From: Leptolyngbya sp. CCY15150
Lineage (GTDB): Bacteria; Cyanobacteriota; Cyanobacteriia; RECH01
Direction: 5' to 3'
Assembly: GCF_016888135.1 (NCBI RefSeq)
Contig: NZ_JACSWB010000278.1
Location: 1-64,000, forward strand
Length of the DNA stretch: 64,000 nucleotides
Shown here: positions 1 to 64,000 of the stretch, in pieces
Layout: each line of letters opens with the position of its first letter
Position numbering within the stretch: the stretch's first letter is position 1
Program-made: the position numbers and the translations under genes
The notes under the pieces: generated by a model
Told to the model about the DNA's origin: nothing
The model's input: the letters and a program-made list of their open reading frames with translations, nothing else
Database searches by the model: none

Positions 1-756
1 CCATCTTGATTGCCTCACCCTGTTCTCGCCTCTGTGCCTAGCCTAGCCAATTGTCTCCTCTTTCTCCAGCTAGTTTTGCCGCCCTAGAAAAAAAGAAATT
101 TAACAAGGCAATGGATGTGATGATCTCGGCAATCCTCTGTGGTACAGAAGGAATGTAAAGCTTTATGGTTGGATCTTTAGTCATAAACAAGGTAAAACCT
201 CATGCTTAAATTTCAGAGCTCATCTACTAAAGCGAAGGGCTCTGAAATGGACGAATTGGCAAATACCATTTGCTCGAACGTCATGGCATGGACTGCAACG
301 ATAAATCAGGTGTCTGTTAAGGCTGTAAGAAACAAGCGTGACAGCCTATGCCTTCAATACCGATAGACTCCCTAGACATGCATGTTGTCTTGTGACAGAC
401 ACCCATGCCCTTGTAGTATTTGCCGCGAAATACCACTCAAAATTTTTGAGTTTCGACTCTATGCTACACAGGCCTTAACCTAATTTTGGCCAATCTTTAA
501 CCAATATTTAACTTGATGATAAAGTGTTAAAGCTGTGCGGCGCTGCTGCCTGATCTGCAGCGCTAAGGGTTCTTGTCCGAAGGTTGATTGGTTATGATGC
601 AGAGGTTTCCGCAGCGGATGATGGGCAACGTTAAGACGACCGCAACAATACATTGCTCACCCGATCGCTCCCCCAGTTCCTTGGAGCATCTGCTTATATC
701 CTAGGAAGGGGTCGTGTGACCCTTCGGACTCTACTCTGCTGATCACGTCATTGCCT
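1..756. other. Non-coding stretch with nested inverted repeats
   Basis: No convincing gene is visible. Several inverted repeats are: ATTTCAGAGC at 210-219 with its complement at 239-248; GGCTGT at 321-326 with ACAGCC at 341-346, lying inside a wider pair GGTGTCTGT (309-317) and ACAGACACC (395-403); and a near-palindrome ACTCAAAATTTTTGAGT at 435-451. The density of pairing suggests a structured RNA or regulatory DNA, but I recognise no known RNA family. A short GGGTC/GACCC hairpin lies about 40 bases before the first gene. Confidence 0.5.
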
Positions 757-1626
757 ATGGCTCTTGATCCCAAGCTGGACTCGGTTGACATTAACGTAAC
801 GCTGCTGCTGGAGGGTGGACATCAGCAAACGCTGGCGATCGCTCCCAATTCGTCTCTGTTGCAGCAGTTGATGAGCACATTGACAGATCCTGTGGGACAG
901 CGATCGCAGCGGTTGTTTCAGATCCCGATTCAGGATGGCCAGGCGGTGTTGGCCTTTACGGGCGATCGCCTTGTGGGGGTGATCACAGAGCCGCCCATGG
1001 TGCTGCCATCGTCGAGGCTAGCGACGCCGTTGGGGCGAGGGGTGACACCGTCGCCGGTGTGGCGCATTCCCAATTTTCTATCGCCAGCGGAGCATCAACA
1101 TTTGCTGGACTGGACGGTGCAGCAGGAACGCCAGTTTCAGCCCAGCACCACCTCTACCCAAGCGGTGGACTATCGTAAGTCCTTGGTGCTCTATACCTTG
1201 CCGGAGATTGGGGAATTATTCTCCCAAAAAATCCATGCGGCCTTGCCCCTGGTGTTAGATCAGTTGGCGATCGCTCCCTTCCAGCCCACCCAGATCGAAA
1301 CCCAGCTCACGGCCCACAACGACGGCCATTACTACCGCGTCCACAACGACAGTGGCAGTGCCGACACCTGCACCCGTGTCCTCACCTATGTGTACTATTT
1401 CCACCATCAGCCCAAAGCGTTTACGGGTGGGGATTTGCGCGTTTACGATAGCCACATTCAGCAGAATACCTATGTGCAGGCGGAGTCGTTTCATACAGTG
1501 GAACCCTTGGACAATTCCATCGTGTTTTTCCCCAGCCATGTCATGCATGAGGTATTGACGATTCACTGCCCTAGCCGGGCCTTTTTGGATAGTCGCTTTA
1601 CGATCAACGGCTGGATTCGTGGGTGA
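757..1626 (+). CDS. 2OG-Fe(II) oxygenase (prolyl 4-hydroxylase-like)
   Basis: Predicted non-haem iron, 2-oxoglutarate-dependent dioxygenase of 289 residues. The C-terminal half has the double-stranded beta-helix signature: H196-x-D198 in YYRVHND, the second iron ligand H264 in PSHVMHEV, and R280 in SRFTINGW as the likely 2-oxoglutarate contact; the YYF...GGDLRVYD strand fits the P4Hc pattern. The first 100 residues are not conserved in a way I recognise. ATG at 757 is preferred over the in-frame TTG at 751. The substrate is unknown; it could be a protein, a small molecule or a lipid. The kinase gene follows 78 bases downstream on the same strand. Confidence 0.8.
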   Translation: MALDPKLDSVDINVTLLLEGGHQQTLAIAPNSSLLQQLMSTLTDPVGQRSQRLFQIPIQDGQAVLAFTGDRLVGVITEPPMVLPSSRLATPLGRGVTPSPVWRIPNFLSPAEHQHLLDWTVQQERQFQPSTTSTQAVDYRKSLVLYTLPEIGELFSQKIHAALPLVLDQLAIAPFQPTQIETQLTAHNDGHYYRVHNDSGSADTCTRVLTYVYYFHHQPKAFTGGDLRVYDSHIQQNTYVQAESFHTVEPLDNSIVFFPSHVMHEVLTIHCPSRAFLDSRFTINGWIRG

Positions 1627-1704
1627 GCTGCGCCTGGGAGTCCAATAGGCAAATTGAAACGGTGTAGACTCGGTTTAACTGACATCGTTTGCAGGATATT
1701 CGGG

Positions 1705-4700
1705 ATGATACAGGGGGCCGATCGTCCAACCGCATCGCAGTGGGGGTATTGCATCAATCCCCACTGTCATCAGCGCCTAAATCCTAGTCATCTAAAGCAG
1801 TGCCAGACCTGTGGCACCGAGCTACGTATTGGCGATCGCTATCGGCTGGTGCGACCGCTGCGCCATTTGGGGTCTACCTATCTCACCGAGGTTTTTGAGG
1901 TGGAGGATGAGGTAGACCAAGGGGTGAAGGTGATGAAGGTGCTGACCCGGAGCGATCGCAAGCTGGTGGAACTGTTTGAGCGGGAAGCGGAGGTGCTCCA
2001 ACGGCTCGACCATCCCGGTATTCCGAAAATTGATGACCTAGGCTGTTTTCAGGTGACCCCGGCCCAGTGGAATCATCCCGTGCGCTGTTTGGTGATGGAG
2101 CGCATTGAGGGCGAAGATTTGCAGCGCTGGATGACCTACCATCCTCCCATTAGCCAACCCCTGGCCTTGGCTTGGCTGAAGCAACTGGCCGATATCCTGC
2201 ACCAAATCCACCAAAACCATCTTTTTCACCGCGATATCAAGCCCTCCAATATCATGCTGCGCCCGGCGGAACCTTGGGGACAGTTGACGCTGATCGACTT
2301 TGGTACGGTGCGGGAGGTGAGCCAAACGGTGCTGGAGGGGCGAGATTCCACCGTGGTCTATTCTGATGGCTATACGGCTCCGGAGCAAATTCGCGGGCGG
2401 GCGACGCCCCAGTCGGATTTCTATGCCCTGGGTCGTACCTTTATCCATTTGTTGACCCAGACCCATCCCAATGAACTGCCGGAGGATGAGCAAACCCATA
2501 ATTTAGACTGGCAGGGCTATGCGCCCCACATTGCGCCGCTGTTGGCAAATCTGGTGAGTGACTTGGCGGATGAAGAAGCGATCGCCCGTCCCCGCAATTC
2601 CCAAGACTTGCTGGATCGACTGGCAGAGGTGCAGGTGATTTTGACGCCCACCTCCATGTTTAGCGAGGCTTTGGAGCCCATGCCCTACCCCATGGTCACC
2701 TCCCATGGCGTGACCGATGTGGACGTAACCCGCCCACCCTTGGATGACGATCGCCCAGAGAGACCCACCGTCAAGGTGCCCTGGTGGCGCTCCCATCAGC
2801 CGTTGTTGGCAACCTGTGGGGTGTTGGCGTTGCTGGTGGCGCTGCTGTTGGTGAGCTGGGGGCGGCGGGAGTGGCAGCGTCAGCAGATGATCACCGCTCA
2901 GCGGCTGTTGGCCCAGTCGGAGCTCCTCTTGCCGCCTGCGGGACAGGAGTTGAAAACCTCCCTACAGTTAGCGATCGAGGCTTGGCAGCGGCTGCGATCG
3001 CTGCAGTTGCCCACCCTGCCAGCGGAGGATTTGATCCAAACGGGTCTGAGTCGTCTACCGCGATCGCAACTGCGGATTGCCCATGATGACGATGTGAATG
3101 CCGTGGCCCTGAGTGCCACGGGGCGCTATTGGGCGACGGCTAGCGCTGATGGTACGGCCCAGGTCTGGCAGGTTGTTGGGGATGACGATCGCTCGGTGTT
3201 GCTCACCACTCTGCAGCATGGGGCGGCGGTCAACACCCTGGCATTTAGCGCGGATGAACGATATTTGGCCACGGCTAGCCAAGATCAAACGGTGCAGCTT
3301 TGGGATGGGCAGGAGAACGAGGCTCGGGTGCTGAGCCATGGGGAAGCGATCCAGGCGATCGCCTTCAGTAGAGATGGCTCCCAACTGGTGACGGCGGGAG
3401 CGTCTACGGTGACGGTGTGGGATGTGGTCAGCGGTGAGCGGCTGACCGAACGGCGACGCCCGACCCGCATCACGGCCATGGCGGTGCATCCCAATCAAGC
3501 CCAGGTGGCGATCGCTAGTGTGGATGGCCAGATGGATCTATGGCGCTGGGATGGGGCGGAGTCGGCGCTGATCCAGCAGGATAGCCCCGTGCAGGCGATC
3601 GCGTTCAGTCCTGATGGTCAGGTGATCGCCACGGGCAGCCCCGATCGCACCGCCCGCCTGTGGGATGTTGCCACCCAAACCGAAGTGCGCCGCTGGCTCC
3701 ATGCCCATAGCGTTGTGCAGGTGGTCTTTAGTCAAGATGGCCAGCGCTTGGTGACGGCGACCGGCAGCCCCCTGCCGCTGCGCCAAGGACACAGTGCCCA
3801 GGTGTGGAATGTGCAAACTGGGGAGGCGATCGCCCAAGTTGCCCACCAAGGCAATATTACGGATGTGGCCTTGAGTGACGACGGCACCCTCTTGGCCACC
3901 GCTAGTTTTGATCGCACCGCCCAGGTCTGGGATTTGACCCAAGATACGCTGGTTGCCCAGGTTCAGCATCAAGAAGCGGTTATGGGAGTGACCTTGACCC
4001 AGGGGCGACAGTTGGCCACTGCTAGCCTCGACAATACGGCCCAGCTCTGGGAACTGGTGGGCAATCCAGCGCTGACGGTGCTGGACGAGGAAGGGCCAAT
4101 TTTAGCGATCGCCTTTAGTCCCGTTGATTCCCTGATTGCCGTGAGCAGCGGTGATGGTACCCTCAGCCTCTGGCACGAGGATGGTCGGCGGTTGCGGCAG
4201 TGGCAGACGGAGTACCCTGTGCATACCCTGACCTTTAGCCCCGATGGACAGATTCTAGCGGCCACCAACCATCGCAATGTGCAGCTCTGGCAGCCCGATA
4301 GCGGCAGCCTGCTTCTGACCCTACCGCCCATGAATCCGGTGAATGCGATCGCCTTCAGTCCTGATGGGCAGTATTTAGCGACGGCCAGTACAGATACAAC
4401 GGCGCGCGTTTGGGAAACCCGTAGCGGTTTGGAAGTGGCGCGGCTAACCCACGATAGCTTTGTCGAATCGGTGACCTTTAGTCCCGATGGTGCCTTCGTG
4501 GCCACCGCCAGCCTGGATAATACGGCCCGCATTTGGGACTGGCAACAGGCCACTCCCCAAGAGCTAGCCCGTTTAGAGCACGGCAGTTTTGTGGAATCTG
4601 TTTTGTTTAGCCCTGATGGGCACTATATTGCTACTGCCAGCCTGGATAACACCGCCCGCCTTTGGGATCGGCGCAAGCCCGGCATACCCGAAGTCCATCG

Positions 4701-5208
4701 CTTGACCCACACCCATGATGTGAATGCGATCGCCTTCAGTCCCGATGGGCAGTACCTGGCCACCGTCAGCGGGCCGCGCCTGCTGCAGCCATCACAAAAT
4801 GACACGATTCAGGTGTGGACGGTGGATCAGGGGCAGTCGGTGTTGACGTTAGCCGATCAGTCGTTGATTGGTATGGGAGGCTTTAGCCCCGATAGTCAGT
4901 ATCTATCGACGGTGAGCCAAGGGCAGGGGGTGCAGCTATGGCAGATATCGAGCCGTCGGGAAGTGGCTCGGCTGCGGCGCATCGTCAATCCGCGTAGTAG
5001 CGTTTTTAGTCCATCCCAGCCCATGCTGGGGGTGACGGGAGCGCGCCAGGTTTGGCTATGGTCATGGAGTTCAGTGGATCTAATTGATCAGGCTTGCGAT
5101 CGCCTAGCGTTACCGATGACGCGATCAGACTGGCGGCATTATATAGGACGGGAGCCCTACCGCCCTGCCTGTGGCGATCGCTCTGGAATGGGAATGCAAG
5201 GGAGTTAG
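1705..5208 (+). CDS. Ser/Thr protein kinase with WD40 repeat propellers
   Basis: Membrane-anchored eukaryotic-type kinase of about 1167 residues. Order: an N-terminal Cys motif (CINPHC...CQTCG, residues about 14-35), typical of cyanobacterial kinases; the kinase domain (about 30-295) with HRDIKPSN at 175 and DFG at 198, followed by APEQ; one transmembrane helix around 365-385; then about 15-16 WD40 units marked by SPDG...TASxDxTAxxW motifs, enough for two seven-bladed propellers. The catalytic residues look intact, so it should be active. The reading frame extends back to a TTG at 1654, but ATG at 1705 directly precedes the conserved Cys motif. The propellers probably sense or scaffold partner proteins; the target is unknown. 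Confidence 0.9.
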   Translation: MIQGADRPTASQWGYCINPHCHQRLNPSHLKQCQTCGTELRIGDRYRLVRPLRHLGSTYLTEVFEVEDEVDQGVKVMKVLTRSDRKLVELFEREAEVLQRLDHPGIPKIDDLGCFQVTPAQWNHPVRCLVMERIEGEDLQRWMTYHPPISQPLALAWLKQLADILHQIHQNHLFHRDIKPSNIMLRPAEPWGQLTLIDFGTVREVSQTVLEGRDSTVVYSDGYTAPEQIRGRATPQSDFYALGRTFIHLLTQTHPNELPEDEQTHNLDWQGYAPHIAPLLANLVSDLADEEAIARPRNSQDLLDRLAEVQVILTPTSMFSEALEPMPYPMVTSHGVTDVDVTRPPLDDDRPERPTVKVPWWRSHQPLLATCGVLALLVALLLVSWGRREWQRQQMITAQRLLAQSELLLPPAGQELKTSLQLAIEAWQRLRSLQLPTLPAEDLIQTGLSRLPRSQLRIAHDDDVNAVALSATGRYWATASADGTAQVWQVVGDDDRSVLLTTLQHGAAVNTLAFSADERYLATASQDQTVQLWDGQENEARVLSHGEAIQAIAFSRDGSQLVTAGASTVTVWDVVSGERLTERRRPTRITAMAVHPNQAQVAIASVDGQMDLWRWDGAESALIQQDSPVQAIAFSPDGQVIATGSPDRTARLWDVATQTEVRRWLHAHSVVQVVFSQDGQRLVTATGSPLPLRQGHSAQVWNVQTGEAIAQVAHQGNITDVALSDDGTLLATASFDRTAQVWDLTQDTLVAQVQHQEAVMGVTLTQGRQLATASLDNTAQLWELVGNPALTVLDEEGPILAIAFSPVDSLIAVSSGDGTLSLWHEDGRRLRQWQTEYPVHTLTFSPDGQILAATNHRNVQLWQPDSGSLLLTLPPMNPVNAIAFSPDGQYLATASTDTTARVWETRSGLEVARLTHDSFVESVTFSPDGAFVATASLDNTARIWDWQQATPQELARLEHGSFVESVLFSPDGHYIATASLDNTARLWDRRKPGIPEVHRLTHTHDVNAIAFSPDGQYLATVSGPRLLQPSQNDTIQVWTVDQGQSVLTLADQSLIGMGGFSPDSQYLSTVSQGQGVQLWQISSRREVARLRRIVNPRSSVFSPSQPMLGVTGARQVWLWSWSSVDLIDQACDRLALPMTRSDWRHYIGREPYRPACGDRSGMGMQGS

Positions 5209-5245
5209 AGGAATTAGGAGTTCCTTAGGGCTACCTTGCCCAGCT

Positions 5246-5282
5246 ATGAAGCCAATGCGATCGCATTGGAGGCTAGCTTCAT
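5246..5282. repeat. Long hairpin built around a HIP1 site
   Basis: A perfect 18-base palindrome CCAATGCGATCGCATTGG (5252-5269) is embedded in a longer stem, ATGAAGC (5246-5252) with GCTTCAT (5276-5282). It lies just after the kinase gene. It may act as a terminator or mRNA stabiliser, but no T-tract follows. Confidence 0.45.
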
Positions 5283-5449
5283 GAAAACTTTATGTAAAAG
5301 CGCTAGTTCCTAACGAATATAGCGATTTTGCAAGTAGAACTGCGGATCGACCCCCGCCATTGCGCTCAAAAATATGAGTAGTTGCCCAGATTACAGTCTC
5401 CTAGGTAACCAACTACAGTAAGAGCATAGGAGTTCCGAAGGACGATCCC

Positions 5450-5641
5450 ATGAATGTATTCTCAACCCCCCAGTCTACCCATCCATCTGGTTGTACAGAT
5501 CCATTTACCTTTTCTCAAGACGTTTCTCCTACAACCCTAACTAGCAAAACCGTCTGCCTCGTATATCCCAACGGCGACGTAGTCGTGAGCTCCTGTGATC
5601 AACAAGACCCATCCAAATCCTCCGTTATCCACCTAAGATGA
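5450..5641 (+). CDS. Small hypothetical protein
   Basis: 63-residue protein of unknown function. It is Ser/Thr/Pro-rich in the first half, followed by a more ordered segment (KTVCLVYPNGDVVVSSCDQ) with two cysteines. No signal peptide or membrane helix. ATG at 5450 is preceded by AGGAGTTCCGAAGGA, which supplies plausible ribosome-binding sites. Its stop lies 13 bases before the next start, so the two small genes are probably co-transcribed. Confidence 0.5.
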   Translation: MNVFSTPQSTHPSGCTDPFTFSQDVSPTTLTSKTVCLVYPNGDVVVSSCDQQDPSKSSVIHLR

Positions 5642-5654
5642 GGTGCGTCTAGCC

Positions 5655-5975
5655 ATGACACCGCAGTCTTCTGTTCTTCACCGTCTCGAACATGCCGCAT
5701 CAACCATGCGAGACGTGGCGATCGCCCGAGCAGCCATTGCCTCTAGAGACCTATTGATTCGCACGGCCCAGCATTCAGGATGTCCGGTTTACGCTGTCAC
5801 CACGGACGATATCCTCGATCACCTTGAAACGCTACGGCATCCGCCCACGCCAGAACCATCGGTCAGAACTCCGGTCACCAAGCATCACGCTCAGCGCTCC
5901 TCGGATGATTTTGAGCGATCTCTTGATCTCTTGGGCAACTTATTTGGCGGAGTTTCCCTAGAAGCTGAGTCATAA
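5655..5975 (+). CDS. Small hypothetical protein
   Basis: 106-residue soluble protein of no recognised family. The first half is an Ala/Arg-rich amphipathic helix region (EHAASTMRDVAIARAAIASRD), followed by a Pro/His-rich linker and an acidic C-terminus (DDFERSLDLLGNLFGG). ATG at 5655 has GATGAGG about 11 bases upstream; an upstream in-frame GTG at 5643 is possible. It follows the 63-residue gene closely and is followed by a strong terminator, so the two form a small operon. Confidence 0.55.
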   Translation: MTPQSSVLHRLEHAASTMRDVAIARAAIASRDLLIRTAQHSGCPVYAVTTDDILDHLETLRHPPTPEPSVRTPVTKHHAQRSSDDFERSLDLLGNLFGGVSLEAES

Positions 5976-6045
5976 AGCAACAAGGAACTCTGTGGACCTC
6001 AGCCCTCTGGAATGACTCAACCATCGTCACTGTAATGTACACATC

Positions 6046-6077
6046 AAAGCAAAGAGCAGAAGCTCTTTGCTTTTTTT
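6046..6077 (+). terminator. Rho-independent terminator
   Basis: A 12-base stem AAAGCAAAGAGC (6046-6057) and GCTCTTTGCTTT (6062-6073), loop AGAA, runs into a T-tract (6071-6077). It ends the two-gene small operon and sits just before the oppositely oriented tRNA-Gln. Confidence 0.9.
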
Positions 6078-6112
6078 ATGCCAAGTCTATTAGATCAAGG
6101 ACATTGAGTTAA

Positions 6113-6184
6113 CTGGGGTGCTAGGATTCGAACCTAGGAATGGCGGGACCAAAACCCGCTGCCTTACCACTTGGCGACACCCCA
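6113..6184 (-). tRNA. tRNA-Gln (anticodon TTG)
   Basis: 72-nt tRNA on the minus strand. The 5' end TGGGGTG pairs with CACCCCA to give a U1-A72 acceptor stem with G73, the glutamine identity pattern. The anticodon loop reads GTTTTGGT (anticodon TTG), and the T-arm is CCTAGGTTCGAATCCTAGC. The CCA tail is not encoded. Confidence 0.95.
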
Positions 6185-6267
6185 TCACGGCTGCTTACAT
6201 ATATTAGCAGTTGTGTTACAGGTTGTGTCAACCTTTACAAAAGATTTTTGGCGATCGCCTTCGATTC

Positions 6268-7665
6268 CTAAAATCCTTGCCGTAGTAAGGCATCGGTCTG
6301 TTGATATAACCCTTGCCAAGCGCTTTGCCAATGGCTTTCCGATGACCAGTGCTGAAAACAACTGGTTTGCGACAGCAGGTAGTAGAGCAACGCCTTGCGA
6401 TAGCGGGGGGATTCGCTGAGGCGGTGACCGGCTAGGGGAGGACGGTGGCCGGCGGCGATCGCGTGGTGGAAGCGTTGGTGTAGGCGTTGGTGGGGCACGT
6501 CGGGACGGGTGGAGGGCGACGGCATTACCTGGCAGACGGGATAGTCATCGAGCCCTAGACCGGTGGCCTGCAGCAGCTCTAGATATTCGGTGCCGGTGAG
6601 CCCTTGTACAGAGCGATCGCCTTGGTTGAGGACGTCATACCAGGTATTGCGGAAGGCGGCTGGAAAGTCGTGCATCATGGCATGGGTGTTTTCGCCGTCT
6701 TCGATCTGGGTGACCAGGGGCGGGATGAGGCGATCGCCGAGGGGTTGGCGGGCAAGCTGCTGGGCTTGGCGGTAGGGCTCCATGCTGGCGAGGGACTCGG
6801 CGGTGCAGTGGCTGGGCTGTACGAGCACCGCCATGCTTAGGGTTTGCCCTTGGGTGTTGGTCACCTCTAGACGATGGGGGAGGTGAACCTGGGAGAGCGG
6901 TTGTCGTTCGGGGGTGCAGACCTGCTCTGCGCGCACCAAGAGCCAGCGGTAGCCAGTATCTTGCAGGGTTTGCACTAGGGTATAAAGAGCATTGGGCTCT
7001 GTGGGGAGCTGGAGCTCGGGCAGGCAGAAGCCCCGCACGCGCCGCAGGGCCTCCCAGCCAAAGATGGCGGCGAAGTGGTGCTGCCAGGCTTGGATATGCA
7101 GTTTGAAATCAGCGGCGGGAATGATGGGAGCGATCGCGTGCCCCCAGAAGGTGCCGAGCCATTCGACGTAGGGCTGGTAGGTTTTTTCGGTGGTGATGCG
7201 TTTGAGGTTATCGAGCACGTCGCCGCGTCCCATCTGCCGCAGACCCCACAGCAAGGTGCCGGAGTAGGTCAACATCACCCGTGGGCTATAGCCTTGGTTG
7301 ATCAGGTCAACCATAAAGTTGGCGATGCGGCTATAGCAGTAGGTGAAGGTGCCAGCTCGGTGATTATCCCCATCGAAGGGATGCTCAAACATATACTGAA
7401 GATGGCTGATCAGGTGCCCTGGCTCTTGGCTGGGTACCATGGGCTGATGCATATGCAGCGCGACGGCAAAGGCAGCGGTGTAGGTCTCTAAGGATGGGGA
7501 GGATGGTTCCAAAAAGACCGGACGTTGATCCTGCCGCACCTGCTCTAGATCGGTTTCCCAGCCGCAAAGATTAGGAAGGTCGTTGATGAGTTCTGGAATG
7601 GGCTGCAGGGGCGCGATCGCTTGGGAGTTGGACGATTCATCAATGGGCGGCAGAGCAGAGATCAT
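6268..7665 (-). CDS. Glycoside hydrolase family 57 protein
   Basis: 465-residue cytoplasmic protein of the GH57 alpha-glucan-active family (alpha-amylase/branching-type enzymes with a (beta/alpha)7 barrel). The first conserved region is AVALHMHQP (residues about 67-75); further regions are CYSRIANFMVDL, LTYSGTLLWGL and WLGTFWGHAIAPII. It is short for the family, which often exceeds 500 residues, and I cannot place the catalytic Glu and Asp with certainty, so the exact activity is open. Start ATG at 7665; no signal peptide. Likely role in glycogen or related glucan turnover. Confidence 0.8.
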   Translation of the reverse strand: MISALPPIDESSNSQAIAPLQPIPELINDLPNLCGWETDLEQVRQDQRPVFLEPSSPSLETYTAAFAVALHMHQPMVPSQEPGHLISHLQYMFEHPFDGDNHRAGTFTYCYSRIANFMVDLINQGYSPRVMLTYSGTLLWGLRQMGRGDVLDNLKRITTEKTYQPYVEWLGTFWGHAIAPIIPAADFKLHIQAWQHHFAAIFGWEALRRVRGFCLPELQLPTEPNALYTLVQTLQDTGYRWLLVRAEQVCTPERQPLSQVHLPHRLEVTNTQGQTLSMAVLVQPSHCTAESLASMEPYRQAQQLARQPLGDRLIPPLVTQIEDGENTHAMMHDFPAAFRNTWYDVLNQGDRSVQGLTGTEYLELLQATGLGLDDYPVCQVMPSPSTRPDVPHQRLHQRFHHAIAAGHRPPLAGHRLSESPRYRKALLYYLLSQTSCFQHWSSESHWQSAWQGLYQQTDALLRQGF

Positions 7666-7863
7666 GACGGCGAGCCTTGTTAAAACTTAAAACAATGACT
7701 GGAGTCCTACGCGCAGGGGTGATCAGGTCATTGCGAAGAAGCGCAACGCCACCCAGACGCGATCGCTCAAGGGGGTAACGGGTAATCTAAAAATATCCTT
7801 AAGCACCCTAAACCTTAGTATATCGATCCCTTGATGCCTCTCTCTAGTCGTTAACAAAGTTCT

Positions 7864-8139
7864 ATGAATACCGCTGACGATTCGTTTCAAAAAGCTAACG
7901 ATTGTTTCAGGCGATCGGCGCACCAGCGTTGGCATCGCCACCAAAGCCAGCTCCACATTTTGCGATCGCAGCTTGGGTTTTCGGAGGTTGCGCCCTCGCG
8001 GCCGGCGGTCTGTCGCGGTTGTGCTCACTACCATGGAGTTGCCTATGGGCAGGCCCGCGATCGCCGCACGTTGTTGATCTGCGGGTTTCATCCCTATGGT
8101 TGGCAGGGGCAGGCTTGTCCAGACTGGCAGCCCGACTAG
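7864..8139 (+). CDS. Small four-cysteine protein (probable metal site)
   Basis: 91-residue protein. The C-terminal half carries CRGCAHYHG (Cys50, Cys53), LLICGFHPYGW (Cys73) and ACPDWQPD (Cys85). This spacing of cysteines with His/Tyr/Trp matches a short conserved hypothetical that I associate with cyanobacteria and could bind zinc or iron-sulphur. The N-terminal 45 residues are basic and less ordered. ATG at 7864 is used; no strong ribosome-binding site is visible. The alternative frames over this stretch lack such a motif pattern. Confidence 0.65.
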   Translation: MNTADDSFQKANDCFRRSAHQRWHRHQSQLHILRSQLGFSEVAPSRPAVCRGCAHYHGVAYGQARDRRTLLICGFHPYGWQGQACPDWQPD

Positions 8140-8376
8140 GCTGGGCGGAACTTGAGTCCATCAGAGACGGGGGCGATCGCTTGCTCTGAGGTCATTTGAC
8201 GTATATTTTGCGATAGAGTGATTGGGACAACTTGGGTGCTGGCGTATGTTCAACGCCCCATCGTAGCGATCGCGTCATGGCCATAAAAAGAGGTCTATGA
8301 GCAATAACGGTGATGTCTTTCAAGCAGTCATATCAGGAGTGATGAAAGACTAGTTGTGTGATGTCAAGTAACAGCC

Positions 8377-8384
8377 AAAGGAGG
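8377..8384 (+). promoter_or_regulatory. Strong Shine-Dalgarno fixing a TTG start
   Basis: AAAGGAGG lies seven bases before TTG at 8392, a near-perfect ribosome-binding site. It supports TTG initiation of the sulfotransferase gene, which has no ATG in a suitable position (the next in-frame Met is residue 26). Confidence 0.75.
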
Positions 8385-8391
8385 CGATAAA

Positions 8392-9453
8392 TTGTTGGAC
8401 TTGGGAAAGTTTTCTGACGGAACTCCCATCACAGAAGCTAGCCTAAAAGCTTGGAAAGCATTGTCGATGGAGGTAAGAGCTGAGCGTAATCTAAAGCAAC
8501 TCGATCGCTTAGTTGTAAGCTGGGATACTCTAGTCAATCTTCTTGATAGCGAAGAATACAGAATTAATGTGACATCCAATAATGTACCTAGTATTGGGGG
8601 CGATCGCTCTATTGTTTTGTTTTTACATATTCCAAAAGTAGGTGGTTCAACGTTGGCATATGTGTTAAATAAAAACCATGAGAGCCATCATTCAATTCAT
8701 GCTAATGCTCCAGAATTGGAACACAAGCCTTACCTCTTATTTAAACGCGATATGTTGTGTGACTTGGTGATGGGACATCACAGAATCAACTCGATTCTAT
8801 ATCAACTTCTAAATCGACCCGTGATTCATATGACAATGTTGCGGGATCCTGTCAGCCGCGTTGTTTCATATTATGACTATTTGTATACCTCTAAAGTGCA
8901 TCCGCTACGTCATAAGGCCAAGCAGATGACACTGCAAGAATTTATCGAATCCAAGGAAATTGTTGAACTAGAAAATGCTCAGTCTCGCCGATTGGTCGGC
9001 AGTTTGTATCGGGCTCCGTTCAGAAAAAAAGCAGGTCAATCTGTGACCTCTCCTTGGGACGATACTGATCAACTGCTGAAGGATGCTAAAGAAACATTGA
9101 CGAGCCGATTTTCGTTGTTTGGTTTGACGAATGACTATACACGGTTTTTGCTAATGGCAAAGAAACTGTTGTTCTGGCGAGATATTTATTATGTTCGTAA
9201 AAATGTATCGAAGCAAAAAACAGTTGTCGCTGATGTTGAACCTAGGGTAATTGATTTGATCCGGCAGCGAAATCAGGCTGATATTGCACTGTTTGATTAT
9301 GCAAAGCAGTTGTTTGATGAGCGTTGCGATCAGCTAGACATTACACAAGAGAAAGTAGATCACTATGAGGCGCTGAACACAACGTATCAAGATCTATTAT
9401 GCTCATCTCAGCAGCTATTTTCAAGCACTTTACCTGTGAGTGCCGATTTGTAA
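8392..9453 (+). CDS. Sulfotransferase-like protein
   Basis: 353-residue PAPS-dependent sulfotransferase-like protein (Sulfotransfer_2 type). The 5'-phosphosulfate loop is HIPKVGGST (residues 79-87) and the 3'-phosphate motif is LRDPVSRVVSYY (150-161). The first 70 residues are an extra N-terminal region without a signal peptide. The family transfers sulfate from PAPS to sugars. The gene is AT-rich compared with the window average and begins a cluster of sulfotransferase and glycosyltransferase genes. The stop is five bases before the next start, so the two are one transcript. Confidence 0.82.
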   Translation: MLDLGKFSDGTPITEASLKAWKALSMEVRAERNLKQLDRLVVSWDTLVNLLDSEEYRINVTSNNVPSIGGDRSIVLFLHIPKVGGSTLAYVLNKNHESHHSIHANAPELEHKPYLLFKRDMLCDLVMGHHRINSILYQLLNRPVIHMTMLRDPVSRVVSYYDYLYTSKVHPLRHKAKQMTLQEFIESKEIVELENAQSRRLVGSLYRAPFRKKAGQSVTSPWDDTDQLLKDAKETLTSRFSLFGLTNDYTRFLLMAKKLLFWRDIYYVRKNVSKQKTVVADVEPRVIDLIRQRNQADIALFDYAKQLFDERCDQLDITQEKVDHYEALNTTYQDLLCSSQQLFSSTLPVSADL

Positions 9454-9457
9454 CACG

Positions 9458-10318
9458 ATGAAAATTGCTCATATTATTAACCCATTTAAGGCAAAAGAAA
9501 CCCAGGATTTATTCTTGGCTCAGCCGATCACATTTAAGACCATGGAAACTGCCCAGCGGTTTGCCAAAGACTATGGTCTGGAGGTAGAACTTTATGCTGC
9601 CTACTATCCGGTTGATGAAGAAGTTGTTCCGAGTAGTTTTATTAAAACACCCCCTTTAGATCGCTCAGTTTTAGATGTGGCAAAGATTCAATTCCAAGTG
9701 CCTAGAACATTTCCATTGCTGGGTGATATTTTAGATCGCTTATATGCTGCAACGGATGCAGACTATCTTGTTTATACGAATGTTGATATTGCCTTAATGC
9801 CGTTTTTTTATACGACGATTGCAAGGTTTATTGAACGAGGATTTGATGGATTTGCCATTACTCGTCGCACGATATCAAAAGATTATAAAGGGGTGGATGA
9901 TATTCCATTAATGTATGCAGAATATGGAGAGAATCATCCCGGACATGATTGCTTTGTATTCAATCGCGATGTGTACTCTCAATATCGTTTGTTGGATGCT
10001 TGCATTGGAGCATTAAGCATTGGCCAGATCTTGCTATTTAATATTATTTGCAACGCGAAAAGGTTTCGTGTTTTTAGAGGTCACCACCTAACGTTTCACC
10101 TGGGAAATGACCGAGTCGATTTATCAGAAACATCTGATGAGTACTCGAAATATCAGGACTATTCAGATCACAACTTATATCAAGTTCGTCAGTTTGTGGA
10201 ATATTATCGATCTATAGATAAGCTCGCCAATCATCGAATTATTCAAAATTTTTTAGACAGTGAACGAGCAACCATGCCAATTCCTGGTATGGAATTTATT
10301 TCTGATGAGTTGCTGTAA
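9458..10318 (+). CDS. Putative glycosyltransferase-like protein
   Basis: 286 residues, beginning MKIAHIINPFKAK. The context YLVYTNVDIALMPFFY has a DxD-like acidic site (NVDI) after hydrophobic strands, as in GT-A glycosyltransferases, and GHDCFVFNRDVY follows where an acceptor-binding segment would lie. I do not recognise a specific family. ATG at 9458 is preferred over GTG at 9440, which overlaps the previous gene. AT-rich like its partner. It probably works with the neighbouring sulfotransferases on a glycan, but this rests on context. Confidence 0.6.
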   Translation: MKIAHIINPFKAKETQDLFLAQPITFKTMETAQRFAKDYGLEVELYAAYYPVDEEVVPSSFIKTPPLDRSVLDVAKIQFQVPRTFPLLGDILDRLYAATDADYLVYTNVDIALMPFFYTTIARFIERGFDGFAITRRTISKDYKGVDDIPLMYAEYGENHPGHDCFVFNRDVYSQYRLLDACIGALSIGQILLFNIICNAKRFRVFRGHHLTFHLGNDRVDLSETSDEYSKYQDYSDHNLYQVRQFVEYYRSIDKLANHRIIQNFLDSERATMPIPGMEFISDELL

Positions 10319-10351
10319 GTAAGTTGCTGTAAGCAAGTGTAAAGGTTCAAG

Positions 10352-11113
10352 TTAACTATCTAGGCTGTAACTAAATGCCTTTGCCCACTTTTCCCATTGC
10401 TGGATATCAAATCGAGTACTTTGAAGGATCTCTTCTCGTTCTACATTCCACTTTTCAAAGTACTTCAGATTTTCAGTGCTTGAAACTTCTTCACTAAGAG
10501 ATACCTCTTGAATGCCTAGAAATTGGAAGATTTTACTCACTTCAACCTGATAGTCTGAAGCGAGGTCTTCGTATCTTAAAAAATAGTGATTTTTAATGCG
10601 CGGTAAATCGTCTAAAAATCTTTGATGACAGACTATCCAATGTTCAATGAGTTCGTCAATTTTTCCCTTTTTGTGAAACTTTGCCTTGGTAGCATAGGCA
10701 ACAGCAACAGGATGTCTTAGGATAGTGACAAATTTAGCCTTGGGAAACAGTGCTTGCAGGAAAGGCATCCTGACCAGATTGGGAGGAGATTTTTCTACAA
10801 AATTTGATTTGCTTAAATCCCAGTGATGACTCCATTCATCAAATAACTTACGTGCATTCTCTTCAGAGACTAAAGGATGATGTTCATCCATAAAGGAGGC
10901 TGGATCAAACCCGAAGCGTCCGGGGCCGCCAAATACCTTGGCAGGTGGATAGATGCTTTGTAGATGTTGTCCTTCATCCTTAGGAACGCCTGTATTACTG
11001 AATCCACTAATGTCAGGATGTTTCTTTAAAAGCTCGTGCAGGAGCGACGTTCCGCTTCTGTGTAATCCACAAATGAAAATAATAGTTCTCTGGTCTGCGT
11101 CTATCGAAAACAT
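10352..11113 (-). CDS. Sulfotransferase (Sulfotransfer_3-like)
   Basis: 253 residues. P-loop-like 5'-PSB motif CGLHRSGTSLLHELL begins at residue 15; the 3'-PB motif TILRHPVAVAYA lies near 130-141; FLRYEDLASDY follows, as in bacterial carbohydrate sulfotransferases. The protein is close to the minimal domain length, with no signal peptide. It converges with the preceding gene pair with a 33-base gap. AT-rich composition. Acceptor unknown. Confidence 0.85.
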   Translation of the reverse strand: MFSIDADQRTIIFICGLHRSGTSLLHELLKKHPDISGFSNTGVPKDEGQHLQSIYPPAKVFGGPGRFGFDPASFMDEHHPLVSEENARKLFDEWSHHWDLSKSNFVEKSPPNLVRMPFLQALFPKAKFVTILRHPVAVAYATKAKFHKKGKIDELIEHWIVCHQRFLDDLPRIKNHYFLRYEDLASDYQVEVSKIFQFLGIQEVSLSEEVSSTENLKYFEKWNVEREEILQSTRFDIQQWEKWAKAFSYSLDS

Positions 11114-11190
11114 ATAGGTTTAAAGCTGTGTGAGGCTAGAAAGTTGAGTGAACTTGAGATCGAGATGCCAATGGTAACCGGAATAATAGC

Positions 11191-11835
11191 TTAAAACTGA
11201 TAGCCAAATAATTGAATTTCCTCAGAAAATAAGCGTGTGATGATATCCACTGATTCAGGATCCAGAAGTTCTTGATAGGAAGTGTTGGCTGGTCGAAGAT
11301 TTCCCTTGGCTCTTGGTAATTCAATGGATTCTTGAATGCCTAGTTTGTTGTGAAGAACGTCCCTTAGATGTTCTTCAAGGCTTTCATACAAACAGACTCT
11401 ATCGACTACTATGCTCCCTTTGATCGTGTATAGATCAAATCCTTTTCTTCTAAAACGTTTGTTGTGTTCAGATTTAATAAAATCATTAATAGAAGGACGC
11501 GGCTCTTTTTGAAAACGATAGTAGTATAAAGACACTATTTTGTCCCAGGGATTCCGCTCAAAACAGAACGTATAATATTGATCCCATACCCTTCTTGATA
11601 TAAGTCTTCTGACCCTGCGGGCAGAAATATGGGGTCTAATATCTTCTCCTTCGATAGTCGTATAATTTTGAGCTGTTCTATATCCTAATGATTTTCTTAA
11701 CTCCTCATCCTCAGGAATAATAGGCGTGATAATGTCATCATCGCCGCAAAATTTTGAAAGGGCAATTTCTATGCTGGTTCCTGCTGTTTTAGCAGTTTTG
11801 ATAAAAACAAACTTATGTTTATGAGAAACAATCAT
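11191..11835 (-). CDS. Sulfotransferase family 2-like protein
   Basis: 214 residues, starting MIVSHKHKFVFIKTAKTAGTS; the 5'-PSB motif is KTAKTAGTS (13-21) and the 3'-PB motif is CFERNPWDKIVSLYYY (91-106). This resembles short bacterial Sulfotransfer_2 proteins acting on glycans. The stop of the upstream GT25-sulfotransferase gene (11843) is seven bases before this start, so they are co-transcribed. AT-rich, almost free of HIP1 sites. Confidence 0.82.
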   Translation of the reverse strand: MIVSHKHKFVFIKTAKTAGTSIEIALSKFCGDDDIITPIIPEDEELRKSLGYRTAQNYTTIEGEDIRPHISARRVRRLISRRVWDQYYTFCFERNPWDKIVSLYYYRFQKEPRPSINDFIKSEHNKRFRRKGFDLYTIKGSIVVDRVCLYESLEEHLRDVLHNKLGIQESIELPRAKGNLRPANTSYQELLDPESVDIITRLFSEEIQLFGYQF

Positions 11836-11842
11836 GATAGCT

Positions 11843-13375
11843 TTAGTCCAAAACAGTCAAGGTGTAATTGTGTTTTTTGCAGAAAAATCTAAGCTCTGAT
11901 TTTAAGAAGTCACTGATACTATGCCAATCTTCAGGACTTAGCACTGGTTTCTCAATGATTTTTCCTTTGTAGGGCTTGCGTGTATTGATAGTTTTGGATG
12001 GAGCTTCAATCTCGGTAAATTTTCGAGCTTCATCTACTAACTTTTTGCGTTTTAGAAACCGGAATAGCTTCCTCTGATCATCCTCAATACGAATAGTGAG
12101 ATCCGGTTTCATCAACTCAATGATCCGGCTCCAATAGATAAAGGTTGCAACCGCTGCGTCTATGGGGCTAAGAGTTGCTAAATCAAGACCAAAGTAGCGC
12201 TGAATGTGCTTTTGGCGAAACGCAAACGACGTCTCTGAATATTGGTTTTCTACCAGTAAACTCGGGATAGCATCTAAGGGCGATCGCACATGATGAATGA
12301 TGTGCCGAAAGTGCGTATAGCGACGCGATCGCGCATACTTGTCCTTGCCGTAGGGATATCGGGCATCATCCACCGCAAACATCCACGAGGAAATGCCTTG
12401 GGCTTCCATGCGTTCATGCCCCACCTCCAACCCAAAAGCGCTCAACAACTGACTCATATAGCCAGACCCACAGCGCGGATGTCCTACACATAAAACATCC
12501 CGAATAATAGCGTGCTTCACATGCTGCTCCATGCTCTGCTTCGCTGCACGAATCGTTGCTTCATCCGCTTGCTGCTGCACCAAATAGTCCACATGCTGTT
12601 GCTTGGGATGGATTAACGATGCCATTGCCCCAGTCGAGGCTGAATGTTCATGGGCAAAGGGCGGCACCACCGTGTAGTTATGGTATTGCGGCGCAACCTG
12701 ACGATGAACATAGACATCGACCGTGGTGTCTACTTTCTTCACTTGATCGATGAGGGCGATCGCCATCGCTCGGTTGATGGCATAGCAAGGGTTAGACATG
12801 CGGATGAGCGTTGTCGAAAGCTCCACCGTCCCGTGATACTGATGATCATCCCGCAGCCTCCAGCCCAGCCGCAGCAAACAAGGGCGATCGCTTTGGAAGT
12901 TTTGCGTAAACTCGTCTGTTGCCACCAGTTGCTGCAACACCAGGGGCGCATGATCATTAAAGAGAATGTCATCCTCAACAATCAGGGCATTCTTCCACCC
13001 CTGATCGCGAATTAGCTCCCACACCGCCTGATGGCTAAGCCAAGTGGCCACCTGGGAGGGAAGCAAAACATTGTTGCAATCGTCCTTGCCGCACTCCAGC
13101 TTATGGCAGCGAAAACAATCGGGATAGCGCTTCACCCGCTCTTGCCAGTAGTAGTCGTCCACAATGGGCGCATCAGAAGCGATCGCATCAAAAAAACGAT
13201 AGCGCTGAATGCCAACCGCCTCGAAGTGCTGACGAATGTGCTCCCGCCGATCGAGACTGGCGGGCAAGCTCAGGCAAACAATGTCATCAAACCAATCGGT
13301 CAGCCCAGCCAAGTTCTCCATTTGGGGGTTCGATCCTAACGAGCGTTTAAACAAACGACGAAGTAGACGGTGCAT
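11843..13375 (-). CDS. Fused GT25 glycosyltransferase-sulfotransferase
   Basis: 510 residues with two enzymatic halves. Residues about 30-250 match glycosyltransferase family 25 (LPS glycosyltransferase type): LPASLDRREHIRQHF, a conserved LSHQAVWELI, and the acidic site VEDDILF. From about residue 290 a sulfotransferase-like domain begins with VGHPRCGSGYMSQLL, followed by GISSWMFAVDD and HHVRSPLDAIPSLL as the 3'-phosphate region. A single chain could therefore add a sugar and sulfate the product. HIP1 sites and GC content are normal here, unlike the two genes downstream. A frame-intact fusion, not an assembly join as far as I can see. Confidence 0.8.
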   Translation of the reverse strand: MHRLLRRLFKRSLGSNPQMENLAGLTDWFDDIVCLSLPASLDRREHIRQHFEAVGIQRYRFFDAIASDAPIVDDYYWQERVKRYPDCFRCHKLECGKDDCNNVLLPSQVATWLSHQAVWELIRDQGWKNALIVEDDILFNDHAPLVLQQLVATDEFTQNFQSDRPCLLRLGWRLRDDHQYHGTVELSTTLIRMSNPCYAINRAMAIALIDQVKKVDTTVDVYVHRQVAPQYHNYTVVPPFAHEHSASTGAMASLIHPKQQHVDYLVQQQADEATIRAAKQSMEQHVKHAIIRDVLCVGHPRCGSGYMSQLLSAFGLEVGHERMEAQGISSWMFAVDDARYPYGKDKYARSRRYTHFRHIIHHVRSPLDAIPSLLVENQYSETSFAFRQKHIQRYFGLDLATLSPIDAAVATFIYWSRIIELMKPDLTIRIEDDQRKLFRFLKRKKLVDEARKFTEIEAPSKTINTRKPYKGKIIEKPVLSPEDWHSISDFLKSELRFFCKKHNYTLTVLD

Positions 13376-13394
13376 CGTAGTTATGAAGCAATGA

Positions 13395-14204
13395 CTATTC
13401 TAAGGCTAATGTGTTAGGACATTGAATCCCTTGGGCTGTTGCTCGTTCAATATAGTGGTGAATGCGTGCCTGGCAGTCGTGAAGATCTACCGTTTGATTA
13501 ATCTGCTGTTTGCGTTTTTCCTTGGTGTTGAAGGTTTTTTGAGCCAGTTCTCGGGTTTTGTCTGTGGGTATAAGCCGCAGCTGATCAAAGACCTGCATCA
13601 CGTATTCAAAACGACTAAATGACTCTAGCCGCACCGGATGAACCTTAATGTGTGGATAGTCTTGGCAAAATCGTAATGCCCTCGCTTCTATGTCTATCAA
13701 GTAGGCAATCGAGCGATCGCATGGATCGAGATGGTCATCAGCATCTATGCAGGGAATCGCTGCCGTCACGGCATTGGGGCTAGACATCCAGTTTGGCCAA
13801 ACCTCGTTTTGATCAGAAAAATAGCCTAGCTCTAGAAAACTCTTGAGGACAGACGCTAGATTGCGTCTGAGGAGAATGACCTCAATCTGGGCACCAAAGG
13901 CATCAACCACCACATCAAAGAAGGTTTTAATAAACATGTGGTTGGTTTCGCAGTAAACCGCCTGGCTTGGCAAATCGTTGAGTAGCTTTCTAAGGGCGAT
14001 CGCCTTACACTGACGCATTGCAAATGTTTCAGCATAGGGCTTGTGATTAATCCAATGCAGATACTCGCCACTCATAGTTGGGTCTGCCTCATGGAAGCTT
14101 CTCACCTGCTTGGCACTGCCCAAGACCTTAGATAAATACTTGGAACCAGCCCGTCCCGAGTTCATACAAAAAATGAGACGATGGGCATCGTTTGTTAAAG
14201 CCAT
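13395..14204 (-). CDS. Sulfotransferase-like P-loop protein
   Basis: 269 residues with an N-terminal nucleotide-binding loop, FCMNSGRAGSKYLSKVL (12-28), and a second basic motif, LLRRNLASVLKSF, near 130, consistent with the sulfotransferase fold. The rest is helical, with TFNTKEKRKQQI near the C-terminus. It lies 19 bases upstream of the fused gene on the same strand and probably starts that transcript. More divergent than its neighbours; a non-enzymatic P-loop role cannot be excluded. Confidence 0.65.
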   Translation of the reverse strand: MALTNDAHRLIFCMNSGRAGSKYLSKVLGSAKQVRSFHEADPTMSGEYLHWINHKPYAETFAMRQCKAIALRKLLNDLPSQAVYCETNHMFIKTFFDVVVDAFGAQIEVILLRRNLASVLKSFLELGYFSDQNEVWPNWMSSPNAVTAAIPCIDADDHLDPCDRSIAYLIDIEARALRFCQDYPHIKVHPVRLESFSRFEYVMQVFDQLRLIPTDKTRELAQKTFNTKEKRKQQINQTVDLHDCQARIHHYIERATAQGIQCPNTLALE

Positions 14205-14485
14205 ACCCTGTGTTAAAGTGCTTTTTGCAATGGATTAACAGCATTCTACCCTGCTTGTTTGTCAGATTAAGAGCTTTGGCTTCGCCTATATCAGCCTCCT
14301 GAGTTCACCCTTGGGCTCAAAATAGCGGTGCTGGCAACGTTGACGCTAAAGCCTGCTTAGTCCAGCGCCCTGGTTGCGTTTGAATTGCCTGTATGATAGG
14401 GATGTTTATTCTGCGCAGTTGCTTGCCTGATTGGAGCACCCTCAGCCCGCCGCCGTCATAGAGGATTGGAGCACTAGAGACCCGT

Positions 14486-16015
14486 ATGTTGAGCCAAGAC
14501 GACCTGCTGTACTTCATTCACATCCCCAAAACTGCTGGCACCACCCTCATCTCACTGCTGGATGCCAAGTTTGACGTGAATGAAATTTTCCCGGCTCAAC
14601 TCTGGAAAGAATTGGCCAAAATTCCCCCGGATCAAATTGGCAAGTACCGCTTCTATCGAGGGCATTTTGGAGCCAATGGTCTCAAGTCCCTCCTGCCCAA
14701 GGAGCCTGTTTGCCTGACCATGCTGCGGCAGCCCATTCCCCTTGCTCTGTCTACCTATAAGTTTGTGCTGCGGGAGCCTGGCACCCGAGTCCATTCCTTG
14801 GCAAAATCTAGCCAGATGAGCTTTGCCGACTTCGTCAGCCATCCCAAAACCTGCACCCGGATTTCCAACAAACAAACCCGTAACCTGTCGTTTGATATCC
14901 ACAGCGCTCCGCCCAACGATCCGGTCTTTCATTACAACGAGTCTCGCGATCGCGTCGATCAATGGCTGGAAAAATATCGCATCACCTACTCCGACAGCGA
15001 AAGCCTAGAGCGGGCTAAGCAAAAGCTAGATGACTGCGCCTTCTTTGGGCTCGTGGAACGCTTCAACGAATCCATGGCCTTGATGAGCTACACCTTTGGC
15101 TGGTCGCCCGTGGGCACCACCTCAAAGCTGCGAGAAGCTACTAGCAAGGCAGAAATCGACGCCCTGCCCACCGATGTGCGAGACATGCTGGAGGACTACA
15201 ACGAGCTGGATACGCTGCTCTATAGCTATGCGGATGCGGCGTTTCAGGAACGCCTATCGGCCATGATTCAGCATCTGCACGACTTTGCCAAGCCTGGTGA
15301 ACCGCGCCCCGAGACCTGGGACGAGGATCCAGAAACCATGCAAACTCTGCTCGATCGCCACTATACAGACTGCCAAAAACAGCGTCAGATTCCTCCCTCG
15401 GAGGTCATCCGGGTTGACTTTGCCCATGCCCTCAGCGGTTCTGGCTGGCACCATCGCGAAAAGGTGGCTGTTGATCAAACCTACTTCCGCTGGACGGGCC
15501 CCTCGACGACATCGACGCTGGATGTGCCCCTCTCTCAACAGGCTGATGTGCGCGTCACCTTTCGCATCATTAATGCAGTTGAATCCGGTATCATCGATAG
15601 CCTCAGCCTTAGCGTGAACGATACCCACGTGGCCCTGGCCTTGCTGGATGGAAAAGGAACCGTGGTGAGAACCTATCAGGCGGTTGTGCCCAAAGAACTG
15701 CTAGAGAGCGATCGCCCCTTCACCCGTTTCACCTTTCAAGTTGCCCAAACGCGATCGCCCCGTGACCAAGAAGCCTGGCAGTCGGATATGCGGCAGCTTG
15801 GGGTAGCGCTGCATTGGATGGATATTCACCCTGTCGAAATGACGGATGATCACCCCATACCTCCGCTGACCCAGTACAAAAACGTTGCCACGGTACGCGA
15901 TCTAAAGCGTTTGCGCCATCGCCTCCGCCGCCGCGATCGCCTCAAGTATTTAATCAAAACCACCCCAGGATTGCGATCGCTCTATTCTGTTTATAAGCGA
16001 ATGACAGCGCGGTAG
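14486..16015 (+). CDS. Sulfotransferase-like protein with C-terminal beta domain
   Basis: 509 residues. Residues 1-260 form a sulfotransferase domain: FIHIPKTAGTT (10-20) and TMLRQPIPLALSTY as the 3'-PB motif. After a linker, residues about 305-450 look like an all-beta domain (alternating polar strands, SGSGWHHRE...FRWTGPSTTSTLDVPL) that may bind carbohydrate; the C-terminus is strongly basic (LRHRLRRRDRLKYLI). ATG at 14486. Divergent from the minus-strand sulfotransferase set with a 280-base gap that likely holds both promoters. Confidence 0.78.
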   Translation: MLSQDDLLYFIHIPKTAGTTLISLLDAKFDVNEIFPAQLWKELAKIPPDQIGKYRFYRGHFGANGLKSLLPKEPVCLTMLRQPIPLALSTYKFVLREPGTRVHSLAKSSQMSFADFVSHPKTCTRISNKQTRNLSFDIHSAPPNDPVFHYNESRDRVDQWLEKYRITYSDSESLERAKQKLDDCAFFGLVERFNESMALMSYTFGWSPVGTTSKLREATSKAEIDALPTDVRDMLEDYNELDTLLYSYADAAFQERLSAMIQHLHDFAKPGEPRPETWDEDPETMQTLLDRHYTDCQKQRQIPPSEVIRVDFAHALSGSGWHHREKVAVDQTYFRWTGPSTTSTLDVPLSQQADVRVTFRIINAVESGIIDSLSLSVNDTHVALALLDGKGTVVRTYQAVVPKELLESDRPFTRFTFQVAQTRSPRDQEAWQSDMRQLGVALHWMDIHPVEMTDDHPIPPLTQYKNVATVRDLKRLRHRLRRRDRLKYLIKTTPGLRSLYSVYKRMTAR

Positions 16016-16023
16016 AACCTGGT

Positions 16024-16104
16024 ACTGCAAGACGGAAGAACGAAGATAGAAGAACGAAAAGAAATTCTAGGAAAAACAAGGTTTCCCGCCTTAGAGGACT
16101 AGTC
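16024..16104 (+). repeat. Dispersed repeat, copy A
   Basis: Contains a degenerate pair of the 14-base unit AGATAGAAGAACGA, then AAAGAAATTCTAGG and GTTTCCCGCCTTAG. The same order of blocks recurs at 45164-45277 (opposite strand) and 61171-61325. It lies between two convergent genes and overlaps the end of the ABC-like gene by a few bases. Confidence 0.7.
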
Positions 16105-17931
16105 AGCTTCCATGCCATCGACCTCTCCATAGAAGGCTCGGGCGGCTTCTCGATGGGTATTGAGATAAACTTGAATGTCTGCTAGATGATGGATAAGCCA
16201 TTGGATATCGCTACAGCCCGAGAAGCCGTCATTGCCAAAGATGAGGACGGGTGTAGATGGGTCGCGTTGATGCTGTAAGGCTCTTCTTGCCAAGGCCTTG
16301 TCCGGCTCTGCTGTGATTAAAAACAGGTAGTGGTCTGTCCATGACGTCAGGATGGCATTGACAAAGCCGGAATTCAGTTTGAGGAGTGGTTTGATGCTGA
16401 TCCAGAGGACGCGCTTGGACTGCATGAGCGGCAAGGCATCCAGTAGGTAGCGTGTCTCATCGCTAAGATTGTCTCCGGTAGGATCGTTGTCCTGTGAGCG
16501 GAGATAGTCCTCTAGTTCTGCCCTCAGTCCTGCTTCTTGAAGATAATCTTGCAGCGACGATGGAATAGAGTTGAAAAGCTGCTGTAGGGTCTGTGGTTCC
16601 CTCGGCGTAAACTCTTGATCTAGAGTCGATTTGGCGATAAATGCAGATTTAGATAATAAATCCGTAGGGGGAATCAGGGTGTCTTCTAAGTGGGCGGCGA
16701 CGGCTTCTAGGGTGCTGTAGTTAGGCGCATCGGAAATGACAATCCATACAGGTTTGCCAGGCTGGATGTCGAGCTGTCGTTTTGATTCGTGAAAGTCGAT
16801 GGCAGAAAACGAGCAAAGCAGTTGACTAGGCAGCGGGTGATTGAGCAGGGGCGATCGCTGCCGATGTCGGCGGTACTGCTCGACCTGGCTCATAAAGTCT
16901 ACATAGTATTTATAGATAGGCAATAGACGACTCATTCTGCCGATGACCGTCGTTATCTGCTGCAATCCACTAAAGGCTAACTGTAGGGCAAATAGATAGA
17001 TCAGTAAGTTAGACCAGCGGTGTTCGCCATAGGTTTGGCTGAAGGCAAAAAATGTAAATACGCTGATCAGGCAAACGGTGAAAAATAGCGTATTGATCAA
17101 CCGCAGACGACTGGTGACTAGGTGTCGAGCATAGAATAAAAGCGATGCTTTCTGATACTCTGGAGACTCCAGCACCCGTTGGGTATGAGCCATTTTTTGT
17201 TCATAGGACGCATGGGTTTCGAGAACGTTATCTAAGCTCTGAGATACATTTTTCTGGGCAGGTCGATTGAGCTTAGAATAGTCGTCTTGCCGCTGCATGA
17301 CCCAGTGATTCGCTTGATACAGTGGAATAAAGTAGATCAAGACGAGGGGAATCAGAAGGGCTGTTAGGTTAACACTGGTTGAGACTAAAAAGATGAGCGC
17401 CAGGATAAACTTTAGGGCAGGTAAAATCCCTCCTAATAAACCTTTGAGGGCGATCGCACTGGCGCGGCTGGTGCTCAACAAAAACTGCATGGCCTGGCTA
17501 GGCGGCCCGTCTAGCAGCTTTTGCCATCCTTGGTAGGCCGGATCGCTAGCCACCTCAAATAGTCGATAGACGGAACGTTTTTGATAGGCCACAACCAATC
17601 GAGCAATCAGCCAATCGGTTTGATATAAACAGACCGAGCTCATGATCCCTAGGCATAGGAGCGAGATGGCTGAGATAGCCAGCATATAAGGTGTTTCGAG
17701 CTGGATATCGATACCCAATACGGTCAGCGATTGCCCCGATTCTAGGTAGCGCACATAGAGAATAAAGCCACCAAAGACGGATGCAGCACTGGTGACGCCG
17801 ATCCAATTCAGCACCACCACCCCAAAAATCCGCAGCTTGAAATAGTGCCAGCAGTCTAAGACAAGCCAGCCTACTCGAAAAAAGTAGGTTGCCAGCAGTT
17901 TCCGTGTCAATGCAAATTTATGAATAGTCAA
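16099..17931 (-). CDS. ABC-exporter-like protein with degenerate ATPase half
   Basis: 610-residue protein laid out like an ABC half-exporter: about six hydrophobic segments between residues 20 and 340 and a cytosolic C-terminal domain. The expected Walker A glycine-lysine loop is replaced by WIVISDAPNYSTLEA (about 395), no LSGGQ signature is visible, and the Walker B position reads RVLWISIKPLLK without the acidic pair. ATP hydrolysis is therefore unlikely. It follows the sulfotransferase cluster and may be a membrane partner or scaffold in glycan export. The alternative is an unrelated membrane protein with chance resemblance. Confidence 0.6.
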   Translation of the reverse strand: MTIHKFALTRKLLATYFFRVGWLVLDCWHYFKLRIFGVVVLNWIGVTSAASVFGGFILYVRYLESGQSLTVLGIDIQLETPYMLAISAISLLCLGIMSSVCLYQTDWLIARLVVAYQKRSVYRLFEVASDPAYQGWQKLLDGPPSQAMQFLLSTSRASAIALKGLLGGILPALKFILALIFLVSTSVNLTALLIPLVLIYFIPLYQANHWVMQRQDDYSKLNRPAQKNVSQSLDNVLETHASYEQKMAHTQRVLESPEYQKASLLFYARHLVTSRLRLINTLFFTVCLISVFTFFAFSQTYGEHRWSNLLIYLFALQLAFSGLQQITTVIGRMSRLLPIYKYYVDFMSQVEQYRRHRQRSPLLNHPLPSQLLCSFSAIDFHESKRQLDIQPGKPVWIVISDAPNYSTLEAVAAHLEDTLIPPTDLLSKSAFIAKSTLDQEFTPREPQTLQQLFNSIPSSLQDYLQEAGLRAELEDYLRSQDNDPTGDNLSDETRYLLDALPLMQSKRVLWISIKPLLKLNSGFVNAILTSWTDHYLFLITAEPDKALARRALQHQRDPSTPVLIFGNDGFSGCSDIQWLIHHLADIQVYLNTHREAARAFYGEVDGMEAD

Positions 17932-18081
17932 GGTCGTTTATTGAAATGGAGCAAGGTATAGACCCATGAAGGCTGAGAGGTTGAAAAGCAGGTATGTGTC
18001 TAGCCAGACCCAAGCCCTCGGTGACGGGTTCCTGCTTCGGTGGTTGATCGGGATGCGCATGACGGCTCTAGATTGGCCCCG

Positions 18082-18918
18082 CTAGCCCTTGACGCCACTG
18101 CCAGCATCTGTGGGCACAATGTAGCGCTGCATGATCACAAACAAGGCCAAAATCGGGGCGATGGAAATCACAGAGCCAGCGGCGATCAAGCGCCAGTCGA
18201 GGGAGAAGGCACCGGCTAGTTTGGCAACGCCTAGGGGCAGGGTGTAGTATTCGGGGCGATCGAGGATGATCAGGGGCCAGAGGAAATCGCTCCAGGAGCC
18301 AATAAAGACGAAGATTGCCAGGGTGACCAGGGCAGGGCGCACGGCGGGCAGCATGATGTGCCACCAGATGCCCAGATCAGAGCAACCATCCACCCGAGCC
18401 GCTTCTTCCAGCTCCTTGGGGACACCCAGAAAGGCCTGCCGCAGCAGGAAAATGCCGAAGGCAGAGGCGATCGCTGGAAAGATCAAACCCAGATAGGTGT
18501 TGCGTAGCCCAAGCTGCACGGTGAGGATATAGAGGGGAATCATCACGATCTGAAAGGGAATCAGAATAGTGGCCACGATCGCTGCGAAGGTGGCATCCCG
18601 TCCAGGAAAGTCGAGCCGCGCTAAGGGATAGGCGGCAAGGGAACAGAAGAGGAGGTTGAGGGTCACCGTGAGCACAGCAACGATGACGCTGTTTTTCAGA
18701 TATTGCCCAAAGGGGTTACTGTTCCACACCGTCACAAAGTTTTGCAGGGTGAACTCTTGGGGAATGAACTGGGGCGGAAATTGGAAAATATCTTCCGTGG
18801 GTGACTTAAACGCGGTGCTAACCAGCCACAGCAGGGGCAGCAGCATGGCAAGGGCGATCGCTCCTAGGACGACATAGGTCCAGGTATAGCGCCAGAAGGG
18901 TGGGTTGGAGGTGGCCAT
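18082..18918 (-). CDS. Sugar ABC transporter permease (MalG type)
   Basis: 278-residue inner-membrane permease of the carbohydrate-uptake family. Six transmembrane segments; the ATPase-contact EAA loop reads EEAARVDGCSDLGIWWHIMLP. ATG at 18918 (MATSNPPFW) lies 10 bases after the asnS stop; an earlier in-frame ATG at 18942 would overlap asnS. No partner permease, binding protein or ATPase gene is next to it, which is common for cyanobacterial sugar transporters such as GgtD. The substrate cannot be read from sequence. Confidence 0.85.
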   Translation of the reverse strand: MATSNPPFWRYTWTYVVLGAIALAMLLPLLWLVSTAFKSPTEDIFQFPPQFIPQEFTLQNFVTVWNSNPFGQYLKNSVIVAVLTVTLNLLFCSLAAYPLARLDFPGRDATFAAIVATILIPFQIVMIPLYILTVQLGLRNTYLGLIFPAIASAFGIFLLRQAFLGVPKELEEAARVDGCSDLGIWWHIMLPAVRPALVTLAIFVFIGSWSDFLWPLIILDRPEYYTLPLGVAKLAGAFSLDWRLIAAGSVISIAPILALFVIMQRYIVPTDAGSGVKG

Positions 18919-18928
18919 GGGCAAATCC

Positions 18929-20320
18929 CTAAAACTCAGCATTGAGGGGCGATCGCGGAAAGGGAATGACGTCGCGAATGTTGGCCATGCCAGTCATAAA
19001 CTGCACTAGCCGTTCAAATCCGAGGCCAAAGCCCGCATGTTCTACGGTGCCATAGCGGCGCAGATCCCGATACCACCAAAGGTCTTCCAAGGGCATTCCC
19101 TGGGCTTGGATGCGTTGTTCTAGGATATCGAGCCGTTCTTCCCGCTGGGAGCCGCCGATAATTTCACCGATGCCCGGTGCCAAAACGTCCATGGCCCGCA
19201 CGGTTTTGCCATCATCGCTGAGGCGCATGTAGAAGGCTTTGATCTCAACGGGGTAGTCGGTGACGATCACCGGACGTTTGAACAACTCTTCGGCCAGGTA
19301 GCGCTCATGTTCCGACTGTAGGTCTAGCCCCCAGGAAACCGGATACTCGAAGGTGCGATCGCTTTTTTCTAGGAGGGCGATCGCCTCTGTATAGGTAATC
19401 CGTTCAAACTGGCTGTTGATAATTGCATCCGCATTGGACAGCACCGTATCGCTAATCCGTTGATTGAAGAACTCCATATCTTCAAGACATTGGTCTAGCA
19501 CCCGCTGGAAGAGATATTTGAGGAACTGCTCCGCCAAATCCATATTGCCATCCAGGTTGCAGAATGCCATCTCCGGCTCCACCATCCAAAACTCGGCGAG
19601 GTGGCGGGAGGTGTTGGAATTTTCGGCGCGGAAGGTGGGGCCAAAGGTGTAGACATTGCTAAACGCCATGGCCATGATCTCGGCTTCCAATTGCCCGCTG
19701 ACGGTGAGGTAGGCAGGGCGACCAAAGAAGTCTTGGCCATAGTCCACGTCGCCGCTTTTGGTTTTGGGAACGTTCTGCAGATCTAGATTGGTCACCGCAA
19801 ACAGTTCCCCCGCCCCTTCACAGTCGCTGGCGGTAATCAACGGCGTATGCACCCACATGAAGCCGCGCTCTTGGAAAAATTGGTGGATGGCGTTGGCGCA
19901 GGCGTTGCGCACCCGGAAGACGGCCCCGAGGGTGTTGGTGCGCGATCGCAAATGACCGATGGTGCGCAGAAATTCAAAGGAATGGCGCTTCTTTTGCAAT
20001 GGATAGGTTTCCGGATCGGCACCGCCATGGACGGTGATGGTTTGCCCCTGCATTTCGATGCGCTGTCCCTTGCCCAAGGAGGCGACCAGTTGCCCGCTGA
20101 CCTCCACCGCCGCGCCGGTATTAATCTGGGCAATGATGTCGGCGTAGCTGGGCAGGTCTTTATTGAGCACCACCTGCAGCCCAGTGAGGGAGGAGCCGTC
20201 GTTGACGTCCACAAAGGTAAAGTCTTTGAGTTCACGCTTGGTGCGCACCCAGCCCCGAATGGTGACGGCATCATCGGGCTGGCCGGTTCGAAGGATTTCA
20301 ACAATACGGCGAAGGGTCAT
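18929..20320 (-). CDS. asnS: Asparaginyl-tRNA synthetase
   Basis: 463-residue class IIb aminoacyl-tRNA synthetase that charges tRNA-Asn. N-terminal OB fold ([25 protein letters not shown]), then the class II core: motif 2 [21 protein letters not shown] and motif 3 [15 protein letters not shown]. Start ATG 20320 ([10 protein letters not shown]) matches the usual start of the family; the frame stays open to 20467 but that extension has no conserved sequence. The permease gene follows in the same direction. Confidence 0.96.
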
Positions 20321-20654
20321 GGCTGCAACGGGTATGGGTTCTACAGTCTTACTGTCCGGCGGTGAGTTGCAAAAACCGGATCGTGTAGTAACTAGCGTAA
20401 GGCTTTTTGAATCGTCCGGGGACGTTGCCTGCATCTCTGGGTGGGTGGCTGACCCATCGTTTCCCACCAGGGGAGAAGGGGAGCAAGAAAGGTGCAGGTG
20501 TTTTCAAAGCCCCTCTACCGACCTGGGAGAGGGGTTTGGGGTGAGGGTCTTTGAGGCAGCATCCAAGCCTGATGAGACGGTGCGTTACGGCTTCGCCTAA
20601 ACCCCTACGACTGAAGCTCTGGTCTGAACCCAAGGCGAATCCTAGGACGGAGGG
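20321..20654. other. Intergenic region with a GC-rich hairpin repeat
   Basis: Between asnS and the acetyltransferase gene. It contains CCCCTCTACC-GACCT-GGGAGAGGGG followed by TTTGGGGTGAGGG at about 20510-20547, a hairpin type that recurs in many cyanobacterial genomes, and a similar weaker run at 20466-20482. No gene is supported. Confidence 0.55.
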
Positions 20655-21287
20655 CTAGATGCCAGGCGATCGCTCCCGACTGGGCGAGGGCTGTTCTGGC
20701 GGTCGGTCGTCATAGGCACCGGGCCAGGGGCCGATAGGTTCTAGGGGTAGGGTTTCGGTGCAGTGGGTTTGCTGATACTGCTTGAAACCGCGAGCTTCGT
20801 AGTTTTTCAGCGCATAGGGGCCATCTAGGGAACAGGTGTGTACCCAAACGCGATCGCCCCCCATGTCCCAAGCTTTTTGAATGCCCGTGCTCAGCAAATG
20901 TTTGCCAATGCCCTGCCCGAGAAAGGGTTTGAGTAAGCCAAAGTAGGCCAGTTCCACGCTGTTGCGCTGCTGCGGCTGGTGGTGCAGTTCTACATACCCC
21001 GCAGGCGTGCCCCGCAGGTAGGCCACCCAGGTTTGCACGGTGGGCTGCTGGAGATAGGCTTGCCAGTGGGCATAGCTCCAGGGGAGGCGATCGCGCCAAT
21101 GCCAATCACCGCCGACGCTGGCGTAGAGAAAGCGGCTGAGTTCAGGACAGGGGAGTTCGGCTTGGATGACGGTGAGCTCAGGGCGATCGCTCCAGGCGGG
21201 ACGAAACTCATCGGGGCTAAGTAGTTCTAAATACCAAGTGGTGACGTCAACGCGGTGAGATATGGTGCGGTGAGATTCGTTGGCCAT
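20655..21287 (-). CDS. GNAT-family N-acetyltransferase
   Basis: 210 residues. The acetyl-CoA loop reads LGQGIGKHLLSTGIQKAWD (about 125-145), followed by VWVHTCSLDGPYALKNYEARGFKQYQ, the typical GNAT beta5-alpha4 region. The N-terminus has the TTWYLELLSPDEF motif found in one bacterial subgroup. ATG at 21287. Substrate unknown (amine of a metabolite or peptide). A 25-base gap separates it from the upstream small membrane protein gene on the same strand. Confidence 0.87.
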   Translation of the reverse strand: MANESHRTISHRVDVTTWYLELLSPDEFRPAWSDRPELTVIQAELPCPELSRFLYASVGGDWHWRDRLPWSYAHWQAYLQQPTVQTWVAYLRGTPAGYVELHHQPQQRNSVELAYFGLLKPFLGQGIGKHLLSTGIQKAWDMGGDRVWVHTCSLDGPYALKNYEARGFKQYQQTHCTETLPLEPIGPWPGAYDDRPPEQPSPSRERSPGI

Positions 21288-21312
21288 CGATGCTCCTGAG
21301 GGGTGGATGGAG

Positions 21313-21666
21313 CTAGCCAGCGATCGCCTTTAGCAGCCAGCCGATGACAATCCCGATGCCACCAAACCGCACGGCTTGCCAAAAGGGTTCGCTCAAACTG
21401 CTCCAGGTAAAGAGATCACTTTCTAGCGCCAGCTTCAGGTCATCAAGCTGCTGGGCGATATGGCTGAGTTCGTCCTTGAGGTCTGGGGTGCGATCGCCCT
21501 TGGGAATGCGGCGGATATCATCAATCCGGTTGCGTAGTTCGTCTCGGCGCTGGCGATCGCGCTGCACCTGGGCATAGCGATCTTTGAGCTTGTGCAGGGC
21601 AGTCTCAACCTCAGCGAGGGATTCATCAAAGGATGGTGCCGACGAGGGCTCTGGAGAAGATGGCAT
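21313..21666 (-). CDS. Small coiled-coil membrane protein
   Basis: 117 residues: an acidic Ser/Pro-rich start, a charged helix likely to form a coiled coil (SLAEVETALHKLKDRYAQVQRDRQ to about 85), and a C-terminal transmembrane helix (FGGIGIVIGWLLKAIAG). It is probably tail-anchored in the plasma or thylakoid membrane. No family recognised beyond a cyanobacterial conserved hypothetical. ATG at 21666. Confidence 0.65.
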   Translation of the reverse strand: MPSSPEPSSAPSFDESLAEVETALHKLKDRYAQVQRDRQRRDELRNRIDDIRRIPKGDRTPDLKDELSHIAQQLDDLKLALESDLFTWSSLSEPFWQAVRFGGIGIVIGWLLKAIAG

Positions 21667-21835
21667 CTGAAAACCCTATACCCCTAGATGAAGAACCTGC
21701 AAACGCATAGCCGCAATCCTATCAAAATCCTTCACCGTCCTCCAACCCTATGGCCTAGCGATTGCTTGGAGAGAATGTCACACTAAAGAAGCTGTTGACC
21801 TCTATCCGGATCCAGTTGGGTCTGACGATTGCACC

Positions 21836-22138
21836 ATGGTACATCCATCCCAACCCCTGATTGCTGAAACGCTGAAAACAGCCAAAAGTGAAGCTCTGGC
21901 AGACTGGTCTACCCTCGAATTGGCCCAAGCCCTAGCAGAACGGTTAGCGATCGCGCCCCATGACTGGCATCGCCTCAAGGGACATCGTCCTTCCCGTGCT
22001 AAGGCAGAACTGGCTAGCGCTATGGTTTACCTACTGAGCGATCGCCCTGAAGAAGCCCTTGCCCACCTGCAGCAGGCCAGCGGCTGGCTGGATCGATCCA
22101 TTTCCGCGCCACCCTGTCCTAGCCACGGTAACCATTAA
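21836..22138 (+). CDS. Conserved cyanobacterial small protein (DUF6439-like)
   Basis: 100-residue soluble helical protein. The motifs LALAERLAIAPHDWHRLKGHRP-like core and the C-terminus ASGWLDRSISAPPCPSHG recall a conserved cyanobacterial hypothetical, which I believe is DUF6439; the family name is from memory. No catalytic motif. ATG at 21836. Function unknown. Confidence 0.65.
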   Translation: MVHPSQPLIAETLKTAKSEALADWSTLELAQALAERLAIAPHDWHRLKGHRPSRAKAELASAMVYLLSDRPEEALAHLQQASGWLDRSISAPPCPSHGNH

Positions 22139-22377
22139 GCTTCCTCTTGCTGACCGTCTTCCTCAGATTTTTGCTGAGCAAACCAACCTGCCTTCAGGCT
22201 CATTTCAACCTGCGTCATGGAGGGGTTGGCCTGGGTGGCGGCGCTGCTGCTGTGGGATAAATTGGCGGCTTGGTGGCAGAGCAATGTCAAGGCGCAGGAA
22301 CAGACGGCCAATAGGCAAAGATCTAAGTTACGGTGCGAGATCACCTGGGGAGAGGCGATCGCTGCGGCGCGCACCAT
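22135..22377 (-). CDS. Possible small single-span membrane protein
   Basis: If real, an 80-residue protein starting MVRAAAIASPQV with one hydrophobic segment (LDLCLLAVCSCALTLLCHQA) and a polar acidic tail (GWFAQQKSEEDGQQEEA). It converges with the preceding gene with a four-base overlap of stops. The frame extends further upstream without conserved features. No homologue is recognised, so it may be chance. Confidence 0.35.
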   Translation of the reverse strand: MVRAAAIASPQVISHRNLDLCLLAVCSCALTLLCHQAANLSHSSSAATQANPSMTQVEMSLKAGWFAQQKSEEDGQQEEA

Positions 22378-22681
22378 CGGCAGATTGGGCTGAGAATCGT
22401 AAGGTTTTAGCACAGTTGATGAGGGGTGAATCAGTGAACAGTGGGTGGATGTCGGGGGGCTGACGTCCCGAGGGATCGGGGTTCCCAACCATCCGGGGCA
22501 ATGTCCTGGTGTCGTCTAGATAGGCTTGGTGCCTGTAGAACCGGTGTGTCTAGAACCATGCAGGTCTAGGTCGATCCGCTTGATCCCAGACTCTGGATAC
22601 CCGATCCTCAAGCCCAGACTATCTATCTCTAGAGTTAGGATGCCCAGGTTAGATTTCCATCCTGACATGCCACCGCCAAGT

Positions 22682-24439
22682 CTACCTTGACTTGTGGATC
22701 GACGGGTCAGTTCCATGTGCCACCGCCCCATCTGGATCCAAGCCGTACCAGCAGGGCAGGAAGTAGGAGGCGATCGCATCATCCACATCCCAGAATTCAG
22801 CGTAGCAATCACTAGAACAGTACAAGGCGACAAAAATCATCAGCACGTCTTGAAACGGTAGGGCGCTGGTGCGGGCTAGGTCATGGGTGTAGAGCTGGTT
22901 GAGGGCATTTTGTAGATACAGCAGGTTGCTGACCACCTGGGTGAACATCCCCGTTTCGCCGGTGAGGGTGGGCAAATAGTGGCGGTTATATTCATCCAGA
23001 AAAATGTGGTAGAGACGGGCGATCGCCACCTTGAGGCTCGTCTGCTCTTCTAGACCGGGGGGATACTCAGCCGACCACTCTGCCCACAGCTCCGTTTCCA
23101 AGGGCGATGCTTCCAGCGCCGATAGATGGATAGACAGCAGGGGTTGCAAAACCCGCAAAAACAAAAAGTCGATGTCGGCTAATCCTAAGTCCAGCTTGGT
23201 GGGCAGGGTTTTGAACACCGAGGAACTGGGCAGGCGATCGCTGAAGTGGGGATGATCCCAAATGAACTTAAATTCCGCCACGTCGGCAACCATTTCCCCC
23301 AGCAGATGGGTGAACACGAGACCCAGCCGCTGCTGCACTTCTCCGTGGAAAAATAGGCGGGCCCGGCTTTCATCAAGAATTACCCCGTGGTCATCTAGGC
23401 GAAAAAGCTCCCGGCAGGTGATCGGCCCTTCGGGGGTGTAGGCGGTTTCCCCCGCCCGCAGCGGTTCGTCACAGTCGGCCAAGATGCTGTAGTCGCTTTC
23501 AAACTGGGTGAGCAACGATTGCCAATAATGTCCCCAAATATCATGCACCAGAAACGCTTCAGCCTTCTGGGTGGGAATGATGCTAATGGAGCGCAGCAGG
23601 CATTGGATCAGGCGACTGGTGGGGATGTTGAGGGTGGCGGCTAGGCGATCGCACCAAGGGTGATCCAGATCCTGAGGACTGCAGGCTCCGAAAATGGGGA
23701 AGCGGTTGAACCGTTCGAAGCTAAAGGGGCTAATCCTGGCTAGAAATTGGGCGATCGCGGCTTGCTGGCTGGTCGGCAGGGAGACCCAAAGCGTTTCATC
23801 GCTCAGCCGCTGGTCACCATAATCCACGCAGAAATAAATCTGGGACGGTGTGTATAAACAATGGAGGGCACCCATCGGCAGGGGCACGGCACCAAACAGA
23901 TGCTGGAAAAGCTTCAGGGTCGCAGCCCCAGGCGGTTGCGATGCGTTGGCTAATCCTACGCTGTCGAGGACGGCCGCCATGATGCGCTGTTGTTCGGCAA
24001 CCTGGCGATCCACCGCGGCCACGACCTCTTGCAACTCTGCTGCCATGGCGGCGGGAAGCTGAAAATGGTTTACCCAGCGGGCGATCGCTGCCTCGCCTTG
24101 CCAATCTACCGGTACGGGGGTGGGTTGATAATGCTGCAGGGTGAAGGAGTCCAGCGTGCCGCGCCAATCTTGCCCCCCCAGTTGGTGATAGCGGGATACC
24201 AGCACCAGCGATCGCACAAAGGCCTGCCGCACGGCCAGGGGAATGGTGTCCATGGGGAGGCGATCGCCCTGGATGGGATGGGCGTAGGCTTGGAGCTGGG
24301 TTTGCAGCGATCGCAGCCGCTCTTGACGACGCTGAGTGGCGGCATCGGAATCGCTAGCCGATTGCAGGAGCGTGCGGGAAAGCTGGAGCGCTTCTGACAA
24401 GAGTTGTCGGCAATTCTCCGGAGGCATCGGTGCAGGCAT
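22682..24439 (-). CDS. Large conserved hypothetical protein
   Basis: 585 residues from ATG 24439 (MPAPMPPENC). Soluble and helix-rich. Notable segments are FLVHDIWGHYWQSLLTQFESDY and LFFHGEVQQRLGLVFTHLLGEMVADVAEFKFIWD, where repeated His/Glu/Asp residues in helices could form a metal site, as in ferritin- or HD-like folds, but no accepted motif is satisfied. The upstream 18 codons (to 24493) look non-conserved. I do not recognise the family. Monocistronic as far as visible, divergent from the protease gene. Confidence 0.6.
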   Translation of the reverse strand: MPAPMPPENCRQLLSEALQLSRTLLQSASDSDAATQRRQERLRSLQTQLQAYAHPIQGDRLPMDTIPLAVRQAFVRSLVLVSRYHQLGGQDWRGTLDSFTLQHYQPTPVPVDWQGEAAIARWVNHFQLPAAMAAELQEVVAAVDRQVAEQQRIMAAVLDSVGLANASQPPGAATLKLFQHLFGAVPLPMGALHCLYTPSQIYFCVDYGDQRLSDETLWVSLPTSQQAAIAQFLARISPFSFERFNRFPIFGACSPQDLDHPWCDRLAATLNIPTSRLIQCLLRSISIIPTQKAEAFLVHDIWGHYWQSLLTQFESDYSILADCDEPLRAGETAYTPEGPITCRELFRLDDHGVILDESRARLFFHGEVQQRLGLVFTHLLGEMVADVAEFKFIWDHPHFSDRLPSSSVFKTLPTKLDLGLADIDFLFLRVLQPLLSIHLSALEASPLETELWAEWSAEYPPGLEEQTSLKVAIARLYHIFLDEYNRHYLPTLTGETGMFTQVVSNLLYLQNALNQLYTHDLARTSALPFQDVLMIFVALYCSSDCYAEFWDVDDAIASYFLPCWYGLDPDGAVAHGTDPSIHKSR

Positions 24440-24696
24440 AATCGTTACCTTATGGGAAGGAATACTGGTCAACCATGACGAAGCTAGGGGCACAACAACG
24501 GTTTCTGTGCCATGGAAGCAGCGTTGCTATGTCTCCAACACTACAAAAAACTGCCTCACCTTTCTGGAATCCTCCGTAATTTCTTTGAATGTGTCATTAA
24601 TTACATTCTTCTGCGACGCCCGACAGCTCCACCTCAACGCCCCTAATGAGCTGCTGTCGAGTTGACGTCCTATGCCGTTTTATCCTGAAGGTCACC

Positions 24697-26298
24697 ATGT
24701 CACCATTGTCTTCTAGGTTTCAGTATTCTTCGTACTCCCACCGATCAAACACCGCCTCACTCCAATCGTCGGATCTAACATCGGTGGATGCAAAAGCCTT
24801 CCAAAATCCTATCCAACGGATGCTTGGGCGCGCCGGTGTTGAAACATCTGCTCGTGAATCTGGCCCCGCCGTTTGGTCTCGTATTCTGTCGTCCCGCAGC
24901 CGTTCTTTCAGACCTGGCCGCGCAGCTATCCAACCGAGTGATGCGCTCCAGGGGGTTCTTAGACCCACCGATGCCCTCAACCCCAAACGACGCAACCGCT
25001 ACTCCGATGACTATGTGCTGTCCGGCCTCAACGAGGGCGATCGCATTCGTATTACGCTCACCTCCAACCGCTTTGATCCATTTCTGCAGGTGATTGATGC
25101 CACCAACGGCAAGGTGCTTCGGCAGAATGATGACATTAGTCAAACGAACACCAACTCCCGCATTAATTTAGTGGCTGAAGCTGGGGTCGAGTATCGCATT
25201 CGAGTGACCAGCTATGCTCAATTCGAAACCGGAGCCTACAACCTTGCTACCCGCGCTCTGTCGCTGGCCCCCTCCAATCCGTCTGATCCGTCTAACCCCG
25301 GCACCATCAACAACTTCAACTTTTCCTATGGCTATGGGCTAGTTGACGCTGCTGCTGCTGTCGCCTCAGCGGCGGGTCGAGCTCCCTTTGCAAGTGCTCC
25401 ACCGTTGGGCGGCAGTGCTTGGGGGCTAGATATGCTTAACGCTCCTGCTGCTTGGAACCAAGGCCATACCGGTCAAGATATCGTTGTTGCGGTGTTGGAT
25501 ACCGGCGTGGACTACAACCATGTTGATCTGCGCGGCAATATCTGGCAAAATCCTGGCGAAATTGCCGGAAACGGCATTGATGATGATGGTAACGGCTACG
25601 TGGATGATGTGCAGGGCTGGAAGTTTGTCGATAGCGACAGCAACAACCCGATGGATTTTGAAGGGCATGGCACCCATGTCGCCGGAATTATTGCTGGTCT
25701 AAACAATGGTGTGGGGGTTACGGGTGTGGCCCACAATGCCAAAATCATGCCCGTGAAGGTGATTGATGGTCGGGATGACGGCTCCTATCGCCTGTTTGAC
25801 CGCAACGTAGCTGATGGCATTCGCTACGCGGTCGATAACGGTGCTCATGTTGTGAACCTGAGCCTAGGCAACTATATCGGTGATCCAGACATGACCCGCA
25901 CTCGCGCAGCCCTGTCCTATGCCCGCGATGCGGGTGTGGTGGTGGTGATGGCATCGGGGAATGAACGCCAAGAGGGGGCACGCCGACCGATTCAGCCCGC
26001 CTATTATGCCTTGGATGATCTGGGGATTGCAGTGGGTGCGGTGAACTCGTCTCGGCGGGTTGCCAACTTCTCAAATCCAGCCGGTAACGTGCCCCTAGAT
26101 TTTGTAGTCGCTCCAGGGGTCAACATTCGCTCAACCGTGCTCCGCAATCGCTATGAAAGCTACAGCGGTACATCGATGGCATCGCCATTTGTGGCTGGAG
26201 TAGCCGCGTTGATGATGGGCGCTAATCCCAACCTATCGCCAGCACAGGTAGAGGAAATTCTCAAGGCTACCGCCGTGATTCAAGGCGTGCAGGCCTAG
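24697..26298 (+). CDS. Subtilisin-like serine protease (S8) with PPC domain
   Basis: 533 residues. An N-terminal region of about 100 residues is followed by a PPC-like beta domain (SGLNEGDRIRITLTSNRFDPFLQV), a YGYGLVDAAAAVASA linker, then the peptidase: catalytic Asp in VVAVLDTGVDYNHVDL, His in EGHGTHVAGIIAG, oxyanion Asn region VVMASGNE, and Ser in SGTSMASPFVAGVAAL. The D/H/S triad is complete. The segment GNGIDDDGNGYVDD probably binds calcium. No classical signal peptide, so export may be unusual. ATG at 24697 with GAAGG five bases upstream; the frame opens earlier at 24646. Confidence 0.9.
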   Translation: MSPLSSRFQYSSYSHRSNTASLQSSDLTSVDAKAFQNPIQRMLGRAGVETSARESGPAVWSRILSSRSRSFRPGRAAIQPSDALQGVLRPTDALNPKRRNRYSDDYVLSGLNEGDRIRITLTSNRFDPFLQVIDATNGKVLRQNDDISQTNTNSRINLVAEAGVEYRIRVTSYAQFETGAYNLATRALSLAPSNPSDPSNPGTINNFNFSYGYGLVDAAAAVASAAGRAPFASAPPLGGSAWGLDMLNAPAAWNQGHTGQDIVVAVLDTGVDYNHVDLRGNIWQNPGEIAGNGIDDDGNGYVDDVQGWKFVDSDSNNPMDFEGHGTHVAGIIAGLNNGVGVTGVAHNAKIMPVKVIDGRDDGSYRLFDRNVADGIRYAVDNGAHVVNLSLGNYIGDPDMTRTRAALSYARDAGVVVVMASGNERQEGARRPIQPAYYALDDLGIAVGAVNSSRRVANFSNPAGNVPLDFVVAPGVNIRSTVLRNRYESYSGTSMASPFVAGVAALMMGANPNLSPAQVEEILKATAVIQGVQA

Positions 26299-26345
26299 CC
26301 CTAAGAGGTATACCTCTGCCCAAGATCAACAACATCTCAGTGCTA

Positions 26346-26370
26346 GTAGGGCGGGCAATGCCCACCCTAC
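26346..26370. repeat. GTAGGGYGGGC hairpin, possible terminator
   Basis: GTAGGGCGGGC and GCCCACCCTAC flank an AAT loop, with one C-A mismatch in an 11-base stem. This hairpin type is widespread as an intergenic repeat in cyanobacteria. It lies 48 bases after the protease stop, followed by TTTGATTG, so it could end that transcript. Confidence 0.6.
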
Positions 26371-26489
26371 TTTGATTGTGGTATTTGCTTAAAGCATGGG
26401 TGAGGCTATTCGTAGTCAGTAGCCGCCTTTAGAATCTACTCCTCCTTCACAAAGGTTTTAAAGGCTAACCTTTAAAATGGTTGACTATG

Positions 26490-26507
26490 TTAGCACTAAG
26501 GTGCTAA
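26490..26507 (+). promoter_or_regulatory. Operator-like inverted repeat
   Basis: TTAGCAC (26490-26496), spacer TAAG, GTGCTAA (26501-26507): a perfect seven-base dyad 46 bases before the small gene. Its position fits autoregulation by a small DNA-binding protein, which is inference. Confidence 0.4.
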
Positions 26508-26552
26508 GGTATTTTTGTAAGGTAATCTTCCTGTGATAGGAGAAAAAACAAC

Positions 26553-26876
26553 ATGAATACAAAAGACTCCTTGTGGCTAGTCGACTACATTGAACTTGAT
26601 CCTCTCATTAAGACATATAATTCAGACAAAACAGCTAAAATGCTGTTCGATATGACTGCTAAGCGAGAAAGGTTTCGTAAAAGAATTTCTCTAAAGAGTA
26701 TTCGTGACTCTCTATTTCAAACTTATAGATGCAATGCTAACGTTAATGAGGTTAAGCAGTGGTTTAAGAAGTTACAAGACTGTGACTGCGGTGTTTGGAA
26801 CGATAAGGAAGAAGCCTTTGAAATCAAGTATCCGCTGCATGAGGTTTGTCAACTGGTAGTAGAGCTCACACTCTAA
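26553..26876 (+). CDS. Small AT-rich gene, possible winged-helix protein
   Basis: 107-residue basic protein. The pattern of helices followed by VNEVKQWFKKLQDCDCGVWNDKEEAFEIKYPL could form a winged helix, and it parallels the motif of the 174-residue protein encoded next (EVIDVLKKLQELGLGRFWTGRRGKPSRF). AGGAG lies ten bases before ATG 26553. Codon use is AT-rich and HIP1-free, unlike most neighbours, suggesting recent acquisition. Function not recognised; a regulator or part of a small mobile module is possible. Confidence 0.6.
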   Translation: MNTKDSLWLVDYIELDPLIKTYNSDKTAKMLFDMTAKRERFRKRISLKSIRDSLFQTYRCNANVNEVKQWFKKLQDCDCGVWNDKEEAFEIKYPLHEVCQLVVELTL

Positions 26877-26937
26877 AGCTGTTAACTTTAAAGGTTAGTT
26901 GATATTGATTTTGGTTCATTAAAGTTTAATAGATGAT

Positions 26938-26971
26938 GTGGCGGGCAGGAGGCTTGTCCTGTGCCCGTCAC
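26938..26971. repeat. Imperfect GC hairpin
   Basis: GTGGCGGGCAGGA and TCCTGTGCCCGTCAC pair with one mismatch and a two-base bulge. It sits between the two AT-rich small genes and may be a terminator of the first. Confidence 0.4.
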
Positions 26972-27065
26972 AGTCATTTCTATCTGTCACCGATCTTTGA
27001 CAATGATTTTAGAACCAAGTATTTCATGAGAAAAAGAGTCCAAAATCATCCCGCAAACAGAAATC

Positions 27066-27590
27066 ATGGCTATCAATGATTTAAGACCTCTAGAAAGATT
27101 AAGAAGGCTCTATTCTTCTGGAGTTGTAGCTGCTACCGTAATCTATTTTCTGCGAAACCGAGATGCTACTGGTTGCGAGGTGAATGTAGATGACTTACAA
27201 GAGAAATTGCAACAAGAGAATAGCGAGATTTCTAGACAAGAAGTGATTGATGTGTTGAAAAAGCTTCAGGAACTAGGGCTTGGCAGATTTTGGACTGGTC
27301 GTCGAGGGAAGCCGTCACGTTTTCAGCCCTATGGCAGCTTTTCAAGTCTTGGCAGTATTGTTTTGGATGAGTCTTCAAATAATTCTATAGAAGATGAAAT
27401 ACCTATCTCTTCATCTCTTGATGTCAAAACTCAAGAGAGTAGTAATGAGATGGGATGTGACCACATCAATCACTCCTATGTATTGCGCCCAGACTATAAA
27501 GTAGAGTTTGAGTTGCCGTCTGATTTGAATACTATTGAGGCTGAGCGCCTGGCAGCTTACATTAAGACTCTTCCTTTTGATAAGGCATAG
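27066..27590 (+). CDS. Small AT-rich gene, possible winged-helix protein
   Basis: 174 residues. The N-terminal 85 residues read like a winged helix-turn-helix: LYSSGVVAATVIYFLRNRDATGCEV, a second helix pair (SRQEVIDVLKKLQELGLG), and a basic wing (RFWTGRRGKPSRFQPYG). A low-complexity Ser/Glu linker and an acidic C-terminal helix (NTIEAERLAAYIKTLPF) follow. AT-rich, no HIP1. ATG at 27066, weak ribosome-binding site. Possibly a DNA-binding regulator; no family name is justified. Confidence 0.6.
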   Translation: MAINDLRPLERLRRLYSSGVVAATVIYFLRNRDATGCEVNVDDLQEKLQQENSEISRQEVIDVLKKLQELGLGRFWTGRRGKPSRFQPYGSFSSLGSIVLDESSNNSIEDEIPISSSLDVKTQESSNEMGCDHINHSYVLRPDYKVEFELPSDLNTIEAERLAAYIKTLPFDKA

Positions 27591-27604
27591 CATTCTACAA
27601 GCAA

Positions 27605-27631
27605 CCCCCGTCTTCTAGAACAAGCCGGGGG
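27605..27631. terminator. Hairpin between convergent genes
   Basis: CCCCCG (27605-27610) pairs with CGGGGG (27626-27631), with an inner CTT/AAG extension. It lies between two convergent stops and could act in either direction, although no T-run follows. Confidence 0.45.
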
Positions 27632-27654
27632 CTAGCGATCGTGGTGCTGGGGTG

Positions 27655-28353
27655 TTAGATAAAAGGCGAAATATCTTCACCACAGTCATCGGCTAAAAAG
27701 GATAGAGCCCGAAACCGTAGTCCCACCAACTGCTCATAGAGTGGATTGAGCTTGCAGAGGGGTGGAATGTGGACAATCTTGCGGCCAAAGACCTTGACAT
27801 CCCGCTCAAAGGGACATTGGGGCGGAATCATTTTGCAGAGAAATCGCGCCACACTAGGGTCATGAATATCGAGCTGATCGAGCCAATCTTGGACAGGGCG
27901 CAGGGGTTTTAGACCTGGCTTGATGGGGGGGCGAGTCAGAGACGTAGCGGCTCCAGCCTCAACGGAAGTGAAGGTAGGGGCTGGGGCTTCTAGGGTAAGG
28001 CGTAGCGATTTCAACATATCGTCTGATAAACCCAACTCGTGACAAAATTCGTGAAGGAGGGCATCTTCGGGGGGCGAGTAGACCCCGTCGGCGATCGCCA
28101 CCATCACGGCGGTCCTCAGGAAATTTTCAGCAAGGTTCTTGTCGGCACCGAGAGTATTTGCCAGATCTACCGCAGAGATAGGTTCGAGGGTGGTGAGATT
28201 AGCATCAGGGGCTATCTCATCTTGGGTGAGGCTGGCAATCATGTCCTTTTCGTGTTCGTCAAAGTCGCCATCGGCCCAAGCTACGCTGAGTAGACCTCGT
28301 AACCAAACCGTGACTTGTTCACGACTGAAGGACGCTTGAACTGCGCTCGTCAT
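27655..28353 (-). CDS. TerB-like protein with Mo-dependent nitrogenase C-terminal domain
   Basis: 232 residues. The N-terminal 130 residues resemble the TerB helical fold (SVAWADGDFDEHEKDMI ... MVAIADGVYSPPEDALLHEFCHELGLS), with paired acidic metal-binding patterns. The C-terminal 85 residues match the family named Mo-dependent nitrogenase C-terminus: WLDQLDIHDPSVARFLCKMIPPQCPFER, then IPPLCKLNPLYEQLVGLRFRAL. Despite the name, these proteins are common in cyanobacteria without nitrogenase genes nearby, and none are visible here. ATG 28353. Function unknown. Confidence 0.8.
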   Translation of the reverse strand: MTSAVQASFSREQVTVWLRGLLSVAWADGDFDEHEKDMIASLTQDEIAPDANLTTLEPISAVDLANTLGADKNLAENFLRTAVMVAIADGVYSPPEDALLHEFCHELGLSDDMLKSLRLTLEAPAPTFTSVEAGAATSLTRPPIKPGLKPLRPVQDWLDQLDIHDPSVARFLCKMIPPQCPFERDVKVFGRKIVHIPPLCKLNPLYEQLVGLRFRALSFLADDCGEDISPFI

Positions 28354-28660
28354 ATCGTTCCTCTCTTGCGTCTAGGAATTGGATTTCGCTCCGATTCTAA
28401 CGTTGATACAAAACTCGCTGACTGAAACAACAGCTTTCCATCAACTTCTCGGCGATCGCTCCCTGGATCTAGCAATTAGAGACTGACTTTATCGATCCGT
28501 GGTGTCTGAAACTGTGTTCCAGACTACGAATGCTGTGCCAGTGCTAGTGTGCCAGTTACGTTCTTAACCTAGCTTCACTGTCAGATCCATCGCCTCCGGG
28601 AAACTATGGGCATTTCTCGATCAGGATCGGCATGGGATGGTAGTTCTACGGCCCGCCAAC
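28354..28660. other. Intergenic, nothing recognised
   Basis: About 300 bases between two same-strand genes. One HIP1 site is present; no gene, strong hairpin or T-tract is visible. It should contain the promoter of the TerB-like gene. Confidence 0.5.
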
Positions 28661-29746
28661 CTAGGCTAAATGGTCTAAACAGTCGCGCAGAATGGCTTGG
28701 GTGGCGGCACCGGTTTTTTCCCAGCTAAAGAGCTGGGCCCGGGCCAAACCGGCCTGGCGTAGCTGCGATCGCGTTTGGTCATCGCTCACCATGGTCTGCA
28801 TGGCCTGGGCGATCGCTCTTGTATCGTAGGGATCCACCAACAGCGCCGCATCGCCAGCCACCTCGGGCAGGGACGACAGGTTGGAGGTAATCACCGGTGT
28901 TCCGCAGGCCATGGCTTCTAGGACGGGTAAGCCAAACCCCTCCCAGAGGCTGGGAAAAACCAGGGCGAGCGCTTGGTTCAGCAAAATCGGCAGGTGATCG
29001 TAGGGCACATAGTCGAGCCAGCGCAGGCGATCGCCCACCCCCAGATCCTCGGCCTGCTGCTGTAGGGCTGGCTGGTAGCGGTCATCTGGGCTACCGGCAA
29101 TCCACAGCTCACAGGCAAGCGATCGCGGCATTGCGCCTAAAGCCGCCACTACTCGCCCTAGGTTTTTGTAGGGATCATAGCGGCCGATGTAGAGGAAGTA
29201 GGGCTGAGTTGGTAGGTCGAGGAAGCGGAAATGATCGGTATCACAGGCCAGGGGAATGGGGGTGAGGCGCTGGGCGGGGATCGAAAAGCGATCGCATACA
29301 TCCCGAGCAGTGGTGTGGGAGTTGCACACAATATGCTGGGCCTGGCGCAGCACGGCGGGTACGTAGTGGCGGAAGTAGGGCGTGAGGGGCGACCAGCGCT
29401 TGGGAAATCGGAGGGGAATCAGGTCGTGAACCGTAACCACATAGCGACATTGGGCGAATAAAGGCGCTTCGGGTACCGGCGTGAACAAAAGGGGTGCGTT
29501 GCTTTGGCGATAGATTTCCAAGAGGCGGGTTTGAGTCCAGACTAAGCGGCGGGCATGACCTCGGGATCCTTGGTCAGGGGTCATGGTGGGCGGCACTTGG
29601 GGATGGGCGTCATGGGGAGCGATCGCTTCCGGGGTGAGCACAATGGGCTGCAGGTTGCTCAAGTGGGGCACGACGTTGCGGGTGTAGATGCTAAGCCCTG
29701 TGGGACGCTTGGAAACAAAAGAGGCGTTGACAACGATCTGAGACAT
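28661..29746 (-). CDS. Glycosyltransferase family 4 (GT-B)
   Basis: 361 residues starting [11 protein letters not shown]. The C-terminal nucleotide-sugar half carries [20 protein letters not shown] and the retaining EX7E motif, [18 protein letters not shown], followed by [19 protein letters not shown]. The N-terminal acceptor half has [20 protein letters not shown] at 29746 is chosen because the upstream extension (to 29989) is not conserved and runs into the promoter region of the next gene. Probably acts in surface polysaccharide or mannan synthesis. Confidence 0.88.
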
Positions 29747-30014
29747 CTGGATGATTCCGATTCCAACTCCATCGTGGGGACTAGGCAGGTAGGCCGATGT
29801 TGAAGACTCAAGTATCCGGCAATCTCTACCCATGGGATCTGGAGAATTCCTAGATCTTGTGTCAAGATGTAAACAATTGTGAACTTTGTTGAAGTTAAGG
29901 CTGCTTGTCCTTGACAGTAAGTTCGCAACAGTCTGTCCGGTTTCTCTGGGCAGAGTGGGTAATAGACGCGTGCATTGCGCTGCGACCACCTATGTTGTAA
30001 TCGAGGAACCCCCC

Positions 30015-30506
30015 ATGAACACGAACATTGCACCCAACACCACACCGTCCGGGTTGCCCCCGAGTGTACAGGGAATTGAGTTTTTAGAGAAAGTGCAGCG
30101 GCGCGCCCGCCTAGAAGATCTCTATGATGCCCGAGATATATCCGAGGTGGTCTTCCGCACCCTGCGCGACATGATGCCCAACGAAGTGGTCGATCGCGTC
30201 ACCGAAGAGCTACAGACGATCACGCCTGCAACCATGGGTGAGTCTGGAGTGGCGATCGCTGACCTCTGGCAAGATACCAACCTGCTGGTACGTTGGCTGA
30301 GCCGCGTGCGTGCTCCCCTAGACATTTCTCCCGATAGCTTTGTCTTTCGCATTAGCCAAGAAGCCGGTCTGTCCCAGGGCATTGCCCCCGAGGATGCGAT
30401 CGCGGCGGTCTTCACCACCCTGAAGGAATGCTTATCTCCTGAACGAGTGCGGGAAGTCGATAATTATCTGCCCAGCACCCTACGTCAGCTTTGGCGTCAG
30501 GTCTAG
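30015..30506 (+). CDS. DUF2267 family protein
   Basis: 163 residues with two tandem helical halves characteristic of DUF2267: FLEKVQRRARLEDLYDARDISEVVFRTLRDMM and FVFRISQEAGLSQGIAPEDAIAAVFTTLKE, each followed by a conserved 'LP' or 'L..I' segment. Soluble; role unknown. ATG at 30015; the frame upstream (to 29886) is not conserved. A terminator follows 63 bases after the stop. Confidence 0.85.
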   Translation: MNTNIAPNTTPSGLPPSVQGIEFLEKVQRRARLEDLYDARDISEVVFRTLRDMMPNEVVDRVTEELQTITPATMGESGVAIADLWQDTNLLVRWLSRVRAPLDISPDSFVFRISQEAGLSQGIAPEDAIAAVFTTLKECLSPERVREVDNYLPSTLRQLWRQV

Positions 30507-30568
30507 GTAGAGTTACCTCAGCCCCAGTGGCTTAAGCTTTAAATAAGTAAATGCCACATTATGGCATG

Positions 30569-30605
30569 GCCCTAGGTTTTTGGAGATCATCCAAGATCCT
30601 AGGGC
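30569..30605 (+). terminator. Terminator of the DUF2267 gene
   Basis: GCCCTAGG (30569-30576) pairs with CCTAGGGC (30598-30605), with an inner TTGGA/TCCAA stem, followed by TATTTTGAT. Confidence 0.75.
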
Positions 30606-30775
30606 TATTTTGATGTTGCTAGGGAGAGCGCCTCAGGCAATCTTCTACCCATAAACTGGTCTTGACAAAACCTTGAGTTGCCTTAACGTAGAGGTAACAA
30701 TCCTCCCCTTGCCTTTCACAGAAGCGCACTAGGTGAGTTTTGACGTTTTTGGAAAATCAATCTATACTCATGCTT

Positions 30776-31159
30776 TTACATGACGCTGACTGAATAGGCA
30801 CGAATGGCTTTATCTACAGTTGCAATCGTCAAACCATTTTGCAAGGCTTGACAGATAAGCATTCTGTCAAATGGATCGCGATGTAACGGTGGCAGTTTAG
30901 CCAGTTGAGTCACACTACTTTCATCAAGAGGAAGGCTGGCAATTTGATGGCGATCACGCTGTTCGGGTAAGTACGTTGCAGGATGTTCCGGCAGTGGTAG
31001 CTTGCTTAATTGGTATTTGACAATTGCTTCCCAAACTGAAATTGCGCTCAGATAGACCTCATTGTCTGGATCACGAATTGCATCCCGAACATCCATGGAC
31101 AACTGACTATCACCACTGATAAACCACAGGAATATGTGTGTATCGAGCAGGATTTTCAT
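30776..31159 (-). CDS. PIN-domain toxin (VapC-like)
   Basis: 127-residue ribonuclease-type toxin. The PIN acidic residues are visible: LLDTHIFLWF (Asp), AISVWEAIVKYQL (Glu), DPFDRMLICQAL (Asp), and TIATVDKAI (Asp). The start overlaps the antitoxin stop by four bases (ATGA-type junction), as expected for a toxin-antitoxin operon. Likely cleaves RNA when freed from its partner. The pair sits at the left edge of the Gly-Asp repeat region. Confidence 0.9.
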   Translation of the reverse strand: MKILLDTHIFLWFISGDSQLSMDVRDAIRDPDNEVYLSAISVWEAIVKYQLSKLPLPEHPATYLPEQRDRHQIASLPLDESSVTQLAKLPPLHRDPFDRMLICQALQNGLTIATVDKAIRAYSVSVM

Positions 31160-31398
31160 GTGCCCTCAAATACACTCAAAATCTCTTCTGGCAAAGGTGC
31201 ATCAAAATCGTCGGGGACAGTGAACTTGCCAGCACATAAGCCAAAGGGTCGTAGCTGCTTACTGCTCGACGAGATGGGTCTCAGTTCAGCGATCGCCTTC
31301 TCTGCTTGAACGATGATAAAAGTTTCACCTTCTTCTACTTGACGCATGTACTTTGAAGGGTCGCGTAGAAGTTCATCAACGGTAACACTCAACATCAA
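31156..31398 (-). CDS. Antitoxin of the Phd/YefM type
   Basis: 80 residues starting MMLSVTVDELLRDPSKYMRQVEEGE, then TFIIVQAEKAIAELRPI, the Phd/YefM fold that binds DNA and represses its own operon; the C-terminal tail (PFGLCAGKFTVPDDFDAPLPEEIL) is of the form that neutralises PIN toxins. ATG 31398 or 31395. Upstream is 275 bases without a gene. Confidence 0.88.
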   Translation of the reverse strand: MMLSVTVDELLRDPSKYMRQVEEGETFIIVQAEKAIAELRPISSSSKQLRPFGLCAGKFTVPDDFDAPLPEEILSVFEGT

Positions 31399-31674
31399 TA
31401 GAGCCTCAACGTAGGTTCAAGGGAGAATCGTCTGCCTTTCACTATGATAGATGATGAATCGTATGCTCCCAGGTTGGGAAAGTCTTAAGTCCTGGTTTCT
31501 GATAAAACGTATCGCTCCCGCAAGCATCAAGTTTAGCAAGAGCGATCGCCCTCCACGCCACTCAGGGCTAGGTGGAAGAATAGAGGGAGAAGGTTAAGCG
31601 ATCGCCTCAAGTAATTTCTTCGTGCCTAATGAGACGTTAACGGTTGTTTCTAGAATGCACTGATCTCTGACGCA

Positions 31675-34170
31675 TTATGAGAAAGAGCGATCGCCCTTCA
31701 ATACGTCAAAGATAAGATGAACACGCCAGTCGCTGGATTCATTATAGGCTTCGTGGGCTGCCTTGTTGTTGAACCACCACAGTTCTCCTTCCTGCATACG
31801 CACCCACTCATCTCCCGCACCAAGGACACTTCCTGCCTCGCTCCTTAAAACAAGATGGTAGCGATCGCGTACCCGGTAATAGTCCCCATGGTCAATATGG
31901 CGATAGACTCGACCATAGGGAGCTAATCGCACCACCGTCACTCGCCCTAGTTCGCCACCGATAGATGCGGCAAAATTCTCTGTCCATCCTAATATCTTCG
32001 GAAAGTGCTTGGCCATGGCAGTGCAGCGGCTCTCATGGACGTCGTTGCTGTTGGTTGCACCAGGAGGGAGCGGTTTGACGGCACTACGTAGATAAATAGA
32101 GTTGGTTTCACGCTGCACGTTCACATGGTCTTGACGGCTCGTGTCGCGGAGCCAGTAGTGGGCATTGGCATCAAGTTCAACGAGAAGTGGGCGTAGATCA
32201 ACGGTGGCATCGAGCAACTGGAACTGCTGTAAGTGCGATCGCGCTTCACCTTCAGCAATAGTTCTTGGGGTTTCTTGGGGGGTGTCCATCGATGGAGATC
32301 TGCCCGATATCTTATCCTGAACGGTAATCTGGACAGAATCTCTAAGACTATTCCAGTACTCTGATGTGTCGTCGATTAACCTAGGAGTGGTAGCTTGGGA
32401 AAAGGTGGGGCATTGCATCAGTTTTAGCAATGCCATCAGGCAGTGCTGCACGTTATCGACCCGAATTACATTGTCGTATACCGTTGTGCGGATGCCACCA
32501 TGTACGAAGGACGGCTTCGATATATAAAACAGATCGATTTCATCTCGAAATTGCAGTTGACGAATACTCCGCAACCCTCGCCAGATAGACTGTTGATAGC
32601 ATTGAGCTCGGTGAATATCTTGGGTTTGAACCGCGAGATGGTAGGCATCTACTAGACCTTCTAAGTAGACCCCTGTTGATGACGCATGGGGTGGCCCATA
32701 CTCAGGATGCTTAGGATTATGGAATCGCCCCTGCACATCGGCATAGCGCACCCCATCCCATTGCTGCATGGGTAAGAGCCAGTCGTTCATCTCCATGATG
32801 CAGTCAAGGAACTGGCGATCGCCCGTTTCTTGATAGAGCAGAGCATAGGCTTGGGTGTGCCAGGGAATAAAGGCCGGGTTGCGGTGCTGCCGATGCCAGG
32901 CTCGATAGTAGTGAAAGCTGGTGTAACACCGCTCTAGTAAATCGGCGTCATGGGTACGCTGATACAGGGATGCCCAAAACAGCAGGGCTTCTCCAGGGTA
33001 AAAGTTTTGATTATCGTTGCGATCGCTGGGTTTATAAAAGGTGCGAAATGATCCATCAGGTTGCCAAAGATGTTCGATCGTATGGCAGAGCGATGAGAAG
33101 ATGTCAGTATAGAGAGAGGGTATGGTTAGAGATGGGCTTCCTTTCTCTTCTGTGTCGCCAGATTCCAAAATGGCTAGGGCAGCCAGAGCGATCGCCCCCA
33201 ATTTCACCTTGCCGTCATATTCTACGAGTCCCAACGTTTCTTCAGCATGATAAAACTGCTTGAGGTTGTAATTGAGATTATGGCGCGCTAGCGCCCAATG
33301 CGTGTCTTGTTGGGTAAAGCGCGCATAGCGGATCAGACACAGCGTCGCCATGAATTGACGGATCAGGTTATTGGCTGCAGATTCGTCGCCTCGACTGGGA
33401 AAGTATTTATAGACCATGCGACCATCCATCTGCACCTGTCGCACCATCCATTGCCCCATGCAGCGGGTCATATCTGCCAAGACATCACCGCTTAGGGTTT
33501 CTAGGGGAACGATGCGGTTGCCTCGATGCAGGGTTGTGACCATCACTTGGGGTGTCAGGCGAATCAGAAGCTGGCGGGCTTCGAATGCCTGAATCAGTCC
33601 GCCTTTGCGAATGAAGGTCTGATCTGAAATAGACTCCTGATCGAGCACCTGTTGAAATGCTTTCTGGAAGCTGAGGTTAGCCGCAATCATGCGAGTGGGG
33701 CTGTAGCGGTAGACGCGATCCTGATACTGCACTTCGATGCCGCGAATGCCGCGATGGATATTGGCAAACACCCGATCAAACTCTGCGATCGCTACCCATC
33801 GATAGTTATGGGTCAGACAGAGTTCAATCGTATCAATGCCAGATGTTTTGGCGTGATCTAGGGTATCAGTCTTGGAAGAATTGGAGGCGATTAAGGAGGC
33901 GATCGCCTGCTCCACAACGCCCTCGACCATCTGCTCTAGGTCGGTGTCATAACGCCAATAGGCCTGTTGCAACTGTCCACCTTTGCGGAGCCCTACATAG
34001 GTTGGCCCTAGGCAAGCAATGGGCTGTCCTAAATAAGGTTGCTCGGTAAGCACTGCCTGTATGAGGGTAGCGATCGCATCATGCTCAGCACTCACGACAT
34101 TGTAGGATGCTGGCGTTTTAAGGACTGGCCTATCAAGATGAGGGCAATGATCTGAAGCTAAATAAGTCAT
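31675..34170 (-). CDS. Multi-domain protein with aspartyl/asparaginyl beta-hydroxylase-like C-terminus
   Basis: 831 residues. The C-terminal region (about 650-826) matches the Asp/Asn beta-hydroxylase family of 2OG-Fe(II) enzymes: YGRVYRHIDHGDYY (H758, D760 or H761, D763), RDRYHLVL, GELWWFNNKAAHEAYN (H806) and SDWRVHLIFDVL (R816 for 2-oxoglutarate). Residues about 260-590 are repeated helix pairs (HWALARHNLNYNLKQFYHAEE, NFYPGEALLFWASLYQ, FIPWHTQAYALLYQETGD), like an alpha/alpha toroid of glycosidase or C5-epimerase type. Residues 20-230 are unclassified, perhaps distantly AMMECR1-like. AAAGGAG is seven bases before ATG 34170. It follows two Gly-Asp-repeat genes and is the natural candidate to hydroxylate their aspartates, which is inference. 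No signal peptide, so it acts in the cytoplasm. Confidence 0.75.
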   Translation of the reverse strand: MTYLASDHCPHLDRPVLKTPASYNVVSAEHDAIATLIQAVLTEQPYLGQPIACLGPTYVGLRKGGQLQQAYWRYDTDLEQMVEGVVEQAIASLIASNSSKTDTLDHAKTSGIDTIELCLTHNYRWVAIAEFDRVFANIHRGIRGIEVQYQDRVYRYSPTRMIAANLSFQKAFQQVLDQESISDQTFIRKGGLIQAFEARQLLIRLTPQVMVTTLHRGNRIVPLETLSGDVLADMTRCMGQWMVRQVQMDGRMVYKYFPSRGDESAANNLIRQFMATLCLIRYARFTQQDTHWALARHNLNYNLKQFYHAEETLGLVEYDGKVKLGAIALAALAILESGDTEEKGSPSLTIPSLYTDIFSSLCHTIEHLWQPDGSFRTFYKPSDRNDNQNFYPGEALLFWASLYQRTHDADLLERCYTSFHYYRAWHRQHRNPAFIPWHTQAYALLYQETGDRQFLDCIMEMNDWLLPMQQWDGVRYADVQGRFHNPKHPEYGPPHASSTGVYLEGLVDAYHLAVQTQDIHRAQCYQQSIWRGLRSIRQLQFRDEIDLFYISKPSFVHGGIRTTVYDNVIRVDNVQHCLMALLKLMQCPTFSQATTPRLIDDTSEYWNSLRDSVQITVQDKISGRSPSMDTPQETPRTIAEGEARSHLQQFQLLDATVDLRPLLVELDANAHYWLRDTSRQDHVNVQRETNSIYLRSAVKPLPPGATNSNDVHESRCTAMAKHFPKILGWTENFAASIGGELGRVTVVRLAPYGRVYRHIDHGDYYRVRDRYHLVLRSEAGSVLGAGDEWVRMQEGELWWFNNKAAHEAYNESSDWRVHLIFDVLKGDRSFS

Positions 34171-34222
34171 GCGATCGCTCCTTTCACTGAGGTTACGGAA
34201 TTAAGCCTGGATTCATGAAATC

Positions 34223-34561
34223 TTAATCGTCGTACCAGCCGTCACCATCGCCGTCACCGTCCCCATCACCGTCTCCGTCCCCATCACCGTCTCCATCTCC
34301 ATCTCCATCTCCATCTCCATCTCCATCTCCATCCCCGTCCCCGTCCCTATCTCCACTACTGATGAGTCGTGTGGGTTCGGTCATAGCAGAATTGCTCTGA
34401 ACCATGATGGTCTGGGTCTGATCCAGAGACGAAGCGTCTGCAACCGCCAGATCAACATTGCGATCGCTCTCCTCTACTGAGAGAGCAGCCTGTTCTAGGG
34501 CCCGTGCAGTTGCCACACTAGATAATGATGCCAACACTAGCAAGAGTAATAACCGTTGCAT
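34223..34561 (-). CDS. Exported protein with C-terminal (Gly-Asp)17 tail
   Basis: 112 residues. A Sec signal peptide is clear (MQRLLLLLVLASLSSVATARA), followed by about 47 polar residues and then SSGDRD, 17 uninterrupted Gly-Asp pairs (residues 74-107) and the end GWYDD. ATG 34561 is chosen because GGAG lies eight bases upstream; an ATG six bases earlier and the open frame to 34705 are less likely. The tail would carry some 20 carboxylates and bind divalent metal. It is encoded by hexanucleotide repeats, 53 bases before the hydroxylase gene. No family recognised. Confidence 0.7.
   Translation of the reverse strand: MQRLLLLLVLASLSSVATARALEQAALSVEESDRNVDLAVADASSLDQTQTIMVQSNSAMTEPTRLISSGDRDGDGDGDGDGDGDGDGDGDGDGDGDGDGDGDGDGDGWYDD
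34241..34354 (-). repeat. Hexanucleotide repeat encoding Gly-Asp
   Basis: Nineteen six-base units (GGNGAY on the coding strand), one altered to AGGGAC (Arg-Asp). Seven consecutive units at 34289-34330 are dominated by the identical form GGAGAT, while others differ at third positions. The identical block points to recent expansion or slippage; the varied units show selection for the Gly-Asp protein sequence. Confidence 0.85.
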
Positions 34562-34681
34562 AACCATGTCTCCGCTTTTAGATTGTGAATGTCTGCCTGA
34601 TCCCGCTTTTGCCACATGGGGACATCCTGATGAATTCTCGTCATTGCAGCTCACGATATCCGACGCAAGAATCAGGGTTTC

Positions 34682-34712
34682 CCCTCTTTTGCCAGTTCTA
34701 GGCAAAAGAGGG
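34682..34712 (-). terminator. 12-base hairpin between the two Gly-Asp genes
   Basis: CCCTCTTTTGCC and GGCAAAAGAGGG pair perfectly around a seven-base loop, 49 bases after the RTX gene stop. It lacks a T-tract on the minus strand, so it may be a weak terminator or an mRNA-stability element that sets different levels of the two proteins. Confidence 0.55.
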
Positions 34713-34761
34713 ATAAGTTACTTCCAATTATCGTTAAGCAAAACCAAGATATGTGAGCGGT

Positions 34762-35373
34762 TTAATCTAAATCAGCCCGTGTGATGGAAGTTGCATCAAC
34801 GCCCAGCATGGTTGCAACTCGGCTCCTATTGGCAAGAACTAGGGTGTTGTTCCCCTGCTGCCGAAATACCAGATCGTTAAACTCTAGACGACCGCCAATG
34901 CCTAGTTCGTCTACTCCATCCTGAAAATCGCGGATGATATCATTACCGTTGCTTTCCAGGACAAATGTGTCTCGGCCACGACCACCAATGAGGATATCCC
35001 TTCCAGCTCCGCCACGCAGATCATCATTGCCGTCACCACCGCGCAACGTGTCGTTGCCATTGTTGCCGAAGAGGTCGTCGTCACCGGCTCCACCCACTAA
35101 GATATCGTTGCCGTTACCGCCGAAGAGATCATCATCGCCTCCAAGACCAAATAGGCGATCGTTTCCTCCCCCTCCTCGAATATCATCAGACCGTCCGGTG
35201 CCGCGAATCACATTGTTGCGATTATCTCCAAAGAAGTCGCCACCGTCCCCATCGCCATCACCGTCCCCATCGCCATCACCGTCGCCGTCGCCGTCCCCAT
35301 CACCGAAAAAGAACAAGGTTCTTGACACACTTTCATCTTCAAAAGCATCGCTTAGCGTTAATATATCTTTCAT
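34762..35373 (-). CDS. RTX calcium-binding protein with N-terminal (Gly-Asp)10
   Basis: 203 residues. A 23-residue start (MKDILTLSDAFEDESVSRTL, then FFF) leads into ten Gly-Asp pairs, GGDFFGDN, and about seven RTX nonapeptides of the form GGxGxDxLx (GGNGNDILV, GGAGDDDLF, GGDGNDDLR), which bind calcium in a beta-roll. A C-terminal capping region (DTFVLESNGNDIIRDFQDGVDEL) ends the protein. No Sec signal; RTX proteins normally leave by type I secretion, but no transporter gene is nearby. AAGGAG is nine bases before ATG 35373; an earlier ATG at 35394 would include that site. The short N-terminus before the repeat could serve as a recognition leader, which is speculation. Confidence 0.85.
   Translation of the reverse strand: MKDILTLSDAFEDESVSRTLFFFGDGDGDGDGDGDGDGDGDGDGGDFFGDNRNNVIRGTGRSDDIRGGGGNDRLFGLGGDDDLFGGNGNDILVGGAGDDDLFGNNGNDTLRGGDGNDDLRGGAGRDILIGGRGRDTFVLESNGNDIIRDFQDGVDELGIGGRLEFNDLVFRQQGNNTLVLANRSRVATMLGVDATSITRADLD
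35245..35304 (-). repeat. Hexanucleotide repeat encoding (Gly-Asp)10
   Basis: Ten six-base units GGNGAY within the RTX gene, with mixed third positions. Same coding pattern as 34241-34354, but more diverged between units. Confidence 0.85.
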
Positions 35374-35445
35374 GTCATTTCGCTCCTTCATCAATCACGA
35401 ATCTGTTACACATCAAAAATTGCTGCTATGGCAGTCACCATGCCG

Positions 35446-35454
35446 GGTAAGAAA
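35446..35454 (-). promoter_or_regulatory. GGTAAGAAA box upstream of the RTX gene
   Basis: GGTAAGAAA (TTTCTTACC on the coding strand) lies about 73 bases before the RTX start and is identical to one unit of the triple repeat at 35927-35959. It is a candidate site for the response regulator encoded at 37418-38113. Confidence 0.4.
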
Positions 35455-35522
35455 GCCCTGGCATTGTGGAATACACCCTAAACATGTTTCCGCTCTAGCC
35501 TAGAAGACAAGCACAATAGAAC

Positions 35523-35831
35523 TCATGCTCGGCAAAGAGCTAATCCGTCGCTAGTTGTGATGGAGAACGCATCAAAGTCACGAAGCTCAAATTCCCCAGT
35601 TACCGTGAGGCGATCGCCCACAGACACATAGCTAGCAGTATGGTCACCGCACAGATCCCACGAATCGACTCGAAGGACACGGTCACCTGCATTCAGGCGA
35701 AAGCCGTCTTCCCAAACCCGCTCTACGGTGCCGGTAAACGAGCCGCTGCTTTGAGCCTGGATGGTGGATGCGATGCCAACGGCAACCAGGCTGCTGACAA
35801 AAATTGAACCAACTGCGAATAATTTCATCAT
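35523..35831 (-). CDS. Small secreted OB-fold-like protein
   Basis: 102 residues: a signal peptide (MKLFAVGSIFVSSLVAVGIASTIQA, cleaved near AQS) and a compact beta-rich domain (FTGTVERVWEDGFRLNAGDRVLRVDSWD ... VGDRLTVTGEFELRDFDAFSI) with two cysteines. The strand pattern fits a bacterial OB fold such as the YgiW/BOF or DUF5666 types, which often sit next to two-component systems. Start at 35831 or the adjacent ATG 35828. The promoter region carries three direct repeats (35927-35959), suggesting control by the neighbouring response regulator. Confidence 0.75.
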   Translation of the reverse strand: MMKLFAVGSIFVSSLVAVGIASTIQAQSSGSFTGTVERVWEDGFRLNAGDRVLRVDSWDLCGDHTASYVSVGDRLTVTGEFELRDFDAFSITTSDGLALCRA

Positions 35832-35911
35832 GCGTTCTCCAACTGCTCTACTACGCGGCTATTGATGGGTCGTTAGTTAGGCAATGGAACCCATCTCAAC
35901 CGACTCAACTC

Positions 35912-35966
35912 AGTCTAGGAGGCGAGCTGTAAGAGGACGGTAGGAAAACGGTAAGAAACTTCTTAC
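35912..35966 (-). promoter_or_regulatory. Triple 11-base direct repeat with -10 element
   Basis: Three tandem 11-base units at 35927-35937, 35938-35948 and 35949-35959 share the core GTAAGA / GTAGGA / GTAAGA (CTTAC on the coding strand). The last also forms the dyad GTAAGAA-AC-TTCTTAC (35951-35966). TAGACT on the coding strand (35912-35917) lies nine bases downstream of the repeats, the spacing typical of promoters activated by OmpR/PhoB-family regulators. Confidence 0.55.
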
Positions 35967-36002
35967 TCTTGCTCAGAACAAAAGGCAGAATCACGCCTGA
36001 AT

Positions 36003-37394
36003 CTATTGACTGGGTAATGTGACAGTAACGGTTGTACCATGACCCAGCCCGCTTTGAATCGCGATCGCTCCATGGTGGCGATGGACAATTTCTTGAGCGA
36101 TCGCTAGCCCTAATCCAGTGCCTCCGATGGCGCGTGAGCGAGACTTTTCCACTCGATAGAATCGCTCGAACAGGTGGGATACATGCTCTGGAGGAATACC
36201 TATCCCGGTATCACTGACCATCACTTGGATAGAGCGATCGCCCGATAGTGCTGTGAGGGTGACTTGGCCATCATTGGCGGCATACTTTATGGCATTATCA
36301 AGCAAATTCAGAAACAGGCGAATCAAATGATCAGGACTGCCCTGAATATAAAGGTTGGACGCAATATGGGTCGAGAACTTGAGATGATGCAGCTCGGCAA
36401 GGGGCTGAACCTGTTCAGCGATCGCGGCCAATAGATCACTCAGATCGATCAACTCTAAGTTTAAGGCTAGATGATGCTGCTCAAGCTGCGACAACAGAAG
36501 AAGATCACTACTTAGACGAATCAGGCGATCGACTTCTTGTTCAATGGCTTGCAGGGTTTCTGCATAGTTTTCTGCTGTACGTTGCTGGCTCAGCGTCACA
36601 TGCAGCCGTCCCTTGATAGCCGTGAGCGGTGTCCGTAGCTCGTGGGATGCATCCGCCGTAAACCGCTTTTCTCGTTCAAACGTGGCTTGTAGGGAGTCCA
36701 GCATGGTATCAAACATATTGGCCAATCGTTCTAGTTCATCGGTAACCCCCTGATAGCGAATGCGCTGCGTCAAATCACCACTAATTCTGACGCGCTCTGC
36801 CATTTCGGTAATTTGACCAATGGGTTTTAGGGCACGGTTTGCTAAAAATAAGCCGCCCAGCCCAACCATGCCAAGAATTAAAGGAATTTCAAATAAATGG
36901 TGCTTTAGCAGATCCCTTAATGTGGTGTCCACAGACTGCAATGAATGGGCAACTCTCAGCCATCCTGCTGGACGGTTATCCCGAGGCAAGATTTCTAGAA
37001 TGTAAACACGCCATCGTTCATCAGCATTGATAATGGTCTTAAATCCAGGACTCAGTTGAGCTTGTAAGGGAAAGGTTAATGAGTCCCCCAAACGCTGGTT
37101 AATCACACCATTTTGATCTAACAAGTCAACCGAAACGCCTGCTTCATCGAGCAACGATGTCAATACGGGGGAGTCTTCTCGGGGATCAAAGGTTAGAACA
37201 TCCACTTCATCATCAATATTTTTCAATGCCTGAATGGCAGTTACCTCTAGGGCACTATCGACTTGATCAAGTAAGGTTCGCCGAAACTCAACGTACATAA
37301 ACCCATCAGAGATCAGCATGGAAATCCCTGCTAACAGGCTATACCAGGCGACTAGCCGTAATCGTAAATTTTGCCATGGCTTACGTTGCTTCAT
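36003..37394 (-). CDS. Two-component sensor histidine kinase
   Basis: 463 residues from ATG 37394 (MKQRKPWQN). Two transmembrane helices (about 10-30 and 155-180) bracket a periplasmic sensor domain of about 120 residues; then HAMP (NRALKPIGQITEMAERVRISGDL), HisKA with the phospho-accepting His in FTADASHELRTPLTAI, and HATPase_c with N, G1 and G2 boxes (LLDNAIKYA, VSDTGIGIPPEH, GGTGLGLAIA). It partners the regulator encoded immediately upstream; gap 23 bases. Resembles the NrsS/RppB class. Signal unknown. Confidence 0.93.
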   Translation of the reverse strand: MKQRKPWQNLRLRLVAWYSLLAGISMLISDGFMYVEFRRTLLDQVDSALEVTAIQALKNIDDEVDVLTFDPREDSPVLTSLLDEAGVSVDLLDQNGVINQRLGDSLTFPLQAQLSPGFKTIINADERWRVYILEILPRDNRPAGWLRVAHSLQSVDTTLRDLLKHHLFEIPLILGMVGLGGLFLANRALKPIGQITEMAERVRISGDLTQRIRYQGVTDELERLANMFDTMLDSLQATFEREKRFTADASHELRTPLTAIKGRLHVTLSQQRTAENYAETLQAIEQEVDRLIRLSSDLLLLSQLEQHHLALNLELIDLSDLLAAIAEQVQPLAELHHLKFSTHIASNLYIQGSPDHLIRLFLNLLDNAIKYAANDGQVTLTALSGDRSIQVMVSDTGIGIPPEHVSHLFERFYRVEKSRSRAIGGTGLGLAIAQEIVHRHHGAIAIQSGLGHGTTVTVTLPSQ

Positions 37395-37417
37395 GATGAA
37401 TCTATGACGATGAGACT

Positions 37418-38113
37418 CTACGGATCGGGAGAGCAAGGTTTGCTTTCAGCACTCATGCGATAGCCTACGCCTCGAATGGTGTGAATGAGAGAGTCCGACT
37501 CATCTCGATCAATTTTTCGACGCAGATAGCCGATGTACACATCAATGACTTTGAAGTCACCGTAAAAGTCAAAGCTCCAAACATGCTGGGCAATCTGGGT
37601 GCGGCTAAGAACCTGGTTAGGGTTTCGCATGAGGTATTCCAATAACGAAAACTCGCGGGGGCTGAGTTCAATGGAGCGATCGCCCCGTTTCACAAGTCGC
37701 TGGGCGGTATCCATCTCTAGATTACCAACCTGCAAGATCACATCAACTTGAAGGGGAGGACGTCTTAATAATGCCCGCAGCCGGGCTAGCAGTTCTGTAA
37801 AATCGAAGGGCTTAATTAGATAATCATCCGCCCCTGCATCGAGACCCAACACTCGGTCTTGCACGGTATTGCAAGCTGTCAACAGCAGTACGGGTGTCTG
37901 GATTCCCTGCTGACGTAAATGCTTTAACGTACTAATTCCATCCATCTTCGGCAACAGGATATCGAGGATGATTGCGTCATACTCGGCAGCGATCGCATAA
38001 TCTATGCCTTGACAACCATCTTGGGCAACATCGACAGCATATCCTGCTTCGTTCAATCCCTGGTGGATGAATCGAGAAATACCAACATCATCTTCGACAA
38101 GCAACACGCGCAT
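37418..38113 (-). CDS. OmpR-family response regulator
   Basis: 231 residues. Receiver domain with acidic pocket VEDD (8-9), phospho-acceptor Asp in DAIILDILLPKMDG, Thr/Lys in LLTAC and YLIKPFDF; then a winged-helix DNA-binding domain (ELSPREFSLLEYLMRNPNQVLSR ... VYIGYLRRKID ... IHTIRGVGYRM). First gene of the regulator-sensor pair. Its likely targets are the direct-repeat promoter before the OB-fold gene and the box before the RTX gene. Resembles NrsR/RppA and QseB. Confidence 0.94.
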   Translation of the reverse strand: MRVLLVEDDVGISRFIHQGLNEAGYAVDVAQDGCQGIDYAIAAEYDAIILDILLPKMDGISTLKHLRQQGIQTPVLLLTACNTVQDRVLGLDAGADDYLIKPFDFTELLARLRALLRRPPLQVDVILQVGNLEMDTAQRLVKRGDRSIELSPREFSLLEYLMRNPNQVLSRTQIAQHVWSFDFYGDFKVIDVYIGYLRRKIDRDESDSLIHTIRGVGYRMSAESKPCSPDP

Positions 38114-38179
38114 ATCACAGGTTCGACCTAACTCAAAAGTCGGCGGTTCTATACAGCCATGGTACGCTGTGTTGGCGGT

Positions 38180-38560
38180 TCAACGACTATAGGGTTGCTC
38201 TATGCTCAATCCTGGGATCGCTCGGTAGTGCTTCACATTGAAGGTACAGAGGATTGCGTTACGTCCAACAGTACTAGCTGCAATCAAAGCATCAATCAGA
38301 CCAACCTTATAGGACATATGATAAGCCGTAAAGTCAGATAGGGCGCGGGCGCAGTCAGCTTCAGTAGGCCAAACAATAGCTAACGGTGCTACAAGCTGCA
38401 GAACTTTACGCACTTGTTGCTTATTCTGAGCGTCTTGTATCAACTCCATCACCACAAAGCCAGGGATACCTGGCAGTTCAGGGAGAGAGGCAAACCAAGC
38501 AATTGCAGGCTCATAACCTCGCTGAATATCGATCATGACATCGGTATCGACTAGGTACAT
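38180..38560 (-). CDS. PIN-domain toxin (VapC-like)
   Basis: 126 residues. PIN active-site acids: YLVDTDVMIDIQRG (Asp), GFVVMELIQDA (Glu), GLIDALIAASTV (Asp), and TFNVKHYRAIPGL at the C-terminus, where Asn stands in the usual fourth position. Seven bases separate it from the antitoxin gene. A second toxin-antitoxin pair marking the right edge of the Gly-Asp region. Confidence 0.9.
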   Translation of the reverse strand: MYLVDTDVMIDIQRGYEPAIAWFASLPELPGIPGFVVMELIQDAQNKQQVRKVLQLVAPLAIVWPTEADCARALSDFTAYHMSYKVGLIDALIAASTVGRNAILCTFNVKHYRAIPGLSIEQPYSR

Positions 38561-38567
38561 TGGCTAC

Positions 38568-38828
38568 CTAATCCCGCTCACGGTGTTCGGCTTGGTCGCG
38601 CAACCTGTGTGCATACTTCTGGCTGTCGGTAATATTAGGTCGAGAGTTGATCACCCCAACGCTTTCCCAGTAGGTAACGAGGTCTAGCCCTGTCTTGGGG
38701 GGATTCTGAAGCAAGGGGCGAAAGGAGAGAACGCGAAGAATATACTCGGACAGAGGCAGCTTAAGCTGAGAAGCCTCAGTAGCAAGCTCATGTTCTAGCT
38801 CTGATGGTAGATCTAAAGGGATAGTCAT
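38568..38828 (-). CDS. VapB-like antitoxin
   Basis: 86 residues. An N-terminal ribbon-helix-helix-like segment (MTIPLDLPSELEHELATEASQ, LPLSEYILRVL) and a longer disordered tail (KTGLDLVTYWESVGVINSRP...HRLRDQAEHRERD) that would wrap the toxin. Located directly upstream of the PIN gene. Identified mainly by context and size. Confidence 0.75.
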   Translation of the reverse strand: MTIPLDLPSELEHELATEASQLKLPLSEYILRVLSFRPLLQNPPKTGLDLVTYWESVGVINSRPNITDSQKYAHRLRDQAEHRERD

Positions 38829-38918
38829 AGCATAGGCTCCTCTTAACTATGCGGTTAGTAGATAACACCGTGATTCTTTTCAGCACAGCCTTGGCAGATG
38901 TCATCATTATTTATCCAA

Positions 38919-39818
38919 CTACAGCAGCCCTAGTTTTTCCAGAACGGGGCGAGTGGAGACCACATGGCGGTCTAATCCCAGATCCTTGGGTGATACCCCG
39001 AGAGCTAGAGCGACGAGCTGGGGTAGGTGCAAAATGGGTAGGTCAAGCGATCGCCCCATCACCTTCGCCACCTCCGGCTGTCGTGAGTCGAGATTGAGAT
39101 GACAGAGCGGGCAAGGCGTGACAATACAGTCCGCCCCGGCAGCGATCGCTTCTTGGAGATGCGACCCCGCCATTTTGAAGGAATTGGTCGTGTCATAGCT
39201 GGAAATCGGCCAGCCGCAGCACTGGGTGCGTCCTGCATAGTAAATAGGCGTTGCTCCCACAGCTCGGAAGACCCGTTCCATGGATTCTGGCGCGTGGGGA
39301 TCGTCGTGGGGCAGATGTTTCTGGGCCCGTAGCAGGTAGCAACCGTAGAACGCCGCACAGTTCAGGCCCGACAGCGCCCGAGTCACCCGTTTCTGCAACG
39401 CTTCCACGCCATAGTCTCCCACCAAAGCCCAAAGGATATGGGTGACGCGGCTACTGCCTTGGTAGGGTGAGCAGCCTTCTTGTTTCAGCAGACCGTTAAT
39501 TTGGTTGAGGTAGGCCGGATCCTGTTGCTGCGCCTCCTTCAGCCGTTCATCCACATGGCCCATCACCCCTTGGCAGGTGCTGCAGTGGGTGAGCAACGGT
39601 AGATTGAGCGATTCCGCTAGGGCAATGTTGCGGGCATTCACCGTATCTTCCAGCAGTTGCGACTCTTCCTTAAAAGTCCCCGACCCGCAGCAGGCAGCTT
39701 TTTTGAGTTCAATCAGTTCGATGCCCAAGGCTTGGGAGAGGGCCTGGGTGGATTGGTGGAGTTCGCGGCAGGCCCCTTGGGCGACGCAGCCGGGATAGTA
39801 GGCATACTTGAGTGACAT
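38919..39818 (-). CDS. CCG-domain protein, SdhE/HdrB-like
   Basis: 299 residues with two cysteine-rich CCG domains: YYPGCVAQG...AACCGSGTFKEES...HCSTCQGVMGH, and FYGCYLLR...TQCCGWPIS...CPLCHLNLD. These bind an unusual [4Fe-4S] cluster in heterodisulfide reductase subunit B and serve as the membrane-interaction subunit of type E succinate:quinone reductase in cyanobacteria. SdhA is encoded at 57.7-59.4 kb in this window, so a role with it is likely. ATG 39818. Not in an operon with sdhA. Confidence 0.88.
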   Translation of the reverse strand: MSLKYAYYPGCVAQGACRELHQSTQALSQALGIELIELKKAACCGSGTFKEESQLLEDTVNARNIALAESLNLPLLTHCSTCQGVMGHVDERLKEAQQQDPAYLNQINGLLKQEGCSPYQGSSRVTHILWALVGDYGVEALQKRVTRALSGLNCAAFYGCYLLRAQKHLPHDDPHAPESMERVFRAVGATPIYYAGRTQCCGWPISSYDTTNSFKMAGSHLQEAIAAGADCIVTPCPLCHLNLDSRQPEVAKVMGRSLDLPILHLPQLVALALGVSPKDLGLDRHVVSTRPVLEKLGLL

Positions 39819-40354
39819 GGGTTCAGCGATCGCAGAGTGTTCTCATCAGGACTGGACGGCAGGCGGGACATTGCCCATGAGAGCCGCTGGTCTCTCCTAT
39901 CTTCCTCCACAAGTTTGACGTTGGGGAATATCCTTATAGTCCCTTAACGTTGATGGCTATGCCGCTGTCTTGGAGCACTGCAGTCATGATCGGGTTGGCA
40001 TGGACAGGAGAGCACGAAGCATACGCCTTGGATGCAGGCGATCGCCCTGATGCTTGCGACACGATATCGTCGTTATAAGTTGAATTCTTATCTCTGTTTG
40101 ATGCACCATTATCAGAGGATGCATGAGCTGATGACGCTTCAAGAGCCTATAGCTAAGTCACTTGAGATAAGTAAAAGCGTGCTTAATCTCATGAGCTGCC
40201 TATACCTGTGCCATTCTTGAAAGTATCCTCCGATCGCCCCCCAATACACGCAGGAAATCTTAGGGTAGAGTCATGTATCTAACAGGACTGCACTCGCCGG
40301 ATTGGCACAACAAGCTACAACCGCTGGTGAGCCTGACGCTATGAGTACCATGTC
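39819..40354. other. Intergenic, no supported gene
   Basis: About 535 bases between divergent genes. It includes a short open frame at 40032-40220 without homology features or a ribosome-binding site, which I do not accept. Promoters for both flanking genes must lie here. No strong repeat seen. Confidence 0.5.
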
Positions 40355-41146
40355 ATGAACCGACGTTTTTTAGGATTACTGGGAGCGATCGCTCTTTTAT
40401 CTACCGCCTGTGGAGGGTCACCGGAGCCAGATGTCTCGGCCCCGCCGCCGCCCCCGGAGTCGGAAGCTGTGCAAGACGAACCCGCCGATGAACCTGCTGA
40501 CGATCTAGCTACGTCAGTGCCGGCTGAACCCGCCCCGTCTTCTCCCCAGATCAGCGATCGCCCCTCGGTAGACGAGACCCAGGTTGATCCCCTAGCGGAC
40601 ACCACCGTGATTCCCGGTGAGCGCGTGGGGCCCATCACCCGCGACACCAATCGCCAGCAGCTTGCCGCCATCTTTGGCGAAGACCAGCTCCGCGATGAGG
40701 CCATCGCTGTGGGGGAAGGCTTTGAGGAGCCAGGCACTTGGGTGGAGTTGGAGGATGGGCGATCGCTGGCAATTATCTGGACAGATGAGACGCGATCGCG
40801 CCCCTTTGAGGTTCGGGAGTTAGGCCCTGCCTGGCACACGCCAGAAGGTGTGCATACCGGCATGGATTTGGCAGAGCTGAGACAGGTTTTGGGGGATTTC
40901 CAGTTCTATGGGTTCGCCTGGGACTACGGCGGCACCATTCAACTGGATAACAGCCGGCTGGATGCCTACCGCAATGTCCTGTACCTACGGATGCGCCCTT
41001 CCCACAATGAGATGAGCCTTTATGAAGGAGACTATCCGATCATGGGCGATACCCTGTTTCCCTCGGATCATCCGCGTTTAGATGAGGTGGAGCCGGTGGT
41101 TCACAGTATGATCGTGGTGCTCAATCCCCATGACTGGAGTGATTAG
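40355..41146 (+). CDS. Hypothetical lipoprotein
   Basis: 263 residues. Signal peptide with lipobox LLSTAC (Cys19), then a Pro/Glu-rich disordered linker to about residue 85 (PPPPPESEAVQDEPADEPADD), then a soluble domain (GPITRDTNRQQLAAIFGEDQLRDEAI ... GVHTGMDLAELRQVLGDFQFYGFAWDYGGTI). The 'T...L..iFG...l' pattern repeats twice, suggesting an internal duplication. Likely outer-face membrane-anchored. ATG 40355. The last 26 bases overlap the end of the GH116 gene on the other strand. Function unknown. Confidence 0.8.
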   Translation: MNRRFLGLLGAIALLSTACGGSPEPDVSAPPPPPESEAVQDEPADEPADDLATSVPAEPAPSSPQISDRPSVDETQVDPLADTTVIPGERVGPITRDTNRQQLAAIFGEDQLRDEAIAVGEGFEEPGTWVELEDGRSLAIIWTDETRSRPFEVRELGPAWHTPEGVHTGMDLAELRQVLGDFQFYGFAWDYGGTIQLDNSRLDAYRNVLYLRMRPSHNEMSLYEGDYPIMGDTLFPSDHPRLDEVEPVVHSMIVVLNPHDWSD

Positions 41147-43541
41147 GCAACACCGGCGCAAAGTCTGTCAACATGCCGTAGGTCAGCCAGATGGCTAAGG
41201 CCCGCAGGTAGTGACAGGCGCGGAAGGTGCCCACGGCGGTGATGGCTTCTGGCGTGCGGAACTGCAGCCCGTTGGTATAGATCTGTTTGACGACGGCCTC
41301 CGTCATGCGCAGGGCTTCGTCTCGCAGGTTCATTTGCACCAAAAAGGCGGCGAGGCCAAAGTTGATGCCTGTCCACACTTCTAGGGGATGGGTGTCGTCT
41401 GGATTCATAGGCGAACCATCGGGACGCAGACCATTGGCCGCGCCGAATTGGCCATTGTGGAAGCGCATGAAACAGGCTTCGTACACCATTTCAAGGGCAG
41501 ACTGGGCGCAGTCGCTAGGCACGATATCGGGTAGACCCAGCAGGCGGGCATAGAACTGACCGCAAAGCTGATCCGCCATGACCACATCGGAGCCGCTGCC
41601 GGTGTCCAAGCGGTAATAGCGACCATTCCATAGCGCTTCTTGGTACAGGGGTTTAGCCTGAGCTAGCCAGGTTTGGTACTGCGAGATTGGGTCGGCGGGA
41701 CGGGGGGCGACTTCCCCAGCTTCCTCCAAGACTTGACCGATGGCGATCGCTGCTTCCAAGGCCGCCAGCCAGAGGCCGCCGCAGTAGGCACTAATGCCCT
41801 TGAGCCGCCAGTCGTCAAAGGTTTGATCCGGTGCTCCAGAGTTTTCGGGAATGCCGTCGCCGTCGTGGTCGAAGCCTTTGAGATAGTCGAGGGCGCTGAC
41901 CACCGAGGGCCAGCAGTCTCTGAGGAAGGCCAGATCGGTACTGCCGGTGAATAGAAAATCTCGATAGACCTGAAGCACGAAGTCGCTAGCCAGATCTTTC
42001 CACAGGTTGCAGTCTTGGTAGCTGGTGTAGTTGGTTTTTTCCCAGGGATGTTCGTTGGGGGCACCCAGGTCGTGGGGGGTGGCGTTGGCGGTTTTGCGCA
42101 TCGCCATGGGACTTTCTGCGCCAATGGTGTAGTAGTAGCCAATCACCCGTGGGGTATCGTCGGCGCTGGGAATGGCTCGGGCGAAGGCGCGCATCACGGC
42201 TTTTTCTAGGTCGGGCCACAGCAGCAGCAGCGACCATGAGGCATGGAGGCGTACGTCTAAGCTTTCATACCAGCGATAGTCTAAGCATTCCGCGACGGCA
42301 AACTGCCCCACCGGATCGCGATCGCTGGCCGCACTCCAGAGGCTGGCTCCGCTACAGAGATCGTAGAGTTCGTTAAACAGCGCCATTTTGAACCAATTGG
42401 GCAGATCCTCTCGGTCAAGAATCGGCTGTTGCCAGTCCTGGATCTGCTGCTGCCAGGTGGCATAGTGATCCAGCGCCGTCTGAGCGATCGCCCAGGCCTG
42501 CCGCCCATCTGCGCCAAAAAAGTCTGTATAGCGCCGCAGATAGGTCACTCCCTGGGCAAATTCGGTCACCGGGACGTCCCAAGCGATCGCCATGGGTAGG
42601 GTACGACGCTCTCCCGGCGCAAGGGTGATGCGTAAGGCCATGGCAGCGGCAATCTGTTCTCCAGCAGCGGCGGGGGTAGGGTCGGCCACATTGGGCAGGG
42701 ATCCATCGCGGGCAAAGCTGTCCCATAGCTCCGCGCCGTCGCCATCGGGATTCCAGCGGCTGTGGTAGAACACCTCGCAGTCGTTAGCTTGGGCAGCGAT
42801 CGCCCATTGTCCATCACCCTCTTGGGGCTGCGCCGGTCGGTTGACCCGATCCATCACCCAGCCCACCCGTCCGGCAGTATCCATCGGCTGCCACTGGTTG
42901 CTATTGCCTTGGCTATCGCCCCAGCGCGGCTGGTAGTCATACACGGGGCTGCCGTCGTCTCGCATCCGCACCTCCGGCGTACTCTGCCCATTGGTAAACC
43001 AGCTCACCATATTCTGCCAGGTGACTAAAATGCTGAGGGTGAGGGGGGCATCGGTGGGATTCTCCAGCGTCCAGTGAAACACCGCCACCGGATAGCTGGT
43101 GTCTTGATAGTTGCCGGGTAAAATCGGCGAAAACTGCTCACAGGTGACTCGCGCCTGCAATGCCTCATAGACAAACCAACTGCGGGGATAGAGGGCATGG
43201 TAGTGTCCCGTTGGCTGCCCCTTGCTGCTGGCAGGGTAGGGTGTCCAAGCGCTGGGAACAGCGTCGGCTTCGGTACAAAGGGCGTAGGCTTGGGTTTGCT
43301 GGCCAGACTGTTCAAACAGGCCGAACTGACAGGCTGGCACCGAGCGAAACACATGCTCGCCGCCGTCAATATGCCAGAGATTGAAGTCTCCCCGAGGCGA
43401 TCGCCCCATACAGCCTGCCCCAAAGCCACCCAACGGCATCCCATGCCAAGGGCCATCGTCGAGATTGCTGGCGTAGCGAACGGTGTAAGGATTAGTCCAG
43501 CCCAGCCCAAGGGGCCGCTGCCAGCTACAGCTTGGAATCAT
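41121..43541 (-). CDS. Glycoside hydrolase family 116 (glucosylceramidase-like)
   Basis: 806 residues, near the usual length for bacterial GH116 enzymes, which act on beta-glucosides or beta-xylosides. N-terminal beta domain with GMPLGGFGAGCMGRSPRGDFNLWHIDGGEH; (alpha/alpha)6 catalytic domain with MALFNELYDLCSGASLW (nucleophile Glu candidate) and NSGAPDQTFDDWRLKG (acid/base Asp candidate), then SAYCGGLWLAALEAA. No signal peptide, so probably cytoplasmic. Converges on the lipoprotein gene with a 26-base overlap. Confidence 0.92.
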   Translation of the reverse strand: MIPSCSWQRPLGLGWTNPYTVRYASNLDDGPWHGMPLGGFGAGCMGRSPRGDFNLWHIDGGEHVFRSVPACQFGLFEQSGQQTQAYALCTEADAVPSAWTPYPASSKGQPTGHYHALYPRSWFVYEALQARVTCEQFSPILPGNYQDTSYPVAVFHWTLENPTDAPLTLSILVTWQNMVSWFTNGQSTPEVRMRDDGSPVYDYQPRWGDSQGNSNQWQPMDTAGRVGWVMDRVNRPAQPQEGDGQWAIAAQANDCEVFYHSRWNPDGDGAELWDSFARDGSLPNVADPTPAAAGEQIAAAMALRITLAPGERRTLPMAIAWDVPVTEFAQGVTYLRRYTDFFGADGRQAWAIAQTALDHYATWQQQIQDWQQPILDREDLPNWFKMALFNELYDLCSGASLWSAASDRDPVGQFAVAECLDYRWYESLDVRLHASWSLLLLWPDLEKAVMRAFARAIPSADDTPRVIGYYYTIGAESPMAMRKTANATPHDLGAPNEHPWEKTNYTSYQDCNLWKDLASDFVLQVYRDFLFTGSTDLAFLRDCWPSVVSALDYLKGFDHDGDGIPENSGAPDQTFDDWRLKGISAYCGGLWLAALEAAIAIGQVLEEAGEVAPRPADPISQYQTWLAQAKPLYQEALWNGRYYRLDTGSGSDVVMADQLCGQFYARLLGLPDIVPSDCAQSALEMVYEACFMRFHNGQFGAANGLRPDGSPMNPDDTHPLEVWTGINFGLAAFLVQMNLRDEALRMTEAVVKQIYTNGLQFRTPEAITAVGTFRACHYLRALAIWLTYGMLTDFAPVLPNHSSHGD

Positions 43542-44063
43542 GCCTGAAGACCCGCGAATGATCCCCCCGATTTTACCGCCATCTGATGAGCGATTCAGCG
43601 ATCGCTCCCTGGTTGATAGTAAAGTCGGAACTTTGGCAGCGGTGCTGCGTCATAAGGTCAGAGAAGGACAGCGCTGATCAACCAAGGTGCAGGGACTTAG
43701 GCTGCTGATGAATTCAAGGCGGCAGTACTAGCCTCTCCGTAATGCTTCTGAGGCAGCACGTTTTAGATCAGCCAAGCATCTTCATACAAGCTTTATAGAA
43801 GCCTCATGATTTTTACATCGAGCTATCCGTGGATTTGCGGTTAGCCCGTGTATTTACGGATGTATGGGCAGCTTAACCTATGGGAATTTAGTAGGCGTGA
43901 TCATCAAGCGATCGCTTGGGGTTGGTTGAAGCGATCGCTCGATCATAGGTGACGGGTGCTGAGATATAGCTATGCCAACGGCGCGCCCTCTAGGAAGGCG
44001 AACAAGATGGGCAAGATTCTGCTTGACTAGAGAGCCCTAGTGCCGTCTTAAGCAAGGTGGCAA
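43542..44063. other. Intergenic, no gene seen
   Basis: About 520 bases holding several HIP1 sites (43607, 43908, 43932) and short imperfect repeats (GGATTTGCGG / CCGTGTATTTACGGA) but no convincing coding sequence. It should contain the GH116 promoter and the terminator of the small exported-protein genes. Confidence 0.45.
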
Positions 44064-44303
44064 TTAAGGTTCTAGTTGCGATCGCGACCAGTCCTGGGAT
44101 CGCTGAGTCATGTCTGCTGGCGCACAGTTCTGAAAGCCATGCAGCCGGTTGTAGCTGCCGTCTGTTCCAACTTGCACACAGCGGACATTGTTAAACAGGC
44201 ATTCCAAAACCCCTAGCGTAATAAAACTAGTGGCAGCCGCGATGGTCAGGAGTAAGCCAATCTCTCGCCAATCGATTTTCCTTGTCACAAGCTCTCTAGT
44301 CAT
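44064..44303 (-). CDS. Small single-span membrane protein
   Basis: 79 residues: a charged start (MTRELVTRKIDWREIG), one transmembrane helix (LLLTIAAATSFITLGVLECLF) and an extracytoplasmic tail with two cysteines (NVRCVQVGTDG...GFQNCAPADM). ATG 44303. It follows the 51-residue exported protein gene by 14 bases, so they are probably one operon. Unrecognised. Confidence 0.5.
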   Translation of the reverse strand: MTRELVTRKIDWREIGLLLTIAAATSFITLGVLECLFNNVRCVQVGTDGSYNRLHGFQNCAPADMTQRSQDWSRSQLEP

Positions 44304-44317
44304 GGTTCTATTAGACG

Positions 44318-44473
44318 CTACTGATTACGTACGGTCTTCACCCCATGGAGCTGGACAACAACATCACATTCCAATTCGGGATTGCATGGTGGATTCTTAC
44401 TCATTGGCTCCATGATGATAGATGTCGCAGCGAGAGAAAGGAGTGCAATCATTGCAGCAAACGCGTATTTCAT
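44318..44473 (-). CDS. Small exported peptide
   Basis: 51 residues from ATG 44473: MKYAFAAMIALLSLAATS is a signal peptide, followed by a short polar chain with two cysteines (NPPCNPELECDVVV). It precedes the membrane protein gene on the same strand. Both proteins carry a pair of cysteines outside the membrane, which could form disulphides. No family recognised; low confidence that it is expressed. Confidence 0.45.
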   Translation of the reverse strand: MKYAFAAMIALLSLAATSIIMEPMSKNPPCNPELECDVVVQLHGVKTVRNQ

Positions 44474-44533
44474 TGTCCTAGCCCTGTGTAGATGCAAGAC
44501 CCAACTCAACAGTGCAGGATTTATGAAGACCAA

Positions 44534-45163
44534 TCAATCGCAATTCTTCTGATCTTTGATAGAGAGAACGTCTTGGCCTAGGGGCAGATTGGGCTCCGTA
44601 TCTCCGCATAGGTTCAGAAAATATGCGGAGATACGTCCTAGTTTTATCAATGAATGACATTGCGTAACGCACTAGCCATTTTTGAGCGTTCACTCTACAG
44701 TAGTAGTTAGATGATGGTGGCACAGGATACCTGTGCGCTTCTTAAAGATCTTGAAATTGCTAGACCAACGGTCTCTCACAAGTCCTTATCCTTACAACCG
44801 ATTCACATAGCCTGGGGGTAAGGCCGTGAAAGGGATGACACGCTGTTGTTTGGTATCTCCTAATTTCACTGGTAACATAGCACGGCCTTGAATGAATTCA
44901 ATGAAGGCACTTACCCCTCATGGCTATGATCCCGCACTAGGGTTTGAGGGGCAGTGCCCCTTGTTTTAAGTGCAACGTCGCTACGGCACCATTGCTCCTT
45001 ATGGATGGAGAAGCGTCAACCTGCTCCTGCCAAGATCGGGGATAGGCCGATGGAGCGATCGCCCGTACTATCCAAGGTTCATCGCCATCTTGTCTGCGCG
45101 CCAACGGTCGGCCTATCGCGCCAAGCTAGGTCGAAGAAATACTCATATCAAGAATTCCCTAGT
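44534..45163. other. Intergenic with paired inverted repeats
   Basis: Contains a 14-base perfect hairpin (44597-44635) and a second nested pair: AAGGCCGTG (44820-44828) with CACGGCCTT (44881-44889), bracketed by GGGGTAAG and CTTACCCC (about 44815 and 44912). Short open frames here (for example 44954-45181) lack supporting features. The nested pairs could be a decayed small element or a structured RNA. Confidence 0.45.
44597..44635. repeat. Perfect 14-base stem hairpin
   Basis: CGTATCTCCGCATA (44597-44610) and TATGCGGAGATACG (44622-44635) with an 11-base loop, followed by TCCTAGTTTTATC. It lies upstream of the small exported-peptide operon and may be a terminator of an unseen plus-strand transcript or a binding site. 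Confidence 0.6.
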
Positions 45164-45277
45164 ACTCTGAGGCGGACGTAGCCCGCCTATGTGCTGAGGC
45201 GGGCTACTTTGTGCATCCTGGAACTTCTTTTCATTCTTCTGTCTTCGTTCTTCTGTCTTCGTTCCTCTATCTTGCGG
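45164..45277 (-). repeat. Dispersed repeat, copy B
   Basis: On the minus strand: three 14-base units (AGATAGAGGAACGA, AGACAGAAGAACGA, AGACAGAAGAATGA), AAAGAAGTTCCAGGATGC, then a hairpin GTAGCCCGCCT / AGGCGGGCTAC (45178-45207) and CCGCCTCAGAGT. Same block order as copies at 16.0 and 61.2 kb. It lies seven bases after the stop of the next gene on its own strand. Confidence 0.75.
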
Positions 45278-45283
45278 TACTTG

Positions 45284-46291
45284 TTAGGCGACTCCGTTGT
45301 AGCTAGGCGTGACCTCGCTAGCAAAGACATCTTCGGCAAACATGATCTTCAAACTATCGAGATAGGTTGAACACTTGATGAATTGGGCTGTGTCTAGACA
45401 CTGGGCAAATTCATGATCCATTAGCGTTAGCATGTAGCGCACTAGCTCCCAACGCACATTCAGCATGGGGTATAGCATCACGCAGAGGGGAAACAGCTCT
45501 TGCTGCACGATGCTGATGTTATCTTCTAAAATGCAGACCCAAAGATAGGTTTGAAACATCTCTGCATCCCGCAGACTGGAGATTTTAACCTGCGGAGAAT
45601 TGAGCGCACCACTATAGCAATGATGCTGGGGAAATGCCGCCATGACTTGATCGACAACCCGATGGGCGATCGCACTACTTTGGGGCAGGAGCTTTCTCAC
45701 AAGCTGTAAATCTGTCGATTCATAGGAGTGCTGAGCAGCGGCATCATAGGCCCGTTGCAGGGGCATATAGAGATGATCATCGATAGCTTTGAAATAGAGT
45801 CGTAGAGCCTCTTGATCGTTGGTGGCTAGCTCCAGCAAAAACAGGCCGGTGTAGTGGAACTGCATGCTCACAAAGCCGATCACCCTTGGATCAACGAGGG
45901 TGTATTTCGCTCGAATATGCCCCAGAAGAGGCGAAATATTGACTGCAAATCGCTCAGGCGTGACGGATGAGACGTAGCTGATAAAGGCTTGATCGTAGAT
46001 GTCATGGACATCCTTAGCGATCGCCCATGGGTTGATGAGGTTGGGCGGCAGTTGGTGGCGCTTAACTTGTTCTGCAAGTAAATGCTCTGTTTTACTCCAC
46101 GCTCTTGCACTGACGGCCCGTAGCTCTTGTCGCAAATGGTCGGCAATATCGTAGCGAGAGGTTTGAGCGTTGGTTGGGAACGGCGAGGGTTGATGAACCT
46201 GTTGTACATAACGCTTAGCCCAAGCTTGGGAGAAGGAATGTAGCGACGAGGATACCCCAGACATCAACTCATCTTTATTGGGTAAATGCAT
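45284..46291 (-). CDS. Hypothetical helical protein
   Basis: 335 residues, soluble and helix-rich. Segments include RYDIADHLRQELRAVSARAW, LVDPRVIGFVSMQFHYTGLFLLELA and LPMLNVRW-like stretches near the C-terminus; no catalytic motif or membrane helix is visible. ATG 46291 precedes MHLPNKDELMSGVS. Divergent from rca with a 275-base shared upstream region, so joint regulation is possible but unproven. I do not recognise the family. Confidence 0.6.
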   Translation of the reverse strand: MHLPNKDELMSGVSSSLHSFSQAWAKRYVQQVHQPSPFPTNAQTSRYDIADHLRQELRAVSARAWSKTEHLLAEQVKRHQLPPNLINPWAIAKDVHDIYDQAFISYVSSVTPERFAVNISPLLGHIRAKYTLVDPRVIGFVSMQFHYTGLFLLELATNDQEALRLYFKAIDDHLYMPLQRAYDAAAQHSYESTDLQLVRKLLPQSSAIAHRVVDQVMAAFPQHHCYSGALNSPQVKISSLRDAEMFQTYLWVCILEDNISIVQQELFPLCVMLYPMLNVRWELVRYMLTLMDHEFAQCLDTAQFIKCSTYLDSLKIMFAEDVFASEVTPSYNGVA

Positions 46292-46566
46292 AGTCTTTTT
46301 TTAATAGTGCTAAAGATTGTCTAAAAGAAATCTATTTAGTGATCTATATCACGGTTATTTCTAAATGAAAATCACTGCTGTTCGTTGCGATCGATGAATA
46401 GCAGTCTCTGCCGCCCTAGGGATGAATTTTAATAATTGTAACGTATCGATACAATTGCTCCTTGGGTGGGTAGCGATCGCCTGTTCATAAACGGCAACAC
46501 TTTGCCATAAGCTGGAGATGGGCATTCCAAGCCTATGTTCAGAGTCCTCGTATCGCGATCGCCACC

Positions 46567-47865
46567 ATGACTTACTACATTTCACCTCGTTTTCTGAATA
46601 CCCTAGCGGTTCACATTACGAAGAATTTCCTAGACTTGCCTAATGTGCGGGTGCCGCTCATTTTGGGCATTCATGGGCGCAAGGGTGAGGGGAAGTCGTT
46701 TCAATGTGAATTGGTCTTTCAGAAAATGAAGATCAATGTGGTGCATATTTCCGGGGCAGAGTTGGAAAGTCCTGATGCGGGCGATCCAGCTCGGCTGGTG
46801 CGGCTGCGCTACCGTGAGGCAGCGGAACTGGTGCGGGTGCAGGGCAAGATGACGGTGCTGATGATCAATGATCTAGATGCGGGGGCCGGCCGCTTTGATG
46901 GCGGTACGCAGTACACCGTCAATACGCAGTTGGTCAACGGCACGCTGATGAACATTGCGGATAATCCCACGAATGTGCAGTTGCCAGGGAGCTACGATGA
47001 ACGGCCGATTCAGCGGATTCCGATTTTGGTGACGGGGAATGATTTGTCTACGCTCTATGCGCCGCTGATCCGGGATGGTCGGATGGTGAAGTTCTACTGG
47101 GAGCCGGATCGCAGCGATCGCCTGGGTATTGTCAGCGGTATTTTTGAGGGCGATCGCCTCTCAACTGCGGAGATTGAGAAGTTGGTAGACCTGTATCCCA
47201 AGCAGTCGATTGACTTCTTCAGTGCGTTGCGATCGCGGATTTATGACGAACAAATCCAGCGGTTCATTCACGACATTGGGCTGGAACGGGTGTCTCAGCG
47301 CGTGGTGAATAGTAAGGAGGGGCCGCCCACGTTCCCCAAGCCTGACTTTAACTTTGAGCATTTGCAAGGCCATGCCCAGGCGTTGATCATGGAACAAGAT
47401 CGGGTACGGCAGATGCGCTTGGTGCGGGAATATAACCAGGGTTTGGGGCGATCGCAGCTTGCGGATGAACCCGATGTGTCGCCCCTGCCATCAACCCCAG
47501 CTCCCCCGTCAGTTCCTCCGTCAGCTTCTACATCCACACCGTCTACGCCATCGACCGCAGCTGAGCAACCCGATCATGCTGGGCTGAACGGTGCATCTGC
47601 GCGTCTTGATCCAGAGGTGTGCGAGCAAGTGCAGCGTCTGGTGAACCAAGGCTGTTGCATTGGTCTAGAGCATGTGGACGCTCGGCGGTTTCGCATGAAT
47701 TCTTGGCAGAGCGGCCCATCCATTACGGCGGGGTCAGGGCGGGAGGCGATCGCCCAACTGGAGCAAAGCCTGGCCCAATATCCCAAGGAGTATGTGCGCA
47801 TCATTGGCATCGATCCAGCGTCTAAAACGCGGGTGATGGAAGTGATGGTGCAGCGTCCGTCCTAG
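46567..47865 (+). CDS. rca: RuBisCO activase with RbcS-like C-terminal domain
   Basis: 432 residues. AAA+ domain: Walker A GRKGEGKS (37-44), Walker [11 protein letters not shown] (about 97-106), sensor region [13 protein letters not shown] and arginine-containing [13 protein letters not shown]. After a Pro/Ser/Thr linker (about 300-345), residues 350-432 resemble the RuBisCO small subunit ([27 protein letters not shown]), the SSUL domain of cyanobacterial activases that tethers them to RuBisCO or the carboxysome. ATG 46567. No rbcLS gene is in the window. Its stop overlaps that of dnaE on the other strand. Confidence 0.95.
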
Positions 47866-50800
47866 GCGCGACCTGCCGGCAGCAGGGATGAGGTGCGGGC
47901 TTGGAAGCCAGCCTGGGTGAGGGCCGCCACGGCCTGGTGAGAATCATGGACGCGGAACTGGGCTCCGAAACGCACCAGTTGCCGCTGTCCGTTGGCTCCC
48001 ACGCTGGCAACCACGGATACCCGTGCCCCATCGTCTTCTGCGCCCCGCTGCTGCTTGAGGATTTCCCGCAGGTGGTTGCGCTGAGCAATATCGTTGGCTG
48101 TATCCAGCGACAGGTCGATCATCACCAACTGCACCGCTTCAATGGGCTCAGCGTCTTCAACGATCAGCTGAATGCGGCGGTCATCGCGCCGATCCGCCTT
48201 GCCCCAGACCATCAGGCGAGCATCAGGTTCGATTAAATGACCGATGCGCTCAAAGGATTTGGGAAAGACCACTCCTTCTACTTGGCCAGACAGATCCTCC
48301 AGTTGGATAATCGCCATGCGATCGCCCTTCTTGGTGATCACGGGCTTGACACTGACCAGCATGACAATAGCGCTGATGGTTTCATTATCTTTTTCTGCTG
48401 ACGCGCGCTCTGCCAGTTGACTCAGGTTGATGGGAGCTAAAACTTTGGCCGATTGCTGAATGTCTTTCAACGGATGGTCGGAAATATAGAAGCCGATGAG
48501 TTCCTTTTCTAGCTTCAGCTTTTCCTGCTGGGGATAGTCGTCTACTGGGGGCGCAGTGGGAGCCGATTCGAAGGTCTCGATCGCTGGATTGTCGGCCGTT
48601 TCTGCAAACATATCAAATAAATTACCTTGCCCAATGGCTCGATCCTTCGCCCGCGCCTGAGCCCAGTCTAAGATCAGGTCTAAATCGTCCATCAGTTGAC
48701 GACGGTTGGGCTTGAGGCAGTCCAGCGCTCCAGATTGAATTAACGCCTCAATGGCTCGACGGTTCACGGCTCGTAGGTCAATGCGATCGCAGAGATCTGC
48801 CAGGGACTTAAACTCGCCGCCCTGGTCTCGTTGTTCAAGCAGACTTTCGATCGCTCCCTGTCCAGCATGGCGCACCGCCGATAGCCCAAATAAAATCCGA
48901 TCTTGCAAGGGCGTGAAGTCTAGCCCCGAACGGTTGATGTTGGGGGGGTCTACCTGGATGCCCATCTTGTGGCAGGTGCTGATGTAGCCATGCACCTTTT
49001 CCTGATCGCCGCTGTTGGCCGTCAGCAGCGCCGCCATGTATTCAACCGGATAGTTGGCTTTGAGGTAGGCGGTTTGGTAGGTGACATAGCCATAGGCTGT
49101 GGAGTGGGATTTGTTGAAGCAGTATTCAGCAAACTGCACCATCTGATCCCACAGAGCTTCCGCCACTTTTTTATCTACCTTATTGCCTTCCGCACCTTCC
49201 ACAAACGTGGCTTGGTGCTTCTGCATTTCCGACATTTTTTTCTTACCCATAGCCCGCCGCAGCAGGTCGGCTTGCCCGAGGGAATAGCCGCCCATATCCT
49301 GGGCAATTTTCATGATCTGCTCTTGGTAGACCATGATGCCGTAGGTTTCTTTCAAAATAGGGCGGAGAATTTCATGGGCATAGTCGATCACCTCTCGACC
49401 GTGCTTACGGTTGATGAACTTGGGAATCAGACCGGCATCTAACGGCCCCGGTCGGTAGAGAGCGAGCACTGAGGAAATATCTTCCAACCCCGAAGGCTTG
49501 AGATCTCGGACAATCTGCCGCATCCCCGAGGATTCTAGCTGGAAGATACCGCCTAGTTCTCCCTGGGCCAGCAGTTGGTAGGTTTTGGGATCATCAAGGG
49601 GCAAATGGTCGAGATCAATGCTCTTATTCTGGGTATGCTGCACCAAGTCCACGGTTTTTTGGATCATGGTGAGGTTTTTCAGCCCCAAAAAGTCCATTTT
49701 CAGCAGCCCCATGGCCTCGATGTCTTCCATGTAGTATTGGGTGATCACCGCGCCGTCATTATTGCGCTGCAGCGGCACCACTTCATCCAGAGGCTCGGAG
49801 GAGATCACCACCCCCGCCGCATGGACGCCAAAGGTCTTGTTCATCCCTTCAATGCGCATAGCCATGTCTACCCAGCGTTTGACCTTGGCATCGCTATCGT
49901 ATTTTTCCTTGAACTCCGCTGCCGGCGTTTCCTCCGAAATCATCGCCTCGAGCTTGGCCGGCTTGCCCCGAGAGACAGGAATCAGCTTGGCCATGCGATC
50001 GCTCTCCCCGTAGGGAATATCCAGCACCCGCGCCACGTCCTTGAGCACCGCCTTGGAGGTCATGCGGTTGAAGGTAATAATTTGGGCAACGCGATCGCTG
50101 CCATATTTCTCGGTCACATATTGGATCACCTCATCCCGGCGATCGATGCAGAAGTCGGTATCAATATCTGGCATGGACTTCCGTTCAGGATTGAGGAAGC
50201 GCTCAAATAGCAGTCCATGGTGAACTGGATCAATGTTGGTGATGCCCAGCGCATAGGCTACCAAGGAGCCCGCCGCCGATCCTCGCCCAGGGCCCACGGG
50301 AATGTTGCGATCGCGGGCGAATTTAATATAGTCCCATACCACCAGGAAGTAGGTGGAAAAGCCCATCTGCTGCATCATTTGCAGTTCATACTCTAGGCGA
50401 TCGCGATACTCTTCCGGTACGTCAGTCCGCTGACTAACGCTCAGCCGCCCCAGCAGCCCGTCCCAGGTCACTTCTTCTAGGTAGGTATCCGCTGTGTGAT
50501 GGTCGGGAACGACATAGTTGGGGATGCGGGGTTCGCCCAAGAGTCCGGTATATTCGCTAACCTTGTCGGCCACCGTGACGGTATTGGCGATCGCTTCTTC
50601 AATCACATCATCGGTGAGATGATCGCGAAACAGGCGACGCATTTCATCGGCAGATTTCAGGTATTCCGTACCGCTGTAGCGCAGGCGTTTGTCTTCGGTG
50701 ATCAGCTTGCCGGTTTGAATGCAGAGCAGCGCATCGTGGGCTTCCACATCGAAACAGGAAATGTAGTGGGAGTCGTTGGTGGCAATTAGTTGAATATCCA

Positions 50801-51389
50801 GCTCGCGGGCAATGCGGACAATTTCCACATTGACAATCCGGTCTTCCTGGGAACCGTGATCCTGCAGCTCTAGATAATAGTCGTCTCCAAACAGATCTTT
50901 ATACCAGCGGGCCACCCGGCGGGCAATCTCAGGCTTGCCCTGCAAAATCGCTTGGGGCACCTCGCCGCCTAGGCAGGCGCTGGTGACAATCAGCCCTTCC
51001 CGATGTTTTTCCAGCAGATCTTTGTTGATGCAGGGGCGGGCAAAGATCCCCTTGCCTTGGTAGCCATCCAGATGGGAGAGCGTGGTGAGTTTCACCAGGT
51101 TTTTGTAGCCCTGGGTATTTTTAGCCAGCACTACTTGGTGATACTTGGGACGACGTTCCTGTTTCGTAATGTCGCCGTTGATCACATACATTTCATTGCC
51201 AATGATCGGCTTAATACCCCTGCCTTTGCAGACCTTCAACAGCTCGATCGCCCCATACATGACGCCGTGATCCGTGAGAGCGATCGCTGGCATGTCTAGC
51301 TCTATAGCCCGATCAATCAGTTGAGGCAGTTGGCTAGCCCCGTCGAGCAAGCTGTAGTCACTGTGGATATGTAGGCCAACAAAGGACAT
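47862..51389 (-). CDS. dnaE: DNA polymerase III alpha subunit, uninterrupted
   Basis: 1175-residue replicative polymerase. PHP domain at the start ([22 protein letters not shown]), catalytic acids in [13 protein letters not shown] (about 405), helix-hairpin-helix region, and a C-terminal OB fold ([27 protein letters not shown]). Many cyanobacteria split this gene at a naturally split intein after ...AEY before CFNK; here [16 protein letters not shown] runs straight through (junction at 49121/49122), with no intein. ATG 51389. Ends overlapping the rca stop by three bases. Confidence 0.97.
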
Positions 51390-51635
51390 AGTTGTTCAAA
51401 AAAAAGATCACCGAGTACTCTTCAGGTTAACGGATTCCTTAGGTTATATCTAGGCTTTGTAATGAGCTGAAACCCTTGGTATGACGTTGATTTCTAGGCA
51501 TGTGAAAGCCCACGCCCAGGGATGACAATGAAGGTCAAGGACGTGTGATTAGTGCAAATGTATTGCTGTCTATAACGCTAGTCTAGCGACGAAGGGCGGG
51601 CTTCATCATCCCTCCTGTTCAGCCAGCACTGGCGT

Positions 51636-53288
51636 CTAGAGTGGAGCTGGATCGGGCCCGGGCACCACACCAGACGGCTCGGGGCTAGGAGAGGGCAGGT
51701 CTAATCCAGGATCCGGCACCACGACGGGGTCATAGCTGGGTAGGTCATCGAGTTTGACCTCCGGTGGCGGCACTGGATCGGGTGAGAATCCTGGCTCTGG
51801 ACTGTCTGAATAGACGGGAGCCTCTATAGCTTCAGCATTGGGTTTGGGACGTTCTGGCGGACTTTCCTGATAGTCAGGTGCTGCTTCGCTGTAACTGGGC
51901 TCCGCAGGATAACTGGGCTCCGTGGGATAGATGGGTTCGACGTCACCAGGGCCAATGTATTCCCGCACGGGGTTGGGAGATGAGTACGCCCCTACATCCT
52001 GTTCCTGGGTGGGAGATGCCCAAGTGGGTGATTCAAATAAGTAATCGGAGGCAGCGGTATCGGTGATACCTTCACCTGGCCATTCATTGGATGGTGGAAA
52101 GGCTTGTTCTCGGTCTAGAAAAATACCATTACGGCGAGGGCTATTGGGCTCTTCTAGCCTCAGGGAAAACCCAAACCCTAGACCACCTAGGGCAGCTAGG
52201 ACTGAGGTCAGACCAACGGTAATTGGGAACCAACGAATGGTATGCGGACGGGGCGATCGCCCTTTAGATTTAGCAGATGTCGGTTGAGAGGTTGGGGGCG
52301 CTGCGGTTGCTTGGGATAGGTCTGGAGCGATGACTTGGGTGGGTTCGGTCAAATCAGCCTCTGGGTGGGATGGTTCAGTTGGAGAAGCGGCCGGGGCCAC
52401 CACCTGGGTGGGAGCCGTAGAGAGGGTATGGGCAGGCGGAGTATCGGTAGTTGCTGCGTCTGTCTCTGTTTCTTTGTCTGTCTCTGCTGCCGGGCTGGCT
52501 ACCTCGGATCTGGCGGATGCTTGGGAGGAGGCTACCACTTGGGGAAGCAGGGCTAGCCAATGTTCAATCCCTGAAAAGGCGCTGTGCTCGTCTGGTTTGA
52601 GGGCCTTCAGAAGCGCCTGCTCAACCACCGGACTGAGATGGGGCTGATGCTGATGCAGGTTGTGGAGCAGAGGCACCATATCCAAGGCATCCAGCGATCG
52701 CGTTTGTCCAGTCAGAGCAGCGTAGAGAACGCGGGCTAGATCCTGGAGATCTTGGGCGGGGGATGGGTAGCGTGCGGTACCTTCTTCGTTTTGGATAGTG
52801 CCAAGGCTGATGCTCCCTAGCTGGGCCGTGGGGGGTGTGGTGGGGCGCAGCACAATGGTCTGGGGGGAAACCGCTCCGTGGGGCAAGCCATGGCGATGCA
52901 GGGCCGCGAGGGCGGAGCCAACTTGGTGCACGTAGCGCAAGGCTTCGGCTTGGGAGAGGGGCTGGTGGGCGATCGCCTCTGCCAGGGTTTGTCCTTCGGG
53001 ATGTTCGAGCACCAGGAAGGGCTGGTCTTGTTCAATAAAAGAGTCGATCACCCGGACAAGGTGGGGATGATGGCAGCCGTAGAGTCGCCGTCCTAGGTCT
53101 AAAAAGCGCCGGTGCATGACCTCTTGGGACTGGTCACTGTCCTTCGGTGCTATGAGGGTGCGCAGACGGACGGTTTCTTGTAAAACGCTGTGGGTCGCTA
53201 AATACGTGATACCGCGATCGCCCTCTTCGAGGACGTGACGAATCACGTATTTTCCTTGCTGCAAGTCCGCATCTTTCGTCAGCGTCAT
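51636..53288 (-). CDS. Kinase-like protein lacking catalytic residues (pseudokinase)
   Basis: 550 residues. The N-terminal 270 residues follow the Ser/Thr kinase fold (VIRHVLEEGDRGITYLATH, LVRVIDSFIEQDQPFLVLEHPEGQTLAEAI), but the glycine loop is incomplete, the VAIK lysine is replaced (VRLRTL), HRDxKPxN reads HGAVSPQT and no DFG is present. Phosphotransfer is therefore unlikely. A disordered Thr/Pro region, one transmembrane helix (FPITVGLTSVLAALGGLGFGF) and a long Pro/Glu/Ser-rich extracytoplasmic tail follow. Probably a membrane-anchored scaffold or sensor. ATG 53288. Confidence 0.82.
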   Translation of the reverse strand: MTLTKDADLQQGKYVIRHVLEEGDRGITYLATHSVLQETVRLRTLIAPKDSDQSQEVMHRRFLDLGRRLYGCHHPHLVRVIDSFIEQDQPFLVLEHPEGQTLAEAIAHQPLSQAEALRYVHQVGSALAALHRHGLPHGAVSPQTIVLRPTTPPTAQLGSISLGTIQNEEGTARYPSPAQDLQDLARVLYAALTGQTRSLDALDMVPLLHNLHQHQPHLSPVVEQALLKALKPDEHSAFSGIEHWLALLPQVVASSQASARSEVASPAAETDKETETDAATTDTPPAHTLSTAPTQVVAPAASPTEPSHPEADLTEPTQVIAPDLSQATAAPPTSQPTSAKSKGRSPRPHTIRWFPITVGLTSVLAALGGLGFGFSLRLEEPNSPRRNGIFLDREQAFPPSNEWPGEGITDTAASDYLFESPTWASPTQEQDVGAYSSPNPVREYIGPGDVEPIYPTEPSYPAEPSYSEAAPDYQESPPERPKPNAEAIEAPVYSDSPEPGFSPDPVPPPEVKLDDLPSYDPVVVPDPGLDLPSPSPEPSGVVPGPDPAPL

Positions 53289-53380
53289 TGGGGGATCCTT
53301 GAGAACCTATCACGACACAAATATTCACATCATCCTACCCTGTTCAGGATGATTGCACTAGAACTTCTCCACCGAGAGCA

Positions 53381-55195
53381 TCAGTTCGCTGCTTCTGGGT
53401 CAGGCGATCGCTCTAGCATCCTGAACTCATGGACATTCCAGAGCAGGTGGCCGATGGCGGAGAACTGGATCCCCTGAATGCGATCGCGCACGGCGACCAA
53501 AGATAGGGGATTGACCAAGTGAATGATCGGCATATACTCCTGGGCTAGCTTCTGGGCCTCGGCATAGAGTTGGTAGCGCGTTTCAAAATCGGTGGCTTGG
53601 GATGCTTGCACATAGAGACGACCGATTTCTGCCTCCCAGTCTGCCACCTCTCGACCGATGATGTCATCGGCATCTGGGCGGAGATTGAAGTCATGAAGGC
53701 GACCTTCAGGTGACCAGGCACTGATGCCGGAGTGGGGCTCTAGGCTGTTGGTGGTGCCTAAAATTTGTGCTTCCCAATCCAGGCTGAGGGTAATCCGATC
53801 GACGATGGCGTTGAAGGACAGGGCTTGTAGGGTGACTCGAATGCCCAATCTCCCTAGATCACGCTGGATCTGGGTAGCGATCGCGTCGGTGGTACCCGAT
53901 CCGGCCACATGCATCAGAGTGAACTCAACACGGTTGCCGTCGGCATCCAAGAGCTGACCAGCCGCATCGTAGGTAAACCCGACGGATTCCAGTAAAGCTA
54001 TGCCCTGGCTGGGATCATAGGCGTAGGTGGGCAGCCCATCGTCTGGGGATAGGTAAAACGGACTTTGCAGGGCGATGGAGGCATGTTGAACAGTGCCCAA
54101 CCCTTGAAAGATGTTGTTAATCAAGGTTTGGCGGTCAATGCCATGGGCGATCGCTTGCCGAAATTCTTTTTGGTTAAACCAAGCCGACTTGACTGGATCC
54201 ACCAACGGCTGGCCGGCGGGCCGCTGACCGCGATTCAGGTTGAACATCAGGTAGCTGGTGGAGAGGGCTGGGCCACCGTTATAGATGGTGAACTGCCCCC
54301 GAGATTCTTCCCGCTTTAGCAAGCCAAAATTTGAGGCAGATGCTCCCACCGCATCCAGCCCTCCCGACCGAAACTGCATTAGGGCCGTATCGGGAGAATC
54401 AACAATTTGCCACACCATCTCCTGCACCGGCTGCGGACTAGCGGCATCGTTCCAGGCCCAATAGCCAGGATTTTGTTCGAACACCAATCGTTGCCCTGGG
54501 ATGTACTGAACCATGCGAAAGGGGCCGCTGCTGACAATCTGCTCTGCTGGTGTATCGGTTCCCCAGGTAGACAAAAATGGCAGCGGCTGACCGTCTATGG
54601 GCTCCAGCGCCGAGGCCAAGGCATGGCGGGGCATGATCGGCACCCCGCCCATGTTGCGCAACAGTGGCGCAAAGGGTTCGGGGGATATGATTTCAACCTG
54701 GCGATCGCCCACCTGTTGAACCGTCGGTAAGGCACCGGATTCGCCAATGCGCAGACTATCCCGCAGCAGCGTGGGCACGGCTGGGTTGAAGCAGACATCG
54801 TTGAAGGTAAACACCACGTCATCAACGGTCAACGGTTGTCCATCCGACCATTGCATGGCGGGACGTAGGGTGAAAACAATCCGCTGACCATCCTCACTCA
54901 CCTGCCACGATTCCGCCAAGTTGGGCAGGAGTTCCCCCGTTAAGCCATTCTGGCGCAGCAAGCTCGCATAGGTGACGCCGTCAAAGACATTGGGGGATTC
55001 TTCATTCAGGGCAACATTGAAGGTTTTGGGCTCGTTGGGAAAGCTCATGGTGAGCCGCTGGGCCAACTCCGGACTGCGCTGTGCTTCCCGGCTGAGGATC
55101 GCGCCCACGCACAAAAAAGCGATCGCCCCCGCCAAGAGAGCGGCCCACCACAGCGATCGCCGCTGATTCCACCGATTGTTAAGGGTTTTAGTCAA
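53381..55195 (-). CDS. ABC transporter substrate-binding protein, family 5
   Basis: 604 residues. N-terminal signal or anchor (LWWAALLAGAIAFLCVGAIL), then the peptide/nickel-binding fold: MQWSDGQPLTVDDVVFTFNDV, FEQNPGYWAWN, FRQAIAHGIDRQTLINNIFQGLG, and a C-terminal LYAEAQKLAQEYMPIIHLVNPLSLV. It binds an oligopeptide or similar ligand in the periplasm for an ABC importer whose membrane parts are not encoded here. ATG 55195. Confidence 0.92.
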   Translation of the reverse strand: MTKTLNNRWNQRRSLWWAALLAGAIAFLCVGAILSREAQRSPELAQRLTMSFPNEPKTFNVALNEESPNVFDGVTYASLLRQNGLTGELLPNLAESWQVSEDGQRIVFTLRPAMQWSDGQPLTVDDVVFTFNDVCFNPAVPTLLRDSLRIGESGALPTVQQVGDRQVEIISPEPFAPLLRNMGGVPIMPRHALASALEPIDGQPLPFLSTWGTDTPAEQIVSSGPFRMVQYIPGQRLVFEQNPGYWAWNDAASPQPVQEMVWQIVDSPDTALMQFRSGGLDAVGASASNFGLLKREESRGQFTIYNGGPALSTSYLMFNLNRGQRPAGQPLVDPVKSAWFNQKEFRQAIAHGIDRQTLINNIFQGLGTVQHASIALQSPFYLSPDDGLPTYAYDPSQGIALLESVGFTYDAAGQLLDADGNRVEFTLMHVAGSGTTDAIATQIQRDLGRLGIRVTLQALSFNAIVDRITLSLDWEAQILGTTNSLEPHSGISAWSPEGRLHDFNLRPDADDIIGREVADWEAEIGRLYVQASQATDFETRYQLYAEAQKLAQEYMPIIHLVNPLSLVAVRDRIQGIQFSAIGHLLWNVHEFRMLERSPDPEAAN

Positions 55196-55227
55196 CGAAG
55201 TACAGCGTACAGATAGAGATGTTTGTA

Positions 55228-55626
55228 CTAGAGGCTTTCGAGGTACTTCAGCAAATCTGCCATTTCTTGAGGGCTAGGCTGGAACTGAGGCATGGGCGGC
55301 GTTTGCCCACTGGTAACTTGATGGATGAGGCTCACTCGTGATTTGTGATCGGCTACATCTTGGAGACTGGGGCCCACAAGTCCATTGGCATAGAGCCCGT
55401 GGCAGCTTGAGCAGTTCATCTGAAAAATAGCATGGCCGCGCACCGGATCGCCGTCTAGGGATAAAACTTGCTGGACGTAGGGATCAGAATACCAAATCTG
55501 ATAGGTTACTAGGATGCCAATGAGCAGGGCAAGTAACACAAAAAATGCGGCGAGAGCCATGTGCAGCATGGCTCGTTCTTGTAAAGGCTGCTTTTGATCT
55601 GGCGCGTTCAGTAAATCTCTAGTCAC
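55228..55626 (-). CDS. cytM: Membrane-anchored cytochrome c, CytM-like
   Basis: 132 residues: an N-terminal transmembrane anchor (LAAFFVLLALLIGILVTYQIW) followed by a class I cytochrome c domain with haem motif CSSCH and the axial Met in TPPMPQF. Length and layout match cyanobacterial CytM, which modulates electron flow between photosynthetic and respiratory chains; a cytochrome c6-like assignment is the alternative. GTG at 55626 gives the full anchor. Lies downstream of a divergent region with petG. Confidence 0.82.
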   Translation of the reverse strand: MTRDLLNAPDQKQPLQERAMLHMALAAFFVLLALLIGILVTYQIWYSDPYVQQVLSLDGDPVRGHAIFQMNCSSCHGLYANGLVGPSLQDVADHKSRVSLIHQVTSGQTPPMPQFQPSPQEMADLLKYLESL

Positions 55627-56064
55627 AACTCAAAGTAGCCGCAGCTATGGAACATGGGTGATGAAAACGGTTTATGAAACGTAAAACTTGGCTGTAACAT
55701 TGCTGGCGACGCGTGAACCCGGATCATGTATTTGTCGCATACATAAGTTTAATTAACTTAATTCGATCTTGCAAAGCTTAAGCAGAGGTGAAGAGGGTCA
55801 TTTTCGATCATGAGGGGGCGATCGCCTCGGGGATGCTAGGACTGATGTGACCACGGGGCGATCGCTCCTTTAACTTTGTACCCCTGCCCAGTATGATAAG
55901 AATGGTAAGAAATGTTGTGATGCCCCAGGTGACGTTGCCACAAACAGCCGTTCTCAACCCACGCGGATGGTTGCTCTGTAGGCAGACTGTGGGCAAAAAC
56001 TCTGCCCTGAGGCACGGGTAGCACTAAGATTAAATAAAACCGTTGAGATCGAAGGAGTTGAACT
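55627..56064. other. Divergent promoter region of cytM and petG
   Basis: About 440 bases without a supported gene. Two HIP1 sites lie in short repeats (GGGGCGATCGC at 55815 and 55856). Two overlapping short minus-strand frames (55808-56024) lack conserved features and are rejected. GAAGGAG at 56051-56057 is the petG ribosome-binding site. Confidence 0.55.
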
Positions 56065-56178
56065 GTGGTAGAGCCTCTATTGTCTGGAATTGTGTTGGGA
56101 TTAGTGCCGGTGACCCTGCTAGGCCTGTTTGTGGCAGCCTATTTCCAGTACCGCCGTGGCAACGAATTCGACCTGTAG
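56065..56178 (+). CDS. petG: Cytochrome b6f subunit PetG
   Basis: 37-residue thylakoid membrane protein ([20 protein letters not shown], then [17 protein letters not shown]), subunit V of the cytochrome b6f complex, required for its assembly. Single transmembrane helix. Starts with GTG, seven bases after GAAGGAG. The sequence is near-identical to known PetG. A terminator follows. Confidence 0.98.
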
Positions 56179-56241
56179 TCTGAATCTACGATGGTAGGAC
56201 GGCCAGGATCCGCATAGATCCTAGGCTGTCGATCGATAGTA

Positions 56242-56276
56242 AACCTCTCAAGTTCCCTGGGATCTTGGGAGGTTTT
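56242..56276. terminator. Terminator between petG and rsmD
   Basis: AACCTCTCAAG (56242-56252) pairs with CTTGGGAGGTT (56264-56274, one G-T pair), followed by TT. It separates two convergent genes and could serve petG and, in reverse, rsmD. Confidence 0.75.
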
Positions 56277-56289
56277 GCGTTAGCAGGGC

Positions 56290-56844
56290 TTAGGCGTTGC
56301 CATAAAACGTGAGGGCGGTGTTGCCATACTGCTTATGGCGTACGGCGATGAGTCCGCTTGAGGTCTGGCTGGGGATGCGATCGGGGAGGGGCTGTTGAGG
56401 ATCATGCTCGGCGGCGAGTTCACCGCCTGGGGCCAGTAACTGGCGGCGGGCGATCGCTTCTAGTACGGGTTGATACAGCTCACTCTGGTAGGGCGGATCA
56501 AAGTAAATGCGGTCGAAGGCACCCGACAGAGTAGCCAATTGCTGGAGCACTCCACCGCGCCGCACCTGAATCTGTTGATGGGGCTGCACCACCTGCTGCC
56601 AGTTTTGCTGCACAATCCGGCAGGCTGGCGTTGATTGGTCAATGGCGATCGCTTCTGCCGCACCGCGACACAGGGCCTCGGCTCCCATAGCGCCACTGCC
56701 AGCACAGAGATCTAGCCAGCGGCAGCCCGTGATCTCTCCCTGCCAAATATTGAATAAGGCCTGTCGAACACGGGACGGGGTGGGGCGAGTTGCCAGTCCT
56801 GGCAGGGTTTTGAGTTGACGATTGCCGTAAATGCGAATGCTCAT
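56290..56844 (-). CDS. rsmD: 16S rRNA (guanine(966)-N2)-methyltransferase
   Basis: 184 residues starting MSIRIYGNRQLKTLPG. SAM-binding motif I WLDLCAGSGAMGAEAL (about 55-70), and the N6/N2-amino methyltransferase motif IV YFDPPYQS. Methylates G966 of 16S rRNA in the 30S subunit. ATG 56844 is preferred; the frame extends to 56874 and would overlap the upstream gene. The DUF92 gene is 14 bases upstream on the same strand. Confidence 0.93.
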   Translation of the reverse strand: MSIRIYGNRQLKTLPGLATRPTPSRVRQALFNIWQGEITGCRWLDLCAGSGAMGAEALCRGAAEAIAIDQSTPACRIVQQNWQQVVQPHQQIQVRRGGVLQQLATLSGAFDRIYFDPPYQSELYQPVLEAIARRQLLAPGGELAAEHDPQQPLPDRIPSQTSSGLIAVRHKQYGNTALTFYGNA

Positions 56845-56858
56845 GGTGACCCTCAGCC

Positions 56859-57674
56859 TTAGATGGCTACCCAAAGGCGGATTAATAGGGCGAGACCCAT
56901 GGCAGCGATCGCCCCAACTAGGGTATTGATCACGTTCACCAGTTCATTGGTCAGCCAGTCCCACTGGTCTTGCAGCGTCGCACCGATCAGGCTTTCCACG
57001 GTGGTCGCCACTAAGGCCGCCACAATACAGAGACCGATGCCTAAGGGATCGATCATGCTGACGCCCCAGCCGACGAGGGCGATCGCCACCGACGCGACTG
57101 CGCCCGCCAGGGTGCCTTCCAAGCTGACTGCGCCCTCCGTGCCCCGAGGGACGGCTTGTAGCGTGGTGATCAAAAAGGTGCGTTTTCCATAGGCCTTGCC
57201 CACTTCACTGGCCGTTGTGTCGGAGAGCTTGGTGGCAAAACTGGCGACATAGCCCAAGAGGAGGAGCGATCGCCCCTCGATGTCCGTAGCTGGGAGCAGT
57301 AGTAGACCCAGGGCACAAAGCGCACCGATCAGGGCCGAGCCCCAGACGTTTTCTGGCCCCCTTGCCCCCGATCGCTTCTCGGCAATTCCCGCTGCTTCTT
57401 TCTGGGCCCGGCCAATGCGCGTCACCGCCGACCCCACCAAGAAGTAGACCATGACCACGGTATAGCCCTGCCAGCCCAAGCTACCCCAAATCAAAACGCC
57501 CAAAACCCAAGCATGCACCAGGCCCGCTGGGGTGAGGAGTGCTTTGGGTGCTAGCCAGGCGAGACCCAGCAGCACCGTGTTGAGAGCCATGGCGATCAGC
57601 CAGGAGTTAGAAAAATCAATTGCCACTGTGGTTATCCAGTCCAATGCCCTGATTGTACTGGATGCTGGAAACAC
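56859..57674 (-). CDS. DUF92 family membrane protein (VTE6-like)
   Basis: 271 residues with about six to seven transmembrane helices. Conserved DUF92 segments: LTPAGLVHAWVLGVLIWGSLGWQG, GSAVTRIG, SFATKLSDTTASEVGKAYGK and RGTEGAVSLEGTLAG. Plant VTE6, a homologue, phosphorylates phytyl phosphate for tocopherol and phylloquinone synthesis; the same role in cyanobacteria is plausible. The start may be 57674 or the internal ATG at 57590. Confidence 0.85.
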   Translation of the reverse strand: MFPASSTIRALDWITTVAIDFSNSWLIAMALNTVLLGLAWLAPKALLTPAGLVHAWVLGVLIWGSLGWQGYTVVMVYFLVGSAVTRIGRAQKEAAGIAEKRSGARGPENVWGSALIGALCALGLLLLPATDIEGRSLLLLGYVASFATKLSDTTASEVGKAYGKRTFLITTLQAVPRGTEGAVSLEGTLAGAVASVAIALVGWGVSMIDPLGIGLCIVAALVATTVESLIGATLQDQWDWLTNELVNVINTLVGAIAAMGLALLIRLWVAI

Positions 57675-57706
57675 CAGGAGGTTGCTGGAGTAGCCCTTGC
57701 TGATGG

Positions 57707-59434
57707 CTAATACTTTCGTTCCTGAGGTTCAAAACGGTTGATCACCACAGGGCGATAGGAGATGTCTACGCCAGCGGGGGAGTAGTAGGCCAGGGTGTGT
57801 TGCAGGAAGTCGGCATCGTTGCGATCGGGGAAGTCTTCGCGGCAATGGGCTCCTCGGCTTTCTCGGCGTTGCAGAGCGGATTCTAGAATAATTTGCCCAA
57901 CGGTGAGCAGACTGCGCAGCTCCAGCGCCTCGGTGATCTCGGTGTTCCAAAGGGCTTGCTTGTCGTCGAGGTAAATGCGCTGGGCCTGCTCTTGGATCTG
58001 CTGCAGTTGTTCTAAACCTTGCTGCATGGTCTCGGCGGTGCGGAAGACGCCACAGTGATCGGTCATGCAGTCTTGAAAGGCTTGGCGTACCTCGGCAATG
58101 CGGTAGTCGCCGGATTGGTGGATGAGGGTGTTTACCTGCTGCTGAGCTTCGAGGACGTAGCGCCGTTCGTTTACTTCCGGCAGTTTGCGATCGCTGACAT
58201 AACGGGCGATCGCCGCTCCTGTCCGTCGTCCATAGACCACGCATTCGAGCAGGGAGTTGCTGCCTAGACGATTGGCTCCGTGGACGGATACGCAGGCCGT
58301 TTCACCAGCGGAGAAGAGACCGTCTACAAAACCATCAGGGCCGCTGCGCACCTGACCATCGGTGTTCACAGGAATGCCGCCCATGGAGTAATGCACGGTA
58401 GGACGGATGGGAATGGGTTCATGGACGGCATCCACACCAGCAAGGCGATGGGCCTCTTCCCAGCAAAAGGGCACGCGGCTCATGATCTTGTCCTGGCCCA
58501 TGTGTCGTAGATCGAGATAGACGAAGGGGCCGCCAGCACTGCCATCGAGGTGAATGCCGCGACCTGCGCGCAGTTCTTTGGTGATGGCGCGGGAGGTGAT
58601 GTCTCGGGGCGCTAGCTCCATCTTGCTGGGAGCGTAGGTGGCCATGAAGCGATCGCCCTCACTGTTGATCAGATAGGCCCCTTCCCCCCGCACGGCTTCG
58701 GAGATCAGCACCCCAGCGGGATAGAGACCGGTGGGATGAAACTGCACGAATTCCATATCCTGCAGCGGAATCCCGGCTGCCGCCGCCATGGCTAGACCGT
58801 CCCCGGTGGAGGCAAAGTCATTGGAGGTGGTATTGTAGGCGCGTCCATAGCCGCCGGTGGCCACCATGATCGCCTTAGCTCGGGCCACTTCAATATGCCC
58901 GTCCACCAAGCGATACATCACCAGTCCTTTCGCCTGCCCCTCTTCCACAATCAGGCGCATTACATACCATTCGTCGTAAATGGTGACCCCATAGCGACGT
59001 AGATTGCTGACCAGTTCGTGCAAAATAGCGTGGCCGGTTTTATCGGCGGCGTAGCAGGTACGGCGATGGGTATGGCCACCAAAGGCCCGTTGGGCAATGC
59101 GGCCATCGGGCAATCGGGAAAACAGCACGCCCATATGTTCGAGATCAATCACCACGCCAGGGGCTTCGCGGGTCAAAATTTCCACCGCGTCTTGGTCGGC
59201 AAGGTAATCGGAGCCTTTGACCGTATCGAAGGCGTGGGCTTCCCAACTGTCGGCGGCGTCTACGTTGTTGAGGGTGGCGGCGATTCCCCCTTGGGCAGCC
59301 ACGGAGTGGGAGCGGATGGGATGGGTTTTGGCAATGACGCCGATGGAGAGGGCGGAATTGGTGCGGGCAATTTCAACGGCGGCGCGGCAGCCAGCTAGGC
59401 CGCCGCCGATGATCAGAACATCATGCTCAATCAT
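57707..59434 (-). CDS. sdhA: Succinate dehydrogenase/fumarate reductase flavoprotein
   Basis: 575 residues from ATG 59434 (MIEHDVLIIGGGLAG). FAD-binding GGGLAG, covalent-flavin His in RSHSVAAQGGIAA, active-site segments GGHTHRRTCYAADKTG, QFHPTGLYPAGVLI and RGEGAYLINSEGDRFM, SMGGIPVNTDGQV, and HGANRLGSNSLLECVV. It oxidises succinate and passes electrons to the iron-sulphur subunit and quinone. No sdhB here; the CCG protein at 38.9 kb is a likely third subunit. A minor upstream extension to 59494 is not conserved. Confidence 0.93.
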   Translation of the reverse strand: MIEHDVLIIGGGLAGCRAAVEIARTNSALSIGVIAKTHPIRSHSVAAQGGIAATLNNVDAADSWEAHAFDTVKGSDYLADQDAVEILTREAPGVVIDLEHMGVLFSRLPDGRIAQRAFGGHTHRRTCYAADKTGHAILHELVSNLRRYGVTIYDEWYVMRLIVEEGQAKGLVMYRLVDGHIEVARAKAIMVATGGYGRAYNTTSNDFASTGDGLAMAAAAGIPLQDMEFVQFHPTGLYPAGVLISEAVRGEGAYLINSEGDRFMATYAPSKMELAPRDITSRAITKELRAGRGIHLDGSAGGPFVYLDLRHMGQDKIMSRVPFCWEEAHRLAGVDAVHEPIPIRPTVHYSMGGIPVNTDGQVRSGPDGFVDGLFSAGETACVSVHGANRLGSNSLLECVVYGRRTGAAIARYVSDRKLPEVNERRYVLEAQQQVNTLIHQSGDYRIAEVRQAFQDCMTDHCGVFRTAETMQQGLEQLQQIQEQAQRIYLDDKQALWNTEITEALELRSLLTVGQIILESALQRRESRGAHCREDFPDRNDADFLQHTLAYYSPAGVDISYRPVVINRFEPQERKY

Positions 59435-59556
59435 GGTCGAGGATTGTGGGTTGGGCGCTTCTATCCTGGCGCAGATCGGCGAGTTCCCCACCAAAACGCA
59501 GGGAACTCTTTAGGATGATCGGCATCTGGGAGAGCGATCGCCTGGGTAAAGGACAA

Positions 59557-59862
59557 CTAGCTAGCCACTTGAGGATTTTGGGTGCTGACGGGCTGGCTGG
59601 CTGGACTGGATTCTGTCTTGGGTTCGACGGCCGTAAATTCAATGTGGTTGAGGAGGGTGGTGACGAAGGCGAAGAGCAAAAAGGGTAACGACAGCACCAA
59701 AATCAAGCCCACGGTGGCTAGGGCATAGATGGGACGGCTAGCGCCCATGAGAGCGAGGGCTGTAGCAAGGCTGAGGAAGATAACGATCAGCCAAACGACA
59801 ATCTGACCGTAGATATCCCCGAAGGACAGGGTGCAGGCAACGCGATACTTTTCCATGTTCAT
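59557..59862 (-). CDS. Small two-span membrane protein
   Basis: 101 residues with two transmembrane helices (QIVVWLIVIFLSLATALALM and ALATVGLILVLSLPFLLFAFVTTLL) and a polar C-terminus (EPKTESSPASQPVSTQ). The N-terminus MNMEKYRVACTLSFGDIYG is cytosolic by charge. Resembles a conserved cyanobacterial hypothetical. ATG 59862 or 59856. Confidence 0.65.
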   Translation of the reverse strand: MNMEKYRVACTLSFGDIYGQIVVWLIVIFLSLATALALMGASRPIYALATVGLILVLSLPFLLFAFVTTLLNHIEFTAVEPKTESSPASQPVSTQNPQVAS

Positions 59863-59999
59863 GGCGGTCTAACTTCGTACTCCTTAAACTCCTAGGTTAA
59901 AGGGTGTTTGCCCTTGACCTGAGCGAACTCAACCTTTTTTTAGATGAACCGACATATGTCTTAACATACGGGGGCTAGGTTGTTCATGGCGATCGCCCT

Positions 60000-60614
60000 A
60001 TGACCCATTCCCACCGTTACCTTTTGTTTTACAAACCCTATGCTGTGTTGACGCAGTTTAGCGATCGCACCGAGGCGTCCCGAGATACCCTGAAAGCCTA
60101 TATTGACGTGCCGGGGGTCTATGCTGCTGGTCGGCTGGATCGGGATAGTGAGGGACTGTTGCTGCTGACCAACGATGGCTGGCTGCAGCATCGCTTGACC
60201 GATCCGGTGTTTGCCCATCCCCGCACCTACTGGGTACAGGTGGAACGATGTCCCGATGAGCCTGCCTTGGAGCACCTGCGGCAGGGGGTGGTGATTAAGG
60301 GCGATCGCACCCGGCCAGCCCAAGTGCGGATTCTGGAACAAGAACCCGATCTACCGCCCCGCGATCCGCCGATCCGCTTTCGGAAAACCGTGCCCACGGC
60401 CTGGCTGGAGTTGACGTTAACCGAGGGACGCAACCGCCAAGTGCGGCGAATGACGGCGGCGGTGGGCCATCCTACCCTGCGGCTAGTGCGACGAGCGATC
60501 GCCCACCTGCGCTTGGAAGGCCTGGAGCCAGGCCAATGGCGAGATCTATCGGAGGACGAAGTGATGGAACTACGGCGGATATGTCGATCGCCCCGATCAA
60601 AAAAGCGACCCTAG
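60000..60614 (+). CDS. rluE: 23S rRNA pseudouridine synthase (RluE/RsuA family)
   Basis: 204 residues. The catalytic Asp lies in [18 protein letters not shown] (about 42-59); further motifs are [43 protein letters not shown]. The N-terminal S4 domain is absent, as in RluE/RluF-like short forms. Likely modifies one uridine in 23S rRNA; the precise site cannot be assigned. ATG 60000. Its last bases overlap the tmRNA terminator region on the other strand. Confidence 0.88.
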
Positions 60615-60626
60615 GATTAGGATCGC
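60599..60626 (-). terminator. Terminator of ssrA
   Basis: On the minus strand, GCGATCCTA and TAGGGTCGC (60605-60626, one mismatch) form a tight hairpin with a four-base loop, followed by six Ts (60599-60604). It lies 24 bases after the tmRNA end and overlaps the stop codon region of the pseudouridine synthase gene. Confidence 0.8.
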
Positions 60627-60649
60627 TCATTTGGAGGTTTTGCTTGAAA

Positions 60650-61037
60650 TGGAGCTGACGGGAGTCGAACCCGTGTCCGCCTCAGCTATTGGTACTTCAC
60701 TCGTTCACAGGCGTAGCTTCTCTAACCCTTGAAGCGGGAACCGTCCATTATCCCGGACGGTAGGATGCTCTGGTAAAGTCTTAGCTAGTGGTTGACCAGA
60801 GGCAGCCCACTAGAGCATCCGTTGGTTTTTGTCCACAGCCCTTAACGGAGTCACACTGCAGACGCTCGAGCCGGTTAAGAGGCGTTATTAGGCAGCAACA
60901 GGTGCCGCTTTACGAGCAAAAGGTACGATGTTGTTCGCATTTACTTTTTTTTTGAGTCTTGATTTACGAGAGTGGACTCGCTCTCGGCCTGAATCACAAA
61001 GTAGTGTTCACTAAAACGTCGAAACCATTACAGCCCC
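60650..61037 (-). ncRNA. ssrA: Transfer-messenger RNA
   Basis: About 388 nt, one-piece. The 5' end GGGGCTGTAATGGTTTCGACG pairs through GGGGCTG with CAGCTCC at the 3' end; the T-arm is CGGGTTCGACTCCCG. The tag reading frame (60888-60938 on the minus strand) encodes ANNIVPFARKAAPVAA followed by TAA, the classical cyanobacterial tag. It rescues stalled ribosomes and marks peptides for degradation. The CCA end is not fully encoded. Confidence 0.96.
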
Positions 61038-61170
61038 GCGTGGGTCTCCGGTAGATGCGTCGCTCTCCATGATTTGGAAGTCCATGATCTGGAGGCAAGT
61101 TCTCCCCGGTCTTACTATTATAGACGGACAATCCATCGGTTGTGTGCCCATGGGAACGTCTCACGAGTAT

Positions 61171-61325
61171 CGTAAGACAGAAGAGCAAAGACAGAAGAGC
61201 AAAGACAGAAGAGCAAAGATAGAAGAACGAAGATAGAAGAACGAAGATAGAAGAACGAAAAGAAATTCCAGGATGCCCAAGGGTTTCCGCCTTAGTCCAT
61301 AGGCGGGTTACTTCCGTCTCAGAGT
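61171..61325 (+). repeat. Dispersed repeat, copy C, with six 14-base tandem units
   Basis: Three units AGACAGAAGAGCAA (61175-61216) and three AGATAGAAGAACGA (61217-61258), then AAAGAAATTCCAGGATGC, a degenerate GTTTCCGCC.../GGCGGGTTAC pair and CCGTCTCAGAGT. Longest of three copies in the window (others at 16.0 and 45.2 kb). It lies between ssrA and the DUF1499 gene. Confidence 0.8.
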
Positions 61326-61421
61326 CATAGGTCAATGCCTGACGATAGGTGGAGGCCATCTCAGGGCGATCGCGCCCAGGCTTGGACGAGATTGATTGCA
61401 GCGGGGACAATATTAAGTAAC

Positions 61422-61982
61422 ATGAAGGGAAATGTACGCAGTAGGCCCGTCATGGTTATACGAATTCTGATCACCGCTTGTGTTGTGCTGCTGGCGATTG
61501 GGAGTGTGGGATTTTGGGCAGCACCTGCCGCCGCGATCGCAACCGTGCCCGTGGCTGAGGTTTCATCAGGAGGTCAACCCTTGTTTCATTTTTCCGGTCA
61601 GCGTCCTTCCAATCTGGGCGTGAAGGACGGCAAACTAGCCGCTTGTCCCGCATCCCCCAACTGTGTGAGCAGCCAAGCTGATGCCGCCGACGCAGAACAT
61701 GCGATCGCGCCCCTCACCTATCGCTCTACACCAGGAGAGGCGATCGCCACCCTGAAGGGCATTATTCAAGGCATGGAGCGCACGGAGATTATCGACGAAT
61801 CGGATACCTATCTCTACGTTGAGTTCACCAGTGCCCTTATGGGGTTTGTGGATGATGTAGAGTTTTATGCAGAACCCGACACAGGCATTATCCATGTGCG
61901 ATCGGCGTCCCGTTTGGGGCAGTCTGATCTGGGGGTGAATCGCACCCGTATTGAAGCTATTCGCACGTCTTGGACAGCTTAG
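61422..61982 (+). CDS. DUF1499 family exported protein
   Basis: 186 residues from ATG 61422 (or 176 from ATG 61452). Signal peptide (ILITACVVLLAIGSVGFWAAPAAA), then the DUF1499 domain: LAACPASPNCVSSQA, with paired cysteines, and DTYLYVEFTSALMGFVDDVEFYAEPDTGIIHVRSASRLGQSDLGVNRTRIE. Homologues occur in cyanobacteria and chloroplasts; the role is unknown. The frame is open upstream to 61335 but without conserved sequence. The repeat copy C lies just upstream. Confidence 0.85.
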   Translation: MKGNVRSRPVMVIRILITACVVLLAIGSVGFWAAPAAAIATVPVAEVSSGGQPLFHFSGQRPSNLGVKDGKLAACPASPNCVSSQADAADAEHAIAPLTYRSTPGEAIATLKGIIQGMERTEIIDESDTYLYVEFTSALMGFVDDVEFYAEPDTGIIHVRSASRLGQSDLGVNRTRIEAIRTSWTA

Positions 61983-62234
61983 CGTCTGCTGGTAGGGCAT
62001 GTTCCTAGGAGCGGTCTGCCGGTCAGGGTTGTCGATTCAGTCGCCGATTGAACCGGCCGATCGGCAGATCGCTCATCCTGTAGGCGATCGTCTAGACCCC
62101 CTGCGGTCTTCACCTCTAGGACAACTACCTGTGGAATCGATGGGCTGGGTGCTTCATCCCAGGATGGCGGATGCCCCCAGTCCATCGCTGTATGTATCTT
62201 AGATTGTCACTGCGCGGCGGTCTGCGCCTTTTTC

Positions 62235-62576
62235 ATGACTCCTTCCTCCCCTTCCCCCCAATCGAATCTAGGATCATCGTCCCCAGGGGCTGAGTATCAT
62301 GCCCCCAGCGATGCTGAGCCAGTTCAAGTGTTGATTGAGTCGTCTACCCGAGCGGGATATTTGATCAACCGGCTCTTTCGCTGGTTTGGGCGGTTGTCCG
62401 ACGGCAGCAAATGGATGGTGGGACTGGGGGCGATCGCCGTGGTGCTGACGGTGCTGAGTATTGTGCTAGAACTGATCTCCTTTGTGGTGAAGCTAGCGCT
62501 GCTGCTGCTCTTGGGGTTAGGCAGCTACAAGCTACTCCTGATGTGGCGATCGCCCTCGTCTACACCCCGCGATTAG
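62235..62576 (+). CDS. Small membrane protein
   Basis: 113 residues. A disordered Ser/Pro-rich start (to about residue 35), then one amphipathic segment (LINRLFRWFGRLSDGSKWMVGL) and hydrophobic helices (AIAVVLTVLSIVLELISFV, KLALLLLLGLGSYKLLLM). Probably a two-helix membrane protein. No family recognised. ATG 62235. Converges with the DUF948 gene. Confidence 0.6.
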   Translation: MTPSSPSPQSNLGSSSPGAEYHAPSDAEPVQVLIESSTRAGYLINRLFRWFGRLSDGSKWMVGLGAIAVVLTVLSIVLELISFVVKLALLLLLGLGSYKLLLMWRSPSSTPRD

Positions 62577-62598
62577 CTGTTTGGGATGAGACGTAGGA

Positions 62599-63129
62599 TT
62601 AGTCCACCCGCCCGTCATTGTCCGCAGGGGTAGCCCAATATTCGCGCTGCTGAATGCGATCGCCTTCGCTGTTACGGCGATCCTCCGGCTGGGGAGACTG
62701 CTCCATCCGATCGTCAAAGGGTTGGCTGCTGCTAGCCGGTAAGCGATCGAGCGATCGCCGCGATGGCTGACGCCGCAGGGTGCGCCAGGCTGCCTTCACC
62801 CCAACAACGAGGTTGCGCGTTGACGACTGAGCCCGCTGCACTTGCTTACGGGCACCTCCAAGTCCTTGATCCACTTGCTGCACCACCCGCTTGGCGCTTT
62901 GAACGCCATCGTTCACGTCATCGGTCAGTTCACTAATCTCCAGCCCTGTCAGACGAATGGATTCGAGGGTGGGGGGAAGTTCACGGCTTAGGGTATCAAA
63001 CAGCTTTTCGGCACTGCGAGCCGCCCGCGCCAGTTCTTTCAAGGTCGGTATCATTGCAACCAAGACAGCGGCCAAACTCACGGCCACCAGCAGAATGGAT
63101 ACCCCCAGCCAAAATACAGGATCTATCAC
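62599..63129 (-). CDS. DUF948-like membrane protein
   Basis: 176 residues: an N-terminal transmembrane helix (FWLGVSILLVAVSLAAVLVAMI), a long coiled-coil-like helix (LKELARAARSAEKLFDTLSREL ... LEISELTDDVNDGVQSAKRVVQQVD) typical of DUF948, and a basic, low-complexity tail. ATG 63129; five bases separate it from the upstream YtxH gene, so they form an operon. Such pairs are envelope-stress-type proteins of unknown role. Confidence 0.8.
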   Translation of the reverse strand: MIDPVFWLGVSILLVAVSLAAVLVAMIPTLKELARAARSAEKLFDTLSRELPPTLESIRLTGLEISELTDDVNDGVQSAKRVVQQVDQGLGGARKQVQRAQSSTRNLVVGVKAAWRTLRRQPSRRSLDRLPASSSQPFDDRMEQSPQPEDRRNSEGDRIQQREYWATPADNDGRVD

Positions 63130-63134
63130 AGGTG

Positions 63135-63500
63135 TTACGTCAAACTGGAGTCGTGGGAATGGTTGCTGACCTCAGATCCGGAGTCGTCATCACGGTCAAG
63201 CGCCATCTGGCGATCGCGCTGACTGGCTTCCACCCCCGCCGCGATCGCTTCCCTGAGGCGCGTTAAGGTGCCATCCCAGTTGCGCAGGGCAGATTCTGAG
63301 AGGCGATCGGCCTGGAGCTGGACAGTGGTGGACAAATCTTCGGCAATATCCGGTAGGGCGCTCGCTGATTTTTTCAAAAGCTGACGAGTTTCCCGCCCAG
63401 TCTTAGGGGCTACCAATAGCCCAGTAATGGCTCCAACGGCTGCCCCAATCAGCAACCCGCCTACAAATGCTCCGGACGAACCCGATCGCTTTTCTACCAT
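63135..63500 (-). CDS. YtxH-domain protein
   Basis: 121 residues. The hydrophobic glycine-rich segment GAFVGGLLIGAAVGAITGLLVAPKTGRETR is the YtxH signature, followed by an amphipathic helix region (QLLKKSASALPDIAEDL) and an acidic tail. Membrane-associated. ATG 63500. Immediately upstream of the DUF948-like gene. Confidence 0.85.
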   Translation of the reverse strand: MVEKRSGSSGAFVGGLLIGAAVGAITGLLVAPKTGRETRQLLKKSASALPDIAEDLSTTVQLQADRLSESALRNWDGTLTRLREAIAAGVEASQRDRQMALDRDDDSGSEVSNHSHDSSLT

Positions 63501-63703
63501 GCGTTTTTCTTCCTCTGCTGCACCGCATTAACATTAAACAGAAGTCTGGACGTTGTCCATTGATGGCAACCTATGCCTAATGTTGGTGTGCCCCAACTTG
63601 CCCCTAAGATACCTCAATATGTAGCGAGTTTGTGGAATTTCTAGGACAGCGATCATGGGGACTGTGGAGATTCTCCATCGCGACATCAGACCTGTCTAGC
63701 CGC

Positions 63704-64000
63704 TTAACGGTTACGGGGCGATCGCGTCCGGCGACGGGGGGATGGATAGCGGAGCCGCCGCCAGGCCAGTTGACCCACGGCCAGGAGCGATAAAATCTGC
63801 TGCAATCGAGCCACCTGCTGGTTCAGCCGTTCATAACTTTGCCGCAGTTGGTAGGAGCCTTTCTGTGCCGTGATGATCGCCTCCGGTGCTCCATGCAAAA
63901 CATCATGGGTGCTTTGCTCTGCCGACAGGAGCGCATCGGCTACATTGGCCAAGGTGCGCCGCAGGCTCCAAACGTGCCAGGTGATATACCAACAGATGGC
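63704..64000 (-). CDS. Partial membrane protein, start beyond window edge
   Basis: The reading frame is open to the end of the window (64000), so the 5' part is missing; a TTG at 63952 is not a convincing start because the preceding codons (ICWYITWHVWSLRR, a hydrophobic stretch) continue a likely membrane helix. Visible region: about 99 codons, with LANVADALLSAEQSTHDVLHGAPEAI, a helical part (YERLNQQVARLQQILSLLAVGQ) and a basic tail (RRRTRSPRNR). Related in style to the DUF948/YtxH genes before it. Function unknown. Confidence 0.6.
   Translation of the reverse strand, partial: AICWYITWHVWSLRRTLANVADALLSAEQSTHDVLHGAPEAIITAQKGSYQLRQSYERLNQQVARLQQILSLLAVGQLAWRRLRYPSPRRRTRSPRNR

Follow-up and report, generated by a model that had tools for sequence, protein, structure and literature searches.

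The region between positions 8392 and 16015 of the 64,000-nucleotide stretch analysed here (the window) contains seven genes, six of which encode sulfotransferases (STs) or ST-like proteins, one of these being a fusion of a GT25 glycosyltransferase (GT) with an ST (Table 1). The reading frames of all seven are intact. Their orientation is mixed, forming three transcription units, and the gaps of 4, 7 and 19 bp between genes suggest operons; the start of ORF2 is more likely at 9458, 4 bp past ORF1. ORF1 to ORF4 are AT-rich, with a GC content of 37–41% (41% in ORF1) versus 53%, and there is one HIP1 site against an expected 9.1. A promoter scan gave a result near chance (15 found, 13.2 expected), no hydrophobic span above 1.6 occurs in the six ST proteins and no viral hallmark genes were seen in the island. 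Within 8392–16015, Pfam searches found neither a priming transferase nor a flippase or polymerase family. The region holds no Wzx, Wzy or exporter, as the sequence-only reading of this DNA had noted for the polymerase and flippase. Likewise, none of the seven proteins matches a megasynthase-type biosynthetic family.

Table 1. Genes of the island and extent of the variable segment
Feature	Position	Strand	Assignment	Remark
ORF1	8392..9453	+	Sulfotransfer_2	TTG start after AAAGGAGG
ORF2	9458..10318	+	Probable GT-A-fold transferase, unnamed family	
ORF3	10352..11113	-	Sulfotransfer_3	
ORF4	11191..11835	-	Sulfotransfer_2	
ORF5	11843..13375	-	GT25 fused to ST	GT25 ~residues 29-250; ST ~286-506
ORF6	13395..14204	-	Probable divergent ST	
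ORF7	14486..16015	+	N-terminal Sulfotransfer_2-like domain	C-terminal domain of unknown kind
Variable segment enclosed by flanks conserved in the genus	8226..16098		Flank matches to G002, G042	

Sulfotransferase assignments and the ORF2 product

The earlier count of six ST-like domains in about 8 kb is upheld, on different grounds for different proteins. By the curated Pfam cut-offs (22 bits for Sulfotransfer_2, 27 for Sulfotransfer_3, 24 for GT25), three of the six lie above threshold: ORF1 and ORF4 match Sulfotransfer_2 at 36.1 and 46.7 bits, and ORF3 matches Sulfotransfer_3 at 96.3 bits. ORF3 also matches the NoeE model (E 7.5e-11), far under that model's cut-off. Two more are matched below threshold, ORF7 (Sulfotransfer_2, 18.0 bits) and the ST half of ORF5 (14.5 bits against 27), and ORF6 has no Pfam match. 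ORF7 is counted as an ST because of its homology to ORF1 (25% identity, E 5e-13); it has a paralogue in its own genome, at C207 (35% over 454 aa). By sequence, the STs belong to two Pfam families plus divergent ones and are not a single expansion. The six are too diverged for assignment to one glycan.

The PAPS-binding residues, which the sequence-only reading had singled out for checking, are largely in place. The 5'-phosphosulfate P-loop with its Lys/Arg is present in all six candidates, and the R-x7-S of the 3'-phosphate site in five, ORF3 being without the Ser; ORF1, for instance, carries HIPKVGGSTL together with R-x7-S. This motif pair arises in 3–23% of permutations of shuffled sequences, and is thus weak evidence when taken alone. 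ORF6 combines a P-loop-like GRAGS with R-x7-S, the key residues being invariant in all three aligned sequences, and one of its relatives matches Sulfotransfer_1 at 0.00087. A sequence search of the PDB gave no match for ORF6, and profile comparison with the other island STs did not support it as an ST (probability 0.1–0.2%). On its motifs and weak matches, ORF6 is probably a divergent ST.

The additional GT-like gene of the sequence-only reading, ORF2, fares less clearly. It has no match in Pfam, NCBIfam or PHROG and no PDB sequence match of note. A structure search started from its model, which is of low confidence (pLDDT 48), returns folds of the GT-A and nucleotidyltransferase types. Alignment shows that its family keeps a TN-x-DI motif. 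ORF2 is probably a GT-A-fold transferase of an unnamed family, which the poor model makes a lead only.

The GT25-sulfotransferase fusion and its viral relatives

The reported fusion of an ST to GT25 is borne out in both halves of ORF5. The GT25 half matches Pfam Glyco_transf_25 at 53.3 bits against a cut-off of 24, and the AlphaFold2 model (pLDDT 67) places it closest to ColGalT1 (9evk_B, Z 14.7). The ST half, its Pfam score being under cut-off, is accepted on its predicted fold, which aligns to sulfotransferases, several of them PAP-bound (best Z 9.8, a curacin ST). Residues 19–251 share the fold of known GT25 galactosyltransferases (bacterial beta-1,4-GalT, 8xlz; ColGalT1, 9evk; Mimivirus R655, 9crz; Z 13.9–14.7) and their EDD motif. 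In contrast to those enzymes, the fusion family has a conserved four-cysteine insert and the C-terminal ST domain. E134-D135-D136, the four Cys, R301, R364 and S372 are invariant in a six-sequence alignment.

A search of genome contigs with the single ORF5 sequence found no relative, and one with the alignment found five. The family, spanning cyanobacteria, Ruegeria and Desulfobacteraceae, looks new: our searches of an open-access library gave no description of a GT25-sulfotransferase fusion, and the one paper there that names both GT25 and a sulfotransferase concerns a snail. Its members are sometimes fused to a methyltransferase or adjoin a sulfatase. In L059 the module carries a methyltransferase-like domain 43% identical to the gene directly after the fusion in Leptothoe, and a sulfatase adjoins the fusion in two of the five named relatives (L056, L059). 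The island itself has no sulfatase, the single match in the genome being on a different contig. The Ruegeria fusion stands alone between cobS-like and cobT-like genes (neighbours named by eye). A further candidate ST beside the Leptothoe fusion (L012:7836-8615) was dropped, Pfam being empty.

Split or re-fused versions of the pair occur in viral contigs. Two of these (L067, L068) carry the row ST2-GT25-ST4-APS kinase, another contig (L066) encodes an ST2-GT25-ST4 triple fusion and two more (L087, L090) have GT25-ST3 pairs. The viral proteins are 24–33% identical to ORF4 and ORF5; ORF4 matches the ST adjoining GT25 in L068 at 27% identity (E 3e-25), and ORF2 has viral relatives as well (L064, L065). 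A general association of GT25 with STs in viruses is rejected, since, of 23 viral GT25 loci, 5 have an ST in the surrounding stretch that was analysed and 18 have none there. By our reading those five represent three distinct lineages. The three closest viral GT25 relatives all have an ST, though two of them represent one set of genes found on two contigs. Among 50,697 phage records there was no relative of ORF2 or ORF4 and there were three matches to ORF5, one of its ST half to Phage C48C1 (Kyanoviridae; 28%, 5e-17) and two of its GT half to records of one Burkholderia phage (21% of the query, 8e-4). In cyanobacteria and phages alike, ST genes have a scattered occurrence, and a substrate has been assigned to few of them. 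ST function in phage genomes is called still unclear in one article on marine phages (PMC10580990).

Conserved flanks, exchanged contents and genomic company

The sequence-only reading had proposed looking for the cluster in other genomes, and the search found both its flanks and comparable clusters. In one congener (G002) a 92% match to the window ends at 8225, beyond which lie another ST-like gene and, at the same location, a homologue of ORF1 (61%). A second (G042) matches at 92–95% from 16099 onward and holds a methyltransferase gene beyond the junction. Positions 9338–14505 have no DNA match in either at E ≤ 0.001. Thus, the same flanks enclose different contents in both congeners examined, the left junction being defined by G002 and the right by G042; neither spans the whole island, and as both islands end at contig ends their contents are known in part.

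The island genes are unevenly distributed. Among 388 genomes of the class, ORF5 occurs in four (one with part of the ST half only), ORF2 in four and ORF6 in three, each count including the present genome, and Sulfotransfer_2 is matched in 129. At least 13 genomes, counted by eye among the matches listed, have two or more Sulfotransfer_2 matches within 8 kb. Four STs above cut-off lie within about 12 kb in G140, where GT-like genes and an ABC exporter accompany them, and three lie within about 4 kb in G102. The dense ST cluster is therefore real but not unique, and recurs in cyanobacteria. No relative of ORF5 or ORF2 was found in 72,556 plasmid records.

The wzx and wzy genes that the sequence-only reading had suggested seeking elsewhere in the genome have candidates in two Wzx-like flippases, beside other STs, and in Wzy_C, matched twice above cut-off and once below; Wzt_C occurs twice, and the one APS kinase lies outside the island. 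Relatives of ORF5, ORF2 and ORF6 are found among polysaccharide genes in Leptothoe, G154 and G185. The Leptothoe fusion lies inside a Wzm/Wzt cluster, beside a priming transferase, Wzy_C and a gene we take to be of GT4 type. Counterparts of this last gene, the priming transferase and Wzy_C occur here in the same order at C207 (64, 65 and 33% identity). An ORF6 relative (L054) and another ST share a stretch rich in GT genes, and an ORF2 relative (L050) adjoins two STs; at L051 and L052, which belong to two related genomes, the ORF2 relatives sit outside glycan genes.

A probable modification island for a surface glycan

Of the roles considered, sequence comparison best supports sulfation of a surface glycan, on the strength of the relatives among polysaccharide genes and the PAPS-site residues in most of the STs. 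To this extent the sulfated exopolysaccharide cluster of the sequence-only reading stands; in place of a biosynthesis cluster lacking wzx/wzy, the locus is better described as a strain-variable modification island, given its conserved ~92% flanks with exchanged contents, its four AT-rich genes and the rarity of ORF2, ORF5 and ORF6. We consider it likely that the island supplies exchangeable late-acting enzymes for a capsule, O-antigen or exopolysaccharide, and that genes elsewhere encode the scaffold and export of this glycan. The domains, the folds, most of the PAPS-site residues, the exchange at a fixed place and the company of the relatives are established here; the glycan acceptor, donor sugar, sulfated position, order of reactions and benefit (phage or grazer escape, or ion binding) are inferred. 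The housekeeping APS kinase would supply PAPS. Both halves of ORF5 would act in the cytoplasm: the GT25 half would add one sugar, at a best guess galactose, as judged from the nearest relatives of known structure, to a growing glycan made elsewhere, and the ST half would sulfate that sugar or a neighboring one. ORF1, ORF3, ORF4, ORF7 and probably ORF6 would sulfate other positions, ORF2 would probably add another sugar, and an island swap would give the cell surface a different charge and identity. Counted against the island reading are the missing Ser of ORF3, the negative profile comparison of ORF6, the location of the L051/L052 ORF2 relatives outside glycan genes, the isolated position of the Ruegeria fusion, the divergence of the six STs and the truncation of both congeners' islands at contig ends.

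ST-bearing polysaccharide clusters are already published, and the island's kind is known. In Synechocystis PCC 6803, STs of different subfamilies in the synechan (xss) cluster likewise act with GTs on a surface polysaccharide; this cluster comprises two STs and eight GTs together with Wzx, Wzy, PCP and regulators (PMC8205485). That the present locus is such a biosynthesis cluster in its own right, its wzx/wzy lost or moved, is improbable. The Wzx, Wzy_C and Wzt elsewhere in the genome would fit, as would the statement that most cyanobacterial STs belong to putative polysaccharide clusters, which are frequently partial (PMC8205485). However, the island reverses the synechan proportions, with two GT-like genes for six STs, includes a GT25-ST fusion and has no priming, export or polymerisation genes. 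Partial Wzx/Wzy or ABC-type clusters also combine STs with incomplete polysaccharide sets (PMC8205485), but the island differs in its fixed position with swapped content, seen from the congeners, and in its fusion enzyme. That the STs act instead on a small natural product, a lipid or a protein is quite improbable: the closest solved folds of the ST half do include curacin, olefin-synthase and protein-tyrosine STs, but that half is fused to GT25, relatives of the island genes lie among GT, Wzm/Wzt and methyltransferase genes, and megasynthase-type families are absent (0/7). The mixed orientation, mixed GC and patchy distribution might suggest a graveyard of acquired, weakly selected genes with no joint function, but this is very hard to reconcile with seven intact frames, operon-like spacing and retained motif residues.

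A wider form of the modification-island reading is conceivable but doubtful. GT25-ST would be a portable end-cap module, adding and sulfating a sugar, that is common to bacteria and phages, with phages carrying their own APS kinase and bacteria keeping the module in swap sites; sulfate on the last sugar would act as a serotype switch deciding phage binding, which the adjoining sulfatase (L056, L059) would reverse. The viral gene sets matching the island hint at traded surface changes with a possible influence on infection. The single-chain GT25-ST makes acceptor synthesis and sulfation testable together in one enzyme, and the variable island offers a natural allelic series for relating glycan sulfation to phage sensitivity.

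The sulfotransferase island and its flanks

The window is the first part of a 325-kb contig (C278) of the 5.75-Mb Leptolyngbya sp. CCY15150 genome and contains 176 HIP1 sites, in keeping with a cyanobacterium of the class to which Leptothoe kymatousa also belongs. Within it, the island harbors seven intact genes, arranged in three units.

Features of the island and its surroundings (window positions; ST, sulfotransferase)
Feature	Position	Strand	Description
Left flank	6091-8225		92% identical to congener G002
Unit 1	8392-10318	+	ORF1 (Sulfotransfer_2), ORF2 (probable GT-A-fold transferase); 4 bp between genes
Unmatched stretch	9338-14505		
Unit 2	10352-14204	-	ORF6 (probable divergent ST), ORF5 (GT25-ST fusion), ORF4 (Sulfotransfer_2), ORF3 (Sulfotransfer_3); gaps 19, 7, 77 bp
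Four-cysteine motif	13070-13117	-	ORF5 residues 87-102
Unit 3	14486-16015	+	ORF7 (Sulfotransfer_2-like) alone
ORF7 C-terminal half	15300-16015	+	no Pfam match
Dispersed repeat	16018-16094		∼76 bp, many copies in all three genus genomes
ABC-exporter-like gene	16099-17931		protein 90% identical in congener G042
Right flank	16099-22334		92.5 and 94.6% identical to G042 (two pieces)

Comparison within the genus, which covered three genomes including the present one, reveals that both congeners have island flanks in common with this genome. The interior of G002 contains another Sulfotransfer_2-like gene, which at 20.3 bits falls short of the cut-off (22), and an ORF1 homologue (61%), after which the contig ends. 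The interior of G042 contains a methyltransferase gene and, of ORF7, retains no more than 52 bp similar to its end. The unmatched stretch had no DNA match in either congener at E ≤ 0.001. In addition, the GC content of ORF1-4 is 37-41%, compared with 53% for the window, and these genes contain one HIP1 site against 9.1 expected.

The ∼76-bp repeat is missing from the corresponding right-hand junction in G042. In the adjacent ABC-exporter-like protein, the transmembrane domain is matched weakly and the ATPase domain not at all; it may be a transporter whose ATPase half has degenerated. The C-terminal half of ORF7 is common to a paralogue on contig C207 (340.7 kb), which is adjoined by a GT-like gene.

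The GT25-ST fusion

Full relatives of ORF5, 36-42% identical over the alignment, are present at five named loci, in Leptothoe kymatousa, two cyanobacterial MAGs, Ruegeria lacuscaerulensis, and a Desulfobacteraceae MAG. The fusion of one cyanobacterial MAG (Cyanobium) carries a C-terminal methyltransferase-like domain (Pfam only 0.063) that shares 43% identity with the gene directly after the fusion in Leptothoe, and the Desulfobacteraceae fusion, in which Pfam detects GT25 only, has an extra N-terminal ST-like piece as judged by eye. Sulfatase genes adjoin the fusion in two unrelated bacteria (L059:8540-9892 and L056:7931-8449), and sulfatase and fusion might form a writer and eraser pair. The Ruegeria gene (L058:9842-11416), a lone GT25-ST gene flanked by genes resembling cobS and cobT, is a single-gene insertion.

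In the predicted structure of ORF5 (mean pLDDT 67, pTM 0.47), residues 16-254 align with GT25 enzymes (Z 12.5-14.7) and residues ∼281-510 with ST-fold enzymes (Z ≤ 9.8). As modeled, ORF5 is a GT25 plus an ST. Three STs of the island pass Pfam cut-offs, and the others are backed by predicted fold (ST half of ORF5), by homology to ORF1 (ORF7), or by motifs and weak matches (ORF6). The sequence-only reading of an ST set including one GT25 fusion is confirmed. R301 (P-loop), R364, and S372 are invariant in all six aligned fusion sequences, and the eight-residue spacing of R364 and S372 matches that of the 3′-phosphate site in solved STs. Four cysteines (CFRC...C...C) in the GT25 half, a possible zinc site, are likewise kept in 6/6 fusion proteins.

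Glycan-gene company and distribution

The Leptothoe fusion is adjoined by Wzt, Wzm, priming transferase, and Wzy_C genes. Counterparts of the Leptothoe GT4-type, priming, and Wzy_C genes occur in the same order on C207 of the present genome (64, 65, and 33% identity), and C150 contains another Wzm/Wzt pair, 35-36% identical to that of Leptothoe. Other STs of this genome adjoin Wzx-like flippases (C278:159-161 kb; C280). The flippase and polymerase genes that the earlier reading noted as lacking here have candidates elsewhere, and one APS kinase is present in the genome; the island therefore requires no PAPS or export genes of its own.

Among 388 class genomes, this one included, ORF5 and ORF2 each have matches in four and ORF6 in three; because the ORF5 match in G132 spans part of the ST half only, the fusion is present in 3/388. 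Sulfotransfer_2 is found in 129/388, and a search for similar clusters, suggested earlier, yielded other dense ST sets, for example in G140 and G102. Passages of the synechan paper (eLife, PMC8205485) place cyanobacterial STs mostly within putative, often partial, polysaccharide clusters. Dense, polysaccharide-type ST clusters are already known in kind; apparently new here is an exchangeable island with a GT25-ST enzyme, plus viral counterparts.

Viral counterparts

Viral status of contigs follows the IMG/VR call; hallmark genes were examined on two of them, L065 having a portal gene and L068 a weak late-sigma-factor match. Two viral contigs with the same genes (L067 and L068; L068:4198-7189) carry consecutive genes for Sulfotransfer_2, GT25, Sulfotransfer_4, and APS kinase, which would make up a sulfate-activating and sugar-sulfating set. 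On viral contig L066, all three domains (Sulfotransfer_2, GT25, Sulfotransfer_4) lie in a single 647-aa protein, accompanied by two more Sulfotransfer_2 genes. That GT25 and ST are split in one genome and fused in another supports the notion that both act in one pathway. The GT25 of L067/L068 retains most of the CFRC motif; the four-cysteine motif is partly kept in L068 and lost in L066. On L087 and L090, also viral, the GT25 gene overlaps a Sulfotransfer_3 gene by 4 bases. An ST is present at 5 of the 23 viral GT25 loci and absent from 18. According to PMC4390846, LPS can serve cyanophages as a receptor, and a phage-receptor role would accordingly be plausible. Cyanophage C48C1 harbors the ST half alone. 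Two viral contigs carry ORF2 relatives, and a portal gene is present on one of these contigs.

Follow-up and report, generated by a model that had tools for sequence, protein, structure and literature searches.

Several described systems share single features with the locus considered here. In human AspH, a PF05118-type 2-oxoglutarate (2OG) oxygenase stands C-terminal to a helical TPR domain, and this TPR domain is required to hydroxylate EGF domains (PMC6817910). As a peptide modification, β-hydroxylation of Asp is known in the graspetide pathway through SmaO, as cited in PMC13097080. Among α/α toroid enzymes, the cellobiose 2-epimerase/AGE superfamily, GH76 and squalene-hopene cyclase are the nearest in fold, as detailed below. 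For the AMMECR1 family (PF01871), no description of a biochemical role was found in the literature searched, nor was any publication on AMMECR1-toroid fusions or on the modification of poly(Asp-Gly) tracts, which are usually regarded as inert low-complexity linkers. The gene neighbours of an 831-residue cyanobacterial protein and of its relatives point to an undescribed enzyme family that would chemically mature such tracts.

This protein is encoded in the window, the whole 64,000-nucleotide stretch of Leptolyngbya sp. CCY15150 DNA that was analysed, and its ATG is preceded by a ribosome-binding-like sequence (AAAGGAG). Two same-strand ORFs directly upstream of its gene encode exported proteins with (Asp-Gly)18 and (Asp-Gly)10 tracts. 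The features of the locus, in window coordinates, are:

31675..34170, minus strand: 831-residue three-domain protein (AMMECR1-like domain, α/α toroid and Asp hydroxylase), from ORF, Pfam and AlphaFold2 model
33517..34110, minus strand: AMMECR1-like domain, residues ~21-218, from the fold of the domain modelled alone
32389..33507, minus strand: α/α toroid, residues ~222-594, from superposition on cellobiose 2-epimerase and conserved residues
31693..32238, minus strand: Asp/Asn β-hydroxylase domain, residues ~645-826, from PF05118 (53.8 bits) and residues invariant in 31/31 domains
34223..34567, minus strand: 114-residue protein with a Sec-type signal peptide and a C-terminal (Asp-Gly)18, likely substrate
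34238..34345, minus strand: (Asp-Gly)18 tract, with 7 different codon-pair units among 18
34762..35373, minus strand: 203-residue RTX protein with an N-terminal (Asp-Gly)10 (PF00353, 68 bits), likely substrate
35242..35301, minus strand: (Asp-Gly)10 tract, with 4 different codon-pair units
35523..35831, minus strand: 102-residue secreted small protein, phmmer 2e-63 to L135:312-890

The three-part architecture put forward in the original prediction is real, and is borne out by Pfam, by the AlphaFold2 model and by structure matches. Structure prediction and profile searches run for each part assigned all three, the N-terminus and the toroid by fold and the hydroxylase by Pfam. PF05118 (Asp_Arg_Hydrox) is the sole Pfam match of the protein (residues 715-824, 2.6e-14, 53.8 bits for a gathering cut-off of 22.6). 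The model, based on an alignment of 39 relatives, displays a mean pLDDT of 82.8, with a low-confidence linker (~617-635) between the toroid and the hydroxylase. No signal peptide is evident on the enzyme.

The N-terminal domain, previously left unclassified (20-230), adopts in its model an AMMECR1 fold at residues ~21-218, newly recognised here. When this domain is folded alone (pLDDT 83.0), its top three distinct PDB matches are 1vaj (Z 11.4), 1zq7 (Z 8.3) and 1wsc (Z 7.9), the next unrelated match being found at Z 4.5. By sequence, a bona fide AMMECR1 protein (PF01871) of a related genome retrieves 1vaj and 1zq7, and both are therefore AMMECR1 structures; 1wsc belongs to the same family. Unlike AMMECR1 proteins, the window domain has no PF01871 match at E<=1, lacks an RGC-type motif and is fused to a toroid. 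A comparison of the N-terminus with a single AMMECR1 sequence by hhalign is not significant (probability 2%), so that a shared fold is assigned by structure only and family membership is unproven. Neither the N-terminal nor the middle region retrieved a useful PDB match by sequence, whether by phmmer with a single sequence or with the A4 and A3 profiles.

The middle region, suspected to be toroid-like at residues 260-590, is confirmed as such: residues 222-594 superimpose best on cellobiose 2-epimerase 9l8i (Z 28.6, 333 aligned residues, 3.6 Å, VIA-align), followed by GH76 and squalene-hopene cyclase, all α/α toroids. Compared with the AGE superfamily and other toroid enzymes, the fold is common over ~330 residues; in contrast, identity is 9-15%, the 831-residue protein has no match at E<=1 to PF07221 (AGE family), and gene neighbours point to a protein substrate. 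The fold cannot discriminate by itself between a glycosidase, an epimerase and a cyclase; as to the earlier suggestion of such activities, the fold stands and the activity is without support, the protein matching no sugar-enzyme family in Pfam. Residues kept in at least 95% of the clade described below and in at least 5/6 distant relatives include R216, Y254, P258, N268, R271, Y391, E394, W437, D478, E504, R570, D572 and H576. This conservation of polar residues into distant relatives suggests an active site. Regarding the His pair of the AGE/cellobiose 2-epimerase cavity, H438, H495 and H576 are kept in the clade, but of these only H576 is kept in distant relatives. A LanC-like Cys/Cys/His zinc chemistry is ruled out, as there is no Cys among the residues conserved in at least 95% of the clade.

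The C-terminal domain, anticipated as hydroxylase-like at residues 650-826, matches PF05118 above cut-off and spans ~645-826. Its iron and 2-oxoglutarate ligands are intact, as expected: the iron triad H758-x-D760...H806 and the 2OG-site residue R816 do not vary among the 31 AspH domains aligned. Two candidates, D760 and D763, had been retained for the acidic ligand; position 763 is variable (Asp in 6/31, Glu in 17/31), D760 is invariant, and the acidic ligand is thus D760. The iron site of human AspH, in contrast, is formed by two His, and this enzyme acts on EGF domains and carries a TPR domain, where the window protein has toroid and AMMECR1-like domains and a presumed DG-tract substrate. 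The domain probably β-hydroxylates Asp.

Full-length fusions were detected by a genome-contig scan in cyanobacteria only (L003-L005, whose best segments are 60-64% identical), and DG-tract genes adjoin them; together with these and the window protein, L043, from the Cyanobacteriota sample, is the fifth fusion. The AMMECR1-like domain and toroid, hereafter the core, are found without hydroxylase in Rhodobacterales and Cellvibrio (L006-L012, L032; 43-48% identity), and separate hydroxylase domains are spread over many phyla (L013-L041). PF05118 is absent from 7/7 Rhodobacterales core genomes (G295-G301); as the core is kept there without it, conservation lies with the core, to which AspH was added as a module. 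In a tree of 36 toroids, the window protein belongs, with proteobacterial members, to a clade of 23 rows that hold 22 different sequences (support 99/98). Among the hydroxylases, the closest separate relatives (L013-L016; Acidobacteria and related MAGs) are fused to a phosphoribosyltransferase-like and a PQQ/β-propeller-like region (by eye), and a cyanobacterial protein (L049:1288-3294) possesses a PF05118-like domain at its N-terminus and a sulfotransferase-like C-terminal part (by eye).

In the window, the (DG)18 protein ends soon after its tract, its stop codon lying 52 bp upstream of the hydroxylase gene, and counterparts with a similar signal peptide lie directly upstream in L003, L004 and L043. 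The RTX protein harbors three stretches of PF00353 nonapeptide repeats (68 bits for a cut-off of 23) and has DG-bearing homologues in L003 and L135. The 102-residue protein is a probable member of the locus: in Cyanothece sp. SIO2G6 (L135), its homologue, duplicated, is found ahead of the genes for the DG-RTX protein and the toroid. PF22807 (TrAA12) matches on the DG proteins are of low complexity and were ignored. Of these window proteins, neither DG protein has a double-Gly leader or a peptidase transporter beside it, and the window does not have the layout of a RiPP cluster. A DG-RTX paralogue in L003 (6486-7196) carries poly-Asp in place of the DG tract, which suggests that the D-rich character matters. 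Directly downstream of the hydroxylase gene, a PIN-domain toxin and a Phd/VapB-like antitoxin (30776-31398, minus strand) probably form an unrelated toxin-antitoxin pair.

Beyond the window, a DG-rich exported-protein gene is present in the same locus as the core in 16/22 clade members (window, L003, L004, L043, L135/L005, L008, L010, L011, L132/L012, L133, L152, L205-L207, L209, L210), the L005 and L135 contigs being two ends of one gene, counted once. In two others (L009, L166) the DG gene lies at another site of the genome, in a context that includes or fits type I secretion genes; three loci (L006, L007, L208) are cut by contig ends. In the last, from Cellvibrio (L032), a Pro-Asn/Gly-rich repeat lies beside the core, and no DG run was found in a gene that is partly masked. 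The DG partners are diverse: a BapA-type adhesin in L008, L010, L011 and L132, an RTX-like protein with (DG)89 in L209, a subtilase with (DG)24 plus poly-Asp in L133, a tract at the contig end in L210 and, by direct translation, PEP-CTERM-like proteins with degenerate DG tracts upstream of the core in L205-L207. The gene of a distant toroid (27% identity; G172, locus L061) is located immediately after that of an adhesin containing three DG tracts, and in genome G593 tract and core are far apart. The proximity of other oxygenases (2OG-FeII_Oxy_3, PhyH) to the core may be due to chance. In Thioclava, a Mur-ligase-family gene divergently adjoins the toroid gene (L132:13720-15396, L151:12216-13727). 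In LEGE 07170, an alkaline phosphatase and a PhoD-like phosphatase (L138:1891-5586, L139:3977-6529) have linkers of (DG)6 and (DG)10 that precede an RTX domain, their genes being distant from the core gene of the same genome.

The locus on a Rhizobium lusitanum plasmid (L152) has a RiPP-like layout. Its DG partner is a peptide with a double-Gly leader (...LEEELNQVAGG|DGDGDGDGDGDGDGDDDGGGD...) and a (DG)7 tract as its core segment, and its neighbours encode a radical SAM enzyme, the toroid, HlyD and a C39-peptidase ABC transporter, with a 2OG oxygenase nearby. The double-Gly leader, repetitive core segment, radical SAM enzyme and peptidase transporter are shared with RiPP clusters that use C39-peptidase transporters. 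Unlike graspetide and RiPP systems, the window has no graspetide ligase, and the candidate DG substrates are mostly large exported proteins. The region L152:8680-13173 of this conjugative plasmid is an uncharacterised RiPP-like cluster, which also includes a 253-residue protein without Pfam match.

At the genome level, DG runs, searched at the nucleotide level as (GAYGGN)6, are present in 10/12 core-bearing genomes vs 0/27 genomes with a related hydroxylase in which no core was found (Fisher 1e-7); these 12 and 27 genomes, identified through similarity, do not constitute independent samples, and a cautious count is 9/12, G296 contributing no more than a (DG)6 run plus a microsatellite. An association through AspH alone is rejected, as none of those 27 genomes has a (DG)6 run; an apparent AspH-only exception, G320, carries the core next to a DG gene. 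In other genomes, long DG runs are rare: among 292 Cyanobacteriota, a run is found in both core-bearing genomes (G000, G172) vs 2/290 others and, among 293 Rhodobacterales, for runs of at least 8, in 2/2 vs 7/291. No core is detectable in any of these seven Rhodobacterales, of which five have near-perfect nucleotide repeats. The runs of G601 and G477, near-perfect microsatellites in implausible reading frames, were rejected as real tracts, whereas G462 and G530 possess real DG tails without a detectable core. Small exported proteins with C-terminal DG tails (L168:8203-8793, L169:8286-8792), in Rhodobacterales without detectable core, may be acted on by another modifier, or by none. Adjacent to the core, most tracts combine 2 to 7 kinds of synonymous unit, which would be expected if it is the protein repeat that is maintained. 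DG-tract genes accompany the core in Cyanobacteria and Proteobacteria, with or without hydroxylase, and the original idea of a repeat substrate receives strong genomic support.

Around stand-alone hydroxylase relatives, a secreted subtilase of the S8 family, with a linker rich in Asp and Gly, is encoded at a distance of up to about 7 kb in 6/28 loci. These six represent two or three lineages, and the control, small and partly contaminated by core loci, is not significant, so that the subtilase-AspH link is suggestive only. The N-terminal linkers of the subtilases (L019, L023, L026, L029, L036, L038) consist of GDD[VTA] repeats, DN repeats and poly-Asp, and some are accompanied by sigma/anti-sigma-like genes.

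The 831-residue protein is, on balance, likely a cytosolic maturation enzyme for the poly(Asp-Gly) tracts of exported proteins, although association is not proof of a substrate. The core would belong with DG tracts, probably bind them and probably have an independent catalytic activity. One cyanobacterial lineage has it fused to a 2-oxoglutarate/Fe(II) oxygenase, which most likely β-hydroxylates Asp of the tract. Modification would precede export because the enzyme has no evident signal peptide; the signal-peptide protein would then leave by Sec and the RTX protein by type I secretion. The product would be a hydroxylated polyanionic linker or tail, probably metal-binding. More tentatively, the core could found a hitherto undescribed class of poly(Asp-Gly) maturases, with its own backbone or side-chain chemistry, acting in RiPP-like peptides and large surface proteins, to which cyanobacteria fused an Asp β-hydroxylase.

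The toroid could instead be an epimerase- or glycosidase-like carbohydrate enzyme acting on surface-protein glycans or exopolysaccharide, with DG tracts merely marking the surface adhesins of the same operons. Its best folds are sugar epimerases and GH76, and among distant relatives L048 attains the Pfam cut-off for C5-epim_C and L059 that for GH127; this reading is nevertheless unlikely, since adjacency tracks the DG tract itself across small tails, RTX proteins, BapA-type adhesins, a subtilase, PEP-CTERM-like proteins and a double-Gly-leader peptide, the R. lusitanum neighbours are peptide-maturation genes, and the window protein is without a Pfam sugar-enzyme match. About equally improbable is a core that modifies nothing and serves as a cytosolic holdase or secretion chaperone for polyanionic low-complexity tracts, the fused AspH being the only catalyst. 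The helical TPR domain of human AspH is such a substrate binder (PMC6817910), and in Rhodobacterales the tracts occur with the core but without any other evident modifying enzyme; yet the active-site-like polar cluster, conserved in distant relatives, exceeds the needs of simple-repeat binding, and in R. lusitanum the core sits among RiPP-type enzymes.

That the hydroxylase uses small molecules such as free amino acids, the DG genes being coincidental neighbours, appears very improbable. The PF05118 family includes free-amino-acid hydroxylases too, and the top Foldseek match is L-proline cis-4-hydroxylase, but the domain is fused to the DG-associated core in 5/5 cyanobacterial members, and the link between core and DG tracts holds without AspH.

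If the preferred reading, a dedicated enzyme family for DG tracts, is true, bacterial surface proteins would contain, in these tracts, a segment of modified biopolymer. Asp-Gly bonds isomerize readily, and modified tracts might resist this or bind metal. The AMMECR1 fold would also gain a testable bacterial context, with a candidate substrate that can be named. Should the core have its own chemistry, it would represent a new class among protein and peptide modification systems.
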